In this document: piece by piece, positions 1 through 64,000 of the stretch
Position numbering within the stretch: the first letter of the stretch is position 1
How the letters are laid out: each line of letters starts with the position of its first letter
Assembly (NCBI GenBank): GCA_021390615.1
Contig: JAJEJU010000025.1
Span: forward strand, 310,001 to 374,000
DNA: 64,000 nucleotides
Direction of reading: 5' to 3'
Origin: Rhodanobacteraceae bacterium ZG21-1
GTDB taxonomy: Bacteria > Pseudomonadota > Gammaproteobacteria > Xanthomonadales > Rhodanobacteraceae
Made by a program: the position numbers and the translations under genes
Notes under the pieces: generated by a model
Databases searched by the model: none
Told to the model about the DNA's origin: nothing
Seen by the model: only the letters and a program-made list of their open reading frames with translations

Positions 1-110
1 TCCGCCGACAGCGGCCAGCCGTGATGAAACACCACGGGCACGGCGTCCTTGGAACCCCAGTCCTTGAAGAAGATTTCCGCGCCGCTCTTGGTCTTAATGA
101 TCGAGTTCAT
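1..110 (-). CDS. alpha/beta hydrolase (non-heme chloroperoxidase/esterase type), N-terminal part only
   Basis: The reverse strand opens at an ATG (108-110) and runs off the window edge after about 36 codons. The visible protein starts MNSIIKTKSGAEIFFKDWGS and continues to a VVFHHGWPLSA segment. The HGWP stretch is the oxyanion-hole region of the alpha/beta hydrolases often annotated as non-heme chloroperoxidases or arylesterases, which usually run about 275 residues. The catalytic Ser, Asp and His lie outside the window, so activity cannot be judged. The family call is fairly safe because this N-terminus is highly typical; the substrate is unknown. Confidence 0.8.
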   Translation of the reverse strand, partial: MNSIIKTKSGAEIFFKDWGSKDAVPVVFHHGWPLSA

Positions 111-412
111 CGAGAAAACTCCAGTGAAGTGGGCATGTGCGTTGAAGAATGAACTGCCAGGCAGAAGAAGTGCGCGATGCGACGGCGACCGCAAGCATGG
201 CGCCGGGTTGCCGCCTCGATCGGCAGCGATCGCAGGCTGCCGCTGGAAGCCAGGATTCTCGCCCCAACGGCCAGCCCTGCCAATGCACGATCAGGTAAGT
301 ACGCGACTACCCGATCAGGTAAATGATGCGAAATGTTCGCCCGTCGATTCGGCGCACATTTCTTCAGCACAATATGAGGTAAAGAGCCCCGTTGCTCGAC
401 TGAAGCCGATGC
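111..412. other. intergenic region between hydrolase and response regulator
   Basis: No convincing gene is present. The region carries the promoter of the leftward hydrolase and the 3' end of the leftward response regulator gene. The only structure I see is a pair of direct 11-bp repeats (listed separately). Confidence 0.6.
288..322. repeat. two direct repeats CGATCAGGTAA, 24 bp apart
   Basis: CGATCAGGTAA occurs at 288-298 and again at 312-322. A 24-bp start-to-start distance is a little over two helical turns, which would put two bound proteins on nearly the same DNA face. The repeats lie about 180-215 bp upstream of the leftward hydrolase start. A regulator site is an inference; chance is possible. 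Confidence 0.35.
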
Positions 413-1045
413 TCAGTCATCGAAGAAGCCCCGATGGCGCGCCAGCGTGACGGCGTGCGTGCGATCGTGCGCGCCGAGCTTGGTCATGACGTTCTTCAGG
501 CGCGCCTTCACCGCGTCCTCGGACACGCAAAGGATGTCGGCGATGCGCTTGTTGGTATGACCGGTGGCCACCAGGCGGAGTACGCTCAATTCGCGATCGC
601 TCAGCATCTCCGACCAGGCATGCGAGGCCATCTCGCCGGCCACTTCGGTGGCGACCACGCGGCGCCCATCCATGACGGATCGGATGGCGGCCAGGATCTC
701 GTCGCGCGTGGCGGTCTTCAGCAGATAGGCGTTCGCACCGAAGGCAAGCGCGCGCTTGACGCGTGCGTCCCCGGGATAGGAGGTGATCACGATGATGCGC
801 GCATCGGGAAATTCGCTGCCCAGCATCGAAATGGCCTGCAGGCCGTCGACCCCGGGCATCTGCAGGTCGACCAGGGCCACGTCGGGATGCAGCTCGCGAT
901 AGCGCACGACGGCCTCGGCGCCGTCCGCCGCCTGGCCGACCACGCTCATGTCCGGCGCGCTCTCGATCGCGGCGGCAATGCCGTCGCGCATGATCGGGTG
1001 ATCATCGGCGATAAGCACCCGGATGGGTCTCGCATCGGCTGTCAC
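413..1045 (-). CDS. response regulator, NarL/FixJ (LuxR-type) family
   Basis: A 210-residue two-domain response regulator. The receiver domain (about 8-125) has the acidic pair in LIADDHP, the phospho-acceptor Asp60 in VALVDLQMPG, Thr88/Ser89 and the switch Lys110 in AYLLKTA. The C-terminal LuxR-type helix-turn-helix (about 148-205) reads LSDRELSVLRLVATGHTN followed by VSEDAVKARL. It is transcribed divergently from the histidine kinase at 1261, with about 215 bp between the starts, so the two very probably form a cognate pair. Targets are unknown; the adjacent divergent promoters are the natural first candidates. The length is normal for the family. Confidence 0.93.
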   Translation of the reverse strand: MTADARPIRVLIADDHPIMRDGIAAAIESAPDMSVVGQAADGAEAVVRYRELHPDVALVDLQMPGVDGLQAISMLGSEFPDARIIVITSYPGDARVKRALAFGANAYLLKTATRDEILAAIRSVMDGRRVVATEVAGEMASHAWSEMLSDRELSVLRLVATGHTNKRIADILCVSEDAVKARLKNVMTKLGAHDRTHAVTLARHRGFFDD

Positions 1046-1260
1046 GATGGACGTCCTCGGGGCATGGCTATCTTCGCTGCTCTGATGGATATGGTTCGCC
1101 CAGCATCCGGCCTTACTATCCCGTCAGCCCCGGCGGCAAGCAATGCCCGATCGAGTGATTCTATGTTCGCGCCATGGCAGCTTTGGCGACCGCGCATAGG
1201 ACGATATGCTGCGTGCCGCCTGCACGCAGCCCGCCGTGCGCAGCATTTCACGGAAACCCT

Positions 1261-4200
1261 ATGTCGATGCTGGGATGGCTCGCGCAGATTGGCCGTCGCG
1301 CCCTGCCCTTGATGGTTGCCACGCTGCTGGCGAGTGCCTGCATGGCCCAGGCAGGCGAATCGCCCGGTTTCCGCCGCAGATTGTGGGCGACTGAAGCCGG
1401 CACGCCCTCCGACATCTGGGCCCTGGCACAGGGCAAGGACGGCTACCTGTGGCTGGGCACAGGCAGTGGGCTCTATCGATTCGACGGCTTCCGCTTCGAA
1501 CGTTTCCAGCCGGCGACCGGCAAGCAGCTGCCTTCCAACGACATCACGGCATTGGCCATGCTCGATGACGGCAGCCTGTGGATGGGTTTCTACTATGGCG
1601 GCGCGAGCGTCATGCGGAACAGCCAGCTGCAGTACTACGGCGCTGAAGAAGGTTTTCCGCGCGGCATGGTGCTTGCCTTCGCGCAGACCGACGACGGCGC
1701 CGTCTGGGCCGCCACGGAAGGCGGGCTCGCGCGGTTCGACGGCCTCCGCTGGCAGACCGTAGGCGCCGACTGGGGCTATCCGACGGGCCGCGCGGACTGG
1801 CTCACCGTGTCGCGCGACGGCAGCTTGTGGGTCACCACCGGCAAGTCCCTGGTGTTTCTTCGCCCAGGCCAGCACCGGTTCGAGCCTACCGACCAGGCCG
1901 TGGCCAAGTACGGCGTCATCGCGCAGGCGCCGGATGGCGTGCTGTGGCTATCCGATCACCTGCATGGCACGCGCGCCCTGCCCGGCCTGAGCGCCGAACA
2001 TGCCGGCAGCACGCCCACCGAGGCAGCCGACGACAGTGATTTCAGCTGGGCCAACCGCCTGCTGTTCGATCGCTACGGCAATCTCTGGGGCACTTGCGTG
2101 GACAGGGGCGGCATCTTCCGTGTCGCTGCGGCGGGGCGGCCCGCCACTGGCCGTTCGTTGCGCGCCGGGGACTACGCGGAGACCATCGACCGTGCCAGCG
2201 GGCTTGTTTCCGAACGCGCCGTGCCTTTGCTGGAAGATGCAGAGGGCACCATCTGGGCCGGCACCAACATGGGCCTGGCGAGCTTTCATCGCAACAGCTT
2301 CCAGACGCCTTCGCTGGTCTTGCCCGGCACGGCCGCAAACTACGCCATGGCGAGGGATGCCGGCGGCGTCGTGTGGATCGCCAATGGCGGCGTGCTGTTT
2401 CGCTTCGATGGCGACGCCGGCGAAGTGGTGCGGCGTGACCTGCATGATGTGGATGGCATGCAGTTCGATCAGACGGGCGACCTTTGGCTGGTCGGCAGGA
2501 ACCGTCTTTACCGGTTGCACGGCGACACGCTGAGCACCATCGAATGGCCGGTCTCTCCCGACTTCGCCCGCGCCAACGCCTTCGTCATCGATGCCTCCGG
2601 CACCGCCTGGCTGGCATTGACCGAGTACGGCCTATACCGCCTGCATGAAGACAAATGGCAGCCAGTCACGCCGGCAGCAGCGGTCGCCCATGAAACTCCC
2701 ACGGCGCTGGCCAGCGATGCGCACGGCCAGCTGTGGATTGGCTATGTCGGCAACCGCCTGCTGCGGCTCGATCGCGGCAAAGCTCAGCTGTTTACCGAAT
2801 CGGACGGCCTGCATATCGGCACCATTACCGCCATCGAGGCCGGCGGCGACGACGTGTTGATCGGCGGCGAACAAGGACTCGCCCGTCTGAGCCAGGGGCG
2901 CATCGCCTCGATGAACGTGGCCGACGCCGATGCGTTCAGCGGCATCACCGGCATCGAACGCATGCCCAATGGCGACCTCTGGCTCAACACCGGCAAGGGC
3001 GTAGTGCGCGTCGACGCCGCCGAGGCCTCGGCAAGCTTCGCGTATCCGGGCCGCCAGCCCGCTTATCGCCTGCTCGATTATCGCGATGGCCTGCCCGGCA
3101 TCGCCAAGCAGGCGGCGATAACGCCCACGGCGCTGATCGACAGGCATCGGCGCCTGTGGTTTCTCACCAATCAGGGGCCGGCCTGGATGGAGCCGGACAT
3201 GCTCAGCAAGAACCCGCCGCCGCCCACGGCGTCCATCATCGATGTCGTGGCCAACGGCAAGCACTACCCGGTCGACAGCCAGATCCAGCTACCCAAGGGC
3301 ACCACCAACCTGCAGATGCGCTACAGCGCCGCGAGCCTGGCCATTCCCGACCGCATACGCTTTCGCTACCGGCTCGACGGCGCGGACATCGGCTGGCAGG
3401 ACGCCGGCAACCGACGCGATGCGTTCTACGCCAACCTCGGCCCCGGCACGTACCGCTTCCACGTGCTGACCGCGAATGACGACGGCATCTGGAGCGCTCA
3501 AAGCGCGGACGTACGCCTCACCATCGCACCATGGTTCTACCAGTCTGTTTGGTTCTATGCGCTATGCGGGCTGCTGCTCGTCGCGCTCGTCGCCGGCTTC
3601 TTTGTCTGGCGCATGCGTCTTGCCGCCGAGCGCGTGCACTTGCAGTTGACCGAGCGCATGAACGAGCGCGAACGCATTGCCCGTGAAATCCACGACACCC
3701 TGCTCCAGGGCGTACAGGGCTTGTTGCTTCGCCTGCAGGCGCTGATGGCGAACAGGGTCACGCCGGAAACCGACGTCCTTGACGCGGCGATCAGGCAGGC
3801 GCGGCAAATGGTGATCGAAGGGCGCGACAAAATCATTGCGCTGCGAGGCGACACCACCCGACAGAACGCGCTCGTGCAGTCCATCCTGGCCGTGGGCGAA
3901 GACCTGGCTTCCGCGTACCCGCATGTGATGTTTCAGATGACTACCGAAGGAAAGCCTCGACCACTGCTGGGCAGCGCATGCGACGAGATGGTCGACATCA
4001 CCCGTGAGGCGATACGCAACGCCTTCCTCCACGCGCAGGCACGCCACGTCGACGTACATGTGGAATATCGGCATCGCACTTTGGAGATCCGCATCGTCGA
4101 CGATGGCCACGGCGTCGATGACGCCTGCCTCAGGTCCGCGGCAGAAGCCGGCCACTGGGGAGTGATTGGCATGCGCGAGCGTGCCGAGCGACTGGGAGCG

Positions 4201-4287
4201 AAGCTGAGCTTGCGGCGACGACGTCCAGGCGGCACGGAATGGCTGCTGAGCGTTCCCTGCCGAGCTGCCTACCGGCCGTCGAAATAG
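1261..4287 (+). CDS. hybrid-sensor type histidine kinase with periplasmic two-component propeller (Reg_prop/Y_Y_Y, HisKA_3)
   Basis: A 1008-residue membrane sensor kinase. I chose the ATG at 1261 because it opens on a signal/anchor sequence (MSMLGWLAQIGRRALPLMVA...). A large periplasmic part (about 35-750) has repeated propeller motifs such as LWLGTGSGLYRFDG and IWAGTNMGLASFHR, ending in a Y_Y_Y-like beta-sandwich. A membrane segment follows at about 761-785. The kinase core has the HisKA_3 H-box EIHDTLLQGVQ with phospho-His811, then an HATPase domain (about 905-1003) with EAIRNAFLHA (N-box), DDGHGVDD (G1) and GVIGMRERAERLGA. It has no receiver domain, so it should phosphorylate a separate NarL-type partner, most simply the divergent gene at 413-1045. 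Related sensors in Bacteroidetes and Xanthomonadales detect oligosaccharides; the ligand here is not visible. Confidence 0.93.
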   Translation: MSMLGWLAQIGRRALPLMVATLLASACMAQAGESPGFRRRLWATEAGTPSDIWALAQGKDGYLWLGTGSGLYRFDGFRFERFQPATGKQLPSNDITALAMLDDGSLWMGFYYGGASVMRNSQLQYYGAEEGFPRGMVLAFAQTDDGAVWAATEGGLARFDGLRWQTVGADWGYPTGRADWLTVSRDGSLWVTTGKSLVFLRPGQHRFEPTDQAVAKYGVIAQAPDGVLWLSDHLHGTRALPGLSAEHAGSTPTEAADDSDFSWANRLLFDRYGNLWGTCVDRGGIFRVAAAGRPATGRSLRAGDYAETIDRASGLVSERAVPLLEDAEGTIWAGTNMGLASFHRNSFQTPSLVLPGTAANYAMARDAGGVVWIANGGVLFRFDGDAGEVVRRDLHDVDGMQFDQTGDLWLVGRNRLYRLHGDTLSTIEWPVSPDFARANAFVIDASGTAWLALTEYGLYRLHEDKWQPVTPAAAVAHETPTALASDAHGQLWIGYVGNRLLRLDRGKAQLFTESDGLHIGTITAIEAGGDDVLIGGEQGLARLSQGRIASMNVADADAFSGITGIERMPNGDLWLNTGKGVVRVDAAEASASFAYPGRQPAYRLLDYRDGLPGIAKQAAITPTALIDRHRRLWFLTNQGPAWMEPDMLSKNPPPPTASIIDVVANGKHYPVDSQIQLPKGTTNLQMRYSAASLAIPDRIRFRYRLDGADIGWQDAGNRRDAFYANLGPGTYRFHVLTANDDGIWSAQSADVRLTIAPWFYQSVWFYALCGLLLVALVAGFFVWRMRLAAERVHLQLTERMNERERIAREIHDTLLQGVQGLLLRLQALMANRVTPETDVLDAAIRQARQMVIEGRDKIIALRGDTTRQNALVQSILAVGEDLASAYPHVMFQMTTEGKPRPLLGSACDEMVDITREAIRNAFLHAQARHVDVHVEYRHRTLEIRIVDDGHGVDDACLRSAAEAGHWGVIGMRERAERLGAKLSLRRRRPGGTEWLLSVPCRAAYRPSK

Positions 4288-4754
4288 CAGCTGCGGCTTG
4301 CCCCGCAGCGATGCCAATCCTGCACTGGAAGATCCTCGCCAAGCCTGCACGCCGACCGGCCGGATATGCTGCGCCTGGTCTGGAATCACCTGTGGTTCAC
4401 GGAGTCGCAAGCGGCAATGCCGCGCCGAATGCGACAGATCCAGCCTGCGGTCGATGTACAAGGCGCCCTGGCCATGATGGGTTTGCATCTATCGCCCGGC
4501 TCGGCCGCAGTCGCCGCGGCCTAGTTCAACGCAGGATCGGGCCTAGGCTTGCAGGCCTGACAGCGGCCGCACCGCGCATGGCTTGCAAGCGCGGGCTCGG
4601 GAACCATCAGCGCTCTCGGCCGAACATTTCGAGAAGGCATTCCGAGACTGCAGGAATTGGCCAGCTGAATGCCTCATCAGACAGATAAAGGCTCCGGCGA
4701 AGCCGATTCACGCGCAGCTCCGTCGCAAAGCACTTCAGCGTGGACGAAACCAGT
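4288..4754. other. convergent intergenic stretch without a recognisable gene
   Basis: These 467 bases lie between the 3' ends of the kinase and of the leftward BNR-type gene. No reading frame has a plausible start, domain or codon pattern. I see no strong hairpin with a T-run. It may be the remains of a lost gene. Confidence 0.5.
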
Positions 4755-6368
4755 TCACTGCGCTGAAAACTCTACGTCCCAATCCTTTCCGCGGTTACCG
4801 AGAATGCTGCCGTCGCTGGCTATGCAATACACCGGAATCGATACAGCGACGCGTTGAGGCACGCACAAGGCGGGGGCGCTCACTCCTTGGACCCAATCTC
4901 CGGTACCGGGGTCATAGGAATAAATCTCCCAGGTCACTTTGAAGGCGCCAGAATCGGCGCGAATGGCATAACCCTTGGTCGGGGTATCGAACTGCACGTC
5001 GGCGATGGCGTATGGCGGTCGCTTCACCTGCTTCCAGGTGTCGCCCTTGTCAATCGACACGAACACCTTGGAGAACATACCTTTGCTGAAAAATACCGAA
5101 ACCACGTCGGTGGTGGGGTCTACATGGTGGCCCGAAATGGTCGACGGCGGCGTGATCGTCTTCCACTGACGCGAAGCCAGGTCATAGCGATAGAGCGCGT
5201 CGTGGGTATTGATGTAGTAGGACCCGTGGACAAGCTGGCCCATGGCGCCGAACCAGGCTAACAGCTTCTTTTCCAGAGGAAACTCCCGAGACTTCTCCAG
5301 TGTGCCTGGACCGCCCTGCTGCGAGAGGTAAACCGTCATGCCGTCCGCCGTCGTCCCTCCCGTACCCAGCAGAACCTGATGGGCCGTGGCAACGATCCAC
5401 GTCGTGTCTTCGTGCTCGATATCGATGATGGCTTCGTCCTCACCGAATGACTTGATGTCACGCCAGCTCTTGCCGCCATCGGCACTGGATCGAAGCACGC
5501 CGTTGTCGGAGCCGGCATAGAGCACGCCGTCGACGTATGCGACGGCCGAGATGCTATGCAGCGTATCGATGCCGATGCCACTCCAGCTTCCGTCGGCGTG
5601 GCGAACACGTATTTGTCCCAGATCTGCGCCGAAATAGAAGTTGCCGTTCGGATCCTGTGCGGGATGCACATAGAGCGGCTTCGTCACGTCTCTGAACAGG
5701 CGAAGGAAGACTTCGGCGCTGGTCGCGCTTTTGAGCTGGGCAATCGTCGACGGCTTGTTGACTTTGCGATCGTGAGCCTCCAGCAGATCTGCGACCAGGC
5801 CCAGGCCGGTGGGCGGCTGCATCAGCTGGATCGGCCTCGGAACCGATACGGGAGTCCAAAGAATCGGCTCCTTCGATTTGAGCAGCGGACCATATTGCTT
5901 GAGCGCCTCGTCGACCGCGCCGGCGTTCTCCTCGACGCGGAGCGGCAACACCACTTCCTGATAACCGCCGATATTGAAAGGCACCAGACTGCCCAAGTCA
6001 GTGATACGCCCTGCCTCTACCCTGAAACTCGCATAGTCGCCCCACAGGTATGAGTTCCAGTTAGAGAGATGGTATTCACCCGGAGGGAGCCAGGCCCCGT
6101 AGGCCCGACCATCCGCCCCGTCACGCGGACGCAGTTTTACGGTCGAACCACCGCCGGCGGGCCGGACTTCCAGAAGCCCGAGTCCCTTGGGGAAGTACAC
6201 CAAGACATAGCCATGGCTCGACACCAGTTCCGGCGTCACCTGTTCGCTATGGGCCGATGCGACGCTCGACCAGGCGATTGCCAGCAAAAGGCAAAGAATA
6301 CGCCGACAGGTGCGCGCCCATGGCTTCGCATGCCGCATCGGAAAAAATGCAGTGAACAGTAGTGTCAC
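4755..6368 (-). CDS. secreted BNR/Asp-box repeat protein of unknown function
   Basis: The preferred start is the GTG at 6368 because AGAGGGGAG stands just upstream; an ATG 30 bases inside (6338, MRHAKPWARTCRRILC) gives a shorter, more classical signal peptide but has no ribosome site. From the GTG the protein is 537 residues. The hydrophobic stretch ILCLLLAIAWSSVASA followed by HSEQ looks like a Sec signal peptide with cleavage after ASA. The C-terminal half holds sialidase-type BNR/Asp-box units, for example RSSADGGKSWRDI and VSIDKGDTWKQV, which build beta-propellers. No sialidase catalytic signature is obvious. A periplasmic or exported propeller protein is well supported; the function is unknown. 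Confidence 0.75.
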   Translation of the reverse strand: MTLLFTAFFPMRHAKPWARTCRRILCLLLAIAWSSVASAHSEQVTPELVSSHGYVLVYFPKGLGLLEVRPAGGGSTVKLRPRDGADGRAYGAWLPPGEYHLSNWNSYLWGDYASFRVEAGRITDLGSLVPFNIGGYQEVVLPLRVEENAGAVDEALKQYGPLLKSKEPILWTPVSVPRPIQLMQPPTGLGLVADLLEAHDRKVNKPSTIAQLKSATSAEVFLRLFRDVTKPLYVHPAQDPNGNFYFGADLGQIRVRHADGSWSGIGIDTLHSISAVAYVDGVLYAGSDNGVLRSSADGGKSWRDIKSFGEDEAIIDIEHEDTTWIVATAHQVLLGTGGTTADGMTVYLSQQGGPGTLEKSREFPLEKKLLAWFGAMGQLVHGSYYINTHDALYRYDLASRQWKTITPPSTISGHHVDPTTDVVSVFFSKGMFSKVFVSIDKGDTWKQVKRPPYAIADVQFDTPTKGYAIRADSGAFKVTWEIYSYDPGTGDWVQGVSAPALCVPQRVAVSIPVYCIASDGSILGNRGKDWDVEFSAQ

Positions 6369-6628
6369 GAGCTCCCCTCTTGAGCGTCCGTACTTGGCCG
6401 CTCCGAGGCGGATGGCGATAGCTTGCCGTGCTTCTCGGTGGCCAGCAAGCAAACACGCTACCAGGCAAAGGAGACAACATGCTTTTAGTTCGCCATATCG
6501 GCTTCGGGCCGCAGGGAAACCTTCAAATCTCTGCCAGAAGTCGGCCCGTCCAAGCCAGCACGTGCTAACGGCATCCATGATGTGGAGAACCTGGTTCTCC
6601 GTCGCCGAAGGCCAAGCCCGCAGGCTAT

Positions 6629-7171
6629 CTAGATGAACTCGGCGTCCCGCAAGACCTTCGCGGAAGCGATCAGCCGGCGTACCGCCCCTCCGATCTTCTC
6701 ATGATCGGCTGCGTTGGAAAGCGTGGCTCCGGCATAAAAGTCCGGCTCCAGCGACAGGCGCGGCTGTGCACGCAGGATGATCGCCGTGTTCCTGGTCTCC
6801 ACTCTCACGTGATAGGCCCGCGCTTCGAACTGTTTTGCAGTCTTGGCTCCCGAATGGGTGAAAACCCTCCAGTCGTCGACACGATAGTCACGCAGGTCGC
6901 CCGTGGTGTGCATTCCGAACTCGAGGAGCTTGTCGCAAATCGCCAGGCCGAGCAGATCGTCGGGCTCGGAAACATTCAAGGTTATCGGGGCGCCGACTTC
7001 GACAATCCCCGTTATGGCCGACACCAGGAAGAGCTTGTCGTCATACAGGTATAGCGCAGCTCGAAGCTCTTGGCCTGCGCGCTCGCGTGCGTCGATCAGT
7101 TCACGTACCGAGTGATCGGGGAGCACTCGCGGCTTGGGCTTTACGCCACCCGGGAAAAAGATTTCCGCCAT
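6629..7171 (-). CDS. hypothetical protein, 180 aa
   Basis: A good AAGGAG ribosome site lies four bases before the ATG at 7171, which makes this a real gene. The protein starts MAEIFFPGGVKPKPRVLPDH and has no signal peptide or membrane segment, so it is probably cytoplasmic. I do not recognise a family. It contains acidic and hydrophobic alternation such as LNVSEPDDLLGLAICDKLLE and a basic C-terminus ending RRLIASAKVLRDAEFI. It is followed downstream on the same strand by the BNR-type gene after about 260 bases, so the two may share transcription. It may be an immunity or accessory protein, but nothing in the sequence proves that. Confidence 0.7.
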   Translation of the reverse strand: MAEIFFPGGVKPKPRVLPDHSVRELIDARERAGQELRAALYLYDDKLFLVSAITGIVEVGAPITLNVSEPDDLLGLAICDKLLEFGMHTTGDLRDYRVDDWRVFTHSGAKTAKQFEARAYHVRVETRNTAIILRAQPRLSLEPDFYAGATLSNAADHEKIGGAVRRLIASAKVLRDAEFI

Positions 7172-7380
7172 AAAACTCCTTCGAACGCCAGCCAGGCAAA
7201 GATATCCTAAGTGTCAATCGTGGATCGATGGCAGCCGGACCACATGCGTTCCTGCATCGCAACCATTAGCGGTTCCAGTTAACCTACCTGGGACGCTGCG
7301 TTTCGGTGTAAACCCAGAACCGACGTTCAGTGCGAATCAACGCCGGCGCGAATCGACACACCGGCCTCAGGGGGAAGAAA

Positions 7381-8811
7381 ATGCGCACGCTTTCTCTTGC
7401 TGTCGTCATGCTTGCCGCCTGCTCGATGTCCTTGGCCGCCGCCTCCCCTGTTTCGCATCAGAGCATGGCCAAGGAGGCGCAACAGGCCCTGGAACTAGTG
7501 ACGAGCACGGACGGCCCTGGCGCCGTGGTATTGATCGCACAGGGCGACACCGTGCTATTCCGTGGCGCCCGCGGACGCGCCGAAATCGAATTGGGCGTTC
7601 CGCTCACGACGAACCAGATATTTCGCATCGCATCCGTCACCAAGATGTTCACGGCAGCCATGGTCATCAAGCTCGCCGAACAAGGCAAGCTGTCGCTGGA
7701 CGATGCTCTGGCGAAGTATTTGCCCGATTTCCCCAACGCCGGCCAGATCACGCTGCGCCAGTTGTTGAACCATACGTCAGGCATCTCGGACATCGTAAAG
7801 GACCCCACGCCAGGCTTCATGAAGCGTGATGTCGACACCGCCGCCTTGATTGCGGAGATCCGCAAGCGCCCGCCCAACTTCGCTCCCGGCACACGTTGGT
7901 CCTATTCCAACGCAGGCTATATCCTGCTGGGAGCCGTCATAGAAAAAGTCACGGGGCAGCGTTGGTACGAGGCGCTGCAAAAGACCTTGCTCGATCCATC
8001 GGGACTGACGCGGACCCGTTACGGCGACAATGCACCACTCATGCCGGGGCGCGTCGCCGGCTACACCACGGATAACCCCGCGCATCGCGTCGAAAACGCC
8101 ACCTTCATCAGCATGAGCATTCCGGCCGCAGCCGGCGGCCTGGTCTCGACCGCTGACGATCTATGGCGCTGGATGCGAGCCCTGTCCAACGGGCGGATCG
8201 TGAGTCGCGAAGATTTTCAGCAAATGATCACTCCTGCGCCGGAGTTGCCGGGCGCATCGTCTACGCACCGTTACGGCCTGGGCATGTATAGCTGGCGCGT
8301 GCGGGGTAACCCGATGGTCGGTCATACTGGGCAGATCGACGGCTTTGCTTCTGCCGTTGCCTATCTGCCGAAGCAGGACATCACGGTGGTCGTCCTCGCC
8401 AACGATGATAATTTTGATGCGCAAACCATGGCTCGCCGCCTGGCGGCCATCGCTCTTGGCGAACCCTATGCGGAGCCTACGGCGGTGGCTATATCCGATG
8501 ACGCACTGCGTGCGCTGGCAGGTGTGTACCGCATCGACGACATGACGACAGAAACCCTGTTCGTCAAGGATGGCCGACTCTACGCGCAGCGCAGTCACCA
8601 TCACGCCGTTCCCATGCAGATGACGGCCGATCGCCAGCTTCACTTCCAACCCGATGAGCTCAACTATTTCGTACCCGTCCGCAACGCTGCCGGCAAGATC
8701 ACCGGGCTCGACTACTTTGAAGGCGGCGACGCCCCGCCTCAATCACTGCCTCGAGTGACTGAAGATCACGGCAGCACTGCGGCAGCGCAGCCCGTCCCCA
8801 CCCCGCCTTGA
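7381..8811 (+). CDS. serine hydrolase of the beta-lactamase/penicillin-binding-like family
   Basis: A 476-residue protein with signal peptide MRTLSLAVVMLAACSMSLAAA; the cysteine within it could alternatively suggest a lipoprotein. The start at 7381 is preceded by GGGGGAAGAAA. The three family motifs are present in order: the nucleophile tetrad SVTK (Ser85-Lys88), YSN (Tyr175) and HTG (His315) replacing the KTG triad, as in class-C-like esterases and D-aminopeptidases. A small beta-rich C-terminal domain (about 375-460, LAGVYRIDD... to LDYFEGGD) matches the add-on domain seen in many serine hydrolases of this group. It is likely periplasmic. Peptidase, esterase or lactamase activity cannot be separated from sequence alone; resistance should not be assumed. 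Confidence 0.9.
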   Translation: MRTLSLAVVMLAACSMSLAAASPVSHQSMAKEAQQALELVTSTDGPGAVVLIAQGDTVLFRGARGRAEIELGVPLTTNQIFRIASVTKMFTAAMVIKLAEQGKLSLDDALAKYLPDFPNAGQITLRQLLNHTSGISDIVKDPTPGFMKRDVDTAALIAEIRKRPPNFAPGTRWSYSNAGYILLGAVIEKVTGQRWYEALQKTLLDPSGLTRTRYGDNAPLMPGRVAGYTTDNPAHRVENATFISMSIPAAAGGLVSTADDLWRWMRALSNGRIVSREDFQQMITPAPELPGASSTHRYGLGMYSWRVRGNPMVGHTGQIDGFASAVAYLPKQDITVVVLANDDNFDAQTMARRLAAIALGEPYAEPTAVAISDDALRALAGVYRIDDMTTETLFVKDGRLYAQRSHHHAVPMQMTADRQLHFQPDELNYFVPVRNAAGKITGLDYFEGGDAPPQSLPRVTEDHGSTAAAQPVPTPP

Positions 8812-10124
8812 ATGACCCTTCTTCAGTCCTCGAAATGTTCATGCCCGATCCAAGCGAGGTCTGCCTGCACTCGCCGCGCAGGTGAACTTACGGCGCGCCG
8901 GGCCTGCCGCCCGTTTTGATGCCAACACGGCGGATACGTATATATTGCCGCGCTCGGCTTCATCGATGACCCGGCTTCATCCACGACACGCGCACCCACG
9001 CCACACCGAACGATCGCGCCAAGGCGCCTGCAGACAGGCCATCGGGCTTGATCGGCATGTTGCAGGCGCCTTGGCCATCTTTCGGCGAAGCGCATGATTT
9101 CGTGTTCGTCAGGGAAATGGCAACTCCCCTGGCGACCCTGTCCGGAAGCTGCTGATTGAGCGAGCGCCGCCAGGATGGCCGCCCGCGCAAACCGTGCCGT
9201 CTATCCGCCACCAGCACGAAATCGGTCAAGTCCGGGGCGGCGCGGCCCGCGGCGTATCCACGTGCTGCCTCAACTCGAAGACAGAGTCGCGAGTCATCGG
9301 CGTATTCGCTACGCAACTGCGAGGGCAACTCGGGTTCGGCGCTCAAGGGCCCTAACGACGCAGGACGGCGGCGATGCGGCCAGACCGGCTACGATCTGCT
9401 GCGCCAGGCCAGCTGCGCCAAGCGAGTTCCGAAGCCCGGGCTTCCCTCAACTGCGCCTCTCGATGGCAATTGCCCGCAAGCTCCAAGCACTGCCGGTCGT
9501 TTCGCGAGCGAACGCGCGTCGATCGAGGCAGCATAGAACCGGCAAGATCACGGTGCCGCACCTGTGTAGGAAACCTCTCGGTCGACGTGCAACAACACAC
9601 ACTTCAAGTTGGCGGCGAGCTTGATGTCATATTGGCAGCCTGGATTGCTTCGCTCACGTGCACCGCCGCAGCCCCGACCACTCGCGCTCAGGCGACTCAT
9701 CCGCCATTCGTTTACCGAATCTTTCAGCGGCTGCGCAACGGATGCGTAAGCGCAAGCATTCCCGCCACTCGAAACCGCATCAGAAAAGGTCGCCCATGAA
9801 AAATGAAAATGACATCATTTGCTTTATTGCAAGCAAGCCAAATTCAGCGCCGCTCGCCACGGCAATGCGTCTATGATCGCAGGCGGCAACCGCCTCGAAC
9901 GCGTTAGTACGCGGGCAAAGCCATTCATACAAATTGATCTGCTTTTAATCGAAAGTTAATAAGCGACCTTTTGCCGTATCGCGAAACCGATGTCGCGCTT
10001 CGACACCTCAAAATCACGATGCGGATCTTTTGCCGATGTACTATTCGGGCGCACAGCACTATGTATTCCATTACAAATGGGCCGAGCCATATCAAGCGCT
10101 GTTTCATCAAGATGGACGCGTGCC
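8812..10124. other. 1.3-kb gene-free stretch
   Basis: No frame on either strand shows a recognisable domain, a ribosome site or steady codon use. Base composition falls from GC-rich (8.8-9.7 kb) to clearly AT-richer around 9.9-10.1 kb, just before the LuxR gene, whose promoter should lie there. A decayed gene is possible but I could not identify one. Confidence 0.5.
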
Positions 10125-10871
10125 ATGTTCAAATATTGGGACCACGTCGACCGCATCATGCGCGTTCGTTCGTTCGACGAATTGAAGGCCATGACTTCGG
10201 CCTACACCAAAGCGACAGGCTTTAGAAATTTCGGATACGCCGTCAGGCTTTGCAACAGCACGAATGCAGATACTTCGGACTACCGTTTTTTCTACGATTT
10301 CGACAACGAATGGGGTAAGCGCTATCACGTCTTGCATCGCCCCGATGTCGAACGATCCGATGCGCGCATCCTGCACGCGCGAGCGGGACTCCCTGGCAAT
10401 GCATGGAATACGCACGGCGAACTCGGCGGGTACACCCGTCCCCATATCGCTCGTCTTGGGCACAAGCAGGCGCAAATGGCCGGAGAATTCGGCATGACGG
10501 CCGGCCTGACTTTGCCGGGCTGGTCGCCTGGTATCCATTGGGCTTTTCTGACCTTGTCCACCGATGCCACCTACGATCTTCGCGAATTGGCACCGCACGT
10601 AAGCACCTCGACTTACTTCATGGCCTGCCTGCAGGCCGGCATGGATCGCCTGTTGCGCCCAGCCGATCGCATCCCCAAGCTAAGCCCCCGCGAATGCGAG
10701 GTCCTGCGCTGGTCGGCGATCGGCAAAACGGCATGGGAAATATCGATGATTCTTCGCATCAGCGAATGCACCGTGAACTTTCATCTGCGTCAGGCCGCAA
10801 AAAAGCTGCGCACCAAGGGCAAGTGCGCCACCTGCGCCAGAGCGGTGGCGCTTGGCCTGATCCTGCTTTGA
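10125..10871 (+). CDS. LuxR-family regulator with autoinducer-binding-like domain (LuxR solo)
   Basis: The ATG at 10125 (MFKYWDHVDRIMRV) gives 248 residues, the usual length for quorum-sensing LuxR proteins; an upstream extension would be atypical. The N-terminal domain (about 1-170) has the layout of the autoinducer-binding fold, with FDNEWGKRYHVLHRPDV in the place of the conserved W..Y....D motif. The DNA-binding domain (about 186-245) begins LSPRECEVLRWSAIGKT, with a second helix ISECTVNFHLRQAAKKL. No luxI-type synthase is in this window, so it is a solo or orphan receptor that may sense foreign acyl-homoserine lactones or other ligands. The OGT-like gene begins 54 bases downstream on the same strand and may be cotranscribed or a target. 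Confidence 0.88.
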   Translation: MFKYWDHVDRIMRVRSFDELKAMTSAYTKATGFRNFGYAVRLCNSTNADTSDYRFFYDFDNEWGKRYHVLHRPDVERSDARILHARAGLPGNAWNTHGELGGYTRPHIARLGHKQAQMAGEFGMTAGLTLPGWSPGIHWAFLTLSTDATYDLRELAPHVSTSTYFMACLQAGMDRLLRPADRIPKLSPRECEVLRWSAIGKTAWEISMILRISECTVNFHLRQAAKKLRTKGKCATCARAVALGLILL

Positions 10872-10925
10872 TCGTCTTGCCGATGTGATTCCTGGTAGAC
10901 GCCCCACTTTCTTTTTGTCAGGATC

Positions 10926-12959
10926 ATGCGCGCGATGCCTGGTCATGAGCCTTCCCCCGTCGATGTCTCGCTGCTCCGGCGCGAAGCCGAAACTGCCATG
11001 CAGGGCAGCGACTACGCAGGCGCCCGCGTCAAATGGACCGAAATCCTGACGCATTCGCCATCGCACGGCGAAGCGCTGTATCTACGCGCGCTATGCGCCA
11101 TCGAGATGCATGACCAGCAGCAAGCCCTGGATGACCTTGAGGCGGCGCTCAAAGTACTTTCTCCGTTCGCGGACCTGTACTACTACCAAGGCATCGCACG
11201 TTATTTTCTGGATGACCTGGGCGGCGCCATGACCTGCCTCAACCAGGCGATCGCACTCGATTCTGGACACGCTCCCTCCTTGAAAGCTGCGGGCCAGTTG
11301 CTGGCGCAGTCTGGACACCTGCAGGAAGCCAAGCAGCACTTCGATCGGCTCTTGGTTCTTTCCCCTTGCGCCTCGGCCTTCAGCGATCGTGCATTCGTGC
11401 AACGCGGCTTGGGCGACGTGGCGAACGCGCTGATTGATGCCGATCGAGCGCTCGCGCTCGAGCCCGACATGCCTCAGGCCTGGCAGAACCGTGCCGCCGC
11501 CTTGCACGATCTCAACCACCTGCAAGAAGCCATCGAAGCGTTTCGCATGGCAGCCGACCTGCAGCCCGACGATGCCGAAGCCGCGCAGCAGGTGTGCTTC
11601 ATAAGCCGGGTGATCTGCCAATGGGCATCACTGAAGCAGGACGACGCCCATCTCATACGGCGGCTGCAGCGCCCAGGCCCGTTGAACCTCTCGCCGTTCG
11701 GCCTGATACCCATCGCCGACGTTTCGGCCGAAAGTTTCGCCGATGTCACGCGACGTTCCGCAGCACAGCGCATGGGGCCGGCACTGCATATGCCTCCGCT
11801 GGTGGATCCCCAGCGTTTCCGCCAGCGCAAGCAGCTACGTATCGGCTATCTGTCCGCAGACTTCTATGAGCACGCCACGGTCAGGCTGATCGCTGGCGTC
11901 ATCGAGAAACATCATCGCGAGCGGTTCGCGATTTATTGCTATTCCTACGGCCAGGTCTGCGACGACGGCACCAGGCGCATGGCGGCCATCAGCGATGTCT
12001 TTCGCCATCTTCCTCAAGCTACCGACGAGGCGCTCGCCAGGCAGATTGCCGCCGATGACATAGACATCCTGATCGACTTGAAGGGTCCGACTCAGCACAT
12101 GCGCCCCGGCATCACCGCGCGCCGTCCGGCGCCGGTGATCGTCAATTGGCTTGGTTTCCCCGGCAGCTTCGGCCATCCACGCCTGGCGGATTACTTGATC
12201 GGCGATCCGGTGGCCACGCCATTAGACCATGCGCCTCTTTACAGCGAGACGCTGGCCCTGCTGCCGCATTGCTATCAACCAAATGATCGGCGCCATGCGA
12301 TCGCCGATCGTCCATCGCGCCAGCAGGCAGGCTTGCCGGAAACCGGTTTGGTATTCGGCAACTTCAATCAGACCTACAAGATCGATCCGCACCTATTCGC
12401 TTTATGGATGCGACTCCTGGGTGAAGTGCCCGGCTCGGTGCTATGGCAACTAGAATCGCACCCGACAGCACTCGCCAACCTGCGGCAGGAAGCGGCCAGC
12501 GCGGGCATCGACCCTGCCCGCATTATTGCAGCACCCAAGCTGGAACAAGCTGCACACCTGGCTCGCCTGCGGCTGGTCGACCTGGCCCTCGACACCTACC
12601 CTTGCAACGGGCACACCACGACAAGTGACGCGCTGTGGGCGGGCGTGCCCGTCATTACCTGCATGGGCGAGACGTTTGCCAGCCGCGTGGCCGCCAGCAT
12701 CCTGCATTGCCATGGACTGGCCGAACTGGTGACCACGACGTCGGCCGATTACTTCGCCCTCGCGCGGGAACTCGCGCTCACACCCAGCCGTCTCGAGGCC
12801 GTGCGCCTGACCATCGAGCGCCAGCGGCTCGAGTCGCCCTTGTTCGACACGGCAAAATTCGCGCGCGATCTCGAAGAGGTTTATCGCCGGATCTGGGACC
12901 AGCAGCGCCAGGGTCTGAGGAGCCCCATCGTGATATCCGGACAGTCCGAAGGCGACTGA
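10926..12959 (+). CDS. TPR-repeat O-linked N-acetylglucosamine transferase, SPINDLY/OGT type (GT41)
   Basis: A 677-residue soluble protein. Residues about 15-235 form tetratricopeptide repeats (for example YYYQGIARYFLDDLGGAMTC and AWQNRAAALHDLNHLQEAIE). The rest is a GT41 catalytic region: IGYLSADFYEHATVRL with His316 at the place of the catalytic-site His of human OGT, FGNFNQTYKIDPHLF with Lys485 at the nucleotide-contacting Lys, and LDTYPCNGHTTTSDALWAGV plus GETFASRVAAS in the UDP-binding half. It should move a sugar from a nucleotide donor to Ser/Thr of a protein, in the cytoplasm. Bacterial relatives glycosylate flagellin or other partners; no flagellar gene is near. An ATG three codons later (10935) is an alternative start. 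Confidence 0.92.
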   Translation: MRAMPGHEPSPVDVSLLRREAETAMQGSDYAGARVKWTEILTHSPSHGEALYLRALCAIEMHDQQQALDDLEAALKVLSPFADLYYYQGIARYFLDDLGGAMTCLNQAIALDSGHAPSLKAAGQLLAQSGHLQEAKQHFDRLLVLSPCASAFSDRAFVQRGLGDVANALIDADRALALEPDMPQAWQNRAAALHDLNHLQEAIEAFRMAADLQPDDAEAAQQVCFISRVICQWASLKQDDAHLIRRLQRPGPLNLSPFGLIPIADVSAESFADVTRRSAAQRMGPALHMPPLVDPQRFRQRKQLRIGYLSADFYEHATVRLIAGVIEKHHRERFAIYCYSYGQVCDDGTRRMAAISDVFRHLPQATDEALARQIAADDIDILIDLKGPTQHMRPGITARRPAPVIVNWLGFPGSFGHPRLADYLIGDPVATPLDHAPLYSETLALLPHCYQPNDRRHAIADRPSRQQAGLPETGLVFGNFNQTYKIDPHLFALWMRLLGEVPGSVLWQLESHPTALANLRQEAASAGIDPARIIAAPKLEQAAHLARLRLVDLALDTYPCNGHTTTSDALWAGVPVITCMGETFASRVAASILHCHGLAELVTTTSADYFALARELALTPSRLEAVRLTIERQRLESPLFDTAKFARDLEEVYRRIWDQQRQGLRSPIVISGQSEGD

Positions 12960-13140
12960 GCTTGCGGCTCGCTGTTTAATCTCGGTGATCCTGCCGGTCC
13001 AGCCTAGAAGGCTTATTCAATCGATAGTTCATGACTTCGATCCAGGGGATCGGGACCAGTTTCATAGGTCGGCTCGATCTTCCACCAGCGATGGATTGAT
13101 GACCTTGCAACCACCCAACTCTCGCAACGATTGCTCTGTC

Positions 13141-13166
13141 TGTTGATTTTCACCGAAAACTGAGCC
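13141..13166 (+). repeat. IS21 left terminal inverted repeat
   Basis: It begins TGTTGATTTT and ends AAAACTGAGCC; 22 of 26 bases match the right end. An inner copy of the same theme, CATCGAAAAGTGAGCCACC, lies at 13175-13193. Confidence 0.88.
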
Positions 13167-13203
13167 GGGTTTTTCATCGAAAAGTGAGCCACCGGCTGCG
13201 GGG

Positions 13204-13989
13204 TCAGCTTAGCTCAGTGGTGGGATGAACGGGGGTCGAGATCTCCTTCTTAGCGTCGGTGGTGTGGTGCCGAAAGCGGTAGCTGTCGTTGCCGGTTTCG
13301 ATGATGTGGCAGCGATGGGTGAGCCGATCGAGCAGTGCCGTGGTCATCTTGGCGTCGCCGAAGACGGCTGCCCATTCGGCAAAGCTGAGATTGGTGGTGA
13401 TAGCCAGGCTGGTCTGCTCGTAGAGCTTGCCGATCAGATGGAAGAGCAAGGCGCCGCCCGCCTGCGAGAAGGGTAGATAACCCAGTTCGTCGAGAATGAC
13501 GAGATCAGCCTCGACTAATCGGCTGGCCAGTTGCCCTTGCTTACCGACAGCCTTTTCCTGCTCCAGCGCATTGACCAGCTCGACCGTCGAGAAGAAGCGC
13601 ACGCGCCGACGATGATGCCGGATGGCCTGTACGCCGATGGCCGTGGCCAGGTGCGTCTTGCCGGTGCCCGGCCCGCCCACGAGCACCACGTTCTGGCATT
13701 CGTCCATGAAGTCGCCACGGTGCAATTGCCGAATCAGCGCTTCGTCCACGACGCTTTGGGTGAAGTCGAAGTGACTCAAGTCGCGATAGATCGGGAAGCG
13801 CGCGACCTTGAGCTGATAATTGATGGAACGCACCTCGCGCTCAGCCACCTCGGCTTTGAGCAGGGTCGTCATCAACGGCAAGGCCTGCTGGTACAGCGGC
13901 GCACCTTGCTGCGCCAGTTCGTCAAGCGCGTGAACCATGCCATGCAGGCGCAATGATCTCAGTGTGGCAGCGATGGCATCATGCGACAT
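13204..13989 (-). CDS. istB: IS21-family helper ATPase IstB
   Basis: The ATG at 13989 ([18 protein letters not shown]) gives 261 residues and overlaps the istA stop by 11 bases, the normal translational coupling in IS21. The DnaC-like AAA+ core has Walker [12 protein letters not shown] and Walker [14 protein letters not shown], followed by the [15 protein letters not shown] sensor region. IstB loads on target DNA and stimulates the IstA transposase. All motifs are intact. Confidence 0.96.
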
Positions 13990-15502
13990 GGCGTGACTTC
14001 CTGAGGTGGTCGTACCGCGCCACGTTGGCAACCGGCTCGGTCTGCAAGGCGAGGCCTGGCGGCGCGCTCACCGGTGCCGGGGGCGCCTCGCCCAGCAGGC
14101 GGCCCAGCAGGTTGAGGATGTGGGGCTTGGAAGGCGCCTTGGCCTCCAGCGCCAACTCCACCGCGGCCAGGACCGCCTGCTCGTCGTACTGCAGGACGAG
14201 AGAGAGGATCTCGACCATCTCTCGATCACCGCCTGGACGTGCCAACAGGGCCGTCTGCAGCTTTCGAAACCCCTCGGGTAGCTGGGTGAACGGCGCACCG
14301 TTGCGCAAGGCCCCAGGCTTACGCTGCACGACGCTGAGGTAATGCCGCCAGTCGTAGATGGTCCGGCCGCCGTCGTGGGCACGGATGATGAGTCGCGGGT
14401 GCTCGGCAATCCTCTGCCCCTCGGCGGCCATGACCACGCGATCGGCGTAGAGGCGTACGCTGATCGGTCGATTGGCGAAGCTGGCGGGCACGCTATAACG
14501 GTTGCGATCGACATGGACCAGGCAGGTGGGCGTGACACGCTTGGTCTGTTCGACAAAGCCATCGAACGGCGTGGGGACAGGCATCAGCTGAGGTTGTTCA
14601 TCCCGCCATACCTCAGCGAGGGTGCGATCTCGCCACTCCGGATGAAGCTGGGTCTCCCACAGCGCTATGCAACGTTCCTGCAGCCAGTCATTGAGCGCTT
14701 CGAGCGTCGGCATGGGCGGCGCCGCGGGCCATAGCCGGTGGCGCGCATCCTGCACGTTCTTCTCGATCTGCCCCTTCTCCCAGCCCGATGCCGGATTGCA
14801 GAACTCGGCCTCGAACAGGTAGTGGCTCACCATCGCCGCGAACCGCGGGTTGACGTCACGGACCTTGCCCCGGCGTACCTTGTCGACGGCCGTCTTCATG
14901 TTGTCGTAGATACCTCGACGCGGCACACCGCCGAAGACCGTGAAGGCGTGCAAGTGGGCGTCGAACAGCATCTCGTGCGTTTGTAGCAGATAGGCGCGTA
15001 GCAGGAACGCTCGGCTATGGCACAACTTGAACTGGGCGACCTGCAGCTTGACCCGTTCACCACCGATGCGCGCGCTGTCCTCGCTCCAGTCGAACTGGAA
15101 GGCTTCGCCGGGCGCGAAGGCCAGCGGCACAAAGGTGTCGCGGCCGGCGGTGCGGCTGCGCTCCTGCTCGGCTTGCCGCCAAGCTCGGGCAAAGGCCGCT
15201 ACGCGACCGTAGGAGCCGACATAGCCTTGGGCTGCCAGGGCCTGATACATCCACCGGATCGTGTGCCGCTGTTTACGGGGTACTTGTTGGTTGGCGCGCA
15301 GCCAGCGGGACAGATGGGCTGCATACGGGTCGAGCTGGCTGGAACGCTTGCGGATGGGATAACGCGGGGAGAGGTCCCCGCTCGCCAGATACTTGGTGAT
15401 GGTGTTGCGTGACAGCTTCGTGCGTCGTGCGATCTCCCGGATCGAGATCTTGTCACGCAGGTGCCAACGTCGGATGACGCTCAGTAGGGCCACGTCGATC
15501 AC
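13979..15502 (-). CDS. istA: IS21-family DDE transposase IstA
   Basis: A 507-residue transposase. The N-terminus (about 10-60) carries helix-turn-helix segments ([22 protein letters not shown]). The RNase-H-like catalytic core begins near [13 protein letters not shown], where the first catalytic Asp sits, continues through [17 protein letters not shown] with the second Asp, and has the Glu in the [17 protein letters not shown] block. The C-terminal beta-rich domain is present and ends [11 protein letters not shown]. It cuts and joins the element ends together with IstB. The length is normal. Confidence 0.96.
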
Positions 15503-16985
15503 TCCTTAGCTCCCGCTCGGATGGTGAGCGGAGGGTGGTAGGAGGTGGCTCAAATTTCGATGGAAACTCCCGTCCGAAGTGGCTCAGTTTTGGATGGAAC
15601 TCAACAAGCAGGGCCTTGGACGAAAAAGGCGTGTTGCCAAGCCCCGAAAGCACCGCGTTGCCCAGCGTCGATGTGAACAGGCGGCTTACAGCCTCGGTGG
15701 CTTGCACTTCCTGTCTCGTACGCTGATATTGCCATGACGCCACGAACAATCCGGCTATCGTGATCAGCACGATGACGGAAACCAGCGCCGCCGAAATCTT
15801 GTTCCGCAACAGGAATTTGCGCAGGCGATAAGTCCACGCGTTTGAACGCGATGCGATGGGCCTTCTATCGAGATAGCTTTTCAAATCGGCAGCAAGTGCG
15901 TCGGCGGATGCGTACCTCTGTTCCGGTTCTTCATGCAGCGACAGCGTCAGGATATGCTGCAGGTCACCGCTCAATGTTCGTTTCAGGGCGGCGAGGCTCG
16001 TCCGGCGCCTCGCGGCGATTTCCGCGGCGGCGTCGCAGGCGATCGCGGAAGCCATCGGCGGCACCGCAAAGTCGAACACTTCCCGCAATGCATCAGGCTT
16101 ATTCGGCGAGTGGACTTCGAACACCGGCCGGCCGCACAGCAATTCATACAGCAGCAGGCCGAGGGCATAGACGTCGGTGGCAACCGTGATGGCGCCTCCA
16201 CGTATCTGTTCGGGCGCAGCGTAGCGCTGCGCCATGGCCGGCTCCTGGTCGATGGACGCGTCGTTGACTCCGTCTGCACCGAGCAGCTTTGCGACGCCGA
16301 AATCGAGCAGCTTGGGCTCGCCATTGCTGTCGATCAGCACATTCGATGGCTTGATGTCGCAATGGACGACGAGGTGGTGGTGCGCAAATCCAACCGCTTC
16401 GCATATCGGCAGAAAGAGCCGAATGCGCGTGGCGACGTCGAGGTACTTCGCATCGCACCACGCCAGCATGGGATCGCCGTCGACGTATTCCATGGCGAAC
16501 CATGGTTCACCGTCGTCGACGAGGCCACCGTCCACGATGTGCGCAATGTGCGGGTGCTTCATCTCCGCGAGGATCCCGCGCTCGCGCAGGAAGCGGGCTT
16601 TCGCATTCGCTCTGAGCCTGCTTTTTCGAATCAGCTTCAAGGCGACAACCTGAGAAAACATGCCGTCATCGCGCTCGGCCCGATAGACCACGCCCATGCC
16701 GCCGTGCCCCAGGCGCTCGACCAGGCGATAGTTGCCGATGCGGCGCCCCGTCTCGTCCGTATCCTCGATCGATCCGGTAAACAAACCGATCTTTGCGGCG
16801 ACTTGCTGTACCGAGAAATCCAGAATGCCGCGATCTGTCGCGTCCGCGGCCAGCATAAAGCGCAATTTCGCCATGCTTGCCCGATCGTTGCCGCAGACGC
16901 GTGCAATGAACGTTTCCCGCTCTTCCTCGGGCAAGTCGAGCGCTTGTTCGAACAGACTGATGAGGGTGTGCTCATCCATCTTCAT
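15453..16985 (-). CDS. membrane Ser/Thr protein kinase, 3' end replaced by IS21
   Basis: The native frame runs from the ATG at 16985 to 15607, then reads into the IS and stops at 15453 (510 residues, the last about 50 being IS-derived). Kinase motifs from this start: glycine loop LGHGGMGVVY, Lys117 in VALK, HCDIKPSN with Asp210 (Cys instead of Arg before the Asp, so a non-RD kinase), DFG at 228-230 and YAAPEQ. One membrane helix follows (about 398-417), then the start of a periplasmic coil-like part. Relatives of this kind (PknB-like kinases paired with ECF43-type sigma factors) carry a long periplasmic sensor, often TPR-like, that is missing here. The catalytic part may still be made, uncoupled from its sensor. 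The natural partner is the sigma factor at 17805. Confidence 0.85.
   Translation of the reverse strand: MKMDEHTLISLFEQALDLPEEERETFIARVCGNDRASMAKLRFMLAADATDRGILDFSVQQVAAKIGLFTGSIEDTDETGRRIGNYRLVERLGHGGMGVVYRAERDDGMFSQVVALKLIRKSRLRANAKARFLRERGILAEMKHPHIAHIVDGGLVDDGEPWFAMEYVDGDPMLAWCDAKYLDVATRIRLFLPICEAVGFAHHHLVVHCDIKPSNVLIDSNGEPKLLDFGVAKLLGADGVNDASIDQEPAMAQRYAAPEQIRGGAITVATDVYALGLLLYELLCGRPVFEVHSPNKPDALREVFDFAVPPMASAIACDAAAEIAARRRTSLAALKRTLSGDLQHILTLSLHEEPEQRYASADALAADLKSYLDRRPIASRSNAWTYRLRKFLLRNKISAALVSVIVLITIAGLFVASWQYQRTRQEVQATEAVSRLFTSTLGNAVLSGLGNTPFSSKALLVEFHPKLSHFGREFPSKFEPPPTTLRSPSERELRSDRRGPTERHPTLAPA
15581..15606 (-). repeat. IS21 right terminal inverted repeat
   Basis: Read on the reverse strand it begins TGTTGAGTTC and ends AAAACTGAGCC, matching the left end at 22 of 26 positions. 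An inner copy is at 15544-15562. The base after it (15607) is kinase coding sequence. Confidence 0.88.
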
Positions 16986-17804
16986 GCCCCACGCGGGCGC
17001 CGGAATTCGTTGCCCGTCGGCAGCCAAGCTGCCAGCGGCAACGTGCCTATGCGGATGCGGAATTCAGCGGCCAACCCGAGCTTGATAACTCAAAGTTCGG
17101 CTGTTGTGGCGCATCCCCTGTTGCATTCGTTGCGCACGATCTGATGAATCCATGGGCGCAGCCTCAAGCAATCCTGGCCCGTGGCTTTCCCATGCTTTCA
17201 GGCCGACAGTGCCAGCTTGTCGAGTACGCTTGCCGGCATGACCGGCAAGCGATCATCGCAAGAAGCCCTGACAACCCAACCTTGATCGAAGCCTCAAACC
17301 GTGCCTGACCATAACTTATCGGGCGCTCCGTCGGTTTGCCGAAGGCCATGATTTGCCCTCACTCATCTCTCATATCGGCAAATCGGTACCTACCCCTTCA
17401 TCTGGCTAAAAACACATGGAAATGATGACGGCACAAGCCTTCATCTCTCACCGTCACGGGCCGCAGTGTGGCCGCCCGGGCTTCCTTCAGCATGCATTCG
17501 ATGGACTCGAAATGAAGCTTGATAGCCGACCACTGAAACTGTGATCCAGTTGGCGCGGAAGCTGCCTCATCGCTTCAACGCCGAATCGCCACAGCCAGCT
17601 TATACATTCGGGAATGTACATTGCAGCGCGGGTCCAGCCGCCCCCCATCTGGCTCGACCGCTGGTGGCTGCGCCTATGCGGTCAGTCTGAAATGCAGCGG
17701 ATCTCGTTGTCGCCGAATCAGCGGCATGATGACTGGCAATCGTCGGCGTACCGAAAATACGCGGGAGGGCCTCAGGGCCAAATCGATCGCCTCCCGCTTC
17801 CAGC
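16986..17804. other. 0.8-kb stretch between kinase and sigma factor genes
   Basis: No reading frame here has a family match, ribosome site or steady codon use. The length is unusual for a sigma/kinase pair that is normally close together, so a lost or decayed gene is possible. It must contain the kinase promoter. Confidence 0.5.
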
Positions 17805-18353
17805 CTAGACATTCATGTCGGAGTACAGCAGCGCACGCGCTGTCCGCCAGCCTCTCTCGACCGTGCTCAAAGAAACGCCCTGAAGCTCGGCGATCTTGGG
17901 AAAGCTCAGGCCGGCGAAAAAGTGCAGTTCGACGATTTCGGCAAGATGCTCGTGCCGTTTCTGCAATCGCTCCAGCGCGTCATGCAGCACCAGCAAGTCC
18001 ACCACACGCGGATCGTGCGGTATTTCTTCATCGAGCGTGACGATCTCGCCAGGATCGCGCTTGGCGCGACTGCGGTGACGTTGATAGTCGACCAAGACCA
18101 TGCGCATGGCTTTGGCGGCCAGATGATAGAAATGGCTTTCGCTCTGCACATCGATGCTGGCGCCGACCAGCTTCAGATACACCTCATGAACCAGACCGGT
18201 CGCACCGATCGAATACATGGGCTGCCTGCCCAGCAAGCGTGACGAACGCGAGCGCAAGGCATCGTAGATGGCCGCAAAAGCTTCCTTGAAAGCGTCCTTA
18301 TCAGTCGAACTTCGCTGCAGCAGTTGTTCAAACCCAGGCTCTGAAAGAGGCAT
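17805..18353 (-). CDS. ECF-type RNA polymerase sigma factor (PF07638-like, kinase-associated group)
   Basis: From the ATG at 18353 (MPLSEPGFEQLLQRSSTDKD) the protein has 182 residues; in-frame ATGs up to 18419 cannot be excluded since no start has a clear ribosome site. Region 2 contains ATGLVHEVYLKLVG and FYHLAAKAMRMVLVDYQRHR; region 4 contains ALERLQKRHEHLAEIVELHF and the recognition helix GVSLSTVERGWRTARALL. There is no anti-sigma gene beside it; instead a Ser/Thr kinase lies downstream on the same strand. In Xanthomonas citri (EcfK/PknS) and Vibrio (EcfP/PknT) such sigma factors are switched on by phosphorylation. Equivalence is inferred from gene order and family. Confidence 0.88.
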   Translation of the reverse strand: MPLSEPGFEQLLQRSSTDKDAFKEAFAAIYDALRSRSSRLLGRQPMYSIGATGLVHEVYLKLVGASIDVQSESHFYHLAAKAMRMVLVDYQRHRSRAKRDPGEIVTLDEEIPHDPRVVDLLVLHDALERLQKRHEHLAEIVELHFFAGLSFPKIAELQGVSLSTVERGWRTARALLYSDMNV

Positions 18354-19131
18354 GTAGTGCACCGAATGAAAGACCATGACGAAAATCATCCGTGATGGAC
18401 ATAGCTTACCGCTTATCACTCGCCACCTAGCGCTTATTTACTTGTGATTGTAATCGCATTCCTGCAGCGACGCGCTCACTCAGCTTGCGCGGACAACCGC
18501 GCAAAGCCTGAGGCCGCATCGCCCGCCTCAAGGCTTCGCTGAAACATAGCATCGTCGGCACGCTCGACGGCCGTGACCGCACACCGCTGCGATCATGACG
18601 CTAGCCAGGCTATGGCCACAGCGAGCCCGATCACACCGGCTTGTCTGAAGCGTCATCGCTGATCCGGACCGAATTATGGCCGGCCCGGATTAACTTGACA
18701 GATGTAAAGTTAATCCAGAGAACCAGAGACCAAGGCGGCCACTTCGGGCCTATTCGATGGCGCCATGAGTTTCCGGCTTTCAATGGCGATCCGCATCGGC
18801 TCACACAACATATCGCCGGATCCGTTCCGCCTGCGAGTCCTCTTTGAAGCGCTGATCCAACACCTGCCACGGCAATGAATTGGATGCGCTTGTGCGCTGG
18901 CCGGTCGAGCCCGCGACAAACATGGGCATCAGCGGCCTCTTCCTTGTCGCCTTTCCGCGCCGACTTCGCATCGAAAAGACAGGCATGAGCGCCGGTCGTT
19001 CGTGGGGGACGCCAAGCTTCGGCCCGCTCTCGTCCGCGCCCCCGAATCGGCGATCGACATGGCTTCCAAACCTGGCCAGCACTCGCACCAACCGCATGCA
19101 TAGGCAATTCCGCACATGCTGCGGCACGGCT
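18354..19131. other. intergenic stretch upstream of glk without a supported gene
   Basis: This stretch separates the leftward sigma factor from the rightward sugar locus and holds the sigma promoter. Frames of up to 171 codons exist but lack domains and ribosome sites and look like chance openings in GC-rich DNA. Confidence 0.5.
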
Positions 19132-19145
19132 TGACACCGGTGTCA
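19132..19145. promoter_or_regulatory. palindromic operator TGACACCGGTGTCA before the sugar operon
   Basis: A perfect 14-bp palindrome with a central CG, as preferred by LacI-family regulators. It overlaps TTGACA, a perfect -35-like hexamer (19131-19136), so a bound repressor would block polymerase. It lies about 90 bp before glk. The LacI gene at 30305 in the same locus is the likely binder. Palindromes of related form control N-acetylglucosamine regulons in Xanthomonas. Confidence 0.75.
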
Positions 19146-19235
19146 ATTACGTTTCACGCTGGTCACCGTTCCAATGCGAGGGGCGCGCCGAGCGTGGCAG
19201 TGGACCATTCGAAGCAAGCGAGGGGGGCCGTGGCC

Positions 19236-20249
19236 ATGCCGTTTCTGGCGGCCGACATCGGCGGCACGCATGCGCGTGTGGCGCTTATGCGCGCCTCACG
19301 CGATGGGAGCCAAGACGTCGAAACGCTCGCCTATCGCGTCTTCGCGTGCGCGAAGTTCACCAGCTTGCCGGCACTGTTGCGCGCCTTTGTCGATGCCGAC
19401 GCGCAAGCTCCGGTGAGGCACTGCGTGCTCGCCTGCGCCGGCCAGATCATGGGCAACGAGGTAGTGAACGACAACCTCGCCTGGCCGATCCACCTGGCGG
19501 AGCTGCGCTACGCGCTGGATCTGGACGAAGTTGCGGTGCTCAACGATTTCGAGGCGCTGGCCTACGCACTCGATGGTCCGCTGGCCCACGATGGGCGACG
19601 TCTCTGCGGACCGGACAAACGCTCCGATGGTCCGGCCCTGGTGATCGGCCCAGGCACCGGCCTCGGTGCGGCGGCGCATATCCCCGGCCCTGCCGGCGGC
19701 GTGGTGCTGGCGACCGAAGCCGGCCAGATGGACTACGCACCGAACTCGGTGCGCGAACGCGAAGTGCTCGCGCAGCTGATGCCGCAGGGCGGCTACGTGG
19801 CGTTCGAACACATCGTATCGGGCCCCGGCCTGCTCACCCTCTACGCGACCCTGTGCACCCTGCAAGAACAGACGCCGAGGCTGGCGACGCCTGAAGCCGT
19901 CACTGCGGCCGCACTGGCACACAGCGATGCACAGGCCGCGGAAGCTGTGGAGATATTTTGCGCTTCGCTGGGAAGCTTCGCCGGCAATCTGGCGATGGCC
20001 TTCATGGCCACAGGCGGCGTGTACCTGGCAGGTGGCTTCCTGTCATCGATCTTCGAGTTGCTCAAGCGCAGCGCCTTCGAAGAACGCTTCCTGCACGGAC
20101 GCAGTGCACGCGCCCTGCTGTCGGAAGTGCCGGTATGGGTCACCGAGCACGGCCGTCACGGCGTGCAGGGCGCAGCCCACTGGTACCTCAGACATGGCCG
20201 ATCGGGAACGAGCGCCTGGCGGCATGCCGCGAACGGCGTCAGCGCATGA
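19236..20249 (+). CDS. glk: glucokinase
   Basis: The ATG at 19236 is preceded by GAGGGGGG at good distance and gives 337 residues, the usual length for the Glk family (PF02685). It shows the phosphate-1 motif AADIGGTHARVAL near the N-terminus, VVNDNLAWPI, the NDFEALAYAL segment with the catalytic-base Asp, GPGTGLGAAAHIPG in the ATP-binding part, and ATGGVYLAGGF near the end. It phosphorylates glucose, and in a chito-sugar locus perhaps glucosamine, with ATP in the cytoplasm. It is the first gene of the sugar locus and its TGA overlaps the ATG of the next gene (ATGA), so translation is probably coupled. Confidence 0.95.
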   Translation: MPFLAADIGGTHARVALMRASRDGSQDVETLAYRVFACAKFTSLPALLRAFVDADAQAPVRHCVLACAGQIMGNEVVNDNLAWPIHLAELRYALDLDEVAVLNDFEALAYALDGPLAHDGRRLCGPDKRSDGPALVIGPGTGLGAAAHIPGPAGGVVLATEAGQMDYAPNSVREREVLAQLMPQGGYVAFEHIVSGPGLLTLYATLCTLQEQTPRLATPEAVTAAALAHSDAQAAEAVEIFCASLGSFAGNLAMAFMATGGVYLAGGFLSSIFELLKRSAFEERFLHGRSARALLSEVPVWVTEHGRHGVQGAAHWYLRHGRSGTSAWRHAANGVSA

Positions 20250-22579
20250 ACCGCCACAGGCCAGCGACCGTTCTTGGTTGCGCGATCATCGCGTGGCTGG
20301 CAGCAGCAGGTGTAGCCTTTGCAGCATCGGCCATGCCCTCATGGTCGCTGCTGCCGCAACCGGCCAAGCTCAGTCCAGCCCGATCGGGTGCGGTCGACGT
20401 CGCCAGCGGCGCCGTGATGTCGGTACGTGGCGCAGATCGCGAAGTGCATTCCATCGCAGAGCGGTTCGTGCGGCGCGTGGCGGACATCGACGGCTTGCAA
20501 CTGCACCTGGCCACGACGGACGTGGCGCACCCTGCGATCGCCTTCGAGGTGGATCCGCATGCCGATATCGCGGACGAGGCCGGCTATCGCATCACCGTCG
20601 GCAACGGCGGCATCCTGGTTTCTGCGCGCACGCCACGCGGCGTGTTTTACGGCAGCGTCACCCTGTGGCAATTGCTGACACCGCCCGGGTGGACGCGCGG
20701 CTCACCCGTCAAAGTGGCTGACGGCGTCATCGAAGATCATCCGCGTTTTGCCTGGCGGGCCGTATTGCTCGACTCGGGCCGGCACTACCAAAGCGTAGCC
20801 GACATCGAGAAGCTGATCGACTGGATGTCGCTCAACAAGCTGAACGTGCTGCTCTGGCATCTGACCGAAGACCAGGGCTGGCGCCTCGATATCACCAAGT
20901 ATCCCGAACTCACGCGGGTCGGTGCCTGCCGTAAGGCGGTCGGTCTCGACAGCGAGCTGAGCGGTTCCGCCGATCGACCCTACTGCGGTTTTTATACGCA
21001 GGCCGAGGCGCGTGCCATCGTGCGCTATGCCGCCGAGCGCTACGTGGACGTGGTGCCGGAAATCGACTTGCCAGGGCATTCGCAGGCAGCCATCGCCGCC
21101 TATCCGTGGCTGGGTGTCACCGGCAAGCGTCCCTCCGTGTGGACCGACTGGGGCGTGAGCCCATGGCTGCTCAAGCCCGACCAAAAAACCCTGCGCTTCG
21201 TCGACGACGTGCTCGACGAGGTGATGCAGCTGTTCCCTTCGCGCTATATCTCGATCGGTGGCGACGAGGCCGACAAGCAGCAATGGAATGCATCGCCGGA
21301 AGTACACGCGCAGATGCAGCGGCAGGGCCTGGCGAACATGGATCAGCTGCAGGGCTGGTTCATGCAGCAGGTGGCCGCGCATCTGGTCGAGCATGGGCGC
21401 ACGCCGGTGGGCTGGGACGACGAGCTGGTCGCCGGTGCCGCGCTGCCGGCATCGCAGGTAGTGATGTCGTGGCATGGCGACGACGGCGAACGCGTGGCGC
21501 TCGCTGCACTCCAGCAAGGCCACGACGTGGTGATGACGCCGCAGGAGTCGCTGTACTTCGACCACTACCAGTCCGAGCTGCCGGATGAGGGACCGGGGCC
21601 GGCCCCTGCGGCGAGCTTGCGGCAGGCCTATGACACTCGCCTGGTCCCGAACGGCGCAAGCGCGAGCGAAGCCGCACACATCATCGGTGTGCAGGCTGGC
21701 CTGTGGACCGAGCAGATGATCGACTTCGCGCACGACCAGCATGCGCTGTTCCCTCGCCTCGCGGCGCTGTCCGAGCTGGGCTGGTCGGCGCCAGGCGCAC
21801 ACGACTGGAACGACTTTCTGCAGCGCATGCCAGCCGAGCTGGCACGTTACCGCGCGCTAGGCATCGACTATGCCGACAGTGCGTTCGCGCCCTCCTTCCA
21901 AATCGCTGCTGTCGAAGATGGCGCGTTCCGGATCGAGCTGTCGAATCAAGCCGGCTACGGGGCGATGCGCTACACCACCGACGGCTCCGCTCCGACCGAG
22001 CGCTCCACGCCGTATGCGGGGCCGCTCACGCTGCCGGCCGACACCAGGCTGCGCGTCGCCACGTTCGCGCCTGACGGTTTCGAGCTGGCCGCACCACGCA
22101 CGCAGACGCTGGATGACACCGGCTTGCTGAGCCGCGATGGCAGCGCGCTGACTACCTGCTCCAGACAATCAGGCTCACGCCTGGACGGTGCAAAGCCGGC
22201 GCAGGGACCGCGACCGGTCTATGCCGTCGATATCGGCAACGCGTGCTGGCTATGGCCACAGCTGCCGTTGGACGGCATCAGACATGTCGCGATGACGGTC
22301 GAACGCATGACGTGGCGCTTCGGCGACGAGGCGAAGGATGCCGTAGCACGGAGCAAGGCCAGTGCGTTCGGCGAGTTCGAGATCCATGCCGATGCCTGCA
22401 ACGGGCCATTGCTGTCGCGCTCGTCGCTGCCGAGTGCGGCACAGGCTAAAGGGCAAGTCCGTCTCGAGGCCAAGCTGACCACGCCGGTGGGGGCCGGCGT
22501 CCACGATCTGTGCATCTTCGCCACCGGCGATCCACGCGATGGCCAGTGGGCGCTGGCGCACATGGCGCTTTCGAAATAG
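20246..22579 (+). CDS. beta-N-acetylhexosaminidase, GH20
   Basis: The ATG at 20246 overlaps the glk stop. The 777-residue product has signal peptide MNRHRPATVLGCAIIAWLAA... and is exported. A GH20b-like N-terminal domain (about 35-155) precedes the catalytic barrel, which starts near HPRFAWRAVLLDSGRHYQ. The catalytic pair is Asp340-Glu341 in YISIGGDEADKQQW; other family segments are VVPEIDLPGHSQAAIAAYP and VMSWHGDDGERVAL. The C-terminus has a chitobiase-type domain with YTTDGSAPTERSTPY and a last beta-rich part. It removes terminal N-acetylhexosamine, probably from chito-oligosaccharides, in the periplasm or outside. It acts with the GH2 enzyme of the locus, which should remove non-acetylated glucosamine. 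Confidence 0.95.
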   Translation: MNRHRPATVLGCAIIAWLAAAGVAFAASAMPSWSLLPQPAKLSPARSGAVDVASGAVMSVRGADREVHSIAERFVRRVADIDGLQLHLATTDVAHPAIAFEVDPHADIADEAGYRITVGNGGILVSARTPRGVFYGSVTLWQLLTPPGWTRGSPVKVADGVIEDHPRFAWRAVLLDSGRHYQSVADIEKLIDWMSLNKLNVLLWHLTEDQGWRLDITKYPELTRVGACRKAVGLDSELSGSADRPYCGFYTQAEARAIVRYAAERYVDVVPEIDLPGHSQAAIAAYPWLGVTGKRPSVWTDWGVSPWLLKPDQKTLRFVDDVLDEVMQLFPSRYISIGGDEADKQQWNASPEVHAQMQRQGLANMDQLQGWFMQQVAAHLVEHGRTPVGWDDELVAGAALPASQVVMSWHGDDGERVALAALQQGHDVVMTPQESLYFDHYQSELPDEGPGPAPAASLRQAYDTRLVPNGASASEAAHIIGVQAGLWTEQMIDFAHDQHALFPRLAALSELGWSAPGAHDWNDFLQRMPAELARYRALGIDYADSAFAPSFQIAAVEDGAFRIELSNQAGYGAMRYTTDGSAPTERSTPYAGPLTLPADTRLRVATFAPDGFELAAPRTQTLDDTGLLSRDGSALTTCSRQSGSRLDGAKPAQGPRPVYAVDIGNACWLWPQLPLDGIRHVAMTVERMTWRFGDEAKDAVARSKASAFGEFEIHADACNGPLLSRSSLPSAAQAKGQVRLEAKLTTPVGAGVHDLCIFATGDPRDGQWALAHMALSK

Positions 22580-22584
22580 CGGTA

Positions 22585-22604
22585 CGCGGGGCCAAAACCC
22601 CGCG
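22585..22604. other. short GC-rich hairpin after the hexosaminidase gene
   Basis: CGCGGGG, a six-base loop CCAAAA, then CCCCGCG. There is no T-run, so it is not a classic terminator. It may trim or stabilise mRNA between the GH20 and receptor genes. Confidence 0.45.
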
Positions 22605-22769
22605 CAGCAGGACCGAGCAAGTGGCTCCGGCGTCGAAGCCGAAGCCGGGGACATCGAGAAATGGCATCACGACGGCGCACAGGCCAGCAGGCAGCGCCGG
22701 GCTGCACACGTTTCGGAACACCACGGAGCACCTGAGGTTCGACAGGCAACACCAACGAGGTTAAAGCCC

Positions 22770-25700
22770 ATGTCCACCGTACTTCGCAAGCATCCATTGT
22801 CCTTTGCCGTCACCGCTTCGCTGTTCGCCGCCGTGTCGACGTCGGCTGCGGCGTCGCCTCTCGCCGATATCCAGGCGGACGGCACGGCAGCGCAGGCCAG
22901 CACGGCGCAAACCGCGCCGGCAACCGCATCGCCCAACGCCGCAAAAAGTGCAGCCGATAACGGCGAGACCAAGAAAACCGACGCCAAGGCCGACGGCAGC
23001 GACGCGAAGAAAAACGCGACGACGCTCTCGACGGTGAACGTCTCAGGCGTACGCGCATCGCAGATGCGCGCGATCGACCTGAAGCGCGACGCGGCGAATA
23101 TCCAGGACAGCATCACCGCAGAAAACATCGGCGCGCTGCCCGACACCACCATCACCGACTCACTGCAACGCGTCACCGGCGTGCAGATCAATCGCGACGC
23201 CGGCGTGGGCACCTCGGTGGACGTGCGCGGTCTGCCCCAGGTCGGCACCATGTTGAACGGCGAAGTGTTCATCACCGCGGACCAGATCGACTCGCAGCAG
23301 CCCGACTTCACCATGCTGCCGTCCACCTTGTTCCATGGCGTCGACGTGGTGAAGTCGTCCACCGCCAACGAAACCGACGGCGGCATCAGCGGCGCCATCA
23401 ATCTGCACACCTATCGCCCGTGGGACCTGCCCAGCGGCTTCACCTACAGCTACTCGGCCGACGGCGAGCGCGGCACCACCACCAACCACTGGGGACCCGA
23501 GGCCAACGGCCTCATCTCGTACAACGACCATGGCCGCTGGGGCCTGCTGATCGCGGCGGACTACTCCGACACCAAGCGGATGAACGCCAGCGAAGGCCTG
23601 GACCAATACGGCGTGGTGCTGAATGGCGAGAACGCCGCCAGCGCAGGCGGTTATAACGGTTTCTTGAGTCCATGGAACGGCGCGCCGATTCCGTCGAAGA
23701 TCGCCCAGAACGCCGACGGCAGCGTGGACGTCAACGGCGACGGCAAGTCCAACGGCGTGTTCATGGGCAGCCAGGACATCAGCCTCTACGACATCACCAC
23801 CCAGCGCAAGCGCAAGTCCGCCAATGCCTCGTTCCAGATGGACCTGGGCAATGGCTTCAGCCTGACCAGCGACTACTTCTATTCGCAACAGCACGAGTAC
23901 GACCGCAACGTCGGCATCCAGTTCAACTCCACCAACTGGCAGGGCGCTACTTATGTGCCGCTGCAGTCGCGCGATACCGGCAGCCCTGCCCTCGGCGCCT
24001 ACGGCACGCCGCAGCCGGGCTGGGAGGGTTCGCAGATCTACACCACCCAGGTGTACGAGAAGTGGCCGGGCGACGTGGAGTCGTTCTCGCAGATCACCCA
24101 GAAAAGCTCGGTCGCGAAAAATCTGAACCTGCAACTGGACTACGACGACGGCGGCCCGTTCACCGGCAGCCTGCGCGGCATCCATGACACCGCTTCGCAG
24201 ACAAACCAGGAAACCGACGTCAACGTTTCCGATTCCGACGGCGCGCTGTGGCCCAATGTGCTGATGCCCGGCGTCGATCCAAACTCGGTACCGCCCGGCA
24301 CCTTCGTCTATCCGGCGCAGCTGGGCGGCAACCGCGTGTTCAACCCCAACGGCATTCCGCAGAACACCGTGCCGATCATCGCGAACTTCGGCGGACGCTA
24401 CCTCACCGTCAGCATGCCCGCCTCGCTGGCCGCCAACTTCGCCAACCCGAACGACTGGACCATGAAGACGCTGGAATCCTCCGGCGACTACGATCGCAAG
24501 GTGGCGCTGAACGCCCTGCGCTTCGACGGACAATTCGACTTCCAGGACGGCTTCAAGCTCGAATTCGGCGGACGCAACAGCATCCGCGACGCCAACAACA
24601 ACGGCTGGACCCTGGAAACCCCGGTGTATGCCGGCATGGGCGCCAGCGACCCGAACGGCTGCCTGGTGCGCTACGTCGGCGCCGACGTGGTGATGAACAG
24701 CGGCTCGTGCACCGCCGGCAACGACCAGGGCTATTTCCGCTCGGGACCGCTGTCCGCGGTGTCGATGCCGAATGCCGCCGGACCGCTGTCGGGCAACTGG
24801 AAGCAGTACAACAATCTGCTGGGTTCGGGCATCAATTTCTGGGCGCTCGACCCGTCCGCGATGATCAACCCGATCTCGTTCTGGAAATCGCTCTACCCCG
24901 ACACCGTCCAGGTGGCCGAGCCGGGCACGACCTGGGGTGTGCAGCTGAAAGAGCTGACCGGCTATCTGCAGGGCGACTTCAACGGCACCCTCGGCGACAT
25001 GCCGTACAGCGGCAACGTCGGCGTGCGCGTGATCCGCACCCATCTGAACGTGACCCAGCACCTGAGCGGTGCCCCAGGCGCGTACGGCGACGAACCGGCC
25101 GATGCCGGCACCTCGGTCACCAAACGCAGTTACCAGGACGTGCTGCCGTCGGCCAACTTCTCGCTGGACCTGACCGACAGCCTGAAGCTGCGGCTGGCCT
25201 ATTCCAAGAACATGATGCCGCTCGACCTCAGCACCTGGGGCGGCGGCCTGCAGCTGAACTACTCGCTGGAAGAGACGCCGCAGGGGCCGATCTTCCGCGT
25301 GTCGGACGGCACCTCGACCGGCAACCCGAACCTCAATCCGTGGCGCTCCACCAACTATGGCGCGTCGCTGGAGTACTACATCAACCCCACCAGCATGCTC
25401 AGCCTTGCGCTGTTCCGCATCAACGTGGACAGCTTCATCAAGAACGGCAGCGTGACCAACTGCACCCTGCCCGACGAAGACGGCGTGGTGCGCGACCATT
25501 GCATCGTGATCACCCAGCCCGTGCAGGGCACCGGCAACAGCATCCAGGGTGCGGAGTTCGACTACCGCCAGGGCTTCACCTTCCTGCCGGGCCTGCTGTC
25601 CAAGACGGGCGTGGAAGTGAACGCCACTTACGCGCCGAGCAACTCGGGCGAGAAGGATCTGGCCGGCCACAAGATTCCGTTCCAGGACAACTCCACCAAG

Positions 25701-26006
25701 TCCGGCAACTTCATCCTGTGGTATCAGGACGACCACTTCCAGGCTCGCGTCGCCTACAACTACCGCTCGCGCCGCGCGGTGATGGACAGCGTCGGCGGCA
25801 TCACCGGCATGGAGATGTACGAGGCGCCGCAGAAGTACGTCGATGCGTCGATCTCGTACAAGTTCAACAAATACGCCGAAGTGTTCCTGGACGGCACCAA
25901 CCTCACCAACGAATATCAGCACTACTATCTGGTGTGGCCCGACCAGCCCGCGCACTCGACCTTCTCCGAACGCATGTTCATGGTCGGCATCCGCGGCCAG
26001 TGGTAA
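22770..26006 (+). CDS. TonB-dependent outer-membrane receptor (Xanthomonas/Caulobacter sugar type)
   Basis: The ATG at 22770 (MSTVLRKHPLSFAVTASLFA) gives 1078 residues with a signal peptide, then a low-complexity Ala/Thr/Lys-rich segment (about 40-85) before the TonB box region (LSTVNVSGVR). The plug has LPDTTITDSLQRVTGVQINR and GGISGAINL; the 22-strand barrel ends in a terminal aromatic residue (MFMVGIRGQW), as required for BAM assembly. There is no N-terminal STN signalling domain. It should import oligosaccharides across the outer membrane with TonB energy. Its neighbours (GH20, GH2, glk, LacI) point to chitosan or chito-oligosaccharides as substrate, an inference from context. Confidence 0.95.
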   Translation: MSTVLRKHPLSFAVTASLFAAVSTSAAASPLADIQADGTAAQASTAQTAPATASPNAAKSAADNGETKKTDAKADGSDAKKNATTLSTVNVSGVRASQMRAIDLKRDAANIQDSITAENIGALPDTTITDSLQRVTGVQINRDAGVGTSVDVRGLPQVGTMLNGEVFITADQIDSQQPDFTMLPSTLFHGVDVVKSSTANETDGGISGAINLHTYRPWDLPSGFTYSYSADGERGTTTNHWGPEANGLISYNDHGRWGLLIAADYSDTKRMNASEGLDQYGVVLNGENAASAGGYNGFLSPWNGAPIPSKIAQNADGSVDVNGDGKSNGVFMGSQDISLYDITTQRKRKSANASFQMDLGNGFSLTSDYFYSQQHEYDRNVGIQFNSTNWQGATYVPLQSRDTGSPALGAYGTPQPGWEGSQIYTTQVYEKWPGDVESFSQITQKSSVAKNLNLQLDYDDGGPFTGSLRGIHDTASQTNQETDVNVSDSDGALWPNVLMPGVDPNSVPPGTFVYPAQLGGNRVFNPNGIPQNTVPIIANFGGRYLTVSMPASLAANFANPNDWTMKTLESSGDYDRKVALNALRFDGQFDFQDGFKLEFGGRNSIRDANNNGWTLETPVYAGMGASDPNGCLVRYVGADVVMNSGSCTAGNDQGYFRSGPLSAVSMPNAAGPLSGNWKQYNNLLGSGINFWALDPSAMINPISFWKSLYPDTVQVAEPGTTWGVQLKELTGYLQGDFNGTLGDMPYSGNVGVRVIRTHLNVTQHLSGAPGAYGDEPADAGTSVTKRSYQDVLPSANFSLDLTDSLKLRLAYSKNMMPLDLSTWGGGLQLNYSLEETPQGPIFRVSDGTSTGNPNLNPWRSTNYGASLEYYINPTSMLSLALFRINVDSFIKNGSVTNCTLPDEDGVVRDHCIVITQPVQGTGNSIQGAEFDYRQGFTFLPGLLSKTGVEVNATYAPSNSGEKDLAGHKIPFQDNSTKSGNFILWYQDDHFQARVAYNYRSRRAVMDSVGGITGMEMYEAPQKYVDASISYKFNKYAEVFLDGTNLTNEYQHYYLVWPDQPAHSTFSERMFMVGIRGQW

Positions 26007-26166
26007 GCGGAACGCCCTGCCCCGCCGATGCGGGCCTGACGATGACCTCATGCCTGCATGCAAGGGCATGGGATCGCCGAGACAGGGCTTGAGTCTGCAG
26101 CAGCAAGATCGTCCATCGGAGCGGTTCCATCACGCCCCGCTCGCCATCCATCAGCACAAGGCCAGC

Positions 26167-27555
26167 ATGCAGGATTCCAGCACGCCACCGCCCGCTCGCG
26201 ACCACGCCTTCCATCGCTCCATCGGCCTGTTCTCGGGCACCGCGATCAACATGACCCAGATGTGCGGCATCGGGCCGTTCATCACCATTCCCATCATGGT
26301 CGCCGCCATGGGTGGGCCGCAGGCGGTGATCGGCTGGATCGCCGGCGCCATCCTGGCCATGGCCGACGGCCTGGTCTGGGCCGAGCTCGGCGCGGCCATG
26401 CCGGGTTCCGGCGGCACCTATGTCTACCTGCGCGAAGCCTTCCAGTACCGCAGTGGCAAGCTGATGCCCTTCCTGTTTATCTGGACCATGCTGCTGGCGA
26501 TTCCCCTGCTGATGTCCACCGGCATCATCGGCATGGTGGAATACCTGGAATTCTTCTTTCCCGGCCTGGGCTGGTGGCCGGTGCACCTGATCGGCCTGGC
26601 CTCGACTGCGATCGTCACCTGGCTGCTGTATCGCCGCATCGAATCGGTACGCACCATCACCATCGCGCTGTGGGTCATCATGCTGGTCTCCGTGGTCGGC
26701 GTGGCGGCCGCCGGCTTCTCGCACTTCAATCCGCGCTTCGCCTTCAGCTATCCCGCCGACACCTTCGGCAGCCACTTCTTCGTCGGGCTGGGTGCGGGCC
26801 TGATCATCGGCATCTACGATTATCTCGGCTACAACACCACCGCCTACATCGGCGACGAGCTGCGCCAGCCGGGACGCACCATGCCCGGCTCGATCATCGC
26901 CTCGGTAATCGCGATGATGGTCGTCTACCTGCTGCTCAACATCAGCGTGCTTGGCGTGGCGCCATGGCAGGACATCGCCCACTCCAAGTCGGTGGCCTCG
27001 CTGGTGGTGGAGCGCAGCTGGGGGCATACGGCGGCAGCTGTGATGACCGTGCTCATCATCGTGACCGCGTTCGCCTCGGTGTTCACCGGCCTGCTGGGCG
27101 GCTCGCGCGTGCCCTTCCAGGCCTCGCGGGACAAGGTGTTCCTGTCCATGTTCGGGCATCTGCACGCCAAGCACGGCTTTCCGCACGTAGCCCTGCTCAC
27201 GATGGGTGCGGTGACGGCAGTCGGCACGTTCTTCGACCTCACCGAGGTCATCAACATGCTGCTGGCCGCGACCATCATCGTGCAGTCCATCGCGCAGATC
27301 GCCGCCCTGGTGGTGCTGCGCAAGCGCCAGCCCGGCCTGCCGCGCCCGTACCGGCAATGGCTCTATCCCGTGCCTTGCATCATCGCGCTGGTGGGCTGGG
27401 TCTATGTATACGTGTCCGCCTCCACGCTGTCGCTGATCCTGTCCGGCCTGTGGATCGTCGCCGGCTTGGTGGTGTTCGCGATCTGGGCCAGGCTCAACCG
27501 GTCCTGGCCGTTCGCGCCCGCGGAAATACGCGAAGCCTATCTCGGGAAATCTTGA
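26167..27555 (+). CDS. APC-superfamily permease
   Basis: The ATG at 26167 (MQDSSTPPPARDHAFHRSIG) gives 462 residues with about 12 membrane helices, the standard size. The APC signature region is present at the start: GLFSGTAINMTQMCGIGPF, then AELGAAMPGSGGTYVYL; YLGYNTTAYIGDEL lies in the middle. Most family members move amino acids or amines. Here the gene sits four bases before the GH2 exo-glucosaminidase gene, inside a sugar locus with no other inner-membrane transporter. It is therefore a good candidate for glucosamine uptake, the amino sugar resembling the amine substrates of the family. That is inference only. Confidence 0.92.
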   Translation: MQDSSTPPPARDHAFHRSIGLFSGTAINMTQMCGIGPFITIPIMVAAMGGPQAVIGWIAGAILAMADGLVWAELGAAMPGSGGTYVYLREAFQYRSGKLMPFLFIWTMLLAIPLLMSTGIIGMVEYLEFFFPGLGWWPVHLIGLASTAIVTWLLYRRIESVRTITIALWVIMLVSVVGVAAAGFSHFNPRFAFSYPADTFGSHFFVGLGAGLIIGIYDYLGYNTTAYIGDELRQPGRTMPGSIIASVIAMMVVYLLLNISVLGVAPWQDIAHSKSVASLVVERSWGHTAAAVMTVLIIVTAFASVFTGLLGGSRVPFQASRDKVFLSMFGHLHAKHGFPHVALLTMGAVTAVGTFFDLTEVINMLLAATIIVQSIAQIAALVVLRKRQPGLPRPYRQWLYPVPCIIALVGWVYVYVSASTLSLILSGLWIVAGLVVFAIWARLNRSWPFAPAEIREAYLGKS

Positions 27556-27558
27556 CTC

Positions 27559-30288
27559 ATGCCCACTTCGACCAGGCACGTACTTTGGGCGATCGCCGCG
27601 ATGGCGGCCTCGGCCTCGGCCTCGACCTCGGCCGCGGCAGCCGCACCGGCATCGAGCAGCGATGCGCCCACGGCGGTAAGCGCCGATGCCGGCACCAGCA
27701 CCGCCGTCGACCACTGGCGAATCCAGGACAGCGCGAAGGCACAACAGGACGGTGCCGAGATCTCTGCGACCGGCTACTCCACCGAAGGCTGGTACCCAGT
27801 GAGCGGTCGCGCCACCGTGATGGCCGGCCTGCTCGAAAACAAGGTGTTCAAGAACGACGTGTTCTACAGCGACAACCTGCGCGCGGTGCAGGTGCCCGAC
27901 TCCAGCGGCAACCTGTTCGTGACGCCCTGGTGGTATCGCAGCGAATTCATCCTGCCGAAGGCGCCGGCAGGACGGCATACGCTGCTGCGCACCCACGGCA
28001 TGATCGCCAGCGCCGACCTGTGGGTGAACGGCCACCTGATCGCCGATCAGGGCGAACTCGCCGGCGCCTATCCCGTGCACGAGTTCGACGTGACGCGTTG
28101 GGTACATGCCGACGGCAACGTGCTGGCGCTACGCGTGCATCCGGCCGATCCACGCAGCAGCTTGTCGATCGGCTGGGTGGACTGGAACCCCACGCCGCCG
28201 GACAACAACATAGGGCCGTGGCGCGGCGTGGACATCGTGCAGACCGGTCCGGTCGAGCTGAGCTTTCCGCAGGTGTTGTCGACGCTGTCGCTGCCCGACC
28301 TCGCACACGCCACGCTGGAAGTGAAAGTCACCGCGAAGAATCTCGATACGGTGGCGCACGACGCGACGATCAGCGGTAGCGCCGCCGGCGTCGCCATGCA
28401 GCAGACCGTGCACCTCGCGCCAGGACAGACGCAGCTCGTCGCCTTCTCGCCGCGGACGACGCCGGGCCTCGCGCTGGATCACCCGAAGATCTGGTGGCCG
28501 GTCGGCATGGGCGAGCATCCGCTGTACCAGCTCGAGATGAGCGCCACGGTCGACGGCACAACTTCCGATCGGGCCGCGACGACGTTCGGCATCCGCAGCG
28601 TCAGCTCCAGTCTTACCGCGCAGGGCTACCGCCAGTTCTTCATCAACGGCAAGCCGCTGCTGATCCGCGGCGCGGGCTGGGCTCCCGACCTGTTCCTGCG
28701 CGACGATCCTGCCCGCATGGACGCCGAGTTCGACTACGTGCTCAACCTCGGCCTCAACACCATTCGCAGCGAAGGCAAGCTGGAAAGCCCGCGTTTCTAC
28801 GATCTGGCCGACCGCCACGGCATCCTGATCCTGGCCGGCTGGGAGTGCTGCGACAAATGGGAATCGGCCGCCAAGACCGGCGGCTCGCCCTGGAGCGCCG
28901 CCGATCAGAAAGTGGCGGAAGATTCCATGACCAGCGAAGCGCGCCTGCTGCGTAACCATCCCTCAGTGATCGGCTTCCTGATCGGCAGCGACAATGCACC
29001 GCCGCCGCCCATCGCGAAAATGTACGTGGATGCGCTGCACGCAGCGGACTGGTCGCTGCCCATCGTCTCGGCGGCGGCCGAGCAGCCGACCGCCGAGACC
29101 GGTCCTTCCGGCATGAAGATGGCCGGGCCGTACGACTGGATCCCGCCGGCCTACTGGTACGCCGACAAGCTGGGCGGCGCGTTCGGCTTCGACTCCGAGG
29201 TCAGCGCGGGTGCCGACATCCCACGGCTGGAAGACCTCAAGCGCATGCTGTCGCCGCAGGAGCAGGAAGCATTATGGAAATATCCGGAGGCCAGGCAGTA
29301 CCACGCCTCCGCAGACTGGTCGACCTTCGCCGTACTGACCCCGTTCGACAAGGCGCTGGCCGCCCGCTACGGCGCGCCCACAAGCCTTGCCGATTACGCC
29401 GCCAAGGCCCAGCTCGACAACTACGACAACGTGCGCGCGCAGTTCGAAGCCTTCAACGCGCGCATGGATGCGGCCAAGCCGGCCACCGGCGTGATCTACT
29501 GGATGCTCAACAACGCCTGGCCTTCCTTGCACTGGCATCTGTACGACTACTACATGAATCCCGCCGGCGCCTATTTCGGCGCCAAGAAGGCCAACGAGCC
29601 GGTGCATATCCAATACTCGTACGACTCGCGCGGCATCGTGCTGGTGAACCACACGCTCGACGAGCTTCATGGCCTGCAGGCAAGCATCCGCGTGCGCAAT
29701 CTGGACGGCAAAGTGCGCTACGAGCAGCAGCTGAAAAGCATCGACCTCGCGGGCAACCACACGCGGCCGCTGGCGATCGTGCCGGCCATCAAGGATCTGT
29801 CTGCAGCCTACTTTATCGAGCTCGAGCTGGCCGCTGCCGATGGCACGTCGCTCAGCCGCAATGTCTACTGGCTTTCCACTCGGGCGGACGTGCTCGACTG
29901 GGCGCAGTCGACCTGGTACCTCACCCCGCTCACCCAGTACGCCGACCTGACCGCACTGCGATCCTTGCCGGCCGCGACCAGCGAGGTCCGCGCGAGCACA
30001 CGGCACGAAGGCAAGGAGGACGTCACCACGGTCACGCTGTCGGTGCCCGCATCGTCCAAGGCGGTGGCGCTGTTCCAGCACGTCTCGATCCGCCGCGGCG
30101 CGCATGGCGAGCTTGCGCTGCCGATACGCTGGAATGACAATGACATCACGCTATGGCCTGGCGAGTCGGCAACCCTGACGGCGCGATACGCGGCGCAGGA
30201 AAACACGGCGCCGCAGGTCGAAGTGAGCGGATGGAACGCTCCCAACCGAAGCGTTCCGGCAGCTGCCACGCAAGGGACAGATCATTGA
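27559..30288 (+). CDS. exo-beta-D-glucosaminidase of the CsxA type, GH2
   Basis: A 909-residue protein with signal peptide (MPTSTRHVLWAIAAMAASAS). Domains follow the GH2 order: sugar-binding jelly roll (about 50-220), immunoglobulin-like (to about 350), TIM barrel, then C-terminal beta-domains. The acid/base motif is IGSDNAPPPP, with Ser-Asp (Asp478) in place of the Asn-Glu of most GH2 enzymes; the nucleophile is Glu547 in FGFDSEVSAGADIP. This Ser-Asp variant marks exo-beta-D-glucosaminidases such as Amycolatopsis CsxA, and the match continues in GVIYWMLNNAWPSLHWHLYD and AYFGAKKANEPVHIQYS. It should cut glucosamine from the non-reducing end of chitosan oligomers (EC 3.2.1.165). Beta-mannosidase is the alternative often assigned automatically; the motif argues against it. 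Confidence 0.9.
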   Translation: MPTSTRHVLWAIAAMAASASASTSAAAAAPASSSDAPTAVSADAGTSTAVDHWRIQDSAKAQQDGAEISATGYSTEGWYPVSGRATVMAGLLENKVFKNDVFYSDNLRAVQVPDSSGNLFVTPWWYRSEFILPKAPAGRHTLLRTHGMIASADLWVNGHLIADQGELAGAYPVHEFDVTRWVHADGNVLALRVHPADPRSSLSIGWVDWNPTPPDNNIGPWRGVDIVQTGPVELSFPQVLSTLSLPDLAHATLEVKVTAKNLDTVAHDATISGSAAGVAMQQTVHLAPGQTQLVAFSPRTTPGLALDHPKIWWPVGMGEHPLYQLEMSATVDGTTSDRAATTFGIRSVSSSLTAQGYRQFFINGKPLLIRGAGWAPDLFLRDDPARMDAEFDYVLNLGLNTIRSEGKLESPRFYDLADRHGILILAGWECCDKWESAAKTGGSPWSAADQKVAEDSMTSEARLLRNHPSVIGFLIGSDNAPPPPIAKMYVDALHAADWSLPIVSAAAEQPTAETGPSGMKMAGPYDWIPPAYWYADKLGGAFGFDSEVSAGADIPRLEDLKRMLSPQEQEALWKYPEARQYHASADWSTFAVLTPFDKALAARYGAPTSLADYAAKAQLDNYDNVRAQFEAFNARMDAAKPATGVIYWMLNNAWPSLHWHLYDYYMNPAGAYFGAKKANEPVHIQYSYDSRGIVLVNHTLDELHGLQASIRVRNLDGKVRYEQQLKSIDLAGNHTRPLAIVPAIKDLSAAYFIELELAAADGTSLSRNVYWLSTRADVLDWAQSTWYLTPLTQYADLTALRSLPAATSEVRASTRHEGKEDVTTVTLSVPASSKAVALFQHVSIRRGAHGELALPIRWNDNDITLWPGESATLTARYAAQENTAPQVEVSGWNAPNRSVPAAATQGTDH

Positions 30289-30304
30289 TGACGCCTAGGC
30301 TTGC

Positions 30305-31312
30305 ATGTCGCGCGTAACGATCAACGATGTCGCCCGTGCATCGGACACCTCGAAGAAAACCGTCTCGCGCGTGCTCAACAACGAGCCGAACGTGCGCGAT
30401 TCGGTGCGCGAGCGCGTGCTCGCCGCCGTGGCGGAACTCCATTACCGGCCGCTGACCTCGGCACGCAGCCTGGCGACCAACCGCTCCTTCATGATCGGCC
30501 TGCTCTACGACAACTTGTCGCCGAGCTACATCATGGAAGTGCAGGCCGGCGTGCTGGAGGCCTGCGAAGCGCAGCAGTACAGCATGATGGTGCAGCCGCT
30601 GGTCTCGACGGCGCCGGACTTCGTCGAGCGGGTCGAGAGCATCCTGTTGCGGCACCGGCCGGACGGGCTGATCCTCACCCCACCCATCACCGACCACACC
30701 AAGCTGCTCGATCACCTGCGCAAGAGCGAGCTTCCGTTTGCCTCGATCGCCCCACGCCAACCCAAGGGCTGCATCGGCGTGATGCTGCGCGAACGCGAAG
30801 CCGCTGCCGCGATGGTGGAACACCTGGTTTCGCTGGGCCACCGGCGCATCGCACATATTCTCGGCGACCCCAAGCACGGCGCCGGCATCTGGCGCCTGGC
30901 CGGCTATCGCGATGGTCTGAAGCGTGCGGGCCTGAAGGAAAATCCGGCGTACATGGTGCAGGGCCGCTTTTCCTTCGAATCCGGCGTGGCCGCCGCGCGC
31001 CGGCTGCTCGCCTTGAAGCAGCGGCCTACCGCAATTTTCGCGGCCGACGACGACATGGCCGTCGGCGCGATCTGGGCCGCCGCCGAAGCCGGGGTGTCGG
31101 TGCCCGGCGACATCTCCATTTGCGGCTTCGACGACACCACCATCGCGACCCAGGTATGGCCGCTGCTGACCACCGTGCATCAACCCGTGCGCGACATGGG
31201 CAAGCGCGCCACCGAGGAGCTGCTGCTTCGCGTGCTGGGCAAGGGCGAAGCGCGCATGGTCGAAGTCGCCTACGAAATGCGCATGCGCGCGTCGACCGCG
31301 GCAGCCCCCTAG
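30305..31312 (+). CDS. LacI-family transcriptional regulator
   Basis: A 335-residue regulator, normal for the family. The N-terminal helix-turn-helix (VTINDVARASDTSKKTVSRV, then LNNEPNVRDSVRERV) is followed by the hinge helix PLTSARSLATNR and a periplasmic-binding-protein-like ligand domain (GLLYDNLSPSYIMEVQAG to GDISICGFDDTTIATQVWP). It starts 16 bases after the GH2 gene and probably represses the locus by binding TGACACCGGTGTCA at 19132, released by a chito-sugar or its phosphate. Both operator and ligand are inferred. Confidence 0.94.
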   Translation: MSRVTINDVARASDTSKKTVSRVLNNEPNVRDSVRERVLAAVAELHYRPLTSARSLATNRSFMIGLLYDNLSPSYIMEVQAGVLEACEAQQYSMMVQPLVSTAPDFVERVESILLRHRPDGLILTPPITDHTKLLDHLRKSELPFASIAPRQPKGCIGVMLREREAAAAMVEHLVSLGHRRIAHILGDPKHGAGIWRLAGYRDGLKRAGLKENPAYMVQGRFSFESGVAAARRLLALKQRPTAIFAADDDMAVGAIWAAAEAGVSVPGDISICGFDDTTIATQVWPLLTTVHQPVRDMGKRATEELLLRVLGKGEARMVEVAYEMRMRASTAAAP

Positions 31313-31375
31313 CGCAGGCGCCGTCCTGCACCCATGCTCCTGCCAGCCAGGCCATCGCTCGAGAGGAACGTTTCC

Positions 31376-32221
31376 ATGCCTGCCACGTCCGACGCCAGCC
31401 AGCCGCCACGGAAGTTCCATTTCATTTCCGGGCTGCCGCGCGCAGGCACTACCCTGCTGGCCGCCATCCTCAACCAGAATCCGCGCTTCCGCGCCGGCAT
31501 GACCAGCCCGCTGGCCGACATCATGGGCGTGGTGATCGCGGAGGCGAGCAGCAAGAACGATTTCTCCTTCGACGTCTCCGACCAGCAGCGTGTTGCGCTG
31601 CTGCGCGGCCTGGTCGAGAACTTCTACTCAGTGCAGAACGACGCCAGCGTGGTGTTCGACACCAGCCGGCTGTGGTGCAGCCGCATGCAGCTGCTCGATA
31701 CGCTCTTTCCTGGAGTGAAGGTAATCGCCTGCGTGCGCCAGCTGGCCTGGGTGCTGGACAGCATGGAGCGCCTGGTACGCAAGCAGCCGGTCAGCGTCAG
31801 CAAGGTGTTCCGCTTCGACACCAACACCACGGTCTACTCGCGCGTCGAGGCGCTGACCGATCCGCGCGGCATGGTGGGCTTCGCCTACCAGGCCACCAAG
31901 GAAGCGTTCTACGGCGAGCATGCACGCGAGCACCTGCTGATGCTGACCTATGAAAGCCTGGCGCGCGATCCGGCCACGGCGATGCGCGCGGTCTACCAGT
32001 TCCTCGGCGAACCCTGGTTCGAGCACGACTTCGACCATATCGCATATCAGGCGGACGAGTTCGACGCCCGCGTCGGCATGCCCGGCCTGCACGCCGTACG
32101 CACGAAGGTGGAGTCGATCGAACGCCAGCCGATCCTGCCGCGCGAAATCTTCGGTCGCTTCGTCAACGAGGCGTTCTGGATGGATCCGAAGAACAATATT
32201 CATCAAGTGCGCATCGTGTAG
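31376..32221 (+). CDS. sulfotransferase family protein
   Basis: The ATG at 31376 is preceded by GAGAGGAACG and gives 281 residues. The PAPS phosphate loop is FISGLPRAGTTLLAAILNQN; a second conserved stretch, CVRQLAWVLDSMERLV, corresponds to the 3'-phosphate-binding region, and LMLTYESLARDPATAM is the typical acidic/helix block. It should move sulfate from PAPS to a hydroxyl or amine, in the cytoplasm. It follows the LacI gene by about 60 bases on the same strand, so it belongs to the locus. Sulfotransferases near TonB receptors recur in Xanthomonadales, but the acceptor is unknown. Confidence 0.9.
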   Translation: MPATSDASQPPRKFHFISGLPRAGTTLLAAILNQNPRFRAGMTSPLADIMGVVIAEASSKNDFSFDVSDQQRVALLRGLVENFYSVQNDASVVFDTSRLWCSRMQLLDTLFPGVKVIACVRQLAWVLDSMERLVRKQPVSVSKVFRFDTNTTVYSRVEALTDPRGMVGFAYQATKEAFYGEHAREHLLMLTYESLARDPATAMRAVYQFLGEPWFEHDFDHIAYQADEFDARVGMPGLHAVRTKVESIERQPILPREIFGRFVNEAFWMDPKNNIHQVRIV

Positions 32222-32351
32222 GCGTGCATCACTGAAGCAGAAAGCCAAGGCTGCATCGGCGCCTCGGCCCGGTGCATGCATACCCGCCCCCGTTTCGCTG
32301 CCGCTCTGGGAGCCGCTTCAGCTACCGCCTCGCCGCTGCCGGATCAGCAGT

Positions 32352-32600
32352 TCATTGACCGCGCTCGGCGCCGGACAGCAGCGCACGCGTTTCGGCGACG
32401 ACGCGATCCTGAAAGGTTGCATCGCGCACAGTCGCCGAACCCGCATGGGTCGGCCGCGCTCGTCGCAGAAGATGCCGGTCTTGTCCGAGGTATCGGTCAG
32501 GATGCCGGCGATCACGCGTGCAGTGCGCCTGGGCGTGCTCGGGATGCGCACGAAAGGCATGAACAACGGCACCAGCAAACGGCATCACGAAGCCCTGCTG
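32352..32600 (-). pseudogene. C-terminal remnant of a short-chain dehydrogenase/oxidoreductase, frameshifted
   Basis: On the reverse strand one frame reads PSTPRRTARVIAGILTDTSD then KTGIFCDERGRPM. The sense continues in the next frame as GSATVRDATFQDRVVAETRA, ending LLSGAERGQ and a stop at 32352-32354. Such an ending is typical of SDR-type oxidoreductases. A frameshift near the GRPM motif and the missing N-terminal Rossmann part make it a dead fragment. The parent family is likely but not certain. Confidence 0.65.
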
Positions 32601-32765
32601 TAATCGAGCGCGCTGGGTTCTGCCCTCCTCGCTGGATCAAAGCCCAGCCATGACTCGAACACCATCAGCCGTCAGGAAGGCTGCAGGCATCTGAAAGGGC
32701 TACATTCATTGGGTCCGAAAAGCACAGGGCGCCGAGCTTCTGCATGGTGTCGTGGCAGGATGGCT

Positions 32766-35700
32766 TCAGAACCTCTGGCTGTATTCCATATAGAAATATC
32801 GCCCGAGATCCAGGGTGGGATCGATCAGGCCGGAGCTGCTGCCGGACGACGAATACACGATCGGCGGATGTTTGTTGAAGATGTCGCGCGAACCCAGCGC
32901 AAGGCTGGCGCTCCACGGCAGCTGGTAACGCACTTGCGCATCGTTGTAGACGATCGCGCCCTTGCGGTTGGCGCCTTCGCCGTAGGGCCAGCTCGAATTG
33001 TTGTAGCTCGGCTCGTTGCATTCCAGCGGATTCGGCATGCCACGCCAACACTCATCCTTGAAAGAGCCGTAGTAACGAAGCGTCCAGGTCGCGCCCCAGT
33101 CGCCGCGCTGCCAGTCCAGGCTGGCATTGGCCCGGAAATGCGGAAACGGCCATTGCCCGGCCGAATCGATCGGCGCTGCGCCCGTTGCGGCGATGACGGT
33201 GTAGTCATGCAGATAGTTGGCATTGAAGGTGGCGACAAACTTGCCGAACGAAAACTCCGGCAGGTGATAGCTCGCGCCAAAGGTGTAGCCGGAGGTACTG
33301 AGCGAGCCCAGGTTGGTATTGCCGCGCTTCAGAGCAGTCACCTGGCCCGTGGCGGGATCACGACTGAAGTCGTCGCAGTAACTTTGTACGCCGTACTGGT
33401 AGCACTGATCGAGCACATAGTCGGCGCTGATCGCCGTAATCACATGGCTGATATCGATCTTGTAGTAGTCCAGACGGAAATTCAGACCCGTGACATAGCT
33501 CGGGTTGTAGATCAGGCTGGCGGTGCGGCTCAGGCTGTACTCCGGCCGCAGCGTGGCATTGCCGTAGCCGGTATAGAACGGCGTCGCGCTCGAGCTGTCC
33601 GGGGCGGTCACCGGAGCGCCGGTAATGCCGGTCTGACGAAACTGGGCGGACAAGCCCGCCGCCCTGCAACGTGCGGCGACGGCCGAATTGCTGGTGGAAC
33701 CGTAGACCACATCGCAGGGATCGGTGTAGTAGTCGAACGTCTCGGAGCCGCCGCCAAAGGTGTCTTCCAGCGTCGGCGCACGGAAGCCGTGGGCGAGCGT
33801 GCCGCGGATGGTGAGGTCCTCGATCGGCTTCCACAAGAAACTGTATTTGTTGTTGGTGGTGTTGCCGAAGTTGCTGTAGTGCGAATAGCGGCTCGCCAGG
33901 TCGAACGACAGCTCTTTCGCACCCGGCAAGTCCTTCAGCACCGGGATGTCGAATTCCGCATAGACCTCATCGGTGTGGTAGCTGCCGGATGTTGAATTTG
34001 AGGTCGGATTGGTCGTGAAGTTGGCATTGGCCAATTCGTCGGAATGATCGTAGCCGCCGATCTGGCGGTGTTCGTAGCCGGCAGCCAGGTTCAACGTGCC
34101 GGCGCCCCAAGGCATGTCGAACAGACCGCCGACGACATTGGCGGTGTAGTCCTTGGTCAGGCTCTGCTGGTTGGCCTGCTCCAAGGTACCGATGTAACCC
34201 AGCGCCGCCGCGGTGGACGCGCTCGGACCGCCCAGGACATCGAACGGCACGCAGCCCGCGATGATGGCTCCCGGCGCACCGCACTTGACGATGCCGTCGG
34301 CGTCCATGAAGGACGGACCGAGCGCCTTCTTCAGATTGACCAGGTTGATGTTGCCGGTGAGGGCCGAAGAGACGTCGTACTTGTTGTAGTCGAAGTCGGT
34401 GCCCCAGTTCCAGCTATGCGAGCCAAGCTCGAACGAGCCTTCGAAGCCGGCGTCGAAATGGTAGGACTTGGCGGACTCGTTGGTCACGCGCGGCAGCTCC
34501 ACCACGCGACGATAGAAGAATAGATCCTGGCCCGGCAGCGGGTTGTAATAGCTCTGGCCACTGATGTACACCGGAAAATCGGGCTGGCTCAAGCTGTTCA
34601 GCGGATAGCCGGCGCTCTGCAAGACGGAGTTGCGCTCGGAGTACATGCCCGTGCTCTTGAACGTCACGTCGTCATTCAAGTTGTAGCTGGCTCGGCTAAA
34701 GATCGACTTGAGCTGCGAGCCCAGCTGCGCCGTCATCTGCTCGGCTGCATTGAAATAGTCGTCGAATGGGTTGACGCCCCGGTGGTAGTTGCTCAGTTGG
34801 GTCGCATCGGCGCCGACGCCAAGCCCATTCCAGCTGCCGGTATGGTTGAGTGCCCATATCACCTGATTGCCCGTGGCCAGCCCCGGATCCGAAAGCGAAT
34901 AGAAGCGCCCCCAGGGGCCAATGGAGCTCAGGCTGTCGAGCTTGTGATCCGGGCCGTAGGTGTAGTTGGTCAAATCGCGCTCGCTCGCCCAGACCGGATC
35001 GCTCTTGTTGTAGCTCGCCGAGAACACCACCGAAGATTTGTCGCCGGTGCTGCCCACGGTGAACGAGTAGGCTTGTTGAGTGCCGTCGCCCTGCTGGTTC
35101 TGGCCCACGTAGCCGCTGTATTCGGCGCCGCTGTAGTGATCCCTCAGCACGATGTTGACCACGCCGGCGATGGCGTCGGAACCGTACAGCGCCGAGGCGC
35201 CCTCTTTCATCACGTCGATGTGGTCGATCAGCAGCGCCGGAATGGTCGAAAGGTCGGCGTAGCCGGCCAGGCCGGTCATCCAGCGCTTGCCGTTCAACAG
35301 CACCAGCACACGCTGCTCGCCCAAGTTGTACAGGTTGATGTACTGGCCGCCCTCTTCGGTATTGGACTGCAGCACCGCAGCCCGGCTGAAAGTCGGCTGG
35401 CCAGCGATAGTCAGGTTCTGCAGGATGTCGTCCAGGTCCACCAGGCCGGTCTTGCGGATATCCGCCTGGGTGATCGTCACCACCGGCTGCGCGGCTTCGA
35501 GGCCGGCAAAGCGGACTTGCATGCCGGTGACACTCATCTGCGCCAGGTCGGTCGGCGGCTTGAATGACTCACGCGGCGGCGAGGACGGAGGCGGCAGAGA
35601 TCGCGGTGGTGGCGGTGGCGGTGGCGGCCGCGAACTCGGCGGCGGCAGCGGCGGCGCCTGGATCAGGAACGAACCGCCGGCCGTGGTATGCAGGATCAGC

Positions 35701-35963
35701 CCGGAGCCGTCGAGCAGTCGCTCCAGCGCCTGCTGCGCGGAGTAGCTGCCGGTCAGCGCCGGCGCATTTCGACCCTGGGCGACGGCCGGGTCGAAGGCGA
35801 TATTGACGCCGGTGCGGCTGCCCACCGCACGCAAGGCATCGGCCAGCGGCTGTTCGGGCCAGCGGAAAGGATAGACGGCTTGAGCAAAGACCGCCGAGGG
35901 CGCAAGACAAAGGGCCAGCGAGAGCGAATGAACGAGTGCGCGGCGGCTTACCGGGAACAGCAT
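32766..35963 (-). CDS. TonB-dependent receptor with STN signalling domain (FecA-like)
   Basis: A 1065-residue outer-membrane receptor. After a signal peptide (to about 28) comes an STN domain (about 29-102: FRWPEQPLADALRAVGSRTG, then FDPAVAQGRNAPALTG), which talks to a FecR anti-sigma factor. A proline-rich linker (about 104-133, with eight consecutive Pro) joins it to the plug (VTITQADIRKTG, IDVMKEGASALYGSDAIAGV). The barrel ends GRYFYMEYSQRF. fecR- and fecI-like genes lie directly upstream on the same strand. Ligand binding should release the sigma factor and raise receptor expression. The ligand is unknown: it could be a siderophore or a polymer. The receptor at 39614 is its close paralogue without STN and linker. 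Confidence 0.94.
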   Translation of the reverse strand: MLFPVSRRALVHSLSLALCLAPSAVFAQAVYPFRWPEQPLADALRAVGSRTGVNIAFDPAVAQGRNAPALTGSYSAQQALERLLDGSGLILHTTAGGSFLIQAPPLPPPSSRPPPPPPPPRSLPPPSSPPRESFKPPTDLAQMSVTGMQVRFAGLEAAQPVVTITQADIRKTGLVDLDDILQNLTIAGQPTFSRAAVLQSNTEEGGQYINLYNLGEQRVLVLLNGKRWMTGLAGYADLSTIPALLIDHIDVMKEGASALYGSDAIAGVVNIVLRDHYSGAEYSGYVGQNQQGDGTQQAYSFTVGSTGDKSSVVFSASYNKSDPVWASERDLTNYTYGPDHKLDSLSSIGPWGRFYSLSDPGLATGNQVIWALNHTGSWNGLGVGADATQLSNYHRGVNPFDDYFNAAEQMTAQLGSQLKSIFSRASYNLNDDVTFKSTGMYSERNSVLQSAGYPLNSLSQPDFPVYISGQSYYNPLPGQDLFFYRRVVELPRVTNESAKSYHFDAGFEGSFELGSHSWNWGTDFDYNKYDVSSALTGNINLVNLKKALGPSFMDADGIVKCGAPGAIIAGCVPFDVLGGPSASTAAALGYIGTLEQANQQSLTKDYTANVVGGLFDMPWGAGTLNLAAGYEHRQIGGYDHSDELANANFTTNPTSNSTSGSYHTDEVYAEFDIPVLKDLPGAKELSFDLASRYSHYSNFGNTTNNKYSFLWKPIEDLTIRGTLAHGFRAPTLEDTFGGGSETFDYYTDPCDVVYGSTSNSAVAARCRAAGLSAQFRQTGITGAPVTAPDSSSATPFYTGYGNATLRPEYSLSRTASLIYNPSYVTGLNFRLDYYKIDISHVITAISADYVLDQCYQYGVQSYCDDFSRDPATGQVTALKRGNTNLGSLSTSGYTFGASYHLPEFSFGKFVATFNANYLHDYTVIAATGAAPIDSAGQWPFPHFRANASLDWQRGDWGATWTLRYYGSFKDECWRGMPNPLECNEPSYNNSSWPYGEGANRKGAIVYNDAQVRYQLPWSASLALGSRDIFNKHPPIVYSSSGSSSGLIDPTLDLGRYFYMEYSQRF

Positions 35964-36076
35964 GGCCCGCGCCCAGCGTCCATGGCCGCTTCATGGTCTG
36001 CCAGCTCGTCTTTCGCGTTAGATATTCGAGCAGGACAACCCGGATAAATGAATATCACCATCGACTTTTGTGATCA

Positions 36077-37042
36077 TTATCGCTCGATGATCATCTTGTC
36101 GTAGGACTGCACAACCTTCAAGCCATGCAGCTGGGCGATAGTGCTGGAAAATTCGCTGGGGTTGCGGATGTTGAACACGCCTGACACGCGCAAGGAGGCC
36201 AAGGCCGGATCGCCCAGCTCGATGCGGGTGCCGCCATAGCGATCCAATTCGGCGATGGCCTCGGACAAGGCGACGTTGTCGAACATCACCTGGCCCTGGC
36301 GCCATGCCATGGCCGCAGCCAGATCGGGGCGGTCCACCAGCTTGCCGCCATGCGTGCCCAGCGTCACCCGCTGGCCGGGCGACAGAATCATCGCCTGCGC
36401 CTGCGGATCGGACGAGGAAGCGCCCTGGCGCGAGCTGACCTCGACGCTGCCCTTGACCAGGAAGACGGCAAGACGGCTGGGGTCGCTGCGTACGTCGAAC
36501 AGCGTGCCCAGCGCGCGCACCTGTTCATTGCCGGCCAGCACGATAAACGGCCGCTGCGCATTCTTCGCGACTTCGAACACCGCCTCGCCATGCACGAGGT
36601 GGATGCGACGCTCGGCCTGGCGGTAAGACACCGTCAGTTCGGTGTCCGTGTTGAGGGTGATGTTGCTGCCGTCTTGCAGGGTGATCGTGCGCTGCTCGCC
36701 GATCGCGGTCCGATAGGTCGGATCCTTCCAGAAGTACCACGCGCCCGCGCTGGCCATCAGCAGGCAGACCACGCTCGCAGCGGCCATCATCCAAAAGCTG
36801 TGGCGCGACCGCCGCACACGCTGCGTTGCCGGCTTGGCCAGGAGCCGCGCCGCGCCGGGAACGATATCCCAGGTCTCGGTGACGCGAGCGAATGCCCGCG
36901 CATGCGAGACATCGTCCGCCAGCCATATTTTGAAGGCGGCGACGGCAGCATCGGTGCGCTGCTCTCCCTGCAGTCGCGCCAGCCATGCCGCTGCCTCCGC
37001 CAGCACCAGATCATCGAAGATTTCGGGCTGGGTACGCATCAT
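36077..37042 (-). CDS. FecR-family anti-sigma factor / sigma regulator
   Basis: The start at 37042 overlaps the sigma-factor stop (ATGA), giving 321 residues. The N-terminal cytoplasmic domain (DLVLAEAAAWLARLQG, AFKIWLADDVSHARAFARVT) matches DUF4880/FecR N-terminal sigma-binding domains; one membrane helix follows (FWMMAAASVVCLLMASAGAW, about 85-105). The periplasmic part holds the FecR domain (RTAIGEQRTITLQDGSNITL to VKGSVEVSS) and a C-terminal STN-like DUF4974 domain (RVSGVFNIRNPSEFSSTIAQ). It should hold the sigma factor and relay the signal from the STN domain of the receptor encoded next. Confidence 0.95.
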   Translation of the reverse strand: MMRTQPEIFDDLVLAEAAAWLARLQGEQRTDAAVAAFKIWLADDVSHARAFARVTETWDIVPGAARLLAKPATQRVRRSRHSFWMMAAASVVCLLMASAGAWYFWKDPTYRTAIGEQRTITLQDGSNITLNTDTELTVSYRQAERRIHLVHGEAVFEVAKNAQRPFIVLAGNEQVRALGTLFDVRSDPSRLAVFLVKGSVEVSSRQGASSSDPQAQAMILSPGQRVTLGTHGGKLVDRPDLAAAMAWRQGQVMFDNVALSEAIAELDRYGGTRIELGDPALASLRVSGVFNIRNPSEFSSTIAQLHGLKVVQSYDKMIIER

Positions 37043-37512
37043 TGTTCGTCCATCCATTTAGTCAGAAACATCACCGCCCTGGCGACACGTTTCTCCACGG
37101 CGGCGACCGACATGTTCTCGAGTGCGGCAATCTGCGGAAAGGTGAGCCCCTCCAGCCTTTGCGCCAGCAGGCAGCGGCGGGTGACCGGGTCCAGCCGGGC
37201 CAGGCCGGTGCCTGCACGCCGAAGCCGCTCCTGCGCAAGCAGTTGCTCGACCGGCGAGGGCGCCACATCCGCGATGGCCTCGAGATCGAGTTCGCCAGGC
37301 TGCGAGCGCGACCGTCGACGCGCCTGGTCATGACTGACGTTCACCGCCGTGGTGACCAGGAACGCCTCCTCCGAGCGCAGCTCCTGACGCCGCGTATAGG
37401 ACTCCAGGCGCGCAAAAGCCTCCTGCACGATGTCGTCGGCATCCTGCGACGCCACACCGTGCCGCAGCACGACGGCCCGAACCTTCCGAAACATCTTTAG
37501 AACATCACTCAT
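37039..37512 (-). CDS. FecI-like ECF sigma factor
   Basis: A 157-residue ECF sigma factor, typical for FecI-like proteins. Region 2 contains SQDADDIVQEAFARLESYTR, region 4 RLDPVTRRCLLAQRLEGLTF followed by ALENMSVAAVEKRVARAV. It is the first gene of a sigma/anti-sigma/receptor set with a 4-base overlap to the fecR-like gene. It should direct polymerase to the receptor promoter in the 113-base gap before 35963, and possibly to the paralogous receptor at 39614. Confidence 0.95.
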   Translation of the reverse strand: MSDVLKMFRKVRAVVLRHGVASQDADDIVQEAFARLESYTRRQELRSEEAFLVTTAVNVSHDQARRRSRSQPGELDLEAIADVAPSPVEQLLAQERLRRAGTGLARLDPVTRRCLLAQRLEGLTFPQIAALENMSVAAVEKRVARAVMFLTKWMDEQ

Positions 37513-38830
37513 GCCTGCGCCCTGCGAATTCCGCCCGCTGCCTCACTGATGAAAGACGCTTTCCAGGGATCATCCGGACAGGCACCTTTTCGCCGCGCTG
37601 CAGCCGCACCGCCCCGACTATCTTACTAGGGCCCGGCACGGTGAGTGCTTCGACGTCTCCATCGCACTCCCATTCGCCACGCGGCTGCGGGAGCGATGCC
37701 GGCACGGCAGGCATCGTCGGTGGGCGGATACGAGAGGCATCACTGGTGGATGCAAGAGATATAGCTAAGGAGTAGTCGACCCACCCTTCGTCGGACGCCG
37801 CACGAACCAAGTCAGCCCCTGAAGCAGGCAGCGACTGGGTATCGGGGCAATACATGGCCGCCGGGTGAGCTGCCGGCCGCATTTCGAAGCGGCAGCGCCT
37901 TACTCCGAGGGTAAGCGCCTCGTCGGGCACGCGCCCGAACCACCCTCCAGCCAACTCCCGTCCAAGCACATGGGCGTCATTCGGCACTCCGCAGGAGGTG
38001 CTGCCCGTGCCAACCCGCACCATGCCTCTGCCTTCGAGATGCCGACGGGTGGCCATCCGACGCGGTCGAGAGGGCCGCGGGCGCCTGCTAAAAAAATGTT
38101 TGCATTGACCTGTCCGGATTCCGACTGACGAACGTCTGGGGAAATAGGAGGCGTTGCGTGGATCGTTCGCGCAGCGCTGCCGACCATCACTGGACGCTTA
38201 ATGGACGTACGCCTTTTCAACGCCGGCTTTATCGACCCTACGCTCGCGCGCCTGCACTTCGCACGCCTCGCGCAGCAGCTCGAGCTTGGCCGGCTCGTTA
38301 AAGGTGACAAGGGACCAGGCCTCGCCTCGGCACCGCCGCAAGCCACGCTGGGGCACTTGGTGATGCGGACGAGCCGAATCATCCCAGGCCCAAGTGGCAG
38401 CGTGCGCCAGCATCGGCTGATCCGTTTTCTGGCGCTGTTCCGGCGCGCTACGAACGCAGCCGCCGTCAGGAACGACTCGCACCAGGCTTATCGGCGAAGC
38501 GCGCGCGCGTCGTTCGACGGCATCCATAAACAAGCGGCGTGGGGGCTACCGACGAAGCCTCTGCTGCCGTGCATGTCGTGAGCGACGGGAATGACGCTCA
38601 CCGATTTCCGTCGAACAGTTCAAGCCAGGCTCACCGAGCCGCACTGAGGGGGAATGGGCTTATGGGGACCAATCACACTTCATGCTCTGCGCCGTCCGGC
38701 GCGACTTCGCCTCGCGAAAAGGGCCGCGCCATGGCCTTATTTCCCACCACCTTCCCCACCACCTCGGCCTTGGTGCTGCGCGCGCGCGCAAAGCACCTGC
38801 CTCTCTGACACTTCGATTTCCTGATCGGCA
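37513..38830. other. 1.3-kb stretch without a supported gene
   Basis: Open frames up to about 180 codons exist on both strands, but none has a domain, ribosome site or natural composition. A short reverse-strand ending near 38200-38310 (TFNEPAKLELLREACEVQ) faintly recalls transposase helper proteins, too weakly to call. The stretch separates the fec-like operon from the paralogous receptor region and may be decayed mobile DNA. The fecI promoter should lie at its left edge. Confidence 0.5.
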
Positions 38831-39511
38831 ATGCATGCCATGACGATGAAATTCGATCCAGCCATGAATGAATTGAAACTCGGCGGCTCCTCCACCCCCT
38901 CGCCGAACATCATCAAAACCTCCCGCCCCATGCATTCCTCGATTGCCAATCTGGACTCATCCCTGCCCAGATCCGGTTATTTCGATTTGGACCAGGATTT
39001 ATTTGAAGCCAAAGGCTCTCCATTACACCGCTATCGCTCGCTGGAGCTGCTGGAAGAAGCCGCCAGGCACCTGCATGCCAGTACCGAGGATGAACTGAGC
39101 GCGCGCAACGACATTATTTCCCATCTGCGGACCCGCTGGGAGCCGGTCTACCGCATTCATAAAGAGGATTGGCCGAGCATTTATCGGCAGCTGGACCAAT
39201 ACGACTCGCCGACTCCCAAAAAACCCAGCTTGAAGAAGAGCACGCGAGCCCTTCGCCGCTTCATCGAGGGCGTCATGTGGGTAGCCGACACCGGGGCAAA
39301 GTGGTCCTACCTGCCCCGCCCTTACGGCCGCTGGCAAGTGTCTCAGGAGCGCTTTCTGAAATGGCTGGATCTCGGGTACTGGGACGGCATCGTGCGCTGC
39401 CTGAGCAACAAGGACCAGCGCAATTCGCTGAATATATTGATGGAAAATCATTACTCAATAAGAAGATCCAATGCACTCGCCTCGATGATTCTCGGGCGAA
39501 AAACCCCGTAA
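38831..39511 (+). CDS. protein with transposase-derived DUF4096-like domain, no catalytic core
   Basis: A 226-residue protein; the start could also be an ATG at 38840 or 38846. The N-terminal half is unfamiliar and partly disordered (MKFDPAMNELKLGGSSTPSP). Residues about 130-190 read RRFIEGVMWVADTGAKWSYL, then PRPYGRWQVSQERFLKWLDL and GYWDGIV, closely like the DUF4096 N-terminal domain of IS5-type transposases (RRxxxGVLWVLRTGAPWRDLP type). The catalytic DDE part is absent, and the protein ends soon after with its own stop. Lower GC at the 3' end suggests transfer. It lies 102 bases before a receptor gene on the same strand. It may be a domesticated DNA-binding regulator or a transposase relic with a new N-terminus. 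Confidence 0.7.
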   Translation: MHAMTMKFDPAMNELKLGGSSTPSPNIIKTSRPMHSSIANLDSSLPRSGYFDLDQDLFEAKGSPLHRYRSLELLEEAARHLHASTEDELSARNDIISHLRTRWEPVYRIHKEDWPSIYRQLDQYDSPTPKKPSLKKSTRALRRFIEGVMWVADTGAKWSYLPRPYGRWQVSQERFLKWLDLGYWDGIVRCLSNKDQRNSLNILMENHYSIRRSNALASMILGRKTP

Positions 39512-39613
39512 GGGCTGGCCATTAAAACCGGCCAGATAATCACGAAAACCATATGCCACTTAGGACTTCACCTTCAACAACCAAACCGCCGAGATGCATA
39601 GGGGAAATAAGTT

Positions 39614-42574
39614 ATGGCACGCGTTAACTCAACTTTGAGCAGGGGATTCAAGATGACTGGTGGCTCCAAAACCTTTACCAAGGACACAAATCGGCTGGCA
39701 TTCGCCGTGCGCCTCGCGCTGTCGATGAGTGCCCTGGTGGCGACCGGAACGGTCTTCGCCCAGGATGCCGGCAATAGCGATCAGGCCAATCCGCAGAGCG
39801 CCAAGAAACTGGAAACCGTGACGGTGACCGGTTCGCGCATCCGCAGCGCGGACATCGAAACCGCGCAGCCGGTGGCGACGATCACCCAGGCCGACATCCA
39901 GAAGACCGGCCTGGTCACGGTGGGCGACATCCTGCAGAACCTCACCATCGCCGGCCAGCCGACCTTCAGCAAGGCGGCGGTGCTCACTTCGAACACCGAA
40001 GAGGGCGGCCAGTACATCAACCTGTACAACCTGGGTGAGAATCGCGTGCTGGTGCTGGTAAACGGCAAGCGCTGGATGACCAGCCTGGCCGGCTTCACCG
40101 ACATGTCGACCATTCCCGCCGCGCTGATCGATCATATCGACGTGCTGAAGGACGGCGCCTCGGCCGTGTACGGCTCCGACGCGATTTCGGGCGTGGTCAA
40201 CATCATCCTGAAAGATCATTACAACGGCGCCGAATTCAGCGGCTACGTGGGCCAGAACCAGAAGGGCGATGGCACCCAGCAGGCTTACTCGTTCACCGTA
40301 GGCAGCACCGGCGACAAGTCCTCGGTGGTGTTCTCGGCCAGCTACAACAAGACCGATCCGGTCTGGGCCAACGAGCGTAGCCTGACCGACTACACCTTCG
40401 GCCCGAATCACCAGCTGACCGGCCTGAGCTCGACCGGCATCTGGGGGCGCTTCCAGACGCTGGATCCCACCACCGGCCTGCGCACCGGCCCCTATTACGT
40501 GCTCAACCATACGGGCAGCTGGGATGGCAACGGCATCGGCCAGGATGCGACCCAGATCGGCGATTATCACCAGGGCGTCAACCGCTACGACGACTACTAC
40601 AACCCGACCCAGCAGATGATGGCGCAGTTCGGTTCGGAGCTGAAGTCGATCTTTACCCAGGCCAGCTACAACTTGAACGACTACGTGACGTTCAAGGCCA
40701 CCGGCATGTACTCCGAGCGCGACTCGGTGACGCAGACCGCCGGTTATCCGCTGAACAGCCTGAGCCAGCCGAAATTCCCGGTCTATATCAGCGGCCAGAG
40801 TTACTACAATCCCGAGCCCGGCAAGGATCTGTTCTTCTTCCGGCGCATCGTCGAAATACCGCGCGTGACCAACGAGTCCGCCAAGTCCTATCACTTCGAT
40901 GCAAGCTTCGAGGGTGCGTTCGACGTCGGTTCGCACACCTGGAACTGGGATACCGGCTTCGACTACAACAAGTTCGACGTCTCCACGGTCGGCACCGGCA
41001 ACATCAACCTGCTCAACCTGCAGAAGGCGCTGGGTCCGTCCTTCAAGGATACCGACGGTATCGTGAAGTGCGGCACGCCGGGCGCGATCATCGCGGGCTG
41101 CGTGCCGTTCAACGTCCTGGGCGGCCCGAGTGTCTCCAACCCGGCGGCCATCAACTACATCAACACGCTGGAACAGTCGAACGAGCAGAGCCTGACCAAG
41201 GACTTCACCGCCAACATCACCGGCGGCCTGTTCGACATCCCGTGGGGCGCCGGTACGGTGAGCTTCGCCGCCGGTTACGAGCACCGCCAGATCAACGGCT
41301 ACGATCATCCGGACGAGCTGTCCAGCCTGGGCTACACCACCGACCTGGCGGCGCAGCCCACCGTCGGCAAGTACCACACCGACGAGTTCTACGTGGAGCT
41401 CAACATCCCGGTGCTGAAAGACCTGCCGGGCGCGAAAGAGCTGTCGTTCGACGTGGCGAGCCGCTACTCGCACTACAACAACTTCGGCAGCACCACCAAC
41501 AACAAGTACAGCTTCCTGTGGAAGCCGATCGACGACCTGATCGTGCGCGGCACCTTCGCCCACGGCTTCCGCGTGCCGACGCTGGCCGACACCTTCGGCG
41601 GCGGCGGCGAGACGTTCGACTACTACACCGATCCCTGCGATTCGAATTTCGGCTACCTCAGTAACCCGACGGTGGCCAAGGCCTGCCGCGCGGCCGGCCT
41701 GCCGGCGAACTTCACCCAGACCGACAACGCAGGCAATCCGGTCGGCGGTCCCGAGAGCCAGGGCACCACGCCGTTCTTCACCGGCTTCGGCAACGCCAAG
41801 CTGCAGCCCGAGCGCAGCCTGAGCCGTACGGTGGGCATGGTGTACAGCCCGAGCTACGCACCTGGCCTGGACTTCACCCTGGATTACTACAAGATCGAGG
41901 TCCGCAACGAGATCATCACGCTTAGCGCCGATCAGGTCCTGAACTATTGCTACGTCTACTCGATCCAGAGCTATTGCAATGACTTCAGCCGCGATCCGGT
42001 GAGCGGCCAGGTGATCAACCTGCAGCGCGGCAACGTCAACCTGGGCGGCCTGATCACTTCGGGCTACACCTTCGGCGTGAACTACCACCTGCCGGAATTC
42101 TCCTTCGGCAAGTTCACCGTCACCTTCGACACCAACTACCTGAAGAACTTCATCGAGACCGCGACGCTCGGTGCGCCGCAGCAGGATCTGGTGGGACAGT
42201 TCGGTCTGCCGCACTTCCGCGCCAATCTCGGCCTGGACTGGCAGTTGGGTGACTGGGGCGCCACCTGGGGCATGCGTTACTACGGCGCCTTCAAGGACCA
42301 ATGCGTTTTCGACGGCGAGTGCAACCAGCCGAACTACACCAATTCGAGCTGGGCAACCGGCCCCGGCGCCAATCGCAAGGGTGCGATCGTGTACAACGAT
42401 GCACAGGTGCGCTACCAGCTGCCCTGGAACGGCAGCATCGCCCTGGGCGCGCGCGACATCTTCGACAAGCATCCGCCGATCACCTACTCCTCGAGCGGCA
42501 GCAGCACGGCGCTGATCGACCCGACCCTGGACCTGGGTCGCTACTTCTACCTGCAGTACAACCAGAAGTTCTAA
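39614..42574 (+). CDS. TonB-dependent receptor, paralogue of the FecA-like receptor without STN domain
   Basis: A 986-residue receptor with a good AGGGG ribosome site. A long N-region precedes the signal hydrophobic core (LAFAVRLALSMSALVATGTV), cleaved near VFAQ. The TonB-box-like start LETVTVTGSRI leads into the plug (VATITQADIQKTGLVTVGDI, IDVLKDGASAVYGSDAISGV) and the barrel, ending FYLQYNQKF. From the plug onward it matches the receptor at 32766-35963 block by block, for example GYVGQNQKGDGTQQAYSFTV and SVVFSASYNKTDPVWANERS, so the two arose by duplication. It lacks the STN domain and the proline linker. Import of a similar ligand is likely; the ligand is unknown. Confidence 0.95.
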   Translation: MARVNSTLSRGFKMTGGSKTFTKDTNRLAFAVRLALSMSALVATGTVFAQDAGNSDQANPQSAKKLETVTVTGSRIRSADIETAQPVATITQADIQKTGLVTVGDILQNLTIAGQPTFSKAAVLTSNTEEGGQYINLYNLGENRVLVLVNGKRWMTSLAGFTDMSTIPAALIDHIDVLKDGASAVYGSDAISGVVNIILKDHYNGAEFSGYVGQNQKGDGTQQAYSFTVGSTGDKSSVVFSASYNKTDPVWANERSLTDYTFGPNHQLTGLSSTGIWGRFQTLDPTTGLRTGPYYVLNHTGSWDGNGIGQDATQIGDYHQGVNRYDDYYNPTQQMMAQFGSELKSIFTQASYNLNDYVTFKATGMYSERDSVTQTAGYPLNSLSQPKFPVYISGQSYYNPEPGKDLFFFRRIVEIPRVTNESAKSYHFDASFEGAFDVGSHTWNWDTGFDYNKFDVSTVGTGNINLLNLQKALGPSFKDTDGIVKCGTPGAIIAGCVPFNVLGGPSVSNPAAINYINTLEQSNEQSLTKDFTANITGGLFDIPWGAGTVSFAAGYEHRQINGYDHPDELSSLGYTTDLAAQPTVGKYHTDEFYVELNIPVLKDLPGAKELSFDVASRYSHYNNFGSTTNNKYSFLWKPIDDLIVRGTFAHGFRVPTLADTFGGGGETFDYYTDPCDSNFGYLSNPTVAKACRAAGLPANFTQTDNAGNPVGGPESQGTTPFFTGFGNAKLQPERSLSRTVGMVYSPSYAPGLDFTLDYYKIEVRNEIITLSADQVLNYCYVYSIQSYCNDFSRDPVSGQVINLQRGNVNLGGLITSGYTFGVNYHLPEFSFGKFTVTFDTNYLKNFIETATLGAPQQDLVGQFGLPHFRANLGLDWQLGDWGATWGMRYYGAFKDQCVFDGECNQPNYTNSSWATGPGANRKGAIVYNDAQVRYQLPWNGSIALGARDIFDKHPPITYSSSGSSTALIDPTLDLGRYFYLQYNQKF

Positions 42575-42598
42575 ATCGCAGTTTCGTCCGCTGCACGG

Positions 42599-42631
42599 GC
42601 CGGGGCTTCTTCGCAAGCCCCGGCTTTTTTT
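42599..42631 (+). terminator. rho-independent terminator after the receptor gene
   Basis: The stem GCCGGGGCTT pairs perfectly with AAGCCCCGGC over a six-base loop, followed by seven T. It lies 24 bases after the receptor stop and separates it from the leftward SDR gene. Confidence 0.95.
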
Positions 42632-42711
42632 ATGCGCCAGGTTTCTTCGCTTCTTCGTGCGCTAACGGCAGCTTCGTCCAGCGCTGCCTCGATGATTCAC
42701 CCAGCGCCACC

Positions 42712-43470
42712 TCACCACGGAATGGTTTCGTCTTCCCAGCGCGTGAATGTTCCCGTGGGGCTGTCCGGACCGAGCAGCGCGACGCGCACCGCCTCGCGGG
42801 CGCCCTGCTCGACCGTCTCGGTGCCGGCATAGCCGTTGAGGTTGGTTTTGGTGAAGCCGGGAGACACCGCGCAGACCCGGATGCCCTCCGGCTCCAGCTC
42901 GATGGCCATGGCCACCGTCAGGGCATTGAGCGCCGCCTTGGAGGCCGGGTACACCGGACCGAAGATCGCGCGGTGGGCGAAGCTCGGGGTCGAATTCAGG
43001 GTCATCGACCCCGCGCCGCTCGACACGTTGACGATGCGCGCGCCCGGCGTCGCGCGCAGCAGCGGCAGCATCGCCTGATACACGGCCAGCACGCCGAACA
43101 CGTTGGTATCCCATACCGCACGCATTTCCTCGAGGGAAACATTGCTCGGGCGGGTGGTCTTGGCATACGCCTCGACGGATTGGCCGGGCTGCTTCTGCGT
43201 GTTCGAGATGGCCGCGTTCTGGATCAGCAGGTCGAGGCGACCGAACTCGTGCCGAATGCGCTGCACCGCTGCGCTGATCGAAGCCTGGTCGGTCACGTCG
43301 AGCTGCACGGCGCAGGCGCCCTGCCCGACTTCGCCGGCGGCCGCCTCGCCGCGCTGCAGATCGCGCGAGCCGACCAAGACGGTGAAGCCGTGGGCGGCGA
43401 GATCCTTGGCGATCTGAAGACCGATGCCTTGATTCGCTCCGGTGACCAGGGCGACGGGTGGGTTCTGCAT
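42712..43470 (-). CDS. short-chain dehydrogenase/reductase (classical SDR)
   Basis: The ATG at 43470 has AAGGAGC before it and gives 252 residues. It shows the cofactor motif VTGANQGIGLQIA, NAAIS, the catalytic Ser in VNVSSGAGS and YPASK with the catalytic Tyr and Lys. The Arg of VGSRDL suggests NADP(H). It is an intact cytoplasmic oxidoreductase of carbonyl-reductase type; the substrate is unknown. It lies 54 bases downstream of a second SDR on the same strand, probably one operon, divergent from the AraC-type regulator. Confidence 0.93.
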   Translation of the reverse strand: MQNPPVALVTGANQGIGLQIAKDLAAHGFTVLVGSRDLQRGEAAAGEVGQGACAVQLDVTDQASISAAVQRIRHEFGRLDLLIQNAAISNTQKQPGQSVEAYAKTTRPSNVSLEEMRAVWDTNVFGVLAVYQAMLPLLRATPGARIVNVSSGAGSMTLNSTPSFAHRAIFGPVYPASKAALNALTVAMAIELEPEGIRVCAVSPGFTKTNLNGYAGTETVEQGAREAVRVALLGPDSPTGTFTRWEDETIPW

Positions 43471-43524
43471 GGCATGCTCCTTAAGGTAGGACGTTGTCAT
43501 CGGTGGAAGTCGTCGATCGTTGGC

Positions 43525-44274
43525 TCAGCGCGCCTCGGCCGCCCACGCCTCGGCGTCGACGCCGGCCGGGATGCGCATCGGCGACGACGGGTCGGTCGCG
43601 GCGCGCCACACCGCTTCGGCGACGTCCTGGGCATGGGTGACCGGCGCAGACAGATCTCCCAGCATGGCCAGGACGCTCTTCACCAGATCGGCATAGGCCT
43701 CATGCTCGAAGCCGTGCATGCGGGCGCGCGCGTTGTCCCCGAAGCGGGTGTCGGGCGCCCGGCCCGGCAGTACCAGGCGCACCCGCACGCCGAACGGCTC
43801 GAGCTCCAGCGCCATCGATTCGGTGAAGGCATTGACCGCCGCCTTGCTCGCGCGGTACGCGCCGATCAGCGGCAGCGCCTTCAGCGTCACGCTCGACGTG
43901 ACGTTGACCACCACACCGGCCTTGCGCTGGCGGAACTGCGGCAGCACGGCCTGGGTCAGCGCGATCGTGCCGATGGTGTTGGTTTCGAACACCTCGCGCA
44001 CCGTCGCGATCGGCACCAGCTCGGCCGGCGACGCCGCGCCGAAGCCCGCGTTGTTGACCAGCACGTCGATCGGCCCTGCGGCCGCGACGGCTTGGCGAAT
44101 GCTTTCCGGGTCGGTGACGTCCAGCGCCAGCACGCGCAGGCGGTCTGAAGCCGGCAGCAGGTCGGTGCGCGGCGTGCGCATGGTGGCGACGACCCGCCAG
44201 CCGCGGGCCAGGAAGTGGCGCGCGGTCTCGAGGCCGAATCCGGACGAACAGCCGGTGATGAGTACGGTGTCCAT
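43525..44274 (-). CDS. short-chain dehydrogenase/reductase (SDR)
   Basis: The ATG at 44274 follows an AGGAG site at correct spacing; the frame is open further upstream but lacks signals there. The 249 residues contain ITGCSSGFGLETA, NNAGFGA, VNVTSSVT and YRASKAAVNAF, the full classical SDR catalytic set. An Arg after the second strand (ATMRTPR) suggests NADP(H). It is the first gene of a two-SDR operon divergent from the AraC-type gene 84 bases away, which probably controls both. Confidence 0.93.
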   Translation of the reverse strand: MDTVLITGCSSGFGLETARHFLARGWRVVATMRTPRTDLLPASDRLRVLALDVTDPESIRQAVAAAGPIDVLVNNAGFGAASPAELVPIATVREVFETNTIGTIALTQAVLPQFRQRKAGVVVNVTSSVTLKALPLIGAYRASKAAVNAFTESMALELEPFGVRVRLVLPGRAPDTRFGDNARARMHGFEHEAYADLVKSVLAMLGDLSAPVTHAQDVAEAVWRAATDPSSPMRIPAGVDAEAWAAEAR

Positions 44275-44358
44275 GAAAACTCCTGGGGGTTGCAGAGGAC
44301 GCCACGATAGATCGCGAGCGCCGTACTCACTACAATCAAGAATCCAAATTTCATTGGC

Positions 44359-45288
44359 ATGAGTCCGGAAATGATCGACCCATTGGCGGAAGTCGTGACC
44401 CTGCTGCAGCCGGGCGCCCGCTATTCCAAGCTGGTCCTCGGCGCCAGCCCCTGGCGCATCAGCCGCTCGGATACCGGCCAGCCGTTCTATTGCGTGATCC
44501 TCGAGGGCGGATGCCGCATCGCCATCGACGGTCACGAGCCGATCGAACTCCGCTCGGGCGACTTCGTGCTGATCCCCGCGGCCTACGGCGTGGCGATGTC
44601 CAGCCTCGAGCCGCCGCTGGCCGGCGCCGACACGCTGGCGCCCGTCGCGCTGGGCAACAACGAATTCAGGATCGGAGCCGCGGACTGTCCCATCGACGCG
44701 CGCATGATGGTCGGCCACTGCAGCTTCGGCTCACCGGACGCCGCCCTGCTGGTGTCGCTGATGCCGCAGTTCGTGCACGTGCGCGGCGAACAGCGACTGG
44801 CCACGCTGGTGCAGCTGGTGCGGGAGGAATCGCGTGAGCAGCGCCCCGCACGCGAGGTCGTGCTCTCGCGCCTGCTCGAGGTGCTGCTGATCGAAGCGTT
44901 GCGCTCCGCGGCAGGAACCAGCGCGCCGCCCGGCCTGGTGCGCGGACTGTCCGACAGCCGCCTCGCGGCCGCGCTGCGCGGCATGCACGAACAACCGACG
45001 CGCGCATGGACGGTCGCCGAACTCGCCAAGGAAGCCGCGCTGTCGCGCTCCAGCTTCTTCGAGCGCTTCAGTCGCGCAGTCGGCGTCGCGCCGATGGAAT
45101 ATCTGCTCACCTGGCGGATGGCGCTGGCGAAGAACCTGCTACGCCGCAACGAAGGCCGCGTCGCCGAGATCGCGCAACGCGTCGGCTACAGCTCCGCCAG
45201 CACCTTCAGCGTGGCCTTCACGCGGCACGTCGGCCGCCCGCCGACGCAGTATGCGCGCGACCAACAGGCCGCCGCGGACGGAACCTGA
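44359..45288 (+). CDS. AraC-family regulator with N-terminal cupin domain
   Basis: A 309-residue regulator. The N-terminal half is a cupin_6-type sensor (RISRSDTGQPFYCVILEGGC, RSGDFVLIPAAYG). The C-terminal double helix-turn-helix spans about 205-300 (AWTVAELAKEAALSRSSFFE and VAEIAQRVGYSSASTFSVAF). It is divergent from the SDR pair, an arrangement common for cupin-type AraC proteins that control a neighbouring oxidoreductase in response to small molecules. A start four codons later (44371) is equally possible. Confidence 0.94.
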   Translation: MSPEMIDPLAEVVTLLQPGARYSKLVLGASPWRISRSDTGQPFYCVILEGGCRIAIDGHEPIELRSGDFVLIPAAYGVAMSSLEPPLAGADTLAPVALGNNEFRIGAADCPIDARMMVGHCSFGSPDAALLVSLMPQFVHVRGEQRLATLVQLVREESREQRPAREVVLSRLLEVLLIEALRSAAGTSAPPGLVRGLSDSRLAAALRGMHEQPTRAWTVAELAKEAALSRSSFFERFSRAVGVAPMEYLLTWRMALAKNLLRRNEGRVAEIAQRVGYSSASTFSVAFTRHVGRPPTQYARDQQAAADGT

Positions 45289-45310
45289 GGACGGCTTGAT
45301 TGACCCTCGC

Positions 45311-45539
45311 CCGCGACCATGAGGCGATTGAGCGGGAAGCACAGGCCTGGCGATATCCGCGGCCATGCTCTTTAGCGTCACATCGCTGCGTTCAAGCGCG
45401 GCGATGCGCTTTTCGGACGCATCTATCCCGCCGTGACCAGCCGATGCTCGCGCGCCTGCCATAGGTTGGCAGGTTCGGTGGATCAAGCGTCGTTTACATT
45501 CCGGGAGTGACGGCCTTGCGTCGACCGCAGGGCAAAATC
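45311..45539. repeat. diverged direct repeat, copy 1
   Basis: It shares with copy 2 (46078-46274), in the same order, CCGCGACC, GGCGATTGAG, the 20-base block TTGGCAGGTTCGGTGGATCA and a CCGCAGGnCAAAATC end. It lies just before a small membrane-protein gene, copy 2 just after it. On the reverse strand both copies spell a peptide with IHRTCQ and HGGI, so the unit may once have been coding. Confidence 0.75.
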
Positions 45540-45699
45540 CGAGCGCCCTCAGGTGGCGTCATGCCGCGCCACGGAAAGTGGGGCGGGCAGGCACCCGCCA
45601 TTCAACAAGCATCGCAGCCGCAACCGGCTCGACTTGTTATGGTGGACGAGTCGGCGCTAAATTAACTCAAGCCCATTCCGATTCGGCATTCTAAAATGC

Positions 45700-46026
45700 A
45701 TGCCTATTAAAGAATCTCGACTTTTTCGCCCTGGATTTAAGCTGCTTGCCATTTCAACTTGGTACGGCACCATCGTGGTCGGCATCATAGTAACTCACGG
45801 CGAACTAAGGGGTGCCGAGCACGCCCACGCAAAATTAGTCATTGGCTTGCTGCTGATCTTTTATACCTTATTTTTTGCAGCCGCGATCTACATCCCCTTT
45901 ATCCGCCGCCTGGTATTCGTGGATGAAGCCACCGATACCGATGCGAAATGGACGTTTGTATTGATCGGCCTATTCATAGGGCTGCTAGGCTGTTTATTCT
46001 GCTTGCGGGCAATCACACAAATGTAA
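45700..46026 (+). CDS. small three-helix membrane protein, unknown
   Basis: A 108-residue protein starting MPIKESRLFRPGFKLL with three hydrophobic helices (about 15-32, 44-66 and 84-104; for example LVIGLLLIFYTLFFAAAIYI). An acidic loop (DEATDTDAKW) precedes the last helix. I recognise no family. The gene is markedly AT-richer than its neighbours and sits between two diverged direct repeats, which suggests that it came in by transfer or moves as a small cassette. No ribosome site is clear. Confidence 0.7.
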   Translation: MPIKESRLFRPGFKLLAISTWYGTIVVGIIVTHGELRGAEHAHAKLVIGLLLIFYTLFFAAAIYIPFIRRLVFVDEATDTDAKWTFVLIGLFIGLLGCLFCLRAITQM

Positions 46027-46077
46027 AGGCGCTCATTCGCCTCATACTTATCCAGGGATAGCCTGATTAAGCATCAC

Positions 46078-46274
46078 CCGCGACCGCAAGGCGATTGAGT
46101 GCGAAGCGCACGCCCCATCGCCGTGTTTAATCGCGGCTATACGCTCTTCGGGCTTACCTATCCCACCATGCTCAGTAGAAACCTGCACGTCTTTCACGTG
46201 TTGGCAGGTTCGGTGGATCAGGCATCGGTTACGCTCGCGGAAGGCTGATTTCGCTTCCACCGCAGGACAAAATC
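46078..46274. repeat. diverged direct repeat, copy 2
   Basis: Same orientation as copy 1, about 770 bases downstream. The best conserved part is TTGGCAGGTTCGGTGGATCA (46201-46220). The copy is shorter and contains indels relative to copy 1. Confidence 0.75.
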
Positions 46275-46834
46275 AGCATTTCTCCGAGACATGCGAACAG
46301 GCGACTCCTGCCTTCGCCCTTGGTCTGATCGACCGGGCAACTGTGGTCCGCCGCCACCGATACAAGCGCGTTGGCGCGGCAAGGTGATTTGACGGCAGAT
46401 GTCCGGCCCTTTCCGCACATGCCGGGTCGTTTGCGTGCGTCATGCGATTCGATGGAGCCATCCCGAAAAAGAGTCTGGAAGATTCGCAGGCCTTCGCCCG
46501 TCTTCTGCCCGCGTGCAATTGGTGTGCGCGGCAGCCGATCCGGTGCGCGTGAACGTGGTTTCCGCGACAGGGGATTGCCCGTCTACTGCACCGCTCCCGG
46601 CAAGGCGGCGGGCGGATATCGTCGGCCCTACGCCAACTGGTGCACATCTTCCGGCGCAAGAGCTTGACCTCATCTCCCTGGCCGGCACTGGCCCGGAGCC
46701 GGGATGCTACGCTCGATGCGAGACGGGACGTAAAAACTCGCGCTTTGAGCTTCCCGACCCGGTGCGCTTTCGCCATATCGCAACCATGCTCGGCCCGCTG
46801 CGCTGCGGGCGCGAACTTTCGTGAGGAGACCCTT
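46275..46834. other. stretch before the toxin operon without a supported gene
   Basis: No frame with domain or ribosome site. The promoter of the zeta-toxin operon should lie in its last part. Confidence 0.5.
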
Positions 46835-47185
46835 ATGCCTGCCCTTTCGCCGCCGCCCGTGCCCGCCAGGCTCCGCGAGATGCTCAAGGACTATCCGGGG
46901 CACATCGAACGCCTGCAGGAGGCCTTGAATGTCCTGGTCAACGAGCCCTCGGCGGGCATCGACCCGTTCGAGCGCGCGGTGTGGCTGCTGGAGGGGAGGC
47001 TCGAGACCTTCGCCCAGGAAGCCGGCAACGAATTGACCCATGCCGAGAGCAGCGGCGACTCGCGGGCCATCGACAAGGCCAAGGCCAAGCAGTCGCTGAT
47101 GATGAGCGCCGGATTCAAGTCGCGCTGGATCACCGACCAGGCACTGGAGGATTACATCCACGTGCACCGGGATGACCTCGCGTGA
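46835..47185 (+). CDS. small helical protein, putative antitoxin partner of the zeta toxin
   Basis: The ATG at 46835 has GAGGAGA before it and yields 116 residues. The protein is predicted mostly helical (RLREMLKDYPGHIERLQEAL, then PFERAVWLLEGRLETFAQEA) and charged. It does not match the known epsilon antitoxin that I can recall. Its stop overlaps the GTG start of the zeta-toxin gene (GTGA), the classical antitoxin-first arrangement. An antitoxin role is inferred from order and coupling only. Confidence 0.72.
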   Translation: MPALSPPPVPARLREMLKDYPGHIERLQEALNVLVNEPSAGIDPFERAVWLLEGRLETFAQEAGNELTHAESSGDSRAIDKAKAKQSLMMSAGFKSRWITDQALEDYIHVHRDDLA

Positions 47186-48456
47186 GCGTGCCACGCGATC
47201 GGGCCGTCCCCAACACTCCGCCGCTCGCCAAAGAGGTGCAGGACGGAATTTTCAAGAACATCCTCAGCGAGAGCGGCTATGACAGAGTCATCCCGCAGGC
47301 CGAGCCCAGGGCGATCATCCTGGCCGGGCAGCCGGGTGCAGGCAAGGGCGGTATCACGCGCGCCACCCTGCGTGAACTAGACACTTCCGGCCGCGCCGTA
47401 TCGCTCGATCCGGACGAGCTGCGCAATTACCACCCCGACATCGGCAGGCTCAAAACCGAATATCCCTATTCCTGGTCTACCGAAACCCATGGCGCCGCGC
47501 AGGCCTGGACCAACCAGCTGCGCGACAATGCCATAGCGGACAAGAAGAACATCATCATCGACAGCACGCTCGGCAACGCCGACCGCGCTAGCGAGATGGT
47601 CGAAGAGCTGCAGAAAGCCGGCTACAAGGTCGAAATCCGCGCCATGGCCGCGCACAAGCTCGAAAGCGAGCTGGGGGTCGACCAGCGCTTTACCGACGGC
47701 CTCGCGCATGAACGCTCGGGCCGCTACGTCATCAAGGGAGTGCGCGAGACGGTTTACGACCGCTTGCCGGACAACCTGAAGTCCGTGCAGGAAAGGACCG
47801 GCGTCCCCATCAGGATCTACGACCGCGGCAGCTTCACAAACACGGACGTGCCGAAGCCGGTCTACGACAGCAAGAGCGATACGCGATCGCCCGATGTAGC
47901 CATGCGGGAGGCACGCGAAGCGCGCGTCAATGAACCGACCGTCATGCAGGTGCTCAGCGCGGGATGGCATGCGCAGGCCGAGTTGCACCGGCAACTGCCC
48001 GCGAAACTGACGGAATGGCAGGTCGACGGCCCCACGGCCCAGCGCTTGCTGACCAAGCGCACGGAACTACGCGTCGTCGAAGACGTGCGAGAAAACGTGC
48101 AGAAGGCAGACAGCCAGCTCGAGGTCCTCTCGAAGAAGACCTCCGCCGCCACCGTGGCCGAGCCATCGAGCCACTCACCGCCATCGCCGCGCACCGCGTC
48201 CGGCGGCGTGCATGCCCAGGTCGAATCCATGCTGAGCGGCGATCTGAGCCTGACCGACATCAGCAGGCTGGCTCGCAGCAATCCGGGAGCGGTCGCCGAG
48301 ATGCAGCAAAAGGCGAGCGCCACGGTAAATCAGCACGAACAGCAAGCTGCGCCACAAAGCTCCCAGACCAGGAGCGCCCCTCAGCCAGACGGCGCATCCA
48401 GGCAGCCGGATGCTGGCGAACCAAGCCAGGGCAGCGGCTCCCCTCGCCGCAGCTGA
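47182..48456 (+). CDS. zeta-toxin family kinase
   Basis: A GTG start overlaps the upstream stop; 424 residues. The zeta domain (about 15-230) has the P-loop LAGQPGAGKGGITRA (Lys55), with Gly where many P-loops have Thr/Ser, as in other proteobacterial zeta proteins. LDPDELRNYHPDIG follows with the Asp76/Asp78 catalytic-base region, then a conserved Arg-rich helix. Known zeta toxins phosphorylate UDP-N-acetylglucosamine and stop wall synthesis; newer work shows other nucleotide-sugar targets. The C-terminal 120 residues are rich in Ser, Gln, Pro and probably disordered, longer than in minimal zeta proteins. Whether it is a true toxin is untested. Confidence 0.88.
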   Translation: MSVPRDRAVPNTPPLAKEVQDGIFKNILSESGYDRVIPQAEPRAIILAGQPGAGKGGITRATLRELDTSGRAVSLDPDELRNYHPDIGRLKTEYPYSWSTETHGAAQAWTNQLRDNAIADKKNIIIDSTLGNADRASEMVEELQKAGYKVEIRAMAAHKLESELGVDQRFTDGLAHERSGRYVIKGVRETVYDRLPDNLKSVQERTGVPIRIYDRGSFTNTDVPKPVYDSKSDTRSPDVAMREAREARVNEPTVMQVLSAGWHAQAELHRQLPAKLTEWQVDGPTAQRLLTKRTELRVVEDVRENVQKADSQLEVLSKKTSAATVAEPSSHSPPSPRTASGGVHAQVESMLSGDLSLTDISRLARSNPGAVAEMQQKASATVNQHEQQAAPQSSQTRSAPQPDGASRQPDAGEPSQGSGSPRRS

Positions 48457-48682
48457 AGCGATGCCGAGGCGCCGCCCCGCAGCGTCCAGGCCCGCCCCGC
48501 ACGCGCTGCCATGCGCACGCTGCGTGGACGATGCTTTCCGAAGCGCGAATCGTCTCAGGTAGGGAACCGGTGCTTGGCGATCGCGTGGTCCGTGCTTGGC
48601 TCGAACCGACCATGCCGGTCTCCCGACTTCTCCATGTCCACAATGCCGGAAGGCAGCCACGCGAGCCGCTGCGCCTCCGAGC

Positions 48683-49909
48683 TTATCCCTGCCTGGATGA
48701 CGCATCCCCGGGTATCGCCGCTGCAACCGGCAGCGAGCTCATGCCAGCGCGCAGCATGGGCAGGCACAGCGCATACAGCATCGCGCCGAGGATCCAGATC
48801 AGGCCTGGGAAACTCGCGCGCGAGTGAAAATACACGGCACTGATCGCCAGCGGCCCAATCACCGAGGCCAAGGCGGACATGCCGGCGAGCGTGCCTTGCA
48901 GACGCCCCTGCCGTTCGCCGTCGACCTGCGCCGACAACAGCGCCTGCAGCGTGGGCGCGCCGATGCCGCCGACGCAGAACAGCGGCAGCAGCAGCCAGGC
49001 CATCCAGCCATGCGTGGCCCAGGCGATCAGCACATAGGCCGCAGCGTCGGCGCCCATGGCCAGCCACAGCGCGCGCAACGACCCGCAGCGCTCGGTCAGC
49101 GGCCCCACGAGCCAGGCCTGCACCAGGGCATGACAGGCGCCGAAGCCGGCCAGTGACAGGCCGATCGACACACCGCTCCAGCCGAAGCGGTCCTCGCCGT
49201 AGGGAACCCATACGGTGCCGCCCACTTCCCCGACCAGGGCAAAGATCACATAGGCCGCCAGCAACGGCGCCAGTGCCGGAAACGCACCCAGCCAGCGCAG
49301 CGCCGCAAACGGATTGAGCGTCACCGCTTCCGCCGACGCGCGTTCGCGATGCGATTCCGGCAGCACCAGGGCAGTGAACGCGAGATTGAGCGTCGCCAGC
49401 GCGGCCGCTGCGGCGAACGGGGCACGCAACGACCAGTCGCCCAGCACACCGCCCAGAGCCGGTCCCAGGATGAAGCCCGCGCCGAAACATGCGCTCAACT
49501 GGCCGAAGCGCCTGGCGCGCTGCGCCTCGGGCGTCATGTCGGCGATGCAGGCCGAGGCGACCGACACGCTGGCGCCGCAGATGCCGGCGACCAGTCGCCC
49601 CAGGAACAGCCAGACGAAGGCGCCGGCAAAGGCCATCGACAGATAATTCAGCGCCGCACCAGCCAGTGCGGCCAGCAACACCGGACGACGGCCGTAGCGG
49701 TCGCCCAGCGCGCCCAGCAGCGGCGCACAGACGAACTGCATCAGCGCGTAGACGGCGAGGAACCCGCCATAGCGCCAGCCCAGCCCGGCGCCGTGATCGG
49801 TTTCGCGCAGCAGGCGCGGCAGCATGGGCATGACCAGACCGATGCCGGCGGCGTCCAGCGTGACTGTGGCGTACACGGCGGCCAGAGCTTGCTTCGAAGA
49901 GATGTTCAA
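48683..49909 (-). CDS. MFS efflux transporter of the TetA type
   Basis: I take the TTG at 49909 (LNISSKQALAAVYATVTLDA), which matches the usual start of TetA-like pumps; a GTG at 49948 is less likely because it lies inside an operator. The product is 408 residues with 12 helices. Motif A is GALGDRYGRRPVL; the acidic first helix DAAGIGLVMPMLPRLL and RLVAGICGASVSVASACIAD are typical of tetracycline/H+ antiporters. It is controlled by the divergent TetR gene through two operators. Drug export is expected, but the substrate (tetracycline or another compound) cannot be read from sequence. Confidence 0.9.
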   Translation of the reverse strand: MNISSKQALAAVYATVTLDAAGIGLVMPMLPRLLRETDHGAGLGWRYGGFLAVYALMQFVCAPLLGALGDRYGRRPVLLAALAGAALNYLSMAFAGAFVWLFLGRLVAGICGASVSVASACIADMTPEAQRARRFGQLSACFGAGFILGPALGGVLGDWSLRAPFAAAAALATLNLAFTALVLPESHRERASAEAVTLNPFAALRWLGAFPALAPLLAAYVIFALVGEVGGTVWVPYGEDRFGWSGVSIGLSLAGFGACHALVQAWLVGPLTERCGSLRALWLAMGADAAAYVLIAWATHGWMAWLLLPLFCVGGIGAPTLQALLSAQVDGERQGRLQGTLAGMSALASVIGPLAISAVYFHSRASFPGLIWILGAMLYALCLPMLRAGMSSLPVAAAIPGDASSRQG

Positions 49910-49940
49910 GAGCGGAACTCGGGATGATCGGGGCAAGAAA

Positions 49941-49974
49941 TTTATCACTGATAAATTAATTTATCAACGATAAT
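49941..49974. promoter_or_regulatory. two tetO-like operators between the efflux gene and tetR-type gene
   Basis: Operator 1 is TTTATCACTGATAAA (49941-49955), a perfect palindrome around one base and close to tetO (TCTATCA-n-TGATAGA). Operator 2 (49960-49974) has half-sites TTATC and GATAA around AAC. Their centres are 19 bp apart, as in Tn10-type systems, and both overlap the divergent promoters. The TetR protein at 49997 should bind them. Confidence 0.88.
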
Positions 49975-49996
49975 CCAGACCTGACCGGAGGCCCTG

Positions 49997-50695
49997 ATGA
50001 AAATCGATCGATCGCGCATCGTGGATGCGGCCCTGCAACTACTCGACGAGGTCGGCATCGACCAGCTCAGCACACGTCTGCTGGCCCAGCGGCTGGAGGT
50101 GCAGCAGCCAGCGCTGTATTGGCACTTCAAGAGCAAACAGGCGCTGCTCGCGGCGATGAACCAGACCATGCTGGCGCGCCATCACACGCATCGCGTCCCG
50201 GCAGTGGGCGAAGCCTGGGATGCCTTCGTAGAGGCGAACGCGCACAGCTTCCGCCGTGCCCTGCTCGCGCATCGCGACGGTGCGCGCGTGCATGCCGGCA
50301 GCGAGGCCGATCCGGGCGACCTCGGTGCGCTCGAGGCACAGCTCCGCCTGCTGGTCGCCACCGGCATGGGAGAGGCCACTGCGATGGAACTGCTGCTTGC
50401 GGTCGGCCGCTACACGGTCGGCTGCGTGCTGGAGGAACAGGCCGACGCGGCCGAAGAGGCTTCACCGCACCAGCATGCGCTGGATACGGCAGCGCAGACG
50501 CACCCGCTGCTGGCCAAGGCCATCGCGAGCTATCGCAAACGTGGACACACCGCCCTGTTCGATGCAGGCCTGCAGTTGCTGATCGAAGGTGCGCGCAGCG
50601 GGTTCACCACGAACCCGGCGCCGTCGCCGCGACGGAAAACCACGCGGCAGGCGGCCAAGCCGAAAGCTTCCGCAAAACCACGCCCGGCACGTTGA
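49997..50695 (+). CDS. TetR-family repressor with TetR_C domain
   Basis: A 232-residue repressor with GGAGG before the ATG. The DNA-binding domain (SRIVDAALQLLDEVGIDQLS, then LEVQQPALYWHFKSKQALLA) is of the Tn10 TetR class (PALYWHFKNK type). The ligand domain keeps the class's helix pattern, followed by a basic tail (RRKTTRQAAKPKASAKPRPA) that is longer than usual and could add DNA affinity. It should repress itself and the divergent efflux gene until a drug-like ligand binds. Confidence 0.95.
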   Translation: MKIDRSRIVDAALQLLDEVGIDQLSTRLLAQRLEVQQPALYWHFKSKQALLAAMNQTMLARHHTHRVPAVGEAWDAFVEANAHSFRRALLAHRDGARVHAGSEADPGDLGALEAQLRLLVATGMGEATAMELLLAVGRYTVGCVLEEQADAAEEASPHQHALDTAAQTHPLLAKAIASYRKRGHTALFDAGLQLLIEGARSGFTTNPAPSPRRKTTRQAAKPKASAKPRPAR

Positions 50696-50784
50696 ATGCG
50701 CCCATGACCAGAGCTGCGCGGCCATGGTCGATTACGGGTACTCCGATCAGGCGTGACCCGATTCATCACGCCCCCAGCATCCGC

Positions 50785-51060
50785 TCAGCGCGCGGTTTCG
50801 AGGGCCTCTTGCCGCCGCTGCGCCTCGTCGTCGCCGGAAGGATAGTGATACCAGGACTGATGCGGCGAACTCTGTTTGCACGAAAAGCACTGGGTCATTT
50901 CCCAGAAGTGCCCGCAGCCCGGGCAGCACCCAGCCGTCCAGAAGGTATGCCAACGCGTTCCGCAGCCGGAGCCCGGCTCGCCGGGGGCGCAATACCAGCG
51001 GCTGTCGATGCGCGGCTCCCACTGGCAGCGCGGACAATGGATGTGTGGTTGCGATGCCAT
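50785..51060 (-). CDS. small cysteine-rich (zinc-ribbon-like) protein, unknown
   Basis: A 91-residue protein with CPRC, a C-x8-C stretch, CCPGCG and CFSC, i.e. four potential zinc knuckles, and many Trp/His residues (SRWYCAPGEPGSGCGTRWHT). It ends with an Arg/Glu helix. The pattern is too regular to be chance, and it is probably a conserved small metal-binding protein. No function is known to me. It is monocistronic and convergent with the TetR gene. Confidence 0.75.
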   Translation of the reverse strand: MASQPHIHCPRCQWEPRIDSRWYCAPGEPGSGCGTRWHTFWTAGCCPGCGHFWEMTQCFSCKQSSPHQSWYHYPSGDDEAQRRQEALETAR

Positions 51061-51172
51061 GCGATGGCGCGTCCCTGAGCCTGCAATAAGAAGCGCATCA
51101 TAGCGTTTCGGATGAACGAGGGCTTCGCGCGGCCTCGCGTGGCGCGACCGGACCGGCGTTGCCCGGTCGCGT

Positions 51173-51510
51173 TCAGCCCGACCGAGGCGCGATCACCAGG
51201 CGCCCGCCCTCGCCGCGCGCCACCCGGGCATAGGCCTCGATCGCCTGCTCCAGCCCCCACCGTGTCGTGCACCTGCGGCGCCCGCAGCGTGCCGTCCTCG
51301 AACAGCGGCGTCAGCCGGTCCGGCAACCTGGCCGTGCCAGCGCCGTCGAGCTTGAGCGAGTCGGCGCCGAACAGCTGGGTGTCGTTGTGGTAGAAATCGC
51401 GCAGGTCGAAGCTGACCCGGCTGGCGCCGGTGGCGCTGGTCTCGACCAGACGGCCGCGATGCGCCAGGCACTGCAGGGCGGGCTCGAACATCGTCCCGAC
51501 CGACGCTTGC
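51173..51510 (-). pseudogene. C-terminal remnant of a zinc-binding/quinone oxidoreductase (MDR) gene, frameshifted
   Basis: The reverse strand reads VGTMFEPALQCLAHRGRLVE, then RDFYHNDTQLFGADSLKLDG and a PLFEDGTLRAPQVHDT block; the sense then shifts frame at a run of five C (51254-51258) and ends LEQAIEAYARVARGEGGRLV with a stop at 51173. This is the last third of an MDR-family reductase. The front part is absent; in its place lie the glycine riboswitch and gcvP. A single-base error in the run would repair the frame, but not the lost N-terminus. Confidence 0.8.
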
Positions 51511-51544
51511 GGTACGGCAATCCCCTGTATAATCCGGCGATAAC

Positions 51545-51735
51545 GCGTGGTGGGAGAAGCGGCGCGCCCCTGGTGGACGCACCGCTGCCGAAGACGCAAC
51601 GCCCGTAATCGCTCAGGCCCCACACCATCCCGCGTAAAACTCTGGAGAGACCGGTTCGATCCGGCGCCGAAGGGGCACGAAGCACAGGCAAGCGCCGGCT
51701 TCCAAACTCTCAGGCAAAAGGACAGAGGGGCGCCC
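51545..51735 (+). promoter_or_regulatory. tandem glycine riboswitch upstream of gcvP
   Basis: Two aptamer-like halves lie in series. The first shows GGGAGAAGC, GCCGAAGACGCAACGCCCG and GCTCAGGC; the second the near-perfect CTCTGGAGAGACC, GCCGAAGGGGCACGAAGC and CTCAGGCAAAAGGACAGAGG. These are the conserved core pieces of the gcvT-element. It ends about 40 bases before the gcvP ATG and should turn the gene on when glycine is plentiful. Confidence 0.95.
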
Positions 51736-51774
51736 CACGTGCGGCTTCGCGCGTTGCCACCGGATGCCCCTGCC

Positions 51775-54642
<2,868 letters not shown>

Positions 54643-54953
54643 GCACGTCGACCGGCCCGCTTCGGCGGGCCGATGGCAAATGCAGCCGGCGCGTCGAGGC
54701 CGGCTGCGAAGCTCGCAGCGATCGGCTCTGGCAAGTCGCTGCGCGAAGGACTCGGCGCGGTGTCGAGCACACCGGCATCGCTTCATGCTCTTTGCTGCAC
54801 GAGAGCGTGATGCGGGTGTTCGTAGCGAAAGGCGATACGCCGTCATTGGCACGCATCGCCTTCACGATGCGGCGCACGCCATGCTCGACCAATTGAACCC
54901 GTGCCGCGTGCTCTAGCGCGATCTACCGCCGACGTGACGCTTGCCTGCCGTGC
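54643..54953. other. convergent gap between gcvP and the GGDEF gene
   Basis: About 310 bases without a supported gene. The only clear element is the UUCG hairpin at 54653-54672. Confidence 0.55.
54653..54672 (+). terminator. strong hairpin after gcvP
   Basis: CGGCCCGC and GCGGGCCG pair over a TTCG tetraloop, 10 bases after the gcvP stop. No T-run follows, so it may act with Rho or as a 3' stabiliser. Confidence 0.6.
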
Positions 54954-55994
54954 TCACGAGCTCGCGTCGCTGCGCGACGGACCGGTGGAGCGCTCTCGCT
55001 TGGCGCGGTACATCGACTGATCGGCCTTGTCGAGCAGGTGATCCAGTTCCTGGCCGTCTTCCGGATAGATCGCCACGCCGATGCTCGCGCCCAGGGCGAC
55101 CGGCTTCCATTCGAACTCGAAGGGTTCCGCGATCTGCGCTGCCACGCGCTGAGCCTGGTTCAGGGCGGTGTCGCGGTTGCCCACGCCCGGCAGGATCACG
55201 CCGAATTCGTCGCCGCCCACCCGCGCCACCGTATCGGTCTCGCGGCAGGCGCGCTTGATGCGCGCGCCCAGCTCCTTGATCGCCGCATCGCCGAAGCGAT
55301 GCCCCAGGCGGTCATTGATCGGCTTGAGGCCGTCCATGTCGAGATTCAGCACGCTGAACGGCTGGGCCGCATCGGCCAGGCGCTGGTGCAGCCGCTCGTA
55401 GAACAACGAGCGATTCGGCAAGCCGGTCAAGGCGTCATGGGTGGCGCGGAAAAGCAGCTCGTTCGCCTCGTAGCGCGCCGCATGGAACATCGCTGCGGCA
55501 ATCACCTCGGACATCAGCTCCAGGATGCCCAGATCGGCCTGGTCGAACGCGCCGGGCCGGTCGGACAGCACCTTGAGCACGCCCACCACCGATTCGTAGT
55601 GGCGCAGCGGCACCACGATCATCGAGCGCAGGCCGATCTGGCGGCAGGCTTCGCGATTGACCCGGGGATCGCTTTCGGAGTCCACGCAGGACAACGCCGC
55701 GCCGTCGCGGATGCAGTGCCCGGACAGGCTGCCCGCACGCTGCAGCCGCATGCCCAGATGCGACTCGGCCACGCCGGTGGCGGCGCGGTAGACCAGGTCA
55801 TCGCCTTCGAGCAGTTCCACCACCGCGCCGATGGCGGGAGTCAGCTGCTGCGTGCGTTCCGCGACCCGCGCCATCACGGCGCCGAGATCCAGTCCCAGCT
55901 TGGCGATCTCGCCCTGAAACCGGATCACTTCCAATAACCGCGCCCCGTCCAGCGGCTGCGACGGCTTGTCAGGCACATAATCGCCCATGGCCAC
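54954..55994 (-). CDS. GAF-GGDEF diguanylate cyclase
   Basis: A 346-residue cytoplasmic protein (start at 55994 or the ATG at 55988). A GAF sensor (about 25-175; LSGHCIRDGAALSCVDSESD, IVVPLRHYESVVGVLKVLSD) is joined to a GGDEF domain (about 180-335; THDALTGLPNRSLFYERL). The active-site motif is intact (VGGDEFGV) and the product-inhibition site RETD lies five residues before it. It should make cyclic di-GMP from two GTP, controlled by a small ligand or redox signal at the GAF domain. No phosphodiesterase EAL domain is attached. Confidence 0.95.
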   Translation of the reverse strand: MAMGDYVPDKPSQPLDGARLLEVIRFQGEIAKLGLDLGAVMARVAERTQQLTPAIGAVVELLEGDDLVYRAATGVAESHLGMRLQRAGSLSGHCIRDGAALSCVDSESDPRVNREACRQIGLRSMIVVPLRHYESVVGVLKVLSDRPGAFDQADLGILELMSEVIAAAMFHAARYEANELLFRATHDALTGLPNRSLFYERLHQRLADAAQPFSVLNLDMDGLKPINDRLGHRFGDAAIKELGARIKRACRETDTVARVGGDEFGVILPGVGNRDTALNQAQRVAAQIAEPFEFEWKPVALGASIGVAIYPEDGQELDHLLDKADQSMYRAKRERSTGPSRSDASS

Positions 55995-56125
55995 CCCCGG
56001 TCATCTGCGCAGCCCCAAGCATAGCCTTGCTGGGTGTCGATTGGACAACACGACCGTCAAGCACAGATCCGGGTGACAGCCAGATGACAACCGCGCCCCA
56101 CCGAAGCAGGGCGCGGCGCGCGGGC

Positions 56126-58789
56126 TCAGCTGCCGTGTCGCTTCAGCCAGGCGTCGATCGCCGGCAGGCGCTGGCTGCGTACCTGAATGTGGTACTGGAT
56201 GCTGGCGACGGCCGTGTCGGCCGCGCGGCGCGAACCAGCAGCGATATGCGCGTCGGCATAGGCGCGGATCTTGTCGATCATGGCGGGATCGAACGAGCCG
56301 CCGCCGAGGCCGGGGTAATAACGACTGCTCGAGCTCAGGTCGACCAGCTTGTTGACCTGCTCGCGGTGCGCCACCGCAAAATCGAAAGCCAGGTCGGGAT
56401 GCTGGCCGGCGACCGCCCGGATCATCCCGGCGCTATTGGTCGCGCCGGGCTCGTCGGTCAGCGCCAGATCCAAGGCGCGGCGGGCCAGCCCCTCGTCCTC
56501 GGTTCTGGACAGCAGCATATACAGCCGGTCCTTGATCAACGGGGTCTTCTCGGCCTGGGCGGCGGCGTGCAGCTTGTCCCAGTCGGCGGCGTCGGCATGC
56601 TCGGCCACCACGGCGGTGATGGTCTTGCGCAGCTCTTCCGGCATGGCCTGGGTATCGCTGGCCGGCGCTGCGTAGCGGCGGCGTGCCTCGTCGATCACCT
56701 GGCGATCGCCCAGCGCGCTGAGCACGCCGATCAGGTCAGGACGCAGGTTCTTGGTCGGCGCCGACTCGCCCGGCTGCGGCTGCCAGCCGATGCGCTTGAA
56801 GACCGGCGACAGCTTGGCGATGGCGAAGCGGCGGAAGGCGGCCTGGCGCTCGCCGGTGCCGCGGTAGTAGTCGTCCAGCGTGGAAAGATCGCCGGCGATG
56901 TCGTCCCAGATCTGCGGGCCGGCATCGACCGGGGTCGCCTGCACCAGGTCCAGATAGTCGGACGAGCTCTGCAGTCCGGCCATGCCCAGCGCCCAGCTGT
57001 CGTCCATCAGCCCCAGCTGGTCGATCGGCGCCAGCTTCGCGAAATCGCCCTTCAGGGCGGCGAAGGCCTTCGGCGTATACAGCGTGCGGTAATAGCCGCT
57101 CTGCCCCGCGTTGACCACCACCGGGCCGCAGCCCGGCAGGTCGAGGCTGGCCTGGCCTCCACTCACCAGGGTGCTCGTCGGTGCCGCGCCGAGCACCTGG
57201 GCGATCACCGGCACGTGCCAGGACAACGGCTGCTTGTCCGGCCGGTCGCGGGTGAATTCGCCCTGGCTCAGCTGCAGGGTGGTCTGGCCATGCTTGCAGC
57301 TGGCGGCCTCGACCCGGATCAGCGGGATGCCGGGCTGCAGGGTGAAGTCGTGCGCAATGGTGGCGACCGACTTGCCGGGCGCAACGGCATCCATGGCGCG
57401 CCAAAGATCGTCGGACACCGTGTTGCCGTAGGCGTGCGCCTTGATGTAGTCGCGCACGCCCTGACGCCAGGTCTCGGCGCCGACATAGCCCTCGAGCATG
57501 CGGATCACCGCCTCGCCCTTGGAATAGGTGATCGAGTCGAAGGCCTGGTTGGCCTGCTCGACCGTCTCCACATGCTGCACCACCGGATGCGTGGTGGACA
57601 CCGCGTCGCGCGCCATCGCCGTCTCGCGCACGGTGACTTCATCCAGCACGCTGTTCCATTCCGGATGCAGCTTGGCGGTGGTGCGGCTGGCCATCCACGA
57701 GGCGAAGCCTTCGTTGAGCCAGATATCGTCCCACCAGCGCATCGTCACCAGATCGCCGAACCACTGGTGCGCCATTTCGTGCGCGGCAACGCCGAACACT
57801 TCCTGCTTGTCCGACAGCGTGGAGATCGAGGGGTCCAGCAGCAAGGTGTACTCGAAGCTGTAGATCGCGCCCCAGTTCTCCATCGCGCCGAAGAATTGGC
57901 TGCGCCCCGGCGAGGCCACGTTGTCCAGCTTGGGCAGCGGATACGGCACGCCGAAATAATCGTTGTACTCGTGCAGGATGGCCTTGGCCGATTCCAGCCC
58001 GAACTGGGCCTGCGAGGACAGGCCCTTCTGGGTCACCATGCCGATCTCGGTGCCGTCCGAGGTCGTGGTGGTGCGATCGAATTCACCCAGCCCGAAGAAC
58101 AGCAGGTAGCTGGACATCTTCGGCGACGGCTGGAAACGCACGCGCACCAGGCCCTGGCCCAGATCGCTGCGCGAGGCCACCGGCATGTTGCTCACCGCCA
58201 TCTCGTCGCCCGGCACGATCGCATCCAGCACGAAGGTGGCCTTGAACGCCGGCTCGTCCCACGAGGGAATGAAGCGTCGCGCATCCGAATTCTCGAACTG
58301 GGTGTACAGCGCGCGCTTCTTGCCGCTCTTGCTGTCGTAGTCGATCGCGAACAGACCGTTGGGCTGGGTGTTGATCTTGCCGCTGTAGACCATCGACAGC
58401 CGGTAGCTACCGGCGGGAATCGTGTGCTTGAAGGTGAAGGTGGCGGTCTGCGCCTGCTCGTCCACGCTGATCTTGGGTGCGCCGAAAAACACCTTCTTGC
58501 CGGACTCCACGGCCAGCTGGGCCGAAGTGAAAGTCAGGTCGAGCGCATTCAAGGTGATGCGATCGGTGGGCTGCTGCACCTCGATGCTGATCGTCGCCTT
58601 GCCATCGAAGCTCAGCGACGCTGCGTGCGGCACCACCACCACGTCGTAGTGCGTGGGCTGCACGCCGCGCGGCAACTGGGTGGTGGTCTGCTCCGTCGGT
58701 GCCGTGTCGGCCCATGCCGCCCCCGCGATGCCGGCGAAGGACAGGCCGGCCAGGGCCAGGGCGATGGCGGTACCCAGGTGTTTACGCAT
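56126..58789 (-). CDS. M1-family zinc aminopeptidase, exported
   Basis: The ATG at 58789 has GAGGAA before it and gives 887 residues with signal peptide MRKHLGTAIALALAGLSFAG, so a periplasmic or secreted enzyme. M1 hallmarks: substrate-binding GAMENWGA (about 301-308) and the zinc site HEMAHQWFGDLVTMRWWDDI with WLNEGFASW (His337, Glu338, His341, Glu360). The C-terminal ERAP1-like helical domain is present in full. It cuts N-terminal amino acids from peptides. It stands alone between a cyclase gene and an SDR gene. Confidence 0.96.
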   Translation of the reverse strand: MRKHLGTAIALALAGLSFAGIAGAAWADTAPTEQTTTQLPRGVQPTHYDVVVVPHAASLSFDGKATISIEVQQPTDRITLNALDLTFTSAQLAVESGKKVFFGAPKISVDEQAQTATFTFKHTIPAGSYRLSMVYSGKINTQPNGLFAIDYDSKSGKKRALYTQFENSDARRFIPSWDEPAFKATFVLDAIVPGDEMAVSNMPVASRSDLGQGLVRVRFQPSPKMSSYLLFFGLGEFDRTTTTSDGTEIGMVTQKGLSSQAQFGLESAKAILHEYNDYFGVPYPLPKLDNVASPGRSQFFGAMENWGAIYSFEYTLLLDPSISTLSDKQEVFGVAAHEMAHQWFGDLVTMRWWDDIWLNEGFASWMASRTTAKLHPEWNSVLDEVTVRETAMARDAVSTTHPVVQHVETVEQANQAFDSITYSKGEAVIRMLEGYVGAETWRQGVRDYIKAHAYGNTVSDDLWRAMDAVAPGKSVATIAHDFTLQPGIPLIRVEAASCKHGQTTLQLSQGEFTRDRPDKQPLSWHVPVIAQVLGAAPTSTLVSGGQASLDLPGCGPVVVNAGQSGYYRTLYTPKAFAALKGDFAKLAPIDQLGLMDDSWALGMAGLQSSSDYLDLVQATPVDAGPQIWDDIAGDLSTLDDYYRGTGERQAAFRRFAIAKLSPVFKRIGWQPQPGESAPTKNLRPDLIGVLSALGDRQVIDEARRRYAAPASDTQAMPEELRKTITAVVAEHADAADWDKLHAAAQAEKTPLIKDRLYMLLSRTEDEGLARRALDLALTDEPGATNSAGMIRAVAGQHPDLAFDFAVAHREQVNKLVDLSSSSRYYPGLGGGSFDPAMIDKIRAYADAHIAAGSRRAADTAVASIQYHIQVRSQRLPAIDAWLKRHGS

Positions 58790-59001
58790 AGACAATTCCT
58801 CGTGGCGTGGTCAGGCGTGCCGGCGGGCGCAGCAGCGTCAAATACTCTGATACTGCGCCCCGGCTCCCCGACCCGATACCGCCGGAAGTCATGACTCCCC
58901 GGCGCACGCCATCCCCACGCCGTCTCTCGCCGCCAAGCTCGAGACCACGGCGCCGGCCCGAGCCTCAGCGGCCGGTCCGGGCACAGGCACGCCACTCGCC
59001 G

Positions 59002-59895
59002 TCATGTCGCGAAATAAGCGGGATGATCGAGATCGGCGAGCAGTTCGGGCTGCTCCGGCCGCCAGCCGAGACGCGTCCGGGTCTGCTCGCTGGAGCAAGG
59101 GCAATCCACGCCCACGAAGCGGGCGAACCAGCCGAAATGTTCGGCGGCTTCTTCCGGCGATTGCGCGACCAGCGGAATGCCCAGGCGGCGAGCGATCACT
59201 TCCGCGATCTGCTTGAAAGGCACACCCTGTTCGGCGATCGCGTGAAACGGCCCGCTTTGCGCGCCCTGCTCCAGCGCCAGCCGAAAGACCCGCGCGGCAT
59301 CGAGCCGATGCACCGCAGGCCAGCGATTGCGCCCTTCGCCCACGTAGGCGGAGATGCCACGCTCGCGCGCGAAAGCGATCAGGCGCGGCACGAAGCCGTG
59401 ATCGCCATGCCCGTGCACGGTCGGCGGAAGACGGATCGCCGTCGTACGCACCCCACGCGCGGCCAGCGCGGCGGCGGTCCATTCGGGGTTGCGCGGAAAC
59501 GCGGCAAGCGGGGCGCGCAGCGGCTCGTCCTCCGTCGCCAGCCGCCCCGGTGCCAGCAGCGCCACGCCGGAAGTGACGATGAGCGGGCGATTGGAGCCTT
59601 CCAGCACGCCGCCGATCGCCTCGATGGCGAGCCGTTCCTGTTCGGCGTTCTCCGCAAGCTTGCTGAAGTCGTGATTGAAGGCCGTGTGGATCACCCCGTC
59701 CGACCACTCGGCGCCGCGGCGAAGGCCGTCGAGGTCTTCGAGCGAACCGCGCTGCACTTCCGCGCCAGCGGCGGCCAGCGCCTCGGCGCCGTGCTCCGAG
59801 CGAGCCAGACCGAGCACGCGATGTCCGGCGGCGGCGAGTTCCTTGACCACAGCCGAACCCACCCAGCCGGTGGCGCCAGTAACGAATACACGCAT
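59002..59895 (-). CDS. extended/atypical SDR, NAD(P)-dependent epimerase-dehydratase-like oxidoreductase
   Basis: A 297-residue protein with the glycine motif [13 protein letters not shown] at the N-terminus and the atypical-SDR mid-region [12 protein letters not shown] and [20 protein letters not shown]; the canonical YxxxK is not evident (EWTAAAL in its place), as in many atypical SDRs. The end, [14 protein letters not shown], matches the usual family finish. It is divergent from an XRE/MmyB-type regulator, an arrangement typical for SDR genes under such repressors. The substrate is unknown. Confidence 0.92.
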
Positions 59896-59942
59896 GAACT
59901 TGATCTCCGGTGTTTGCCCGAGACAAAGCTCCGCTCACTCGC

Positions 59943-59971
59943 TATCGTGGTAAAGGCGTGACTTTATCGTG
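59943..59971. promoter_or_regulatory. candidate operator between the SDR and XRE-type genes
   Basis: Direct repeats TATCGTG (59943-59949 and 59965-59971), 22 bp apart, overlap an inverted repeat TAAAG-6-CTTTA (59951-59966). The site lies just before the regulator start. Binding by the regulator is inferred. Confidence 0.45.
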
Positions 59972-59973
59972 CT

Positions 59974-60837
59974 ATGTCGACTAACAGGATGAGCGGACAC
60001 ATCGCCAATCCCGGCCTGCTCGGGAGCTACCTGAAAGATCGCCGGGCCAGGCTCGACCCGGCGGCGCTCGGGCTGCCGTCGAAGCGTCGCCGCACGCCGG
60101 GGCTTCGCCGCGAGGAGGTGGCCCAGCGCGCCCATATCAGTCCGGCCTGGTATACCTGGCTCGAACAGGGACGTGGCGGCGCTCCATCGGCCGAGGTGCT
60201 CGACCGGATCGCCCGCGCGCTGATGCTGACCGAGGTCGAACGCGAGCATCTGTTCCTGCTCGGCCTCGGGCGGCCGCCCGGCATTCGCTATCAGGCCATC
60301 GAAGGCGTCACGCCGCGGCTGCAGCGCGTACTCGACAGACTGGATCCCTGCCCGGCGCTGATCCGCACCGCGATATGGGACGTGGTGGCCTGGAACCGGG
60401 CTTCCGCCGCCATGCTGTTCGACTACGGCCTGCTGCCGCCGGAACAGCGCAACGTGTTGCGCCGTATGTTCCTCGATCCGCGCGCGCGCGCCGCGCAATA
60501 CGACTGGGCGAGCGCCGCGCGCTTCGTGGTCGCGGCGTTCCGCGCCGACGTGGCGCGCGCCGGCGCCACCGAACAGGTGGGCGCGCTGGTGGACGAGCTG
60601 TGCCAGCTGAGCGCCGACTTCGCAGCGATGTGGCGCGACCACGACATCCGCGCGCCCGGCGAGGCGGTCAAGCACATCCACCATCCGCAGGTGGGCGAGA
60701 TCGCCTTCGAATATTCGGCCTTCGCGGTCGATGGCCGGCCGGATCTCAGCATGGTGATCTACAACCCTGCCACCGCTGCGGATGCGGACAAGATCGTCAA
60801 GCTGAGCATGGCGACGCCTCGTCCTGGCCAGAGTTGA
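59974..60837 (+). CDS. XRE-family regulator with MmyB-like ligand domain
   Basis: A 287-residue regulator (start 59974; an ATG at 59989 is possible). The helix-turn-helix (GSYLKDRRARLDPAALGLP, TPGLRREEVAQRAHISPAWY TWLEQGRG) is of the XRE type, and the C-terminal half is the MmyB ligand-binding PAS-like domain (PALIRTAIWDVVAWNRASAA, MWRDHDIRAPGEAVKHIHHP). Such proteins usually control a divergently encoded SDR, present here at 59002-59895. The ligand is probably fatty-acid-like or aromatic in known homologues, unknown here. Confidence 0.93.
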   Translation: MSTNRMSGHIANPGLLGSYLKDRRARLDPAALGLPSKRRRTPGLRREEVAQRAHISPAWYTWLEQGRGGAPSAEVLDRIARALMLTEVEREHLFLLGLGRPPGIRYQAIEGVTPRLQRVLDRLDPCPALIRTAIWDVVAWNRASAAMLFDYGLLPPEQRNVLRRMFLDPRARAAQYDWASAARFVVAAFRADVARAGATEQVGALVDELCQLSADFAAMWRDHDIRAPGEAVKHIHHPQVGEIAFEYSAFAVDGRPDLSMVIYNPATAADADKIVKLSMATPRPGQS

Positions 60838-60901
60838 CATCGCCGCGGAGCAGCGACGCCATCAAGACGATTTCAAGCGCAGCGCGCTAAAACACGACAA
60901 G

Positions 60902-60964
60902 GATGCCAGGCCTTGCCTGGCATCGCTGTCACAGGATTTGCTCATTCCGCCGAGTCGGAATGAG
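60902..60964 (-). terminator. two hairpins in the convergent gap after purA
   Basis: Hairpin 1: GATGCCAGGC/GCCTGGCATC (60902-60924). Hairpin 2: CTCATTCCG/CGGAATGAG (60941-60964), 10 bases past the purA stop. Read leftward, hairpin 1 is followed by a TTTT-containing stretch, so together they can end purA transcription and perhaps also that of the XRE gene. Confidence 0.75.
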
Positions 60965-60974
60965 CCGCCGATCT

Positions 60975-62282
<1,308 letters not shown>

Positions 62283-62423
62283 TCATGTCATGCCCCGCTC
62301 GTGAGGCGACGATTTGCATTGGCCCCGTGCGGGAACCGGGAATGCCGTACGCCGCGGCGGCGATCCGCCCTGACGTTCTACACAGGCACTGTTTCATTCC
62401 GTGGGCACGCCGGCCCACGCCGC

Positions 62424-63287
62424 CTATTTCTTCGGCGCGCTTTCGTTGAAGTACTTCAGGAATTCCGAATCGGGCTTCAGCACCAGCACGCCGCCGTTGG
62501 CGAAGGCTTTGCGATAGGCCGCCAGGCTGCGGTAGAAGGCGAAGAATTCCGGATCCTGGCCATAGGCCTGCGCATAGATCGCCGCCGCCTGCGCATCGCC
62601 GTCGCCGCGCACCTTGGCCGCGTCGCGGTCGGCATCGGCGCGCACCTTGGCCGCATCGCCGTCCGCCTGCGCCTTGAGCTTGGCCGCCGCTTCGTCGCCG
62701 TCGGCGCGCAACTGGTTGGCCAGGCGCTCGCGCTCCTCGCGCATGCGCTTGTATACCGACTTGCTCACTTCGTCCGGCAGGCTGATCCGCTCTACCCCGA
62801 CGCTGACCACGGCGAGGCCGAGTTCCTTGCGCGCGACGGCGTCGGCCTGCTGGCGCACCGGATCGGTGAAGGTCTGCGCATCGGCCGCGACCAGATCGGA
62901 CAGGCCGCGCGCGGCGACCTGCGCGCGCAATGCGTCGCGGACGATCGGAGTCAGCCGCTGGGCCGCCTGCAAGGCATCGGCATGGATCGCGCGGAAGTAC
63001 TGCGTACGGTCGACCACGCGCCACTTCACGTCGTAGTCCACGCTGACGTTCTTCTGGTCGGCGGTGAGCGCGCGTTCCGGCGAGGGCTGCAGCGACAGGA
63101 TGCGGTCGTCGAAATGCAGCACCTGCTGGAACAGCGGCAGCTTGAAATGCAGGCCGGGGGCATAGTCCGTGCGCACGATGCGGCCAAACTGCAGCAGCAG
63201 TGCGCCCTGCCCTTCGCTGACCTGGAACATGCTGTTGAAGCCGAGCAGGACCAGCAGGGCCGCAACCAGCGCGACGACGATCTTCAT
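62424..63287 (-). CDS. hflC: FtsH protease modulator HflC
   Basis: A 287-residue SPFH/PHB-domain protein with one N-terminal membrane anchor (MKIVVALVAALLVLLGFNSM). FQVSEGQGALLLQFGRIVRT and VSVDYDVKWRVVDRTQYFRA are typical; a long charged coiled-coil (ADGDEAAAKLKAQADGDAAK) precedes the end. With HflK it forms the periplasm-facing cage around FtsH and limits turnover of membrane proteins. Its ATG overlaps the hflK stop (ATGA). Confidence 0.98.
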   Translation of the reverse strand: MKIVVALVAALLVLLGFNSMFQVSEGQGALLLQFGRIVRTDYAPGLHFKLPLFQQVLHFDDRILSLQPSPERALTADQKNVSVDYDVKWRVVDRTQYFRAIHADALQAAQRLTPIVRDALRAQVAARGLSDLVAADAQTFTDPVRQQADAVARKELGLAVVSVGVERISLPDEVSKSVYKRMREERERLANQLRADGDEAAAKLKAQADGDAAKVRADADRDAAKVRGDGDAQAAAIYAQAYGQDPEFFAFYRSLAAYRKAFANGGVLVLKPDSEFLKYFNESAPKK

Positions 63288-64000
63288 GGCTGCTTCTCCT
63301 TGCCGGCATCCGGCAGCGGAGTGACCGCCTGGATCGCCTCGGCCGACGGCGTGACGCTGCGCGCCGCCCCAGACGGGGCCTCCGGCGACAGCGCCGGCAG
63401 GTTGATGATGTTGCGGCCGCCGGAGCCGTCCAGCACCTTCGGATTCGCCGCGAGCACCTGCTCCATCGTCTCCAGCCAGAGCCGGCGACGCGTCACCTCC
63501 GGCGCCGCCTTGTATTCCTTCAGGATCAGGCTGAAGCGCTCGGCCTCGCCCTGCGCACGTGCGACCTGGCCGGTGCGGTAGGACTCGGCCTCGGCCGTGC
63601 TGCGCGCAGCCTCGCTGCGCGCCTCCGGCAGCACCTTGGCGGCGTAGGCCTTGGCCGCGGTCTCGCTGGCCTGCTGATCTTCGCGGGCGTTGTCGACGTC
63701 GTCGAAGGCCGGCTTGACCTCCTGCGGCGGCGCCACGCTCTGGAAGCTGAGGTCGCTGACCAGCACGCCAGCGTCATAGCCGGCCAGGGTGTTCTGCAGT
63801 GTCTGCTTGGCCTGCCCGGCCAGCGTCGCACCGCCGCCGGCCAGCACCTGATCCATGTTGCCGGCGCCGACCGCCGCACGCACGGACGCCTCGGCAGCCA
63901 TCTTGACGTCGCCGTCGGCCTCGTTCAGCACGAACAGGTATTTGCGCGGGTCGAACACCTGGTACTGCACGGTGAAGGCGATCACCACCACATCCTGGTC
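63284..64000 (-). CDS. hflK: FtsH protease modulator HflK, C-terminal part
   Basis: The reading frame enters from the right edge, so the start, anchor and Gly-rich N-terminus lie outside. About 238 residues are visible: the SPFH domain (FTVQYQVFDPRKYLFVLNEA, VRAAVGAGNMDQVLAGG) and a coiled-coil with VLPEARSEAARSTAEAESYR and RLWLETMEQVLAANPKVLDG. The C-terminal tail is Pro/Ala-rich. It is coupled to hflC by a 4-base overlap. Confidence 0.97.
   Translation of the reverse strand, partial: DQDVVVIAFTVQYQVFDPRKYLFVLNEADGDVKMAAEASVRAAVGAGNMDQVLAGGGATLAGQAKQTLQNTLAGYDAGVLVSDLSFQSVAPPQEVKPAFDDVDNAREDQQASETAAKAYAAKVLPEARSEAARSTAEAESYRTGQVARAQGEAERFSLILKEYKAAPEVTRRRLWLETMEQVLAANPKVLDGSGGRNIINLPALSPEAPSGAARSVTPSAEAIQAVTPLPDAGKEKQP

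Follow-up and report, generated by a model that had tools for sequence, protein, structure and literature searches.

In the genome of Rhodanobacteraceae bacterium ZG21-1, we analyzed a window of 64,000 nucleotides. Seven genes with uninterrupted reading frames lie on the same strand at 19236-32221. In order, they encode a Glk-family kinase, a GH20 protein, a TonB-dependent receptor (TBDR), an APC-family permease, a GH2 protein, a LacI-family protein, and a sulfotransferase (Table 1). Matches to Pfam and NCBIfam models bear out the families that the original prediction, made from the sequence of this DNA, had given for all seven. It also described very small gaps or overlaps. This holds for four of the six junctions (an overlap of 4 bp between the kinase and GH20 genes, and gaps of 3 bp between the APC and GH2 genes, 16 bp between the GH2 and LacI genes, and 63 bp between the last two genes) but not for the GH20/TBDR and TBDR/APC junctions, which are 190 and 160 bp. 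The genes on both sides are on the opposite strand (a sigma-factor-like ORF upstream, and a FecA-type receptor and FecR downstream), so the operon is well bounded. A scan for sigma-70 promoters and terminators gave nothing above chance. The N-termini of the GH20 protein (judged by eye) and the GH2 protein resemble signal peptides. Among the operon's ORFs and their Pfam matches, there is no SusD-like lipoprotein beside the receptor.

Table 1. Features of the operon, with positions in the window.
Feature	Position	Strand	Evidence
Presumed operator, perfect 16-bp palindrome TTGACACCGGTGTCAA	19131..19146	.	Match with 0 mismatches; TTGACA -35-like hexamer within the palindrome
Glk-family sugar kinase, predicted GlcN/GlcNAc/glucose kinase	19236..20249	+	Glucokinase PF02685 7.9e-90; NF009073 above cutoff
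Putative GH20 beta-N-acetylhexosaminidase, optional member	20246..22579	+	Glyco_hydro_20 PF00728 2.5e-106; PDB hexosaminidase 6q63, E 9.9e-110
TonB-dependent receptor (TBDR), TonB-Xanth-Caul type	22770..26006	+	Pfam plug and barrel; NCBIfam TIGR01782 2e-154, above cutoff
APC-family inner-membrane permease, predicted glucosamine importer	26167..27555	+	AA_permease_2 PF13520 2.1e-45; linkage to GlcNase genes in Actinomycetota
Putative GH2 exo-beta-D-glucosaminidase, CsxA type	27559..30288	+	Ig_GlcNase PF18368 9.9e-27 and GH2 domains; PDB 2vzs, E 2e-241
LacI-family repressor, predicted to bind the operator above	30305..31312	+	LacI PF00356 2e-15; Peripla_BP_3 PF13377
PAPS-type sulfotransferase, no apparent signal peptide	31376..32221	+	Sulfotransfer_3 PF13469 2e-17; tyrosylprotein sulfotransferases (TPST) are the nearest solved folds

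The GH2 protein aligns end to end (residues 10-903) with CsxA, the exo-glucosaminidase of Amycolatopsis; the next PDB family is beta-mannosidase (5.5e-21). D469 and E541 of CsxA align with D478 (acid/base) and E547 (nucleophile). Both of these residues, as well as the serine preceding the aspartate (the GSD motif), are invariant in the 79 aligned GH2 sequences, so the Ser-Asp signature and CsxA type of the original prediction were assigned correctly. CsxA is a chitosan enzyme (PMC6097792). Given this strong homology, we infer that the GH2 protein releases glucosamine (GlcN). It is the sole PF18368 protein in the genome.

Orthologs of the GH2 protein are found in 74 of 234 genomes from the family Rhodanobacteraceae, in 13 of the 26 genera. 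We compared gene content and order in 80 relatives with flanking DNA. All seven genes were present, in order, in 31 of these loci, all from other genomes, and 18 more lacked only the GH20 gene. These 49 loci are from Dyella, Rhodanobacter, Luteibacter, Frateuria, Fulvimonas, Oleiagrimonas, Pinirhizobacter, Pseudoxanthomonas, and metagenome-assembled genomes (MAGs). Another 10 loci, which are of a Steroidobacteraceae type or from other MAGs, contain the TBDR, GH2, and sulfotransferase genes (and GH20 in 3 cases). As they lack the kinase, the permease, and LacI, the permease is not indispensable. The rest contain only the APC and GH2 genes (9 loci) or only the GH2 gene (6), or are partial (6), mostly due to contig ends or because the ORF caller did not extend. 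Several loci without LacI have a ROK-family regulator divergent from the receptor (L083, L087, L090, L092, L103, and L113). In the receptor, Y574 (SGDYDRK) is an acid-flanked tyrosine that is invariant in 60 sequences; it is one among many conserved residues.

The shared gene order is far beyond chance. The operon is real and widely conserved, and its parts are of known kinds. The 18 otherwise complete loci without GH20 rule out this enzyme as an essential partner. Since GH20 is optional, partly acetylated chains would not be the core substrate; the glucosamine end would. The original prediction is supported in its substrate class, as glucosamine-containing oligosaccharides fit the operon.

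A perfect palindrome lies upstream of the kinase gene, and we presume from the sequence that it is the LacI operator. Allowing up to two mismatches, all 50 of the loci that contain the kinase gene have it, and the remaining 30 all lack it. (Two contig fragments with LacI, L088 and L091, stop short of the promoter and count among those 30.) In the 8 loci that were measured, it ends 81-92 bp before the start of the kinase gene. A palindrome that is kept at the promoter just where the LacI operon is present fits an autoregulated LacI operon. We infer that the LacI protein acts as a repressor, and the same applies to its effector.

Nowhere else in the 5.5-Mb genome does the 14-bp core of the palindrome occur with 0 or 1 mismatch, and given this single site we rejected a larger LacI regulon. 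There are two related boxes with the sequence TGACAACGTTGTCA, one at a nag-type locus (contig C14) and one preceding the gene for a TonB receptor (contig C18). This NagR-type operator is not found at the operon, which has its own, TGACACCGGTGTCA. It therefore appears that this operator is private to LacI and that the regulon is a single operon. The region described in the original prediction began at 19132, within the palindrome, which was not mentioned there.

Loci for the utilization of GlcNAc with NagR, NagK, and a TonB receptor occur in Xanthomonadales and Alteromonadales. The operon has a LacI repressor, a Glk-family kinase, a TonB receptor, and GH20 in common with these. It differs in having an APC permease instead of an MFS-like permease, an additional GH2 glucosaminidase and a sulfotransferase, and its own operator. 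The nag-type locus of ZG21-1 itself has a related operator (see above), and its LacI is 39% identical to that of the operon. The operon's kinase is 48-49% identical to the kinases of this locus (49%) and of another locus on contig C17. Neither a nagA deacetylase nor a nagB/SIS deaminase is among the seven genes of the operon, as judged by Pfam. The nag-type locus contains a nagA-like gene and a SIS-like gene, which we recognized by eye from the sequence.

The operon also resembles CsxA and the ROK-regulated csnR-csnEFGHK genes of Amycolatopsis and Streptomyces, with the same type of GH2, a dedicated repressor acting on a palindrome, and a sugar kinase. In those actinobacteria, however, oligomers are taken up by the ABC transporter CsnEFG and the repressor is the ROK protein CsnR, instead of a TonB receptor, an APC permease, and LacI. 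The actinobacterial chitosan genes are controlled separately from the genes for chitin and GlcNAc (PMC6097792), as in the operon.

The permease links the operon to Actinomycetota more directly. The APC proteins of Rhodanobacteraceae and Actinomycetota are 55-59% identical (55-56% in the alignment and 57-59% in whole-genome matches), while the next-best APC proteins are 24-30% identical (24-28% for those from the same actinobacterial genomes). Similarly, members of this family are 55-59% identical to each other and under 40% identical to the other APC proteins that we found. Orthologs were present in 11 of the 13 actinobacterial genomes with csxA-type genes, and we found none at E ≤ 1e-90 in a class-wide sample of 368 further genomes. 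At seven Streptomyces loci, the APC gene is on the reverse strand about 2 kb from csxA. In six of these, a ROK regulator lies between the two; the ORF caller did not resolve one at the seventh locus (L127). These seven loci may represent one evolutionary event. The APC gene is away from csxA in three Streptomyces genomes. Amycolatopsis rifamycinica encodes the APC protein, a second PF18368 GH2 (38% identical), and a ROK kinase, in that order and on one strand. Two proteobacterial MAGs retain just the APC and GH2 genes. A more distant APC relative (39% identical) is found in a locus with LacI, a TonB receptor, the APC gene, GH4, and a PIG-L-type deacetylase.

Because the regulators and kinases around the same pair of permease and glucosaminidase differ, glucosamine (or a short glucosamine oligomer) is our best guess for the substrate of the permease. 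Judging from this linkage, glucosamine is the most likely substrate, and a short oligomer such as the dimer, or another amine, is possible.

Alternatively, the permease might import an amino acid or amine, as a nitrogen supply or an exchange partner, with glucosamine entering by another carrier, for instance the MFS-like one encoded at the nag-type locus. The best solved relatives of the permease carry amino acids, and the characterized APC relatives all carry amino acids, amines, or fructoselysine. The NCBIfam models for FrlA and for APC proteins in general match the permease, well below their curated cutoffs. Also, other amino-sugar loci in this bacterial family use MFS transporters (as in L161). 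But the operon's permease belongs to a separate narrow family within the superfamily that includes FrlA, AdiC, and GkApcT, and in a second phylum this same narrow family again adjoins glucosaminidase genes, where the regulator and kinase are different. Among the genes that are conserved in the 49 loci, APC is the only one for an inner-membrane carrier. Furthermore, glucosamine is a cationic amine, and the fructoselysine carried by FrlA is a sugar-amine conjugate. We consider this alternative unlikely. The operator and the cross-phylum link between APC and glucosaminidase genes are our two strongest findings, and both were missed by the original prediction.

The sulfotransferase is 73-92% identical across the operons. 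In loci of the Steroidobacteraceae type, it is still 75-84% identical, while the GH2 protein and the receptor drop to 58-74%. Where contigs extend far enough, the gene is found in every locus with the receptor, including all 10 of the TBDR and GH2 loci without the kinase, the permease, or LacI, and it is never present in the nine APC-GH2 loci without a receptor. It thus follows the TonB receptor and not the sugar enzymes, which makes a role as a sugar enzyme unlikely.

Paralogs of the sulfotransferase (40-62% identical) are found elsewhere in the order, and we inspected 40 of their loci in two sets of 20. Because the first set was picked by hand from the list of matches and the second was picked for more divergent matches, the following fractions are not estimates from a random sample: in the first set, an autotransporter N-terminus of the ESPR type is encoded no more than about 3.3 kb away in 15 loci, and a 16th has a repetitive ORF of 2540 amino acids; in the second set, about 12 of 20 encode ESPR proteins (2), DUF4347-type giants (5), or matrixin-type proteins (5). 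(Two of the DUF4347-type proteins were identified by Pfam, one of them with an autotransporter barrel, and the others by sequence likeness; three of the matrixin-type proteins were identified by Pfam.) The ESPR motif does not occur in 1.34 Mb of DNA from the GH2 loci. One paralog (L161) is in a locus with a receptor, GH5/42, ROK, SIS, and MFS proteins.

The nearest solved folds point in the same direction. In a profile search of the sulfotransferase against PDB, tyrosylprotein sulfotransferases came first (TPST1, 1.5e-8), and the top 13 hits from Foldseek were all TPST, ahead of heparan sulfotransferases, with a query model whose pLDDT was only 59. The residues of the G-x-P-R-x-G-x-T loop and R121...S129 (the 5' and 3' PAPS-binding motifs) are invariant. 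TPST is the closest fold and has the PAPS loop in common with the operon's enzyme, but identity is only about 22%. The position aligned to the catalytic glutamate of TPST (E99/E100) is Met or Thr; an invariant glutamate, E56, is nearby in sequence. As the paralogs are often beside giant exported proteins and the nearest folds are TPSTs, we propose that the sulfotransferase probably modifies exported or surface proteins, and not a sugar.

The one bacterial protein-tyrosine sulfation pair that we know of is RaxST and RaxX. In Xanthomonas, RaxST sulfates RaxX, a protein that is exported after its synthesis in the cytoplasm (PMC6637879). The two systems would be alike in pairing an apparently cytoplasmic enzyme with exported proteins. 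By this analogy, the most economical reading is that the target is an exported protein that is first made in the cytoplasm, and the receptor of the operon would be the obvious candidate.

The sulfotransferase could instead sulfate glucosamine or an oligosaccharide to give a signal or storage form, much as NodH and NoeE sulfate Nod factors. It does sit in an amino-sugar operon, and it has a faint match to NoeE (E = 2.9e-4), which covers 27 residues at the PAPS loop only. Its distribution with the receptor, its paralogs adjoining giant exported proteins, and the ranking of TPSTs before heparan sulfotransferases make a sugar target improbable, and we demoted this candidate on the basis of the co-occurrence table and the paralog contexts.

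In the literature that we searched (mostly open-access), we found no prior description of chitosan TonB loci, of an APC-family glucosamine permease, of CsxA with a permease, or of a sulfotransferase with an autotransporter. Similarly, the link between APC and csxA in Streptomyces is absent from PMC6097792 and from that literature. As far as these searches reach, neither the combination of genes nor the private operator has been described, and the same holds for the permease and for the pairing of the sulfotransferase.

As for the overall substrate, we searched for the chitosanase families GH46 and GH75. No GH46 match was found in ZG21-1, so we rejected an endo-chitosanase of this family elsewhere in the genome. 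GH46 matches were found in only 8 of the 234 genomes of Rhodanobacteraceae. The search for GH75 gave no match anywhere, including the controls, and so carries no information. ZG21-1 has two GH18 genes. With no GH46 match and two GH18 genes, the organism seems rather to scavenge oligomers that others have freed, and the breakdown of chitosan polymer by ZG21-1 is unsupported. Polymer degradation is a poorer fit than the scavenging of glucosamine oligomers; some lineages would have gained GH20 to remove GlcNAc caps.

The operon might instead serve another glycan with glucosamine. The main rival is partly deacetylated poly-beta-1,6-GlcNAc (a biofilm polymer); a glucosamine-containing exopolysaccharide and fragments of lipid A are others. 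The linkage would differ and the enzymes would act in the same way. GH20 enzymes and exo-glucosaminidases act at the ends of chains and do not have to be strict about linkage, and the scarcity of GH46 means that chitosan polymer is not obviously attacked. However, the GH2 protein is CsxA-like along its whole length, soil hosts encounter fungal chitosan, and a scavenger of oligomers can do without an endo-enzyme, so we rate these other glycans as quite unlikely.

We think it likely that this LacI-controlled operon scavenges oligosaccharides with glucosamine ends, and that these are most likely chitosan oligomers. The gene content and order, the catalytic residues, the conserved operator, and the gene linkage were observed, and the functions below are predicted from sequence. 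Without an inducer, LacI would sit on the palindrome over the -35 region of the promoter. Oligomers would enter the periplasm via the TonB receptor, as expected from its family. There, GH2 is predicted to free glucosamine from the non-reducing end, given its homology to CsxA, and GH20, where present, would strip GlcNAc caps, given its homology to hexosaminidases. With each enzyme acting on its own type of end, mixed oligomers would be cut alternately. As its gene linkage suggests, the APC permease would carry glucosamine across the inner membrane, where the Glk-family kinase would phosphorylate it; deamination would be left to the separate nag-type locus on contig C14. In what is the weakest step, the cytoplasmic sulfotransferase may modify an exported protein, most simply the TonB receptor, before export.

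More broadly, we tentatively suggest that the permease is the founder of a family of glucosamine permeases common to Pseudomonadota and Actinomycetota, and that the sulfotransferase is one of a bacterial family of cytoplasmic enzymes that sulfate exported proteins of the outer membrane and surface (TonB receptors, giant autotransporters, and matrixin-like proteins) before secretion. If the APC link holds, a family that is annotated as "amino acid permease" would gain a sugar substrate, and the scavenging of glucosamine from chitosan would become predictable from genomes in two phyla. The pairing of the sulfotransferase with exported proteins gives a concrete, testable list of candidate sulfated bacterial surface proteins.

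The core of the operon has an actinobacterial counterpart in Amycolatopsis rifamycinica. L189 is one more locus with an APC carrier, and it is amino-sugar-like.

An additional amino-sugar locus (L018) is present in the genome that encodes the operon, and its gene set looks like a system for using fucosylated glycans. In the same genome, the TonB receptor of L019 probably belongs, as a distant member, to the NagR regulon. Within the window, the ORF for a Ser/Thr protein kinase seems to be interrupted by an IS21-like insertion.

Positions and gene content of these loci and of the insertion
Locus	Position	Features
L185 (A. rifamycinica)	8902-14023	Consecutive APC permease, PF18368 GH2, ROK sugar kinase
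L189	5124-15213	LacI, TonB receptor, APC (39% identical to the operon's), GH4, PIG-L deacetylase, Gfo/Idh oxidoreductase
L018 (contig C17)	44-64 kb	Glk-family kinase, GH29 fucosidase, GH18, TonB receptor, MFS-like transporter, GH20, GH3
L019 (contig C18)	9706-12581	TonB receptor with second NagR-type box TGACAACGTTGTCA upstream
Window	13979-17027	IS21-like transposase ORF abutting end of Ser/Thr protein kinase ORF, same strand

In related genomes, giant exported proteins repeatedly adjoin paralogues of the operon's sulfotransferase (L162-L179 and L202-L221); these neighbors are ESPR autotransporters, DUF4347 proteins, and matrixin-domain proteins. Together, the sulfotransferase relatives and their giant exported neighbors may constitute a system by which bacteria sulfate their surface proteins.
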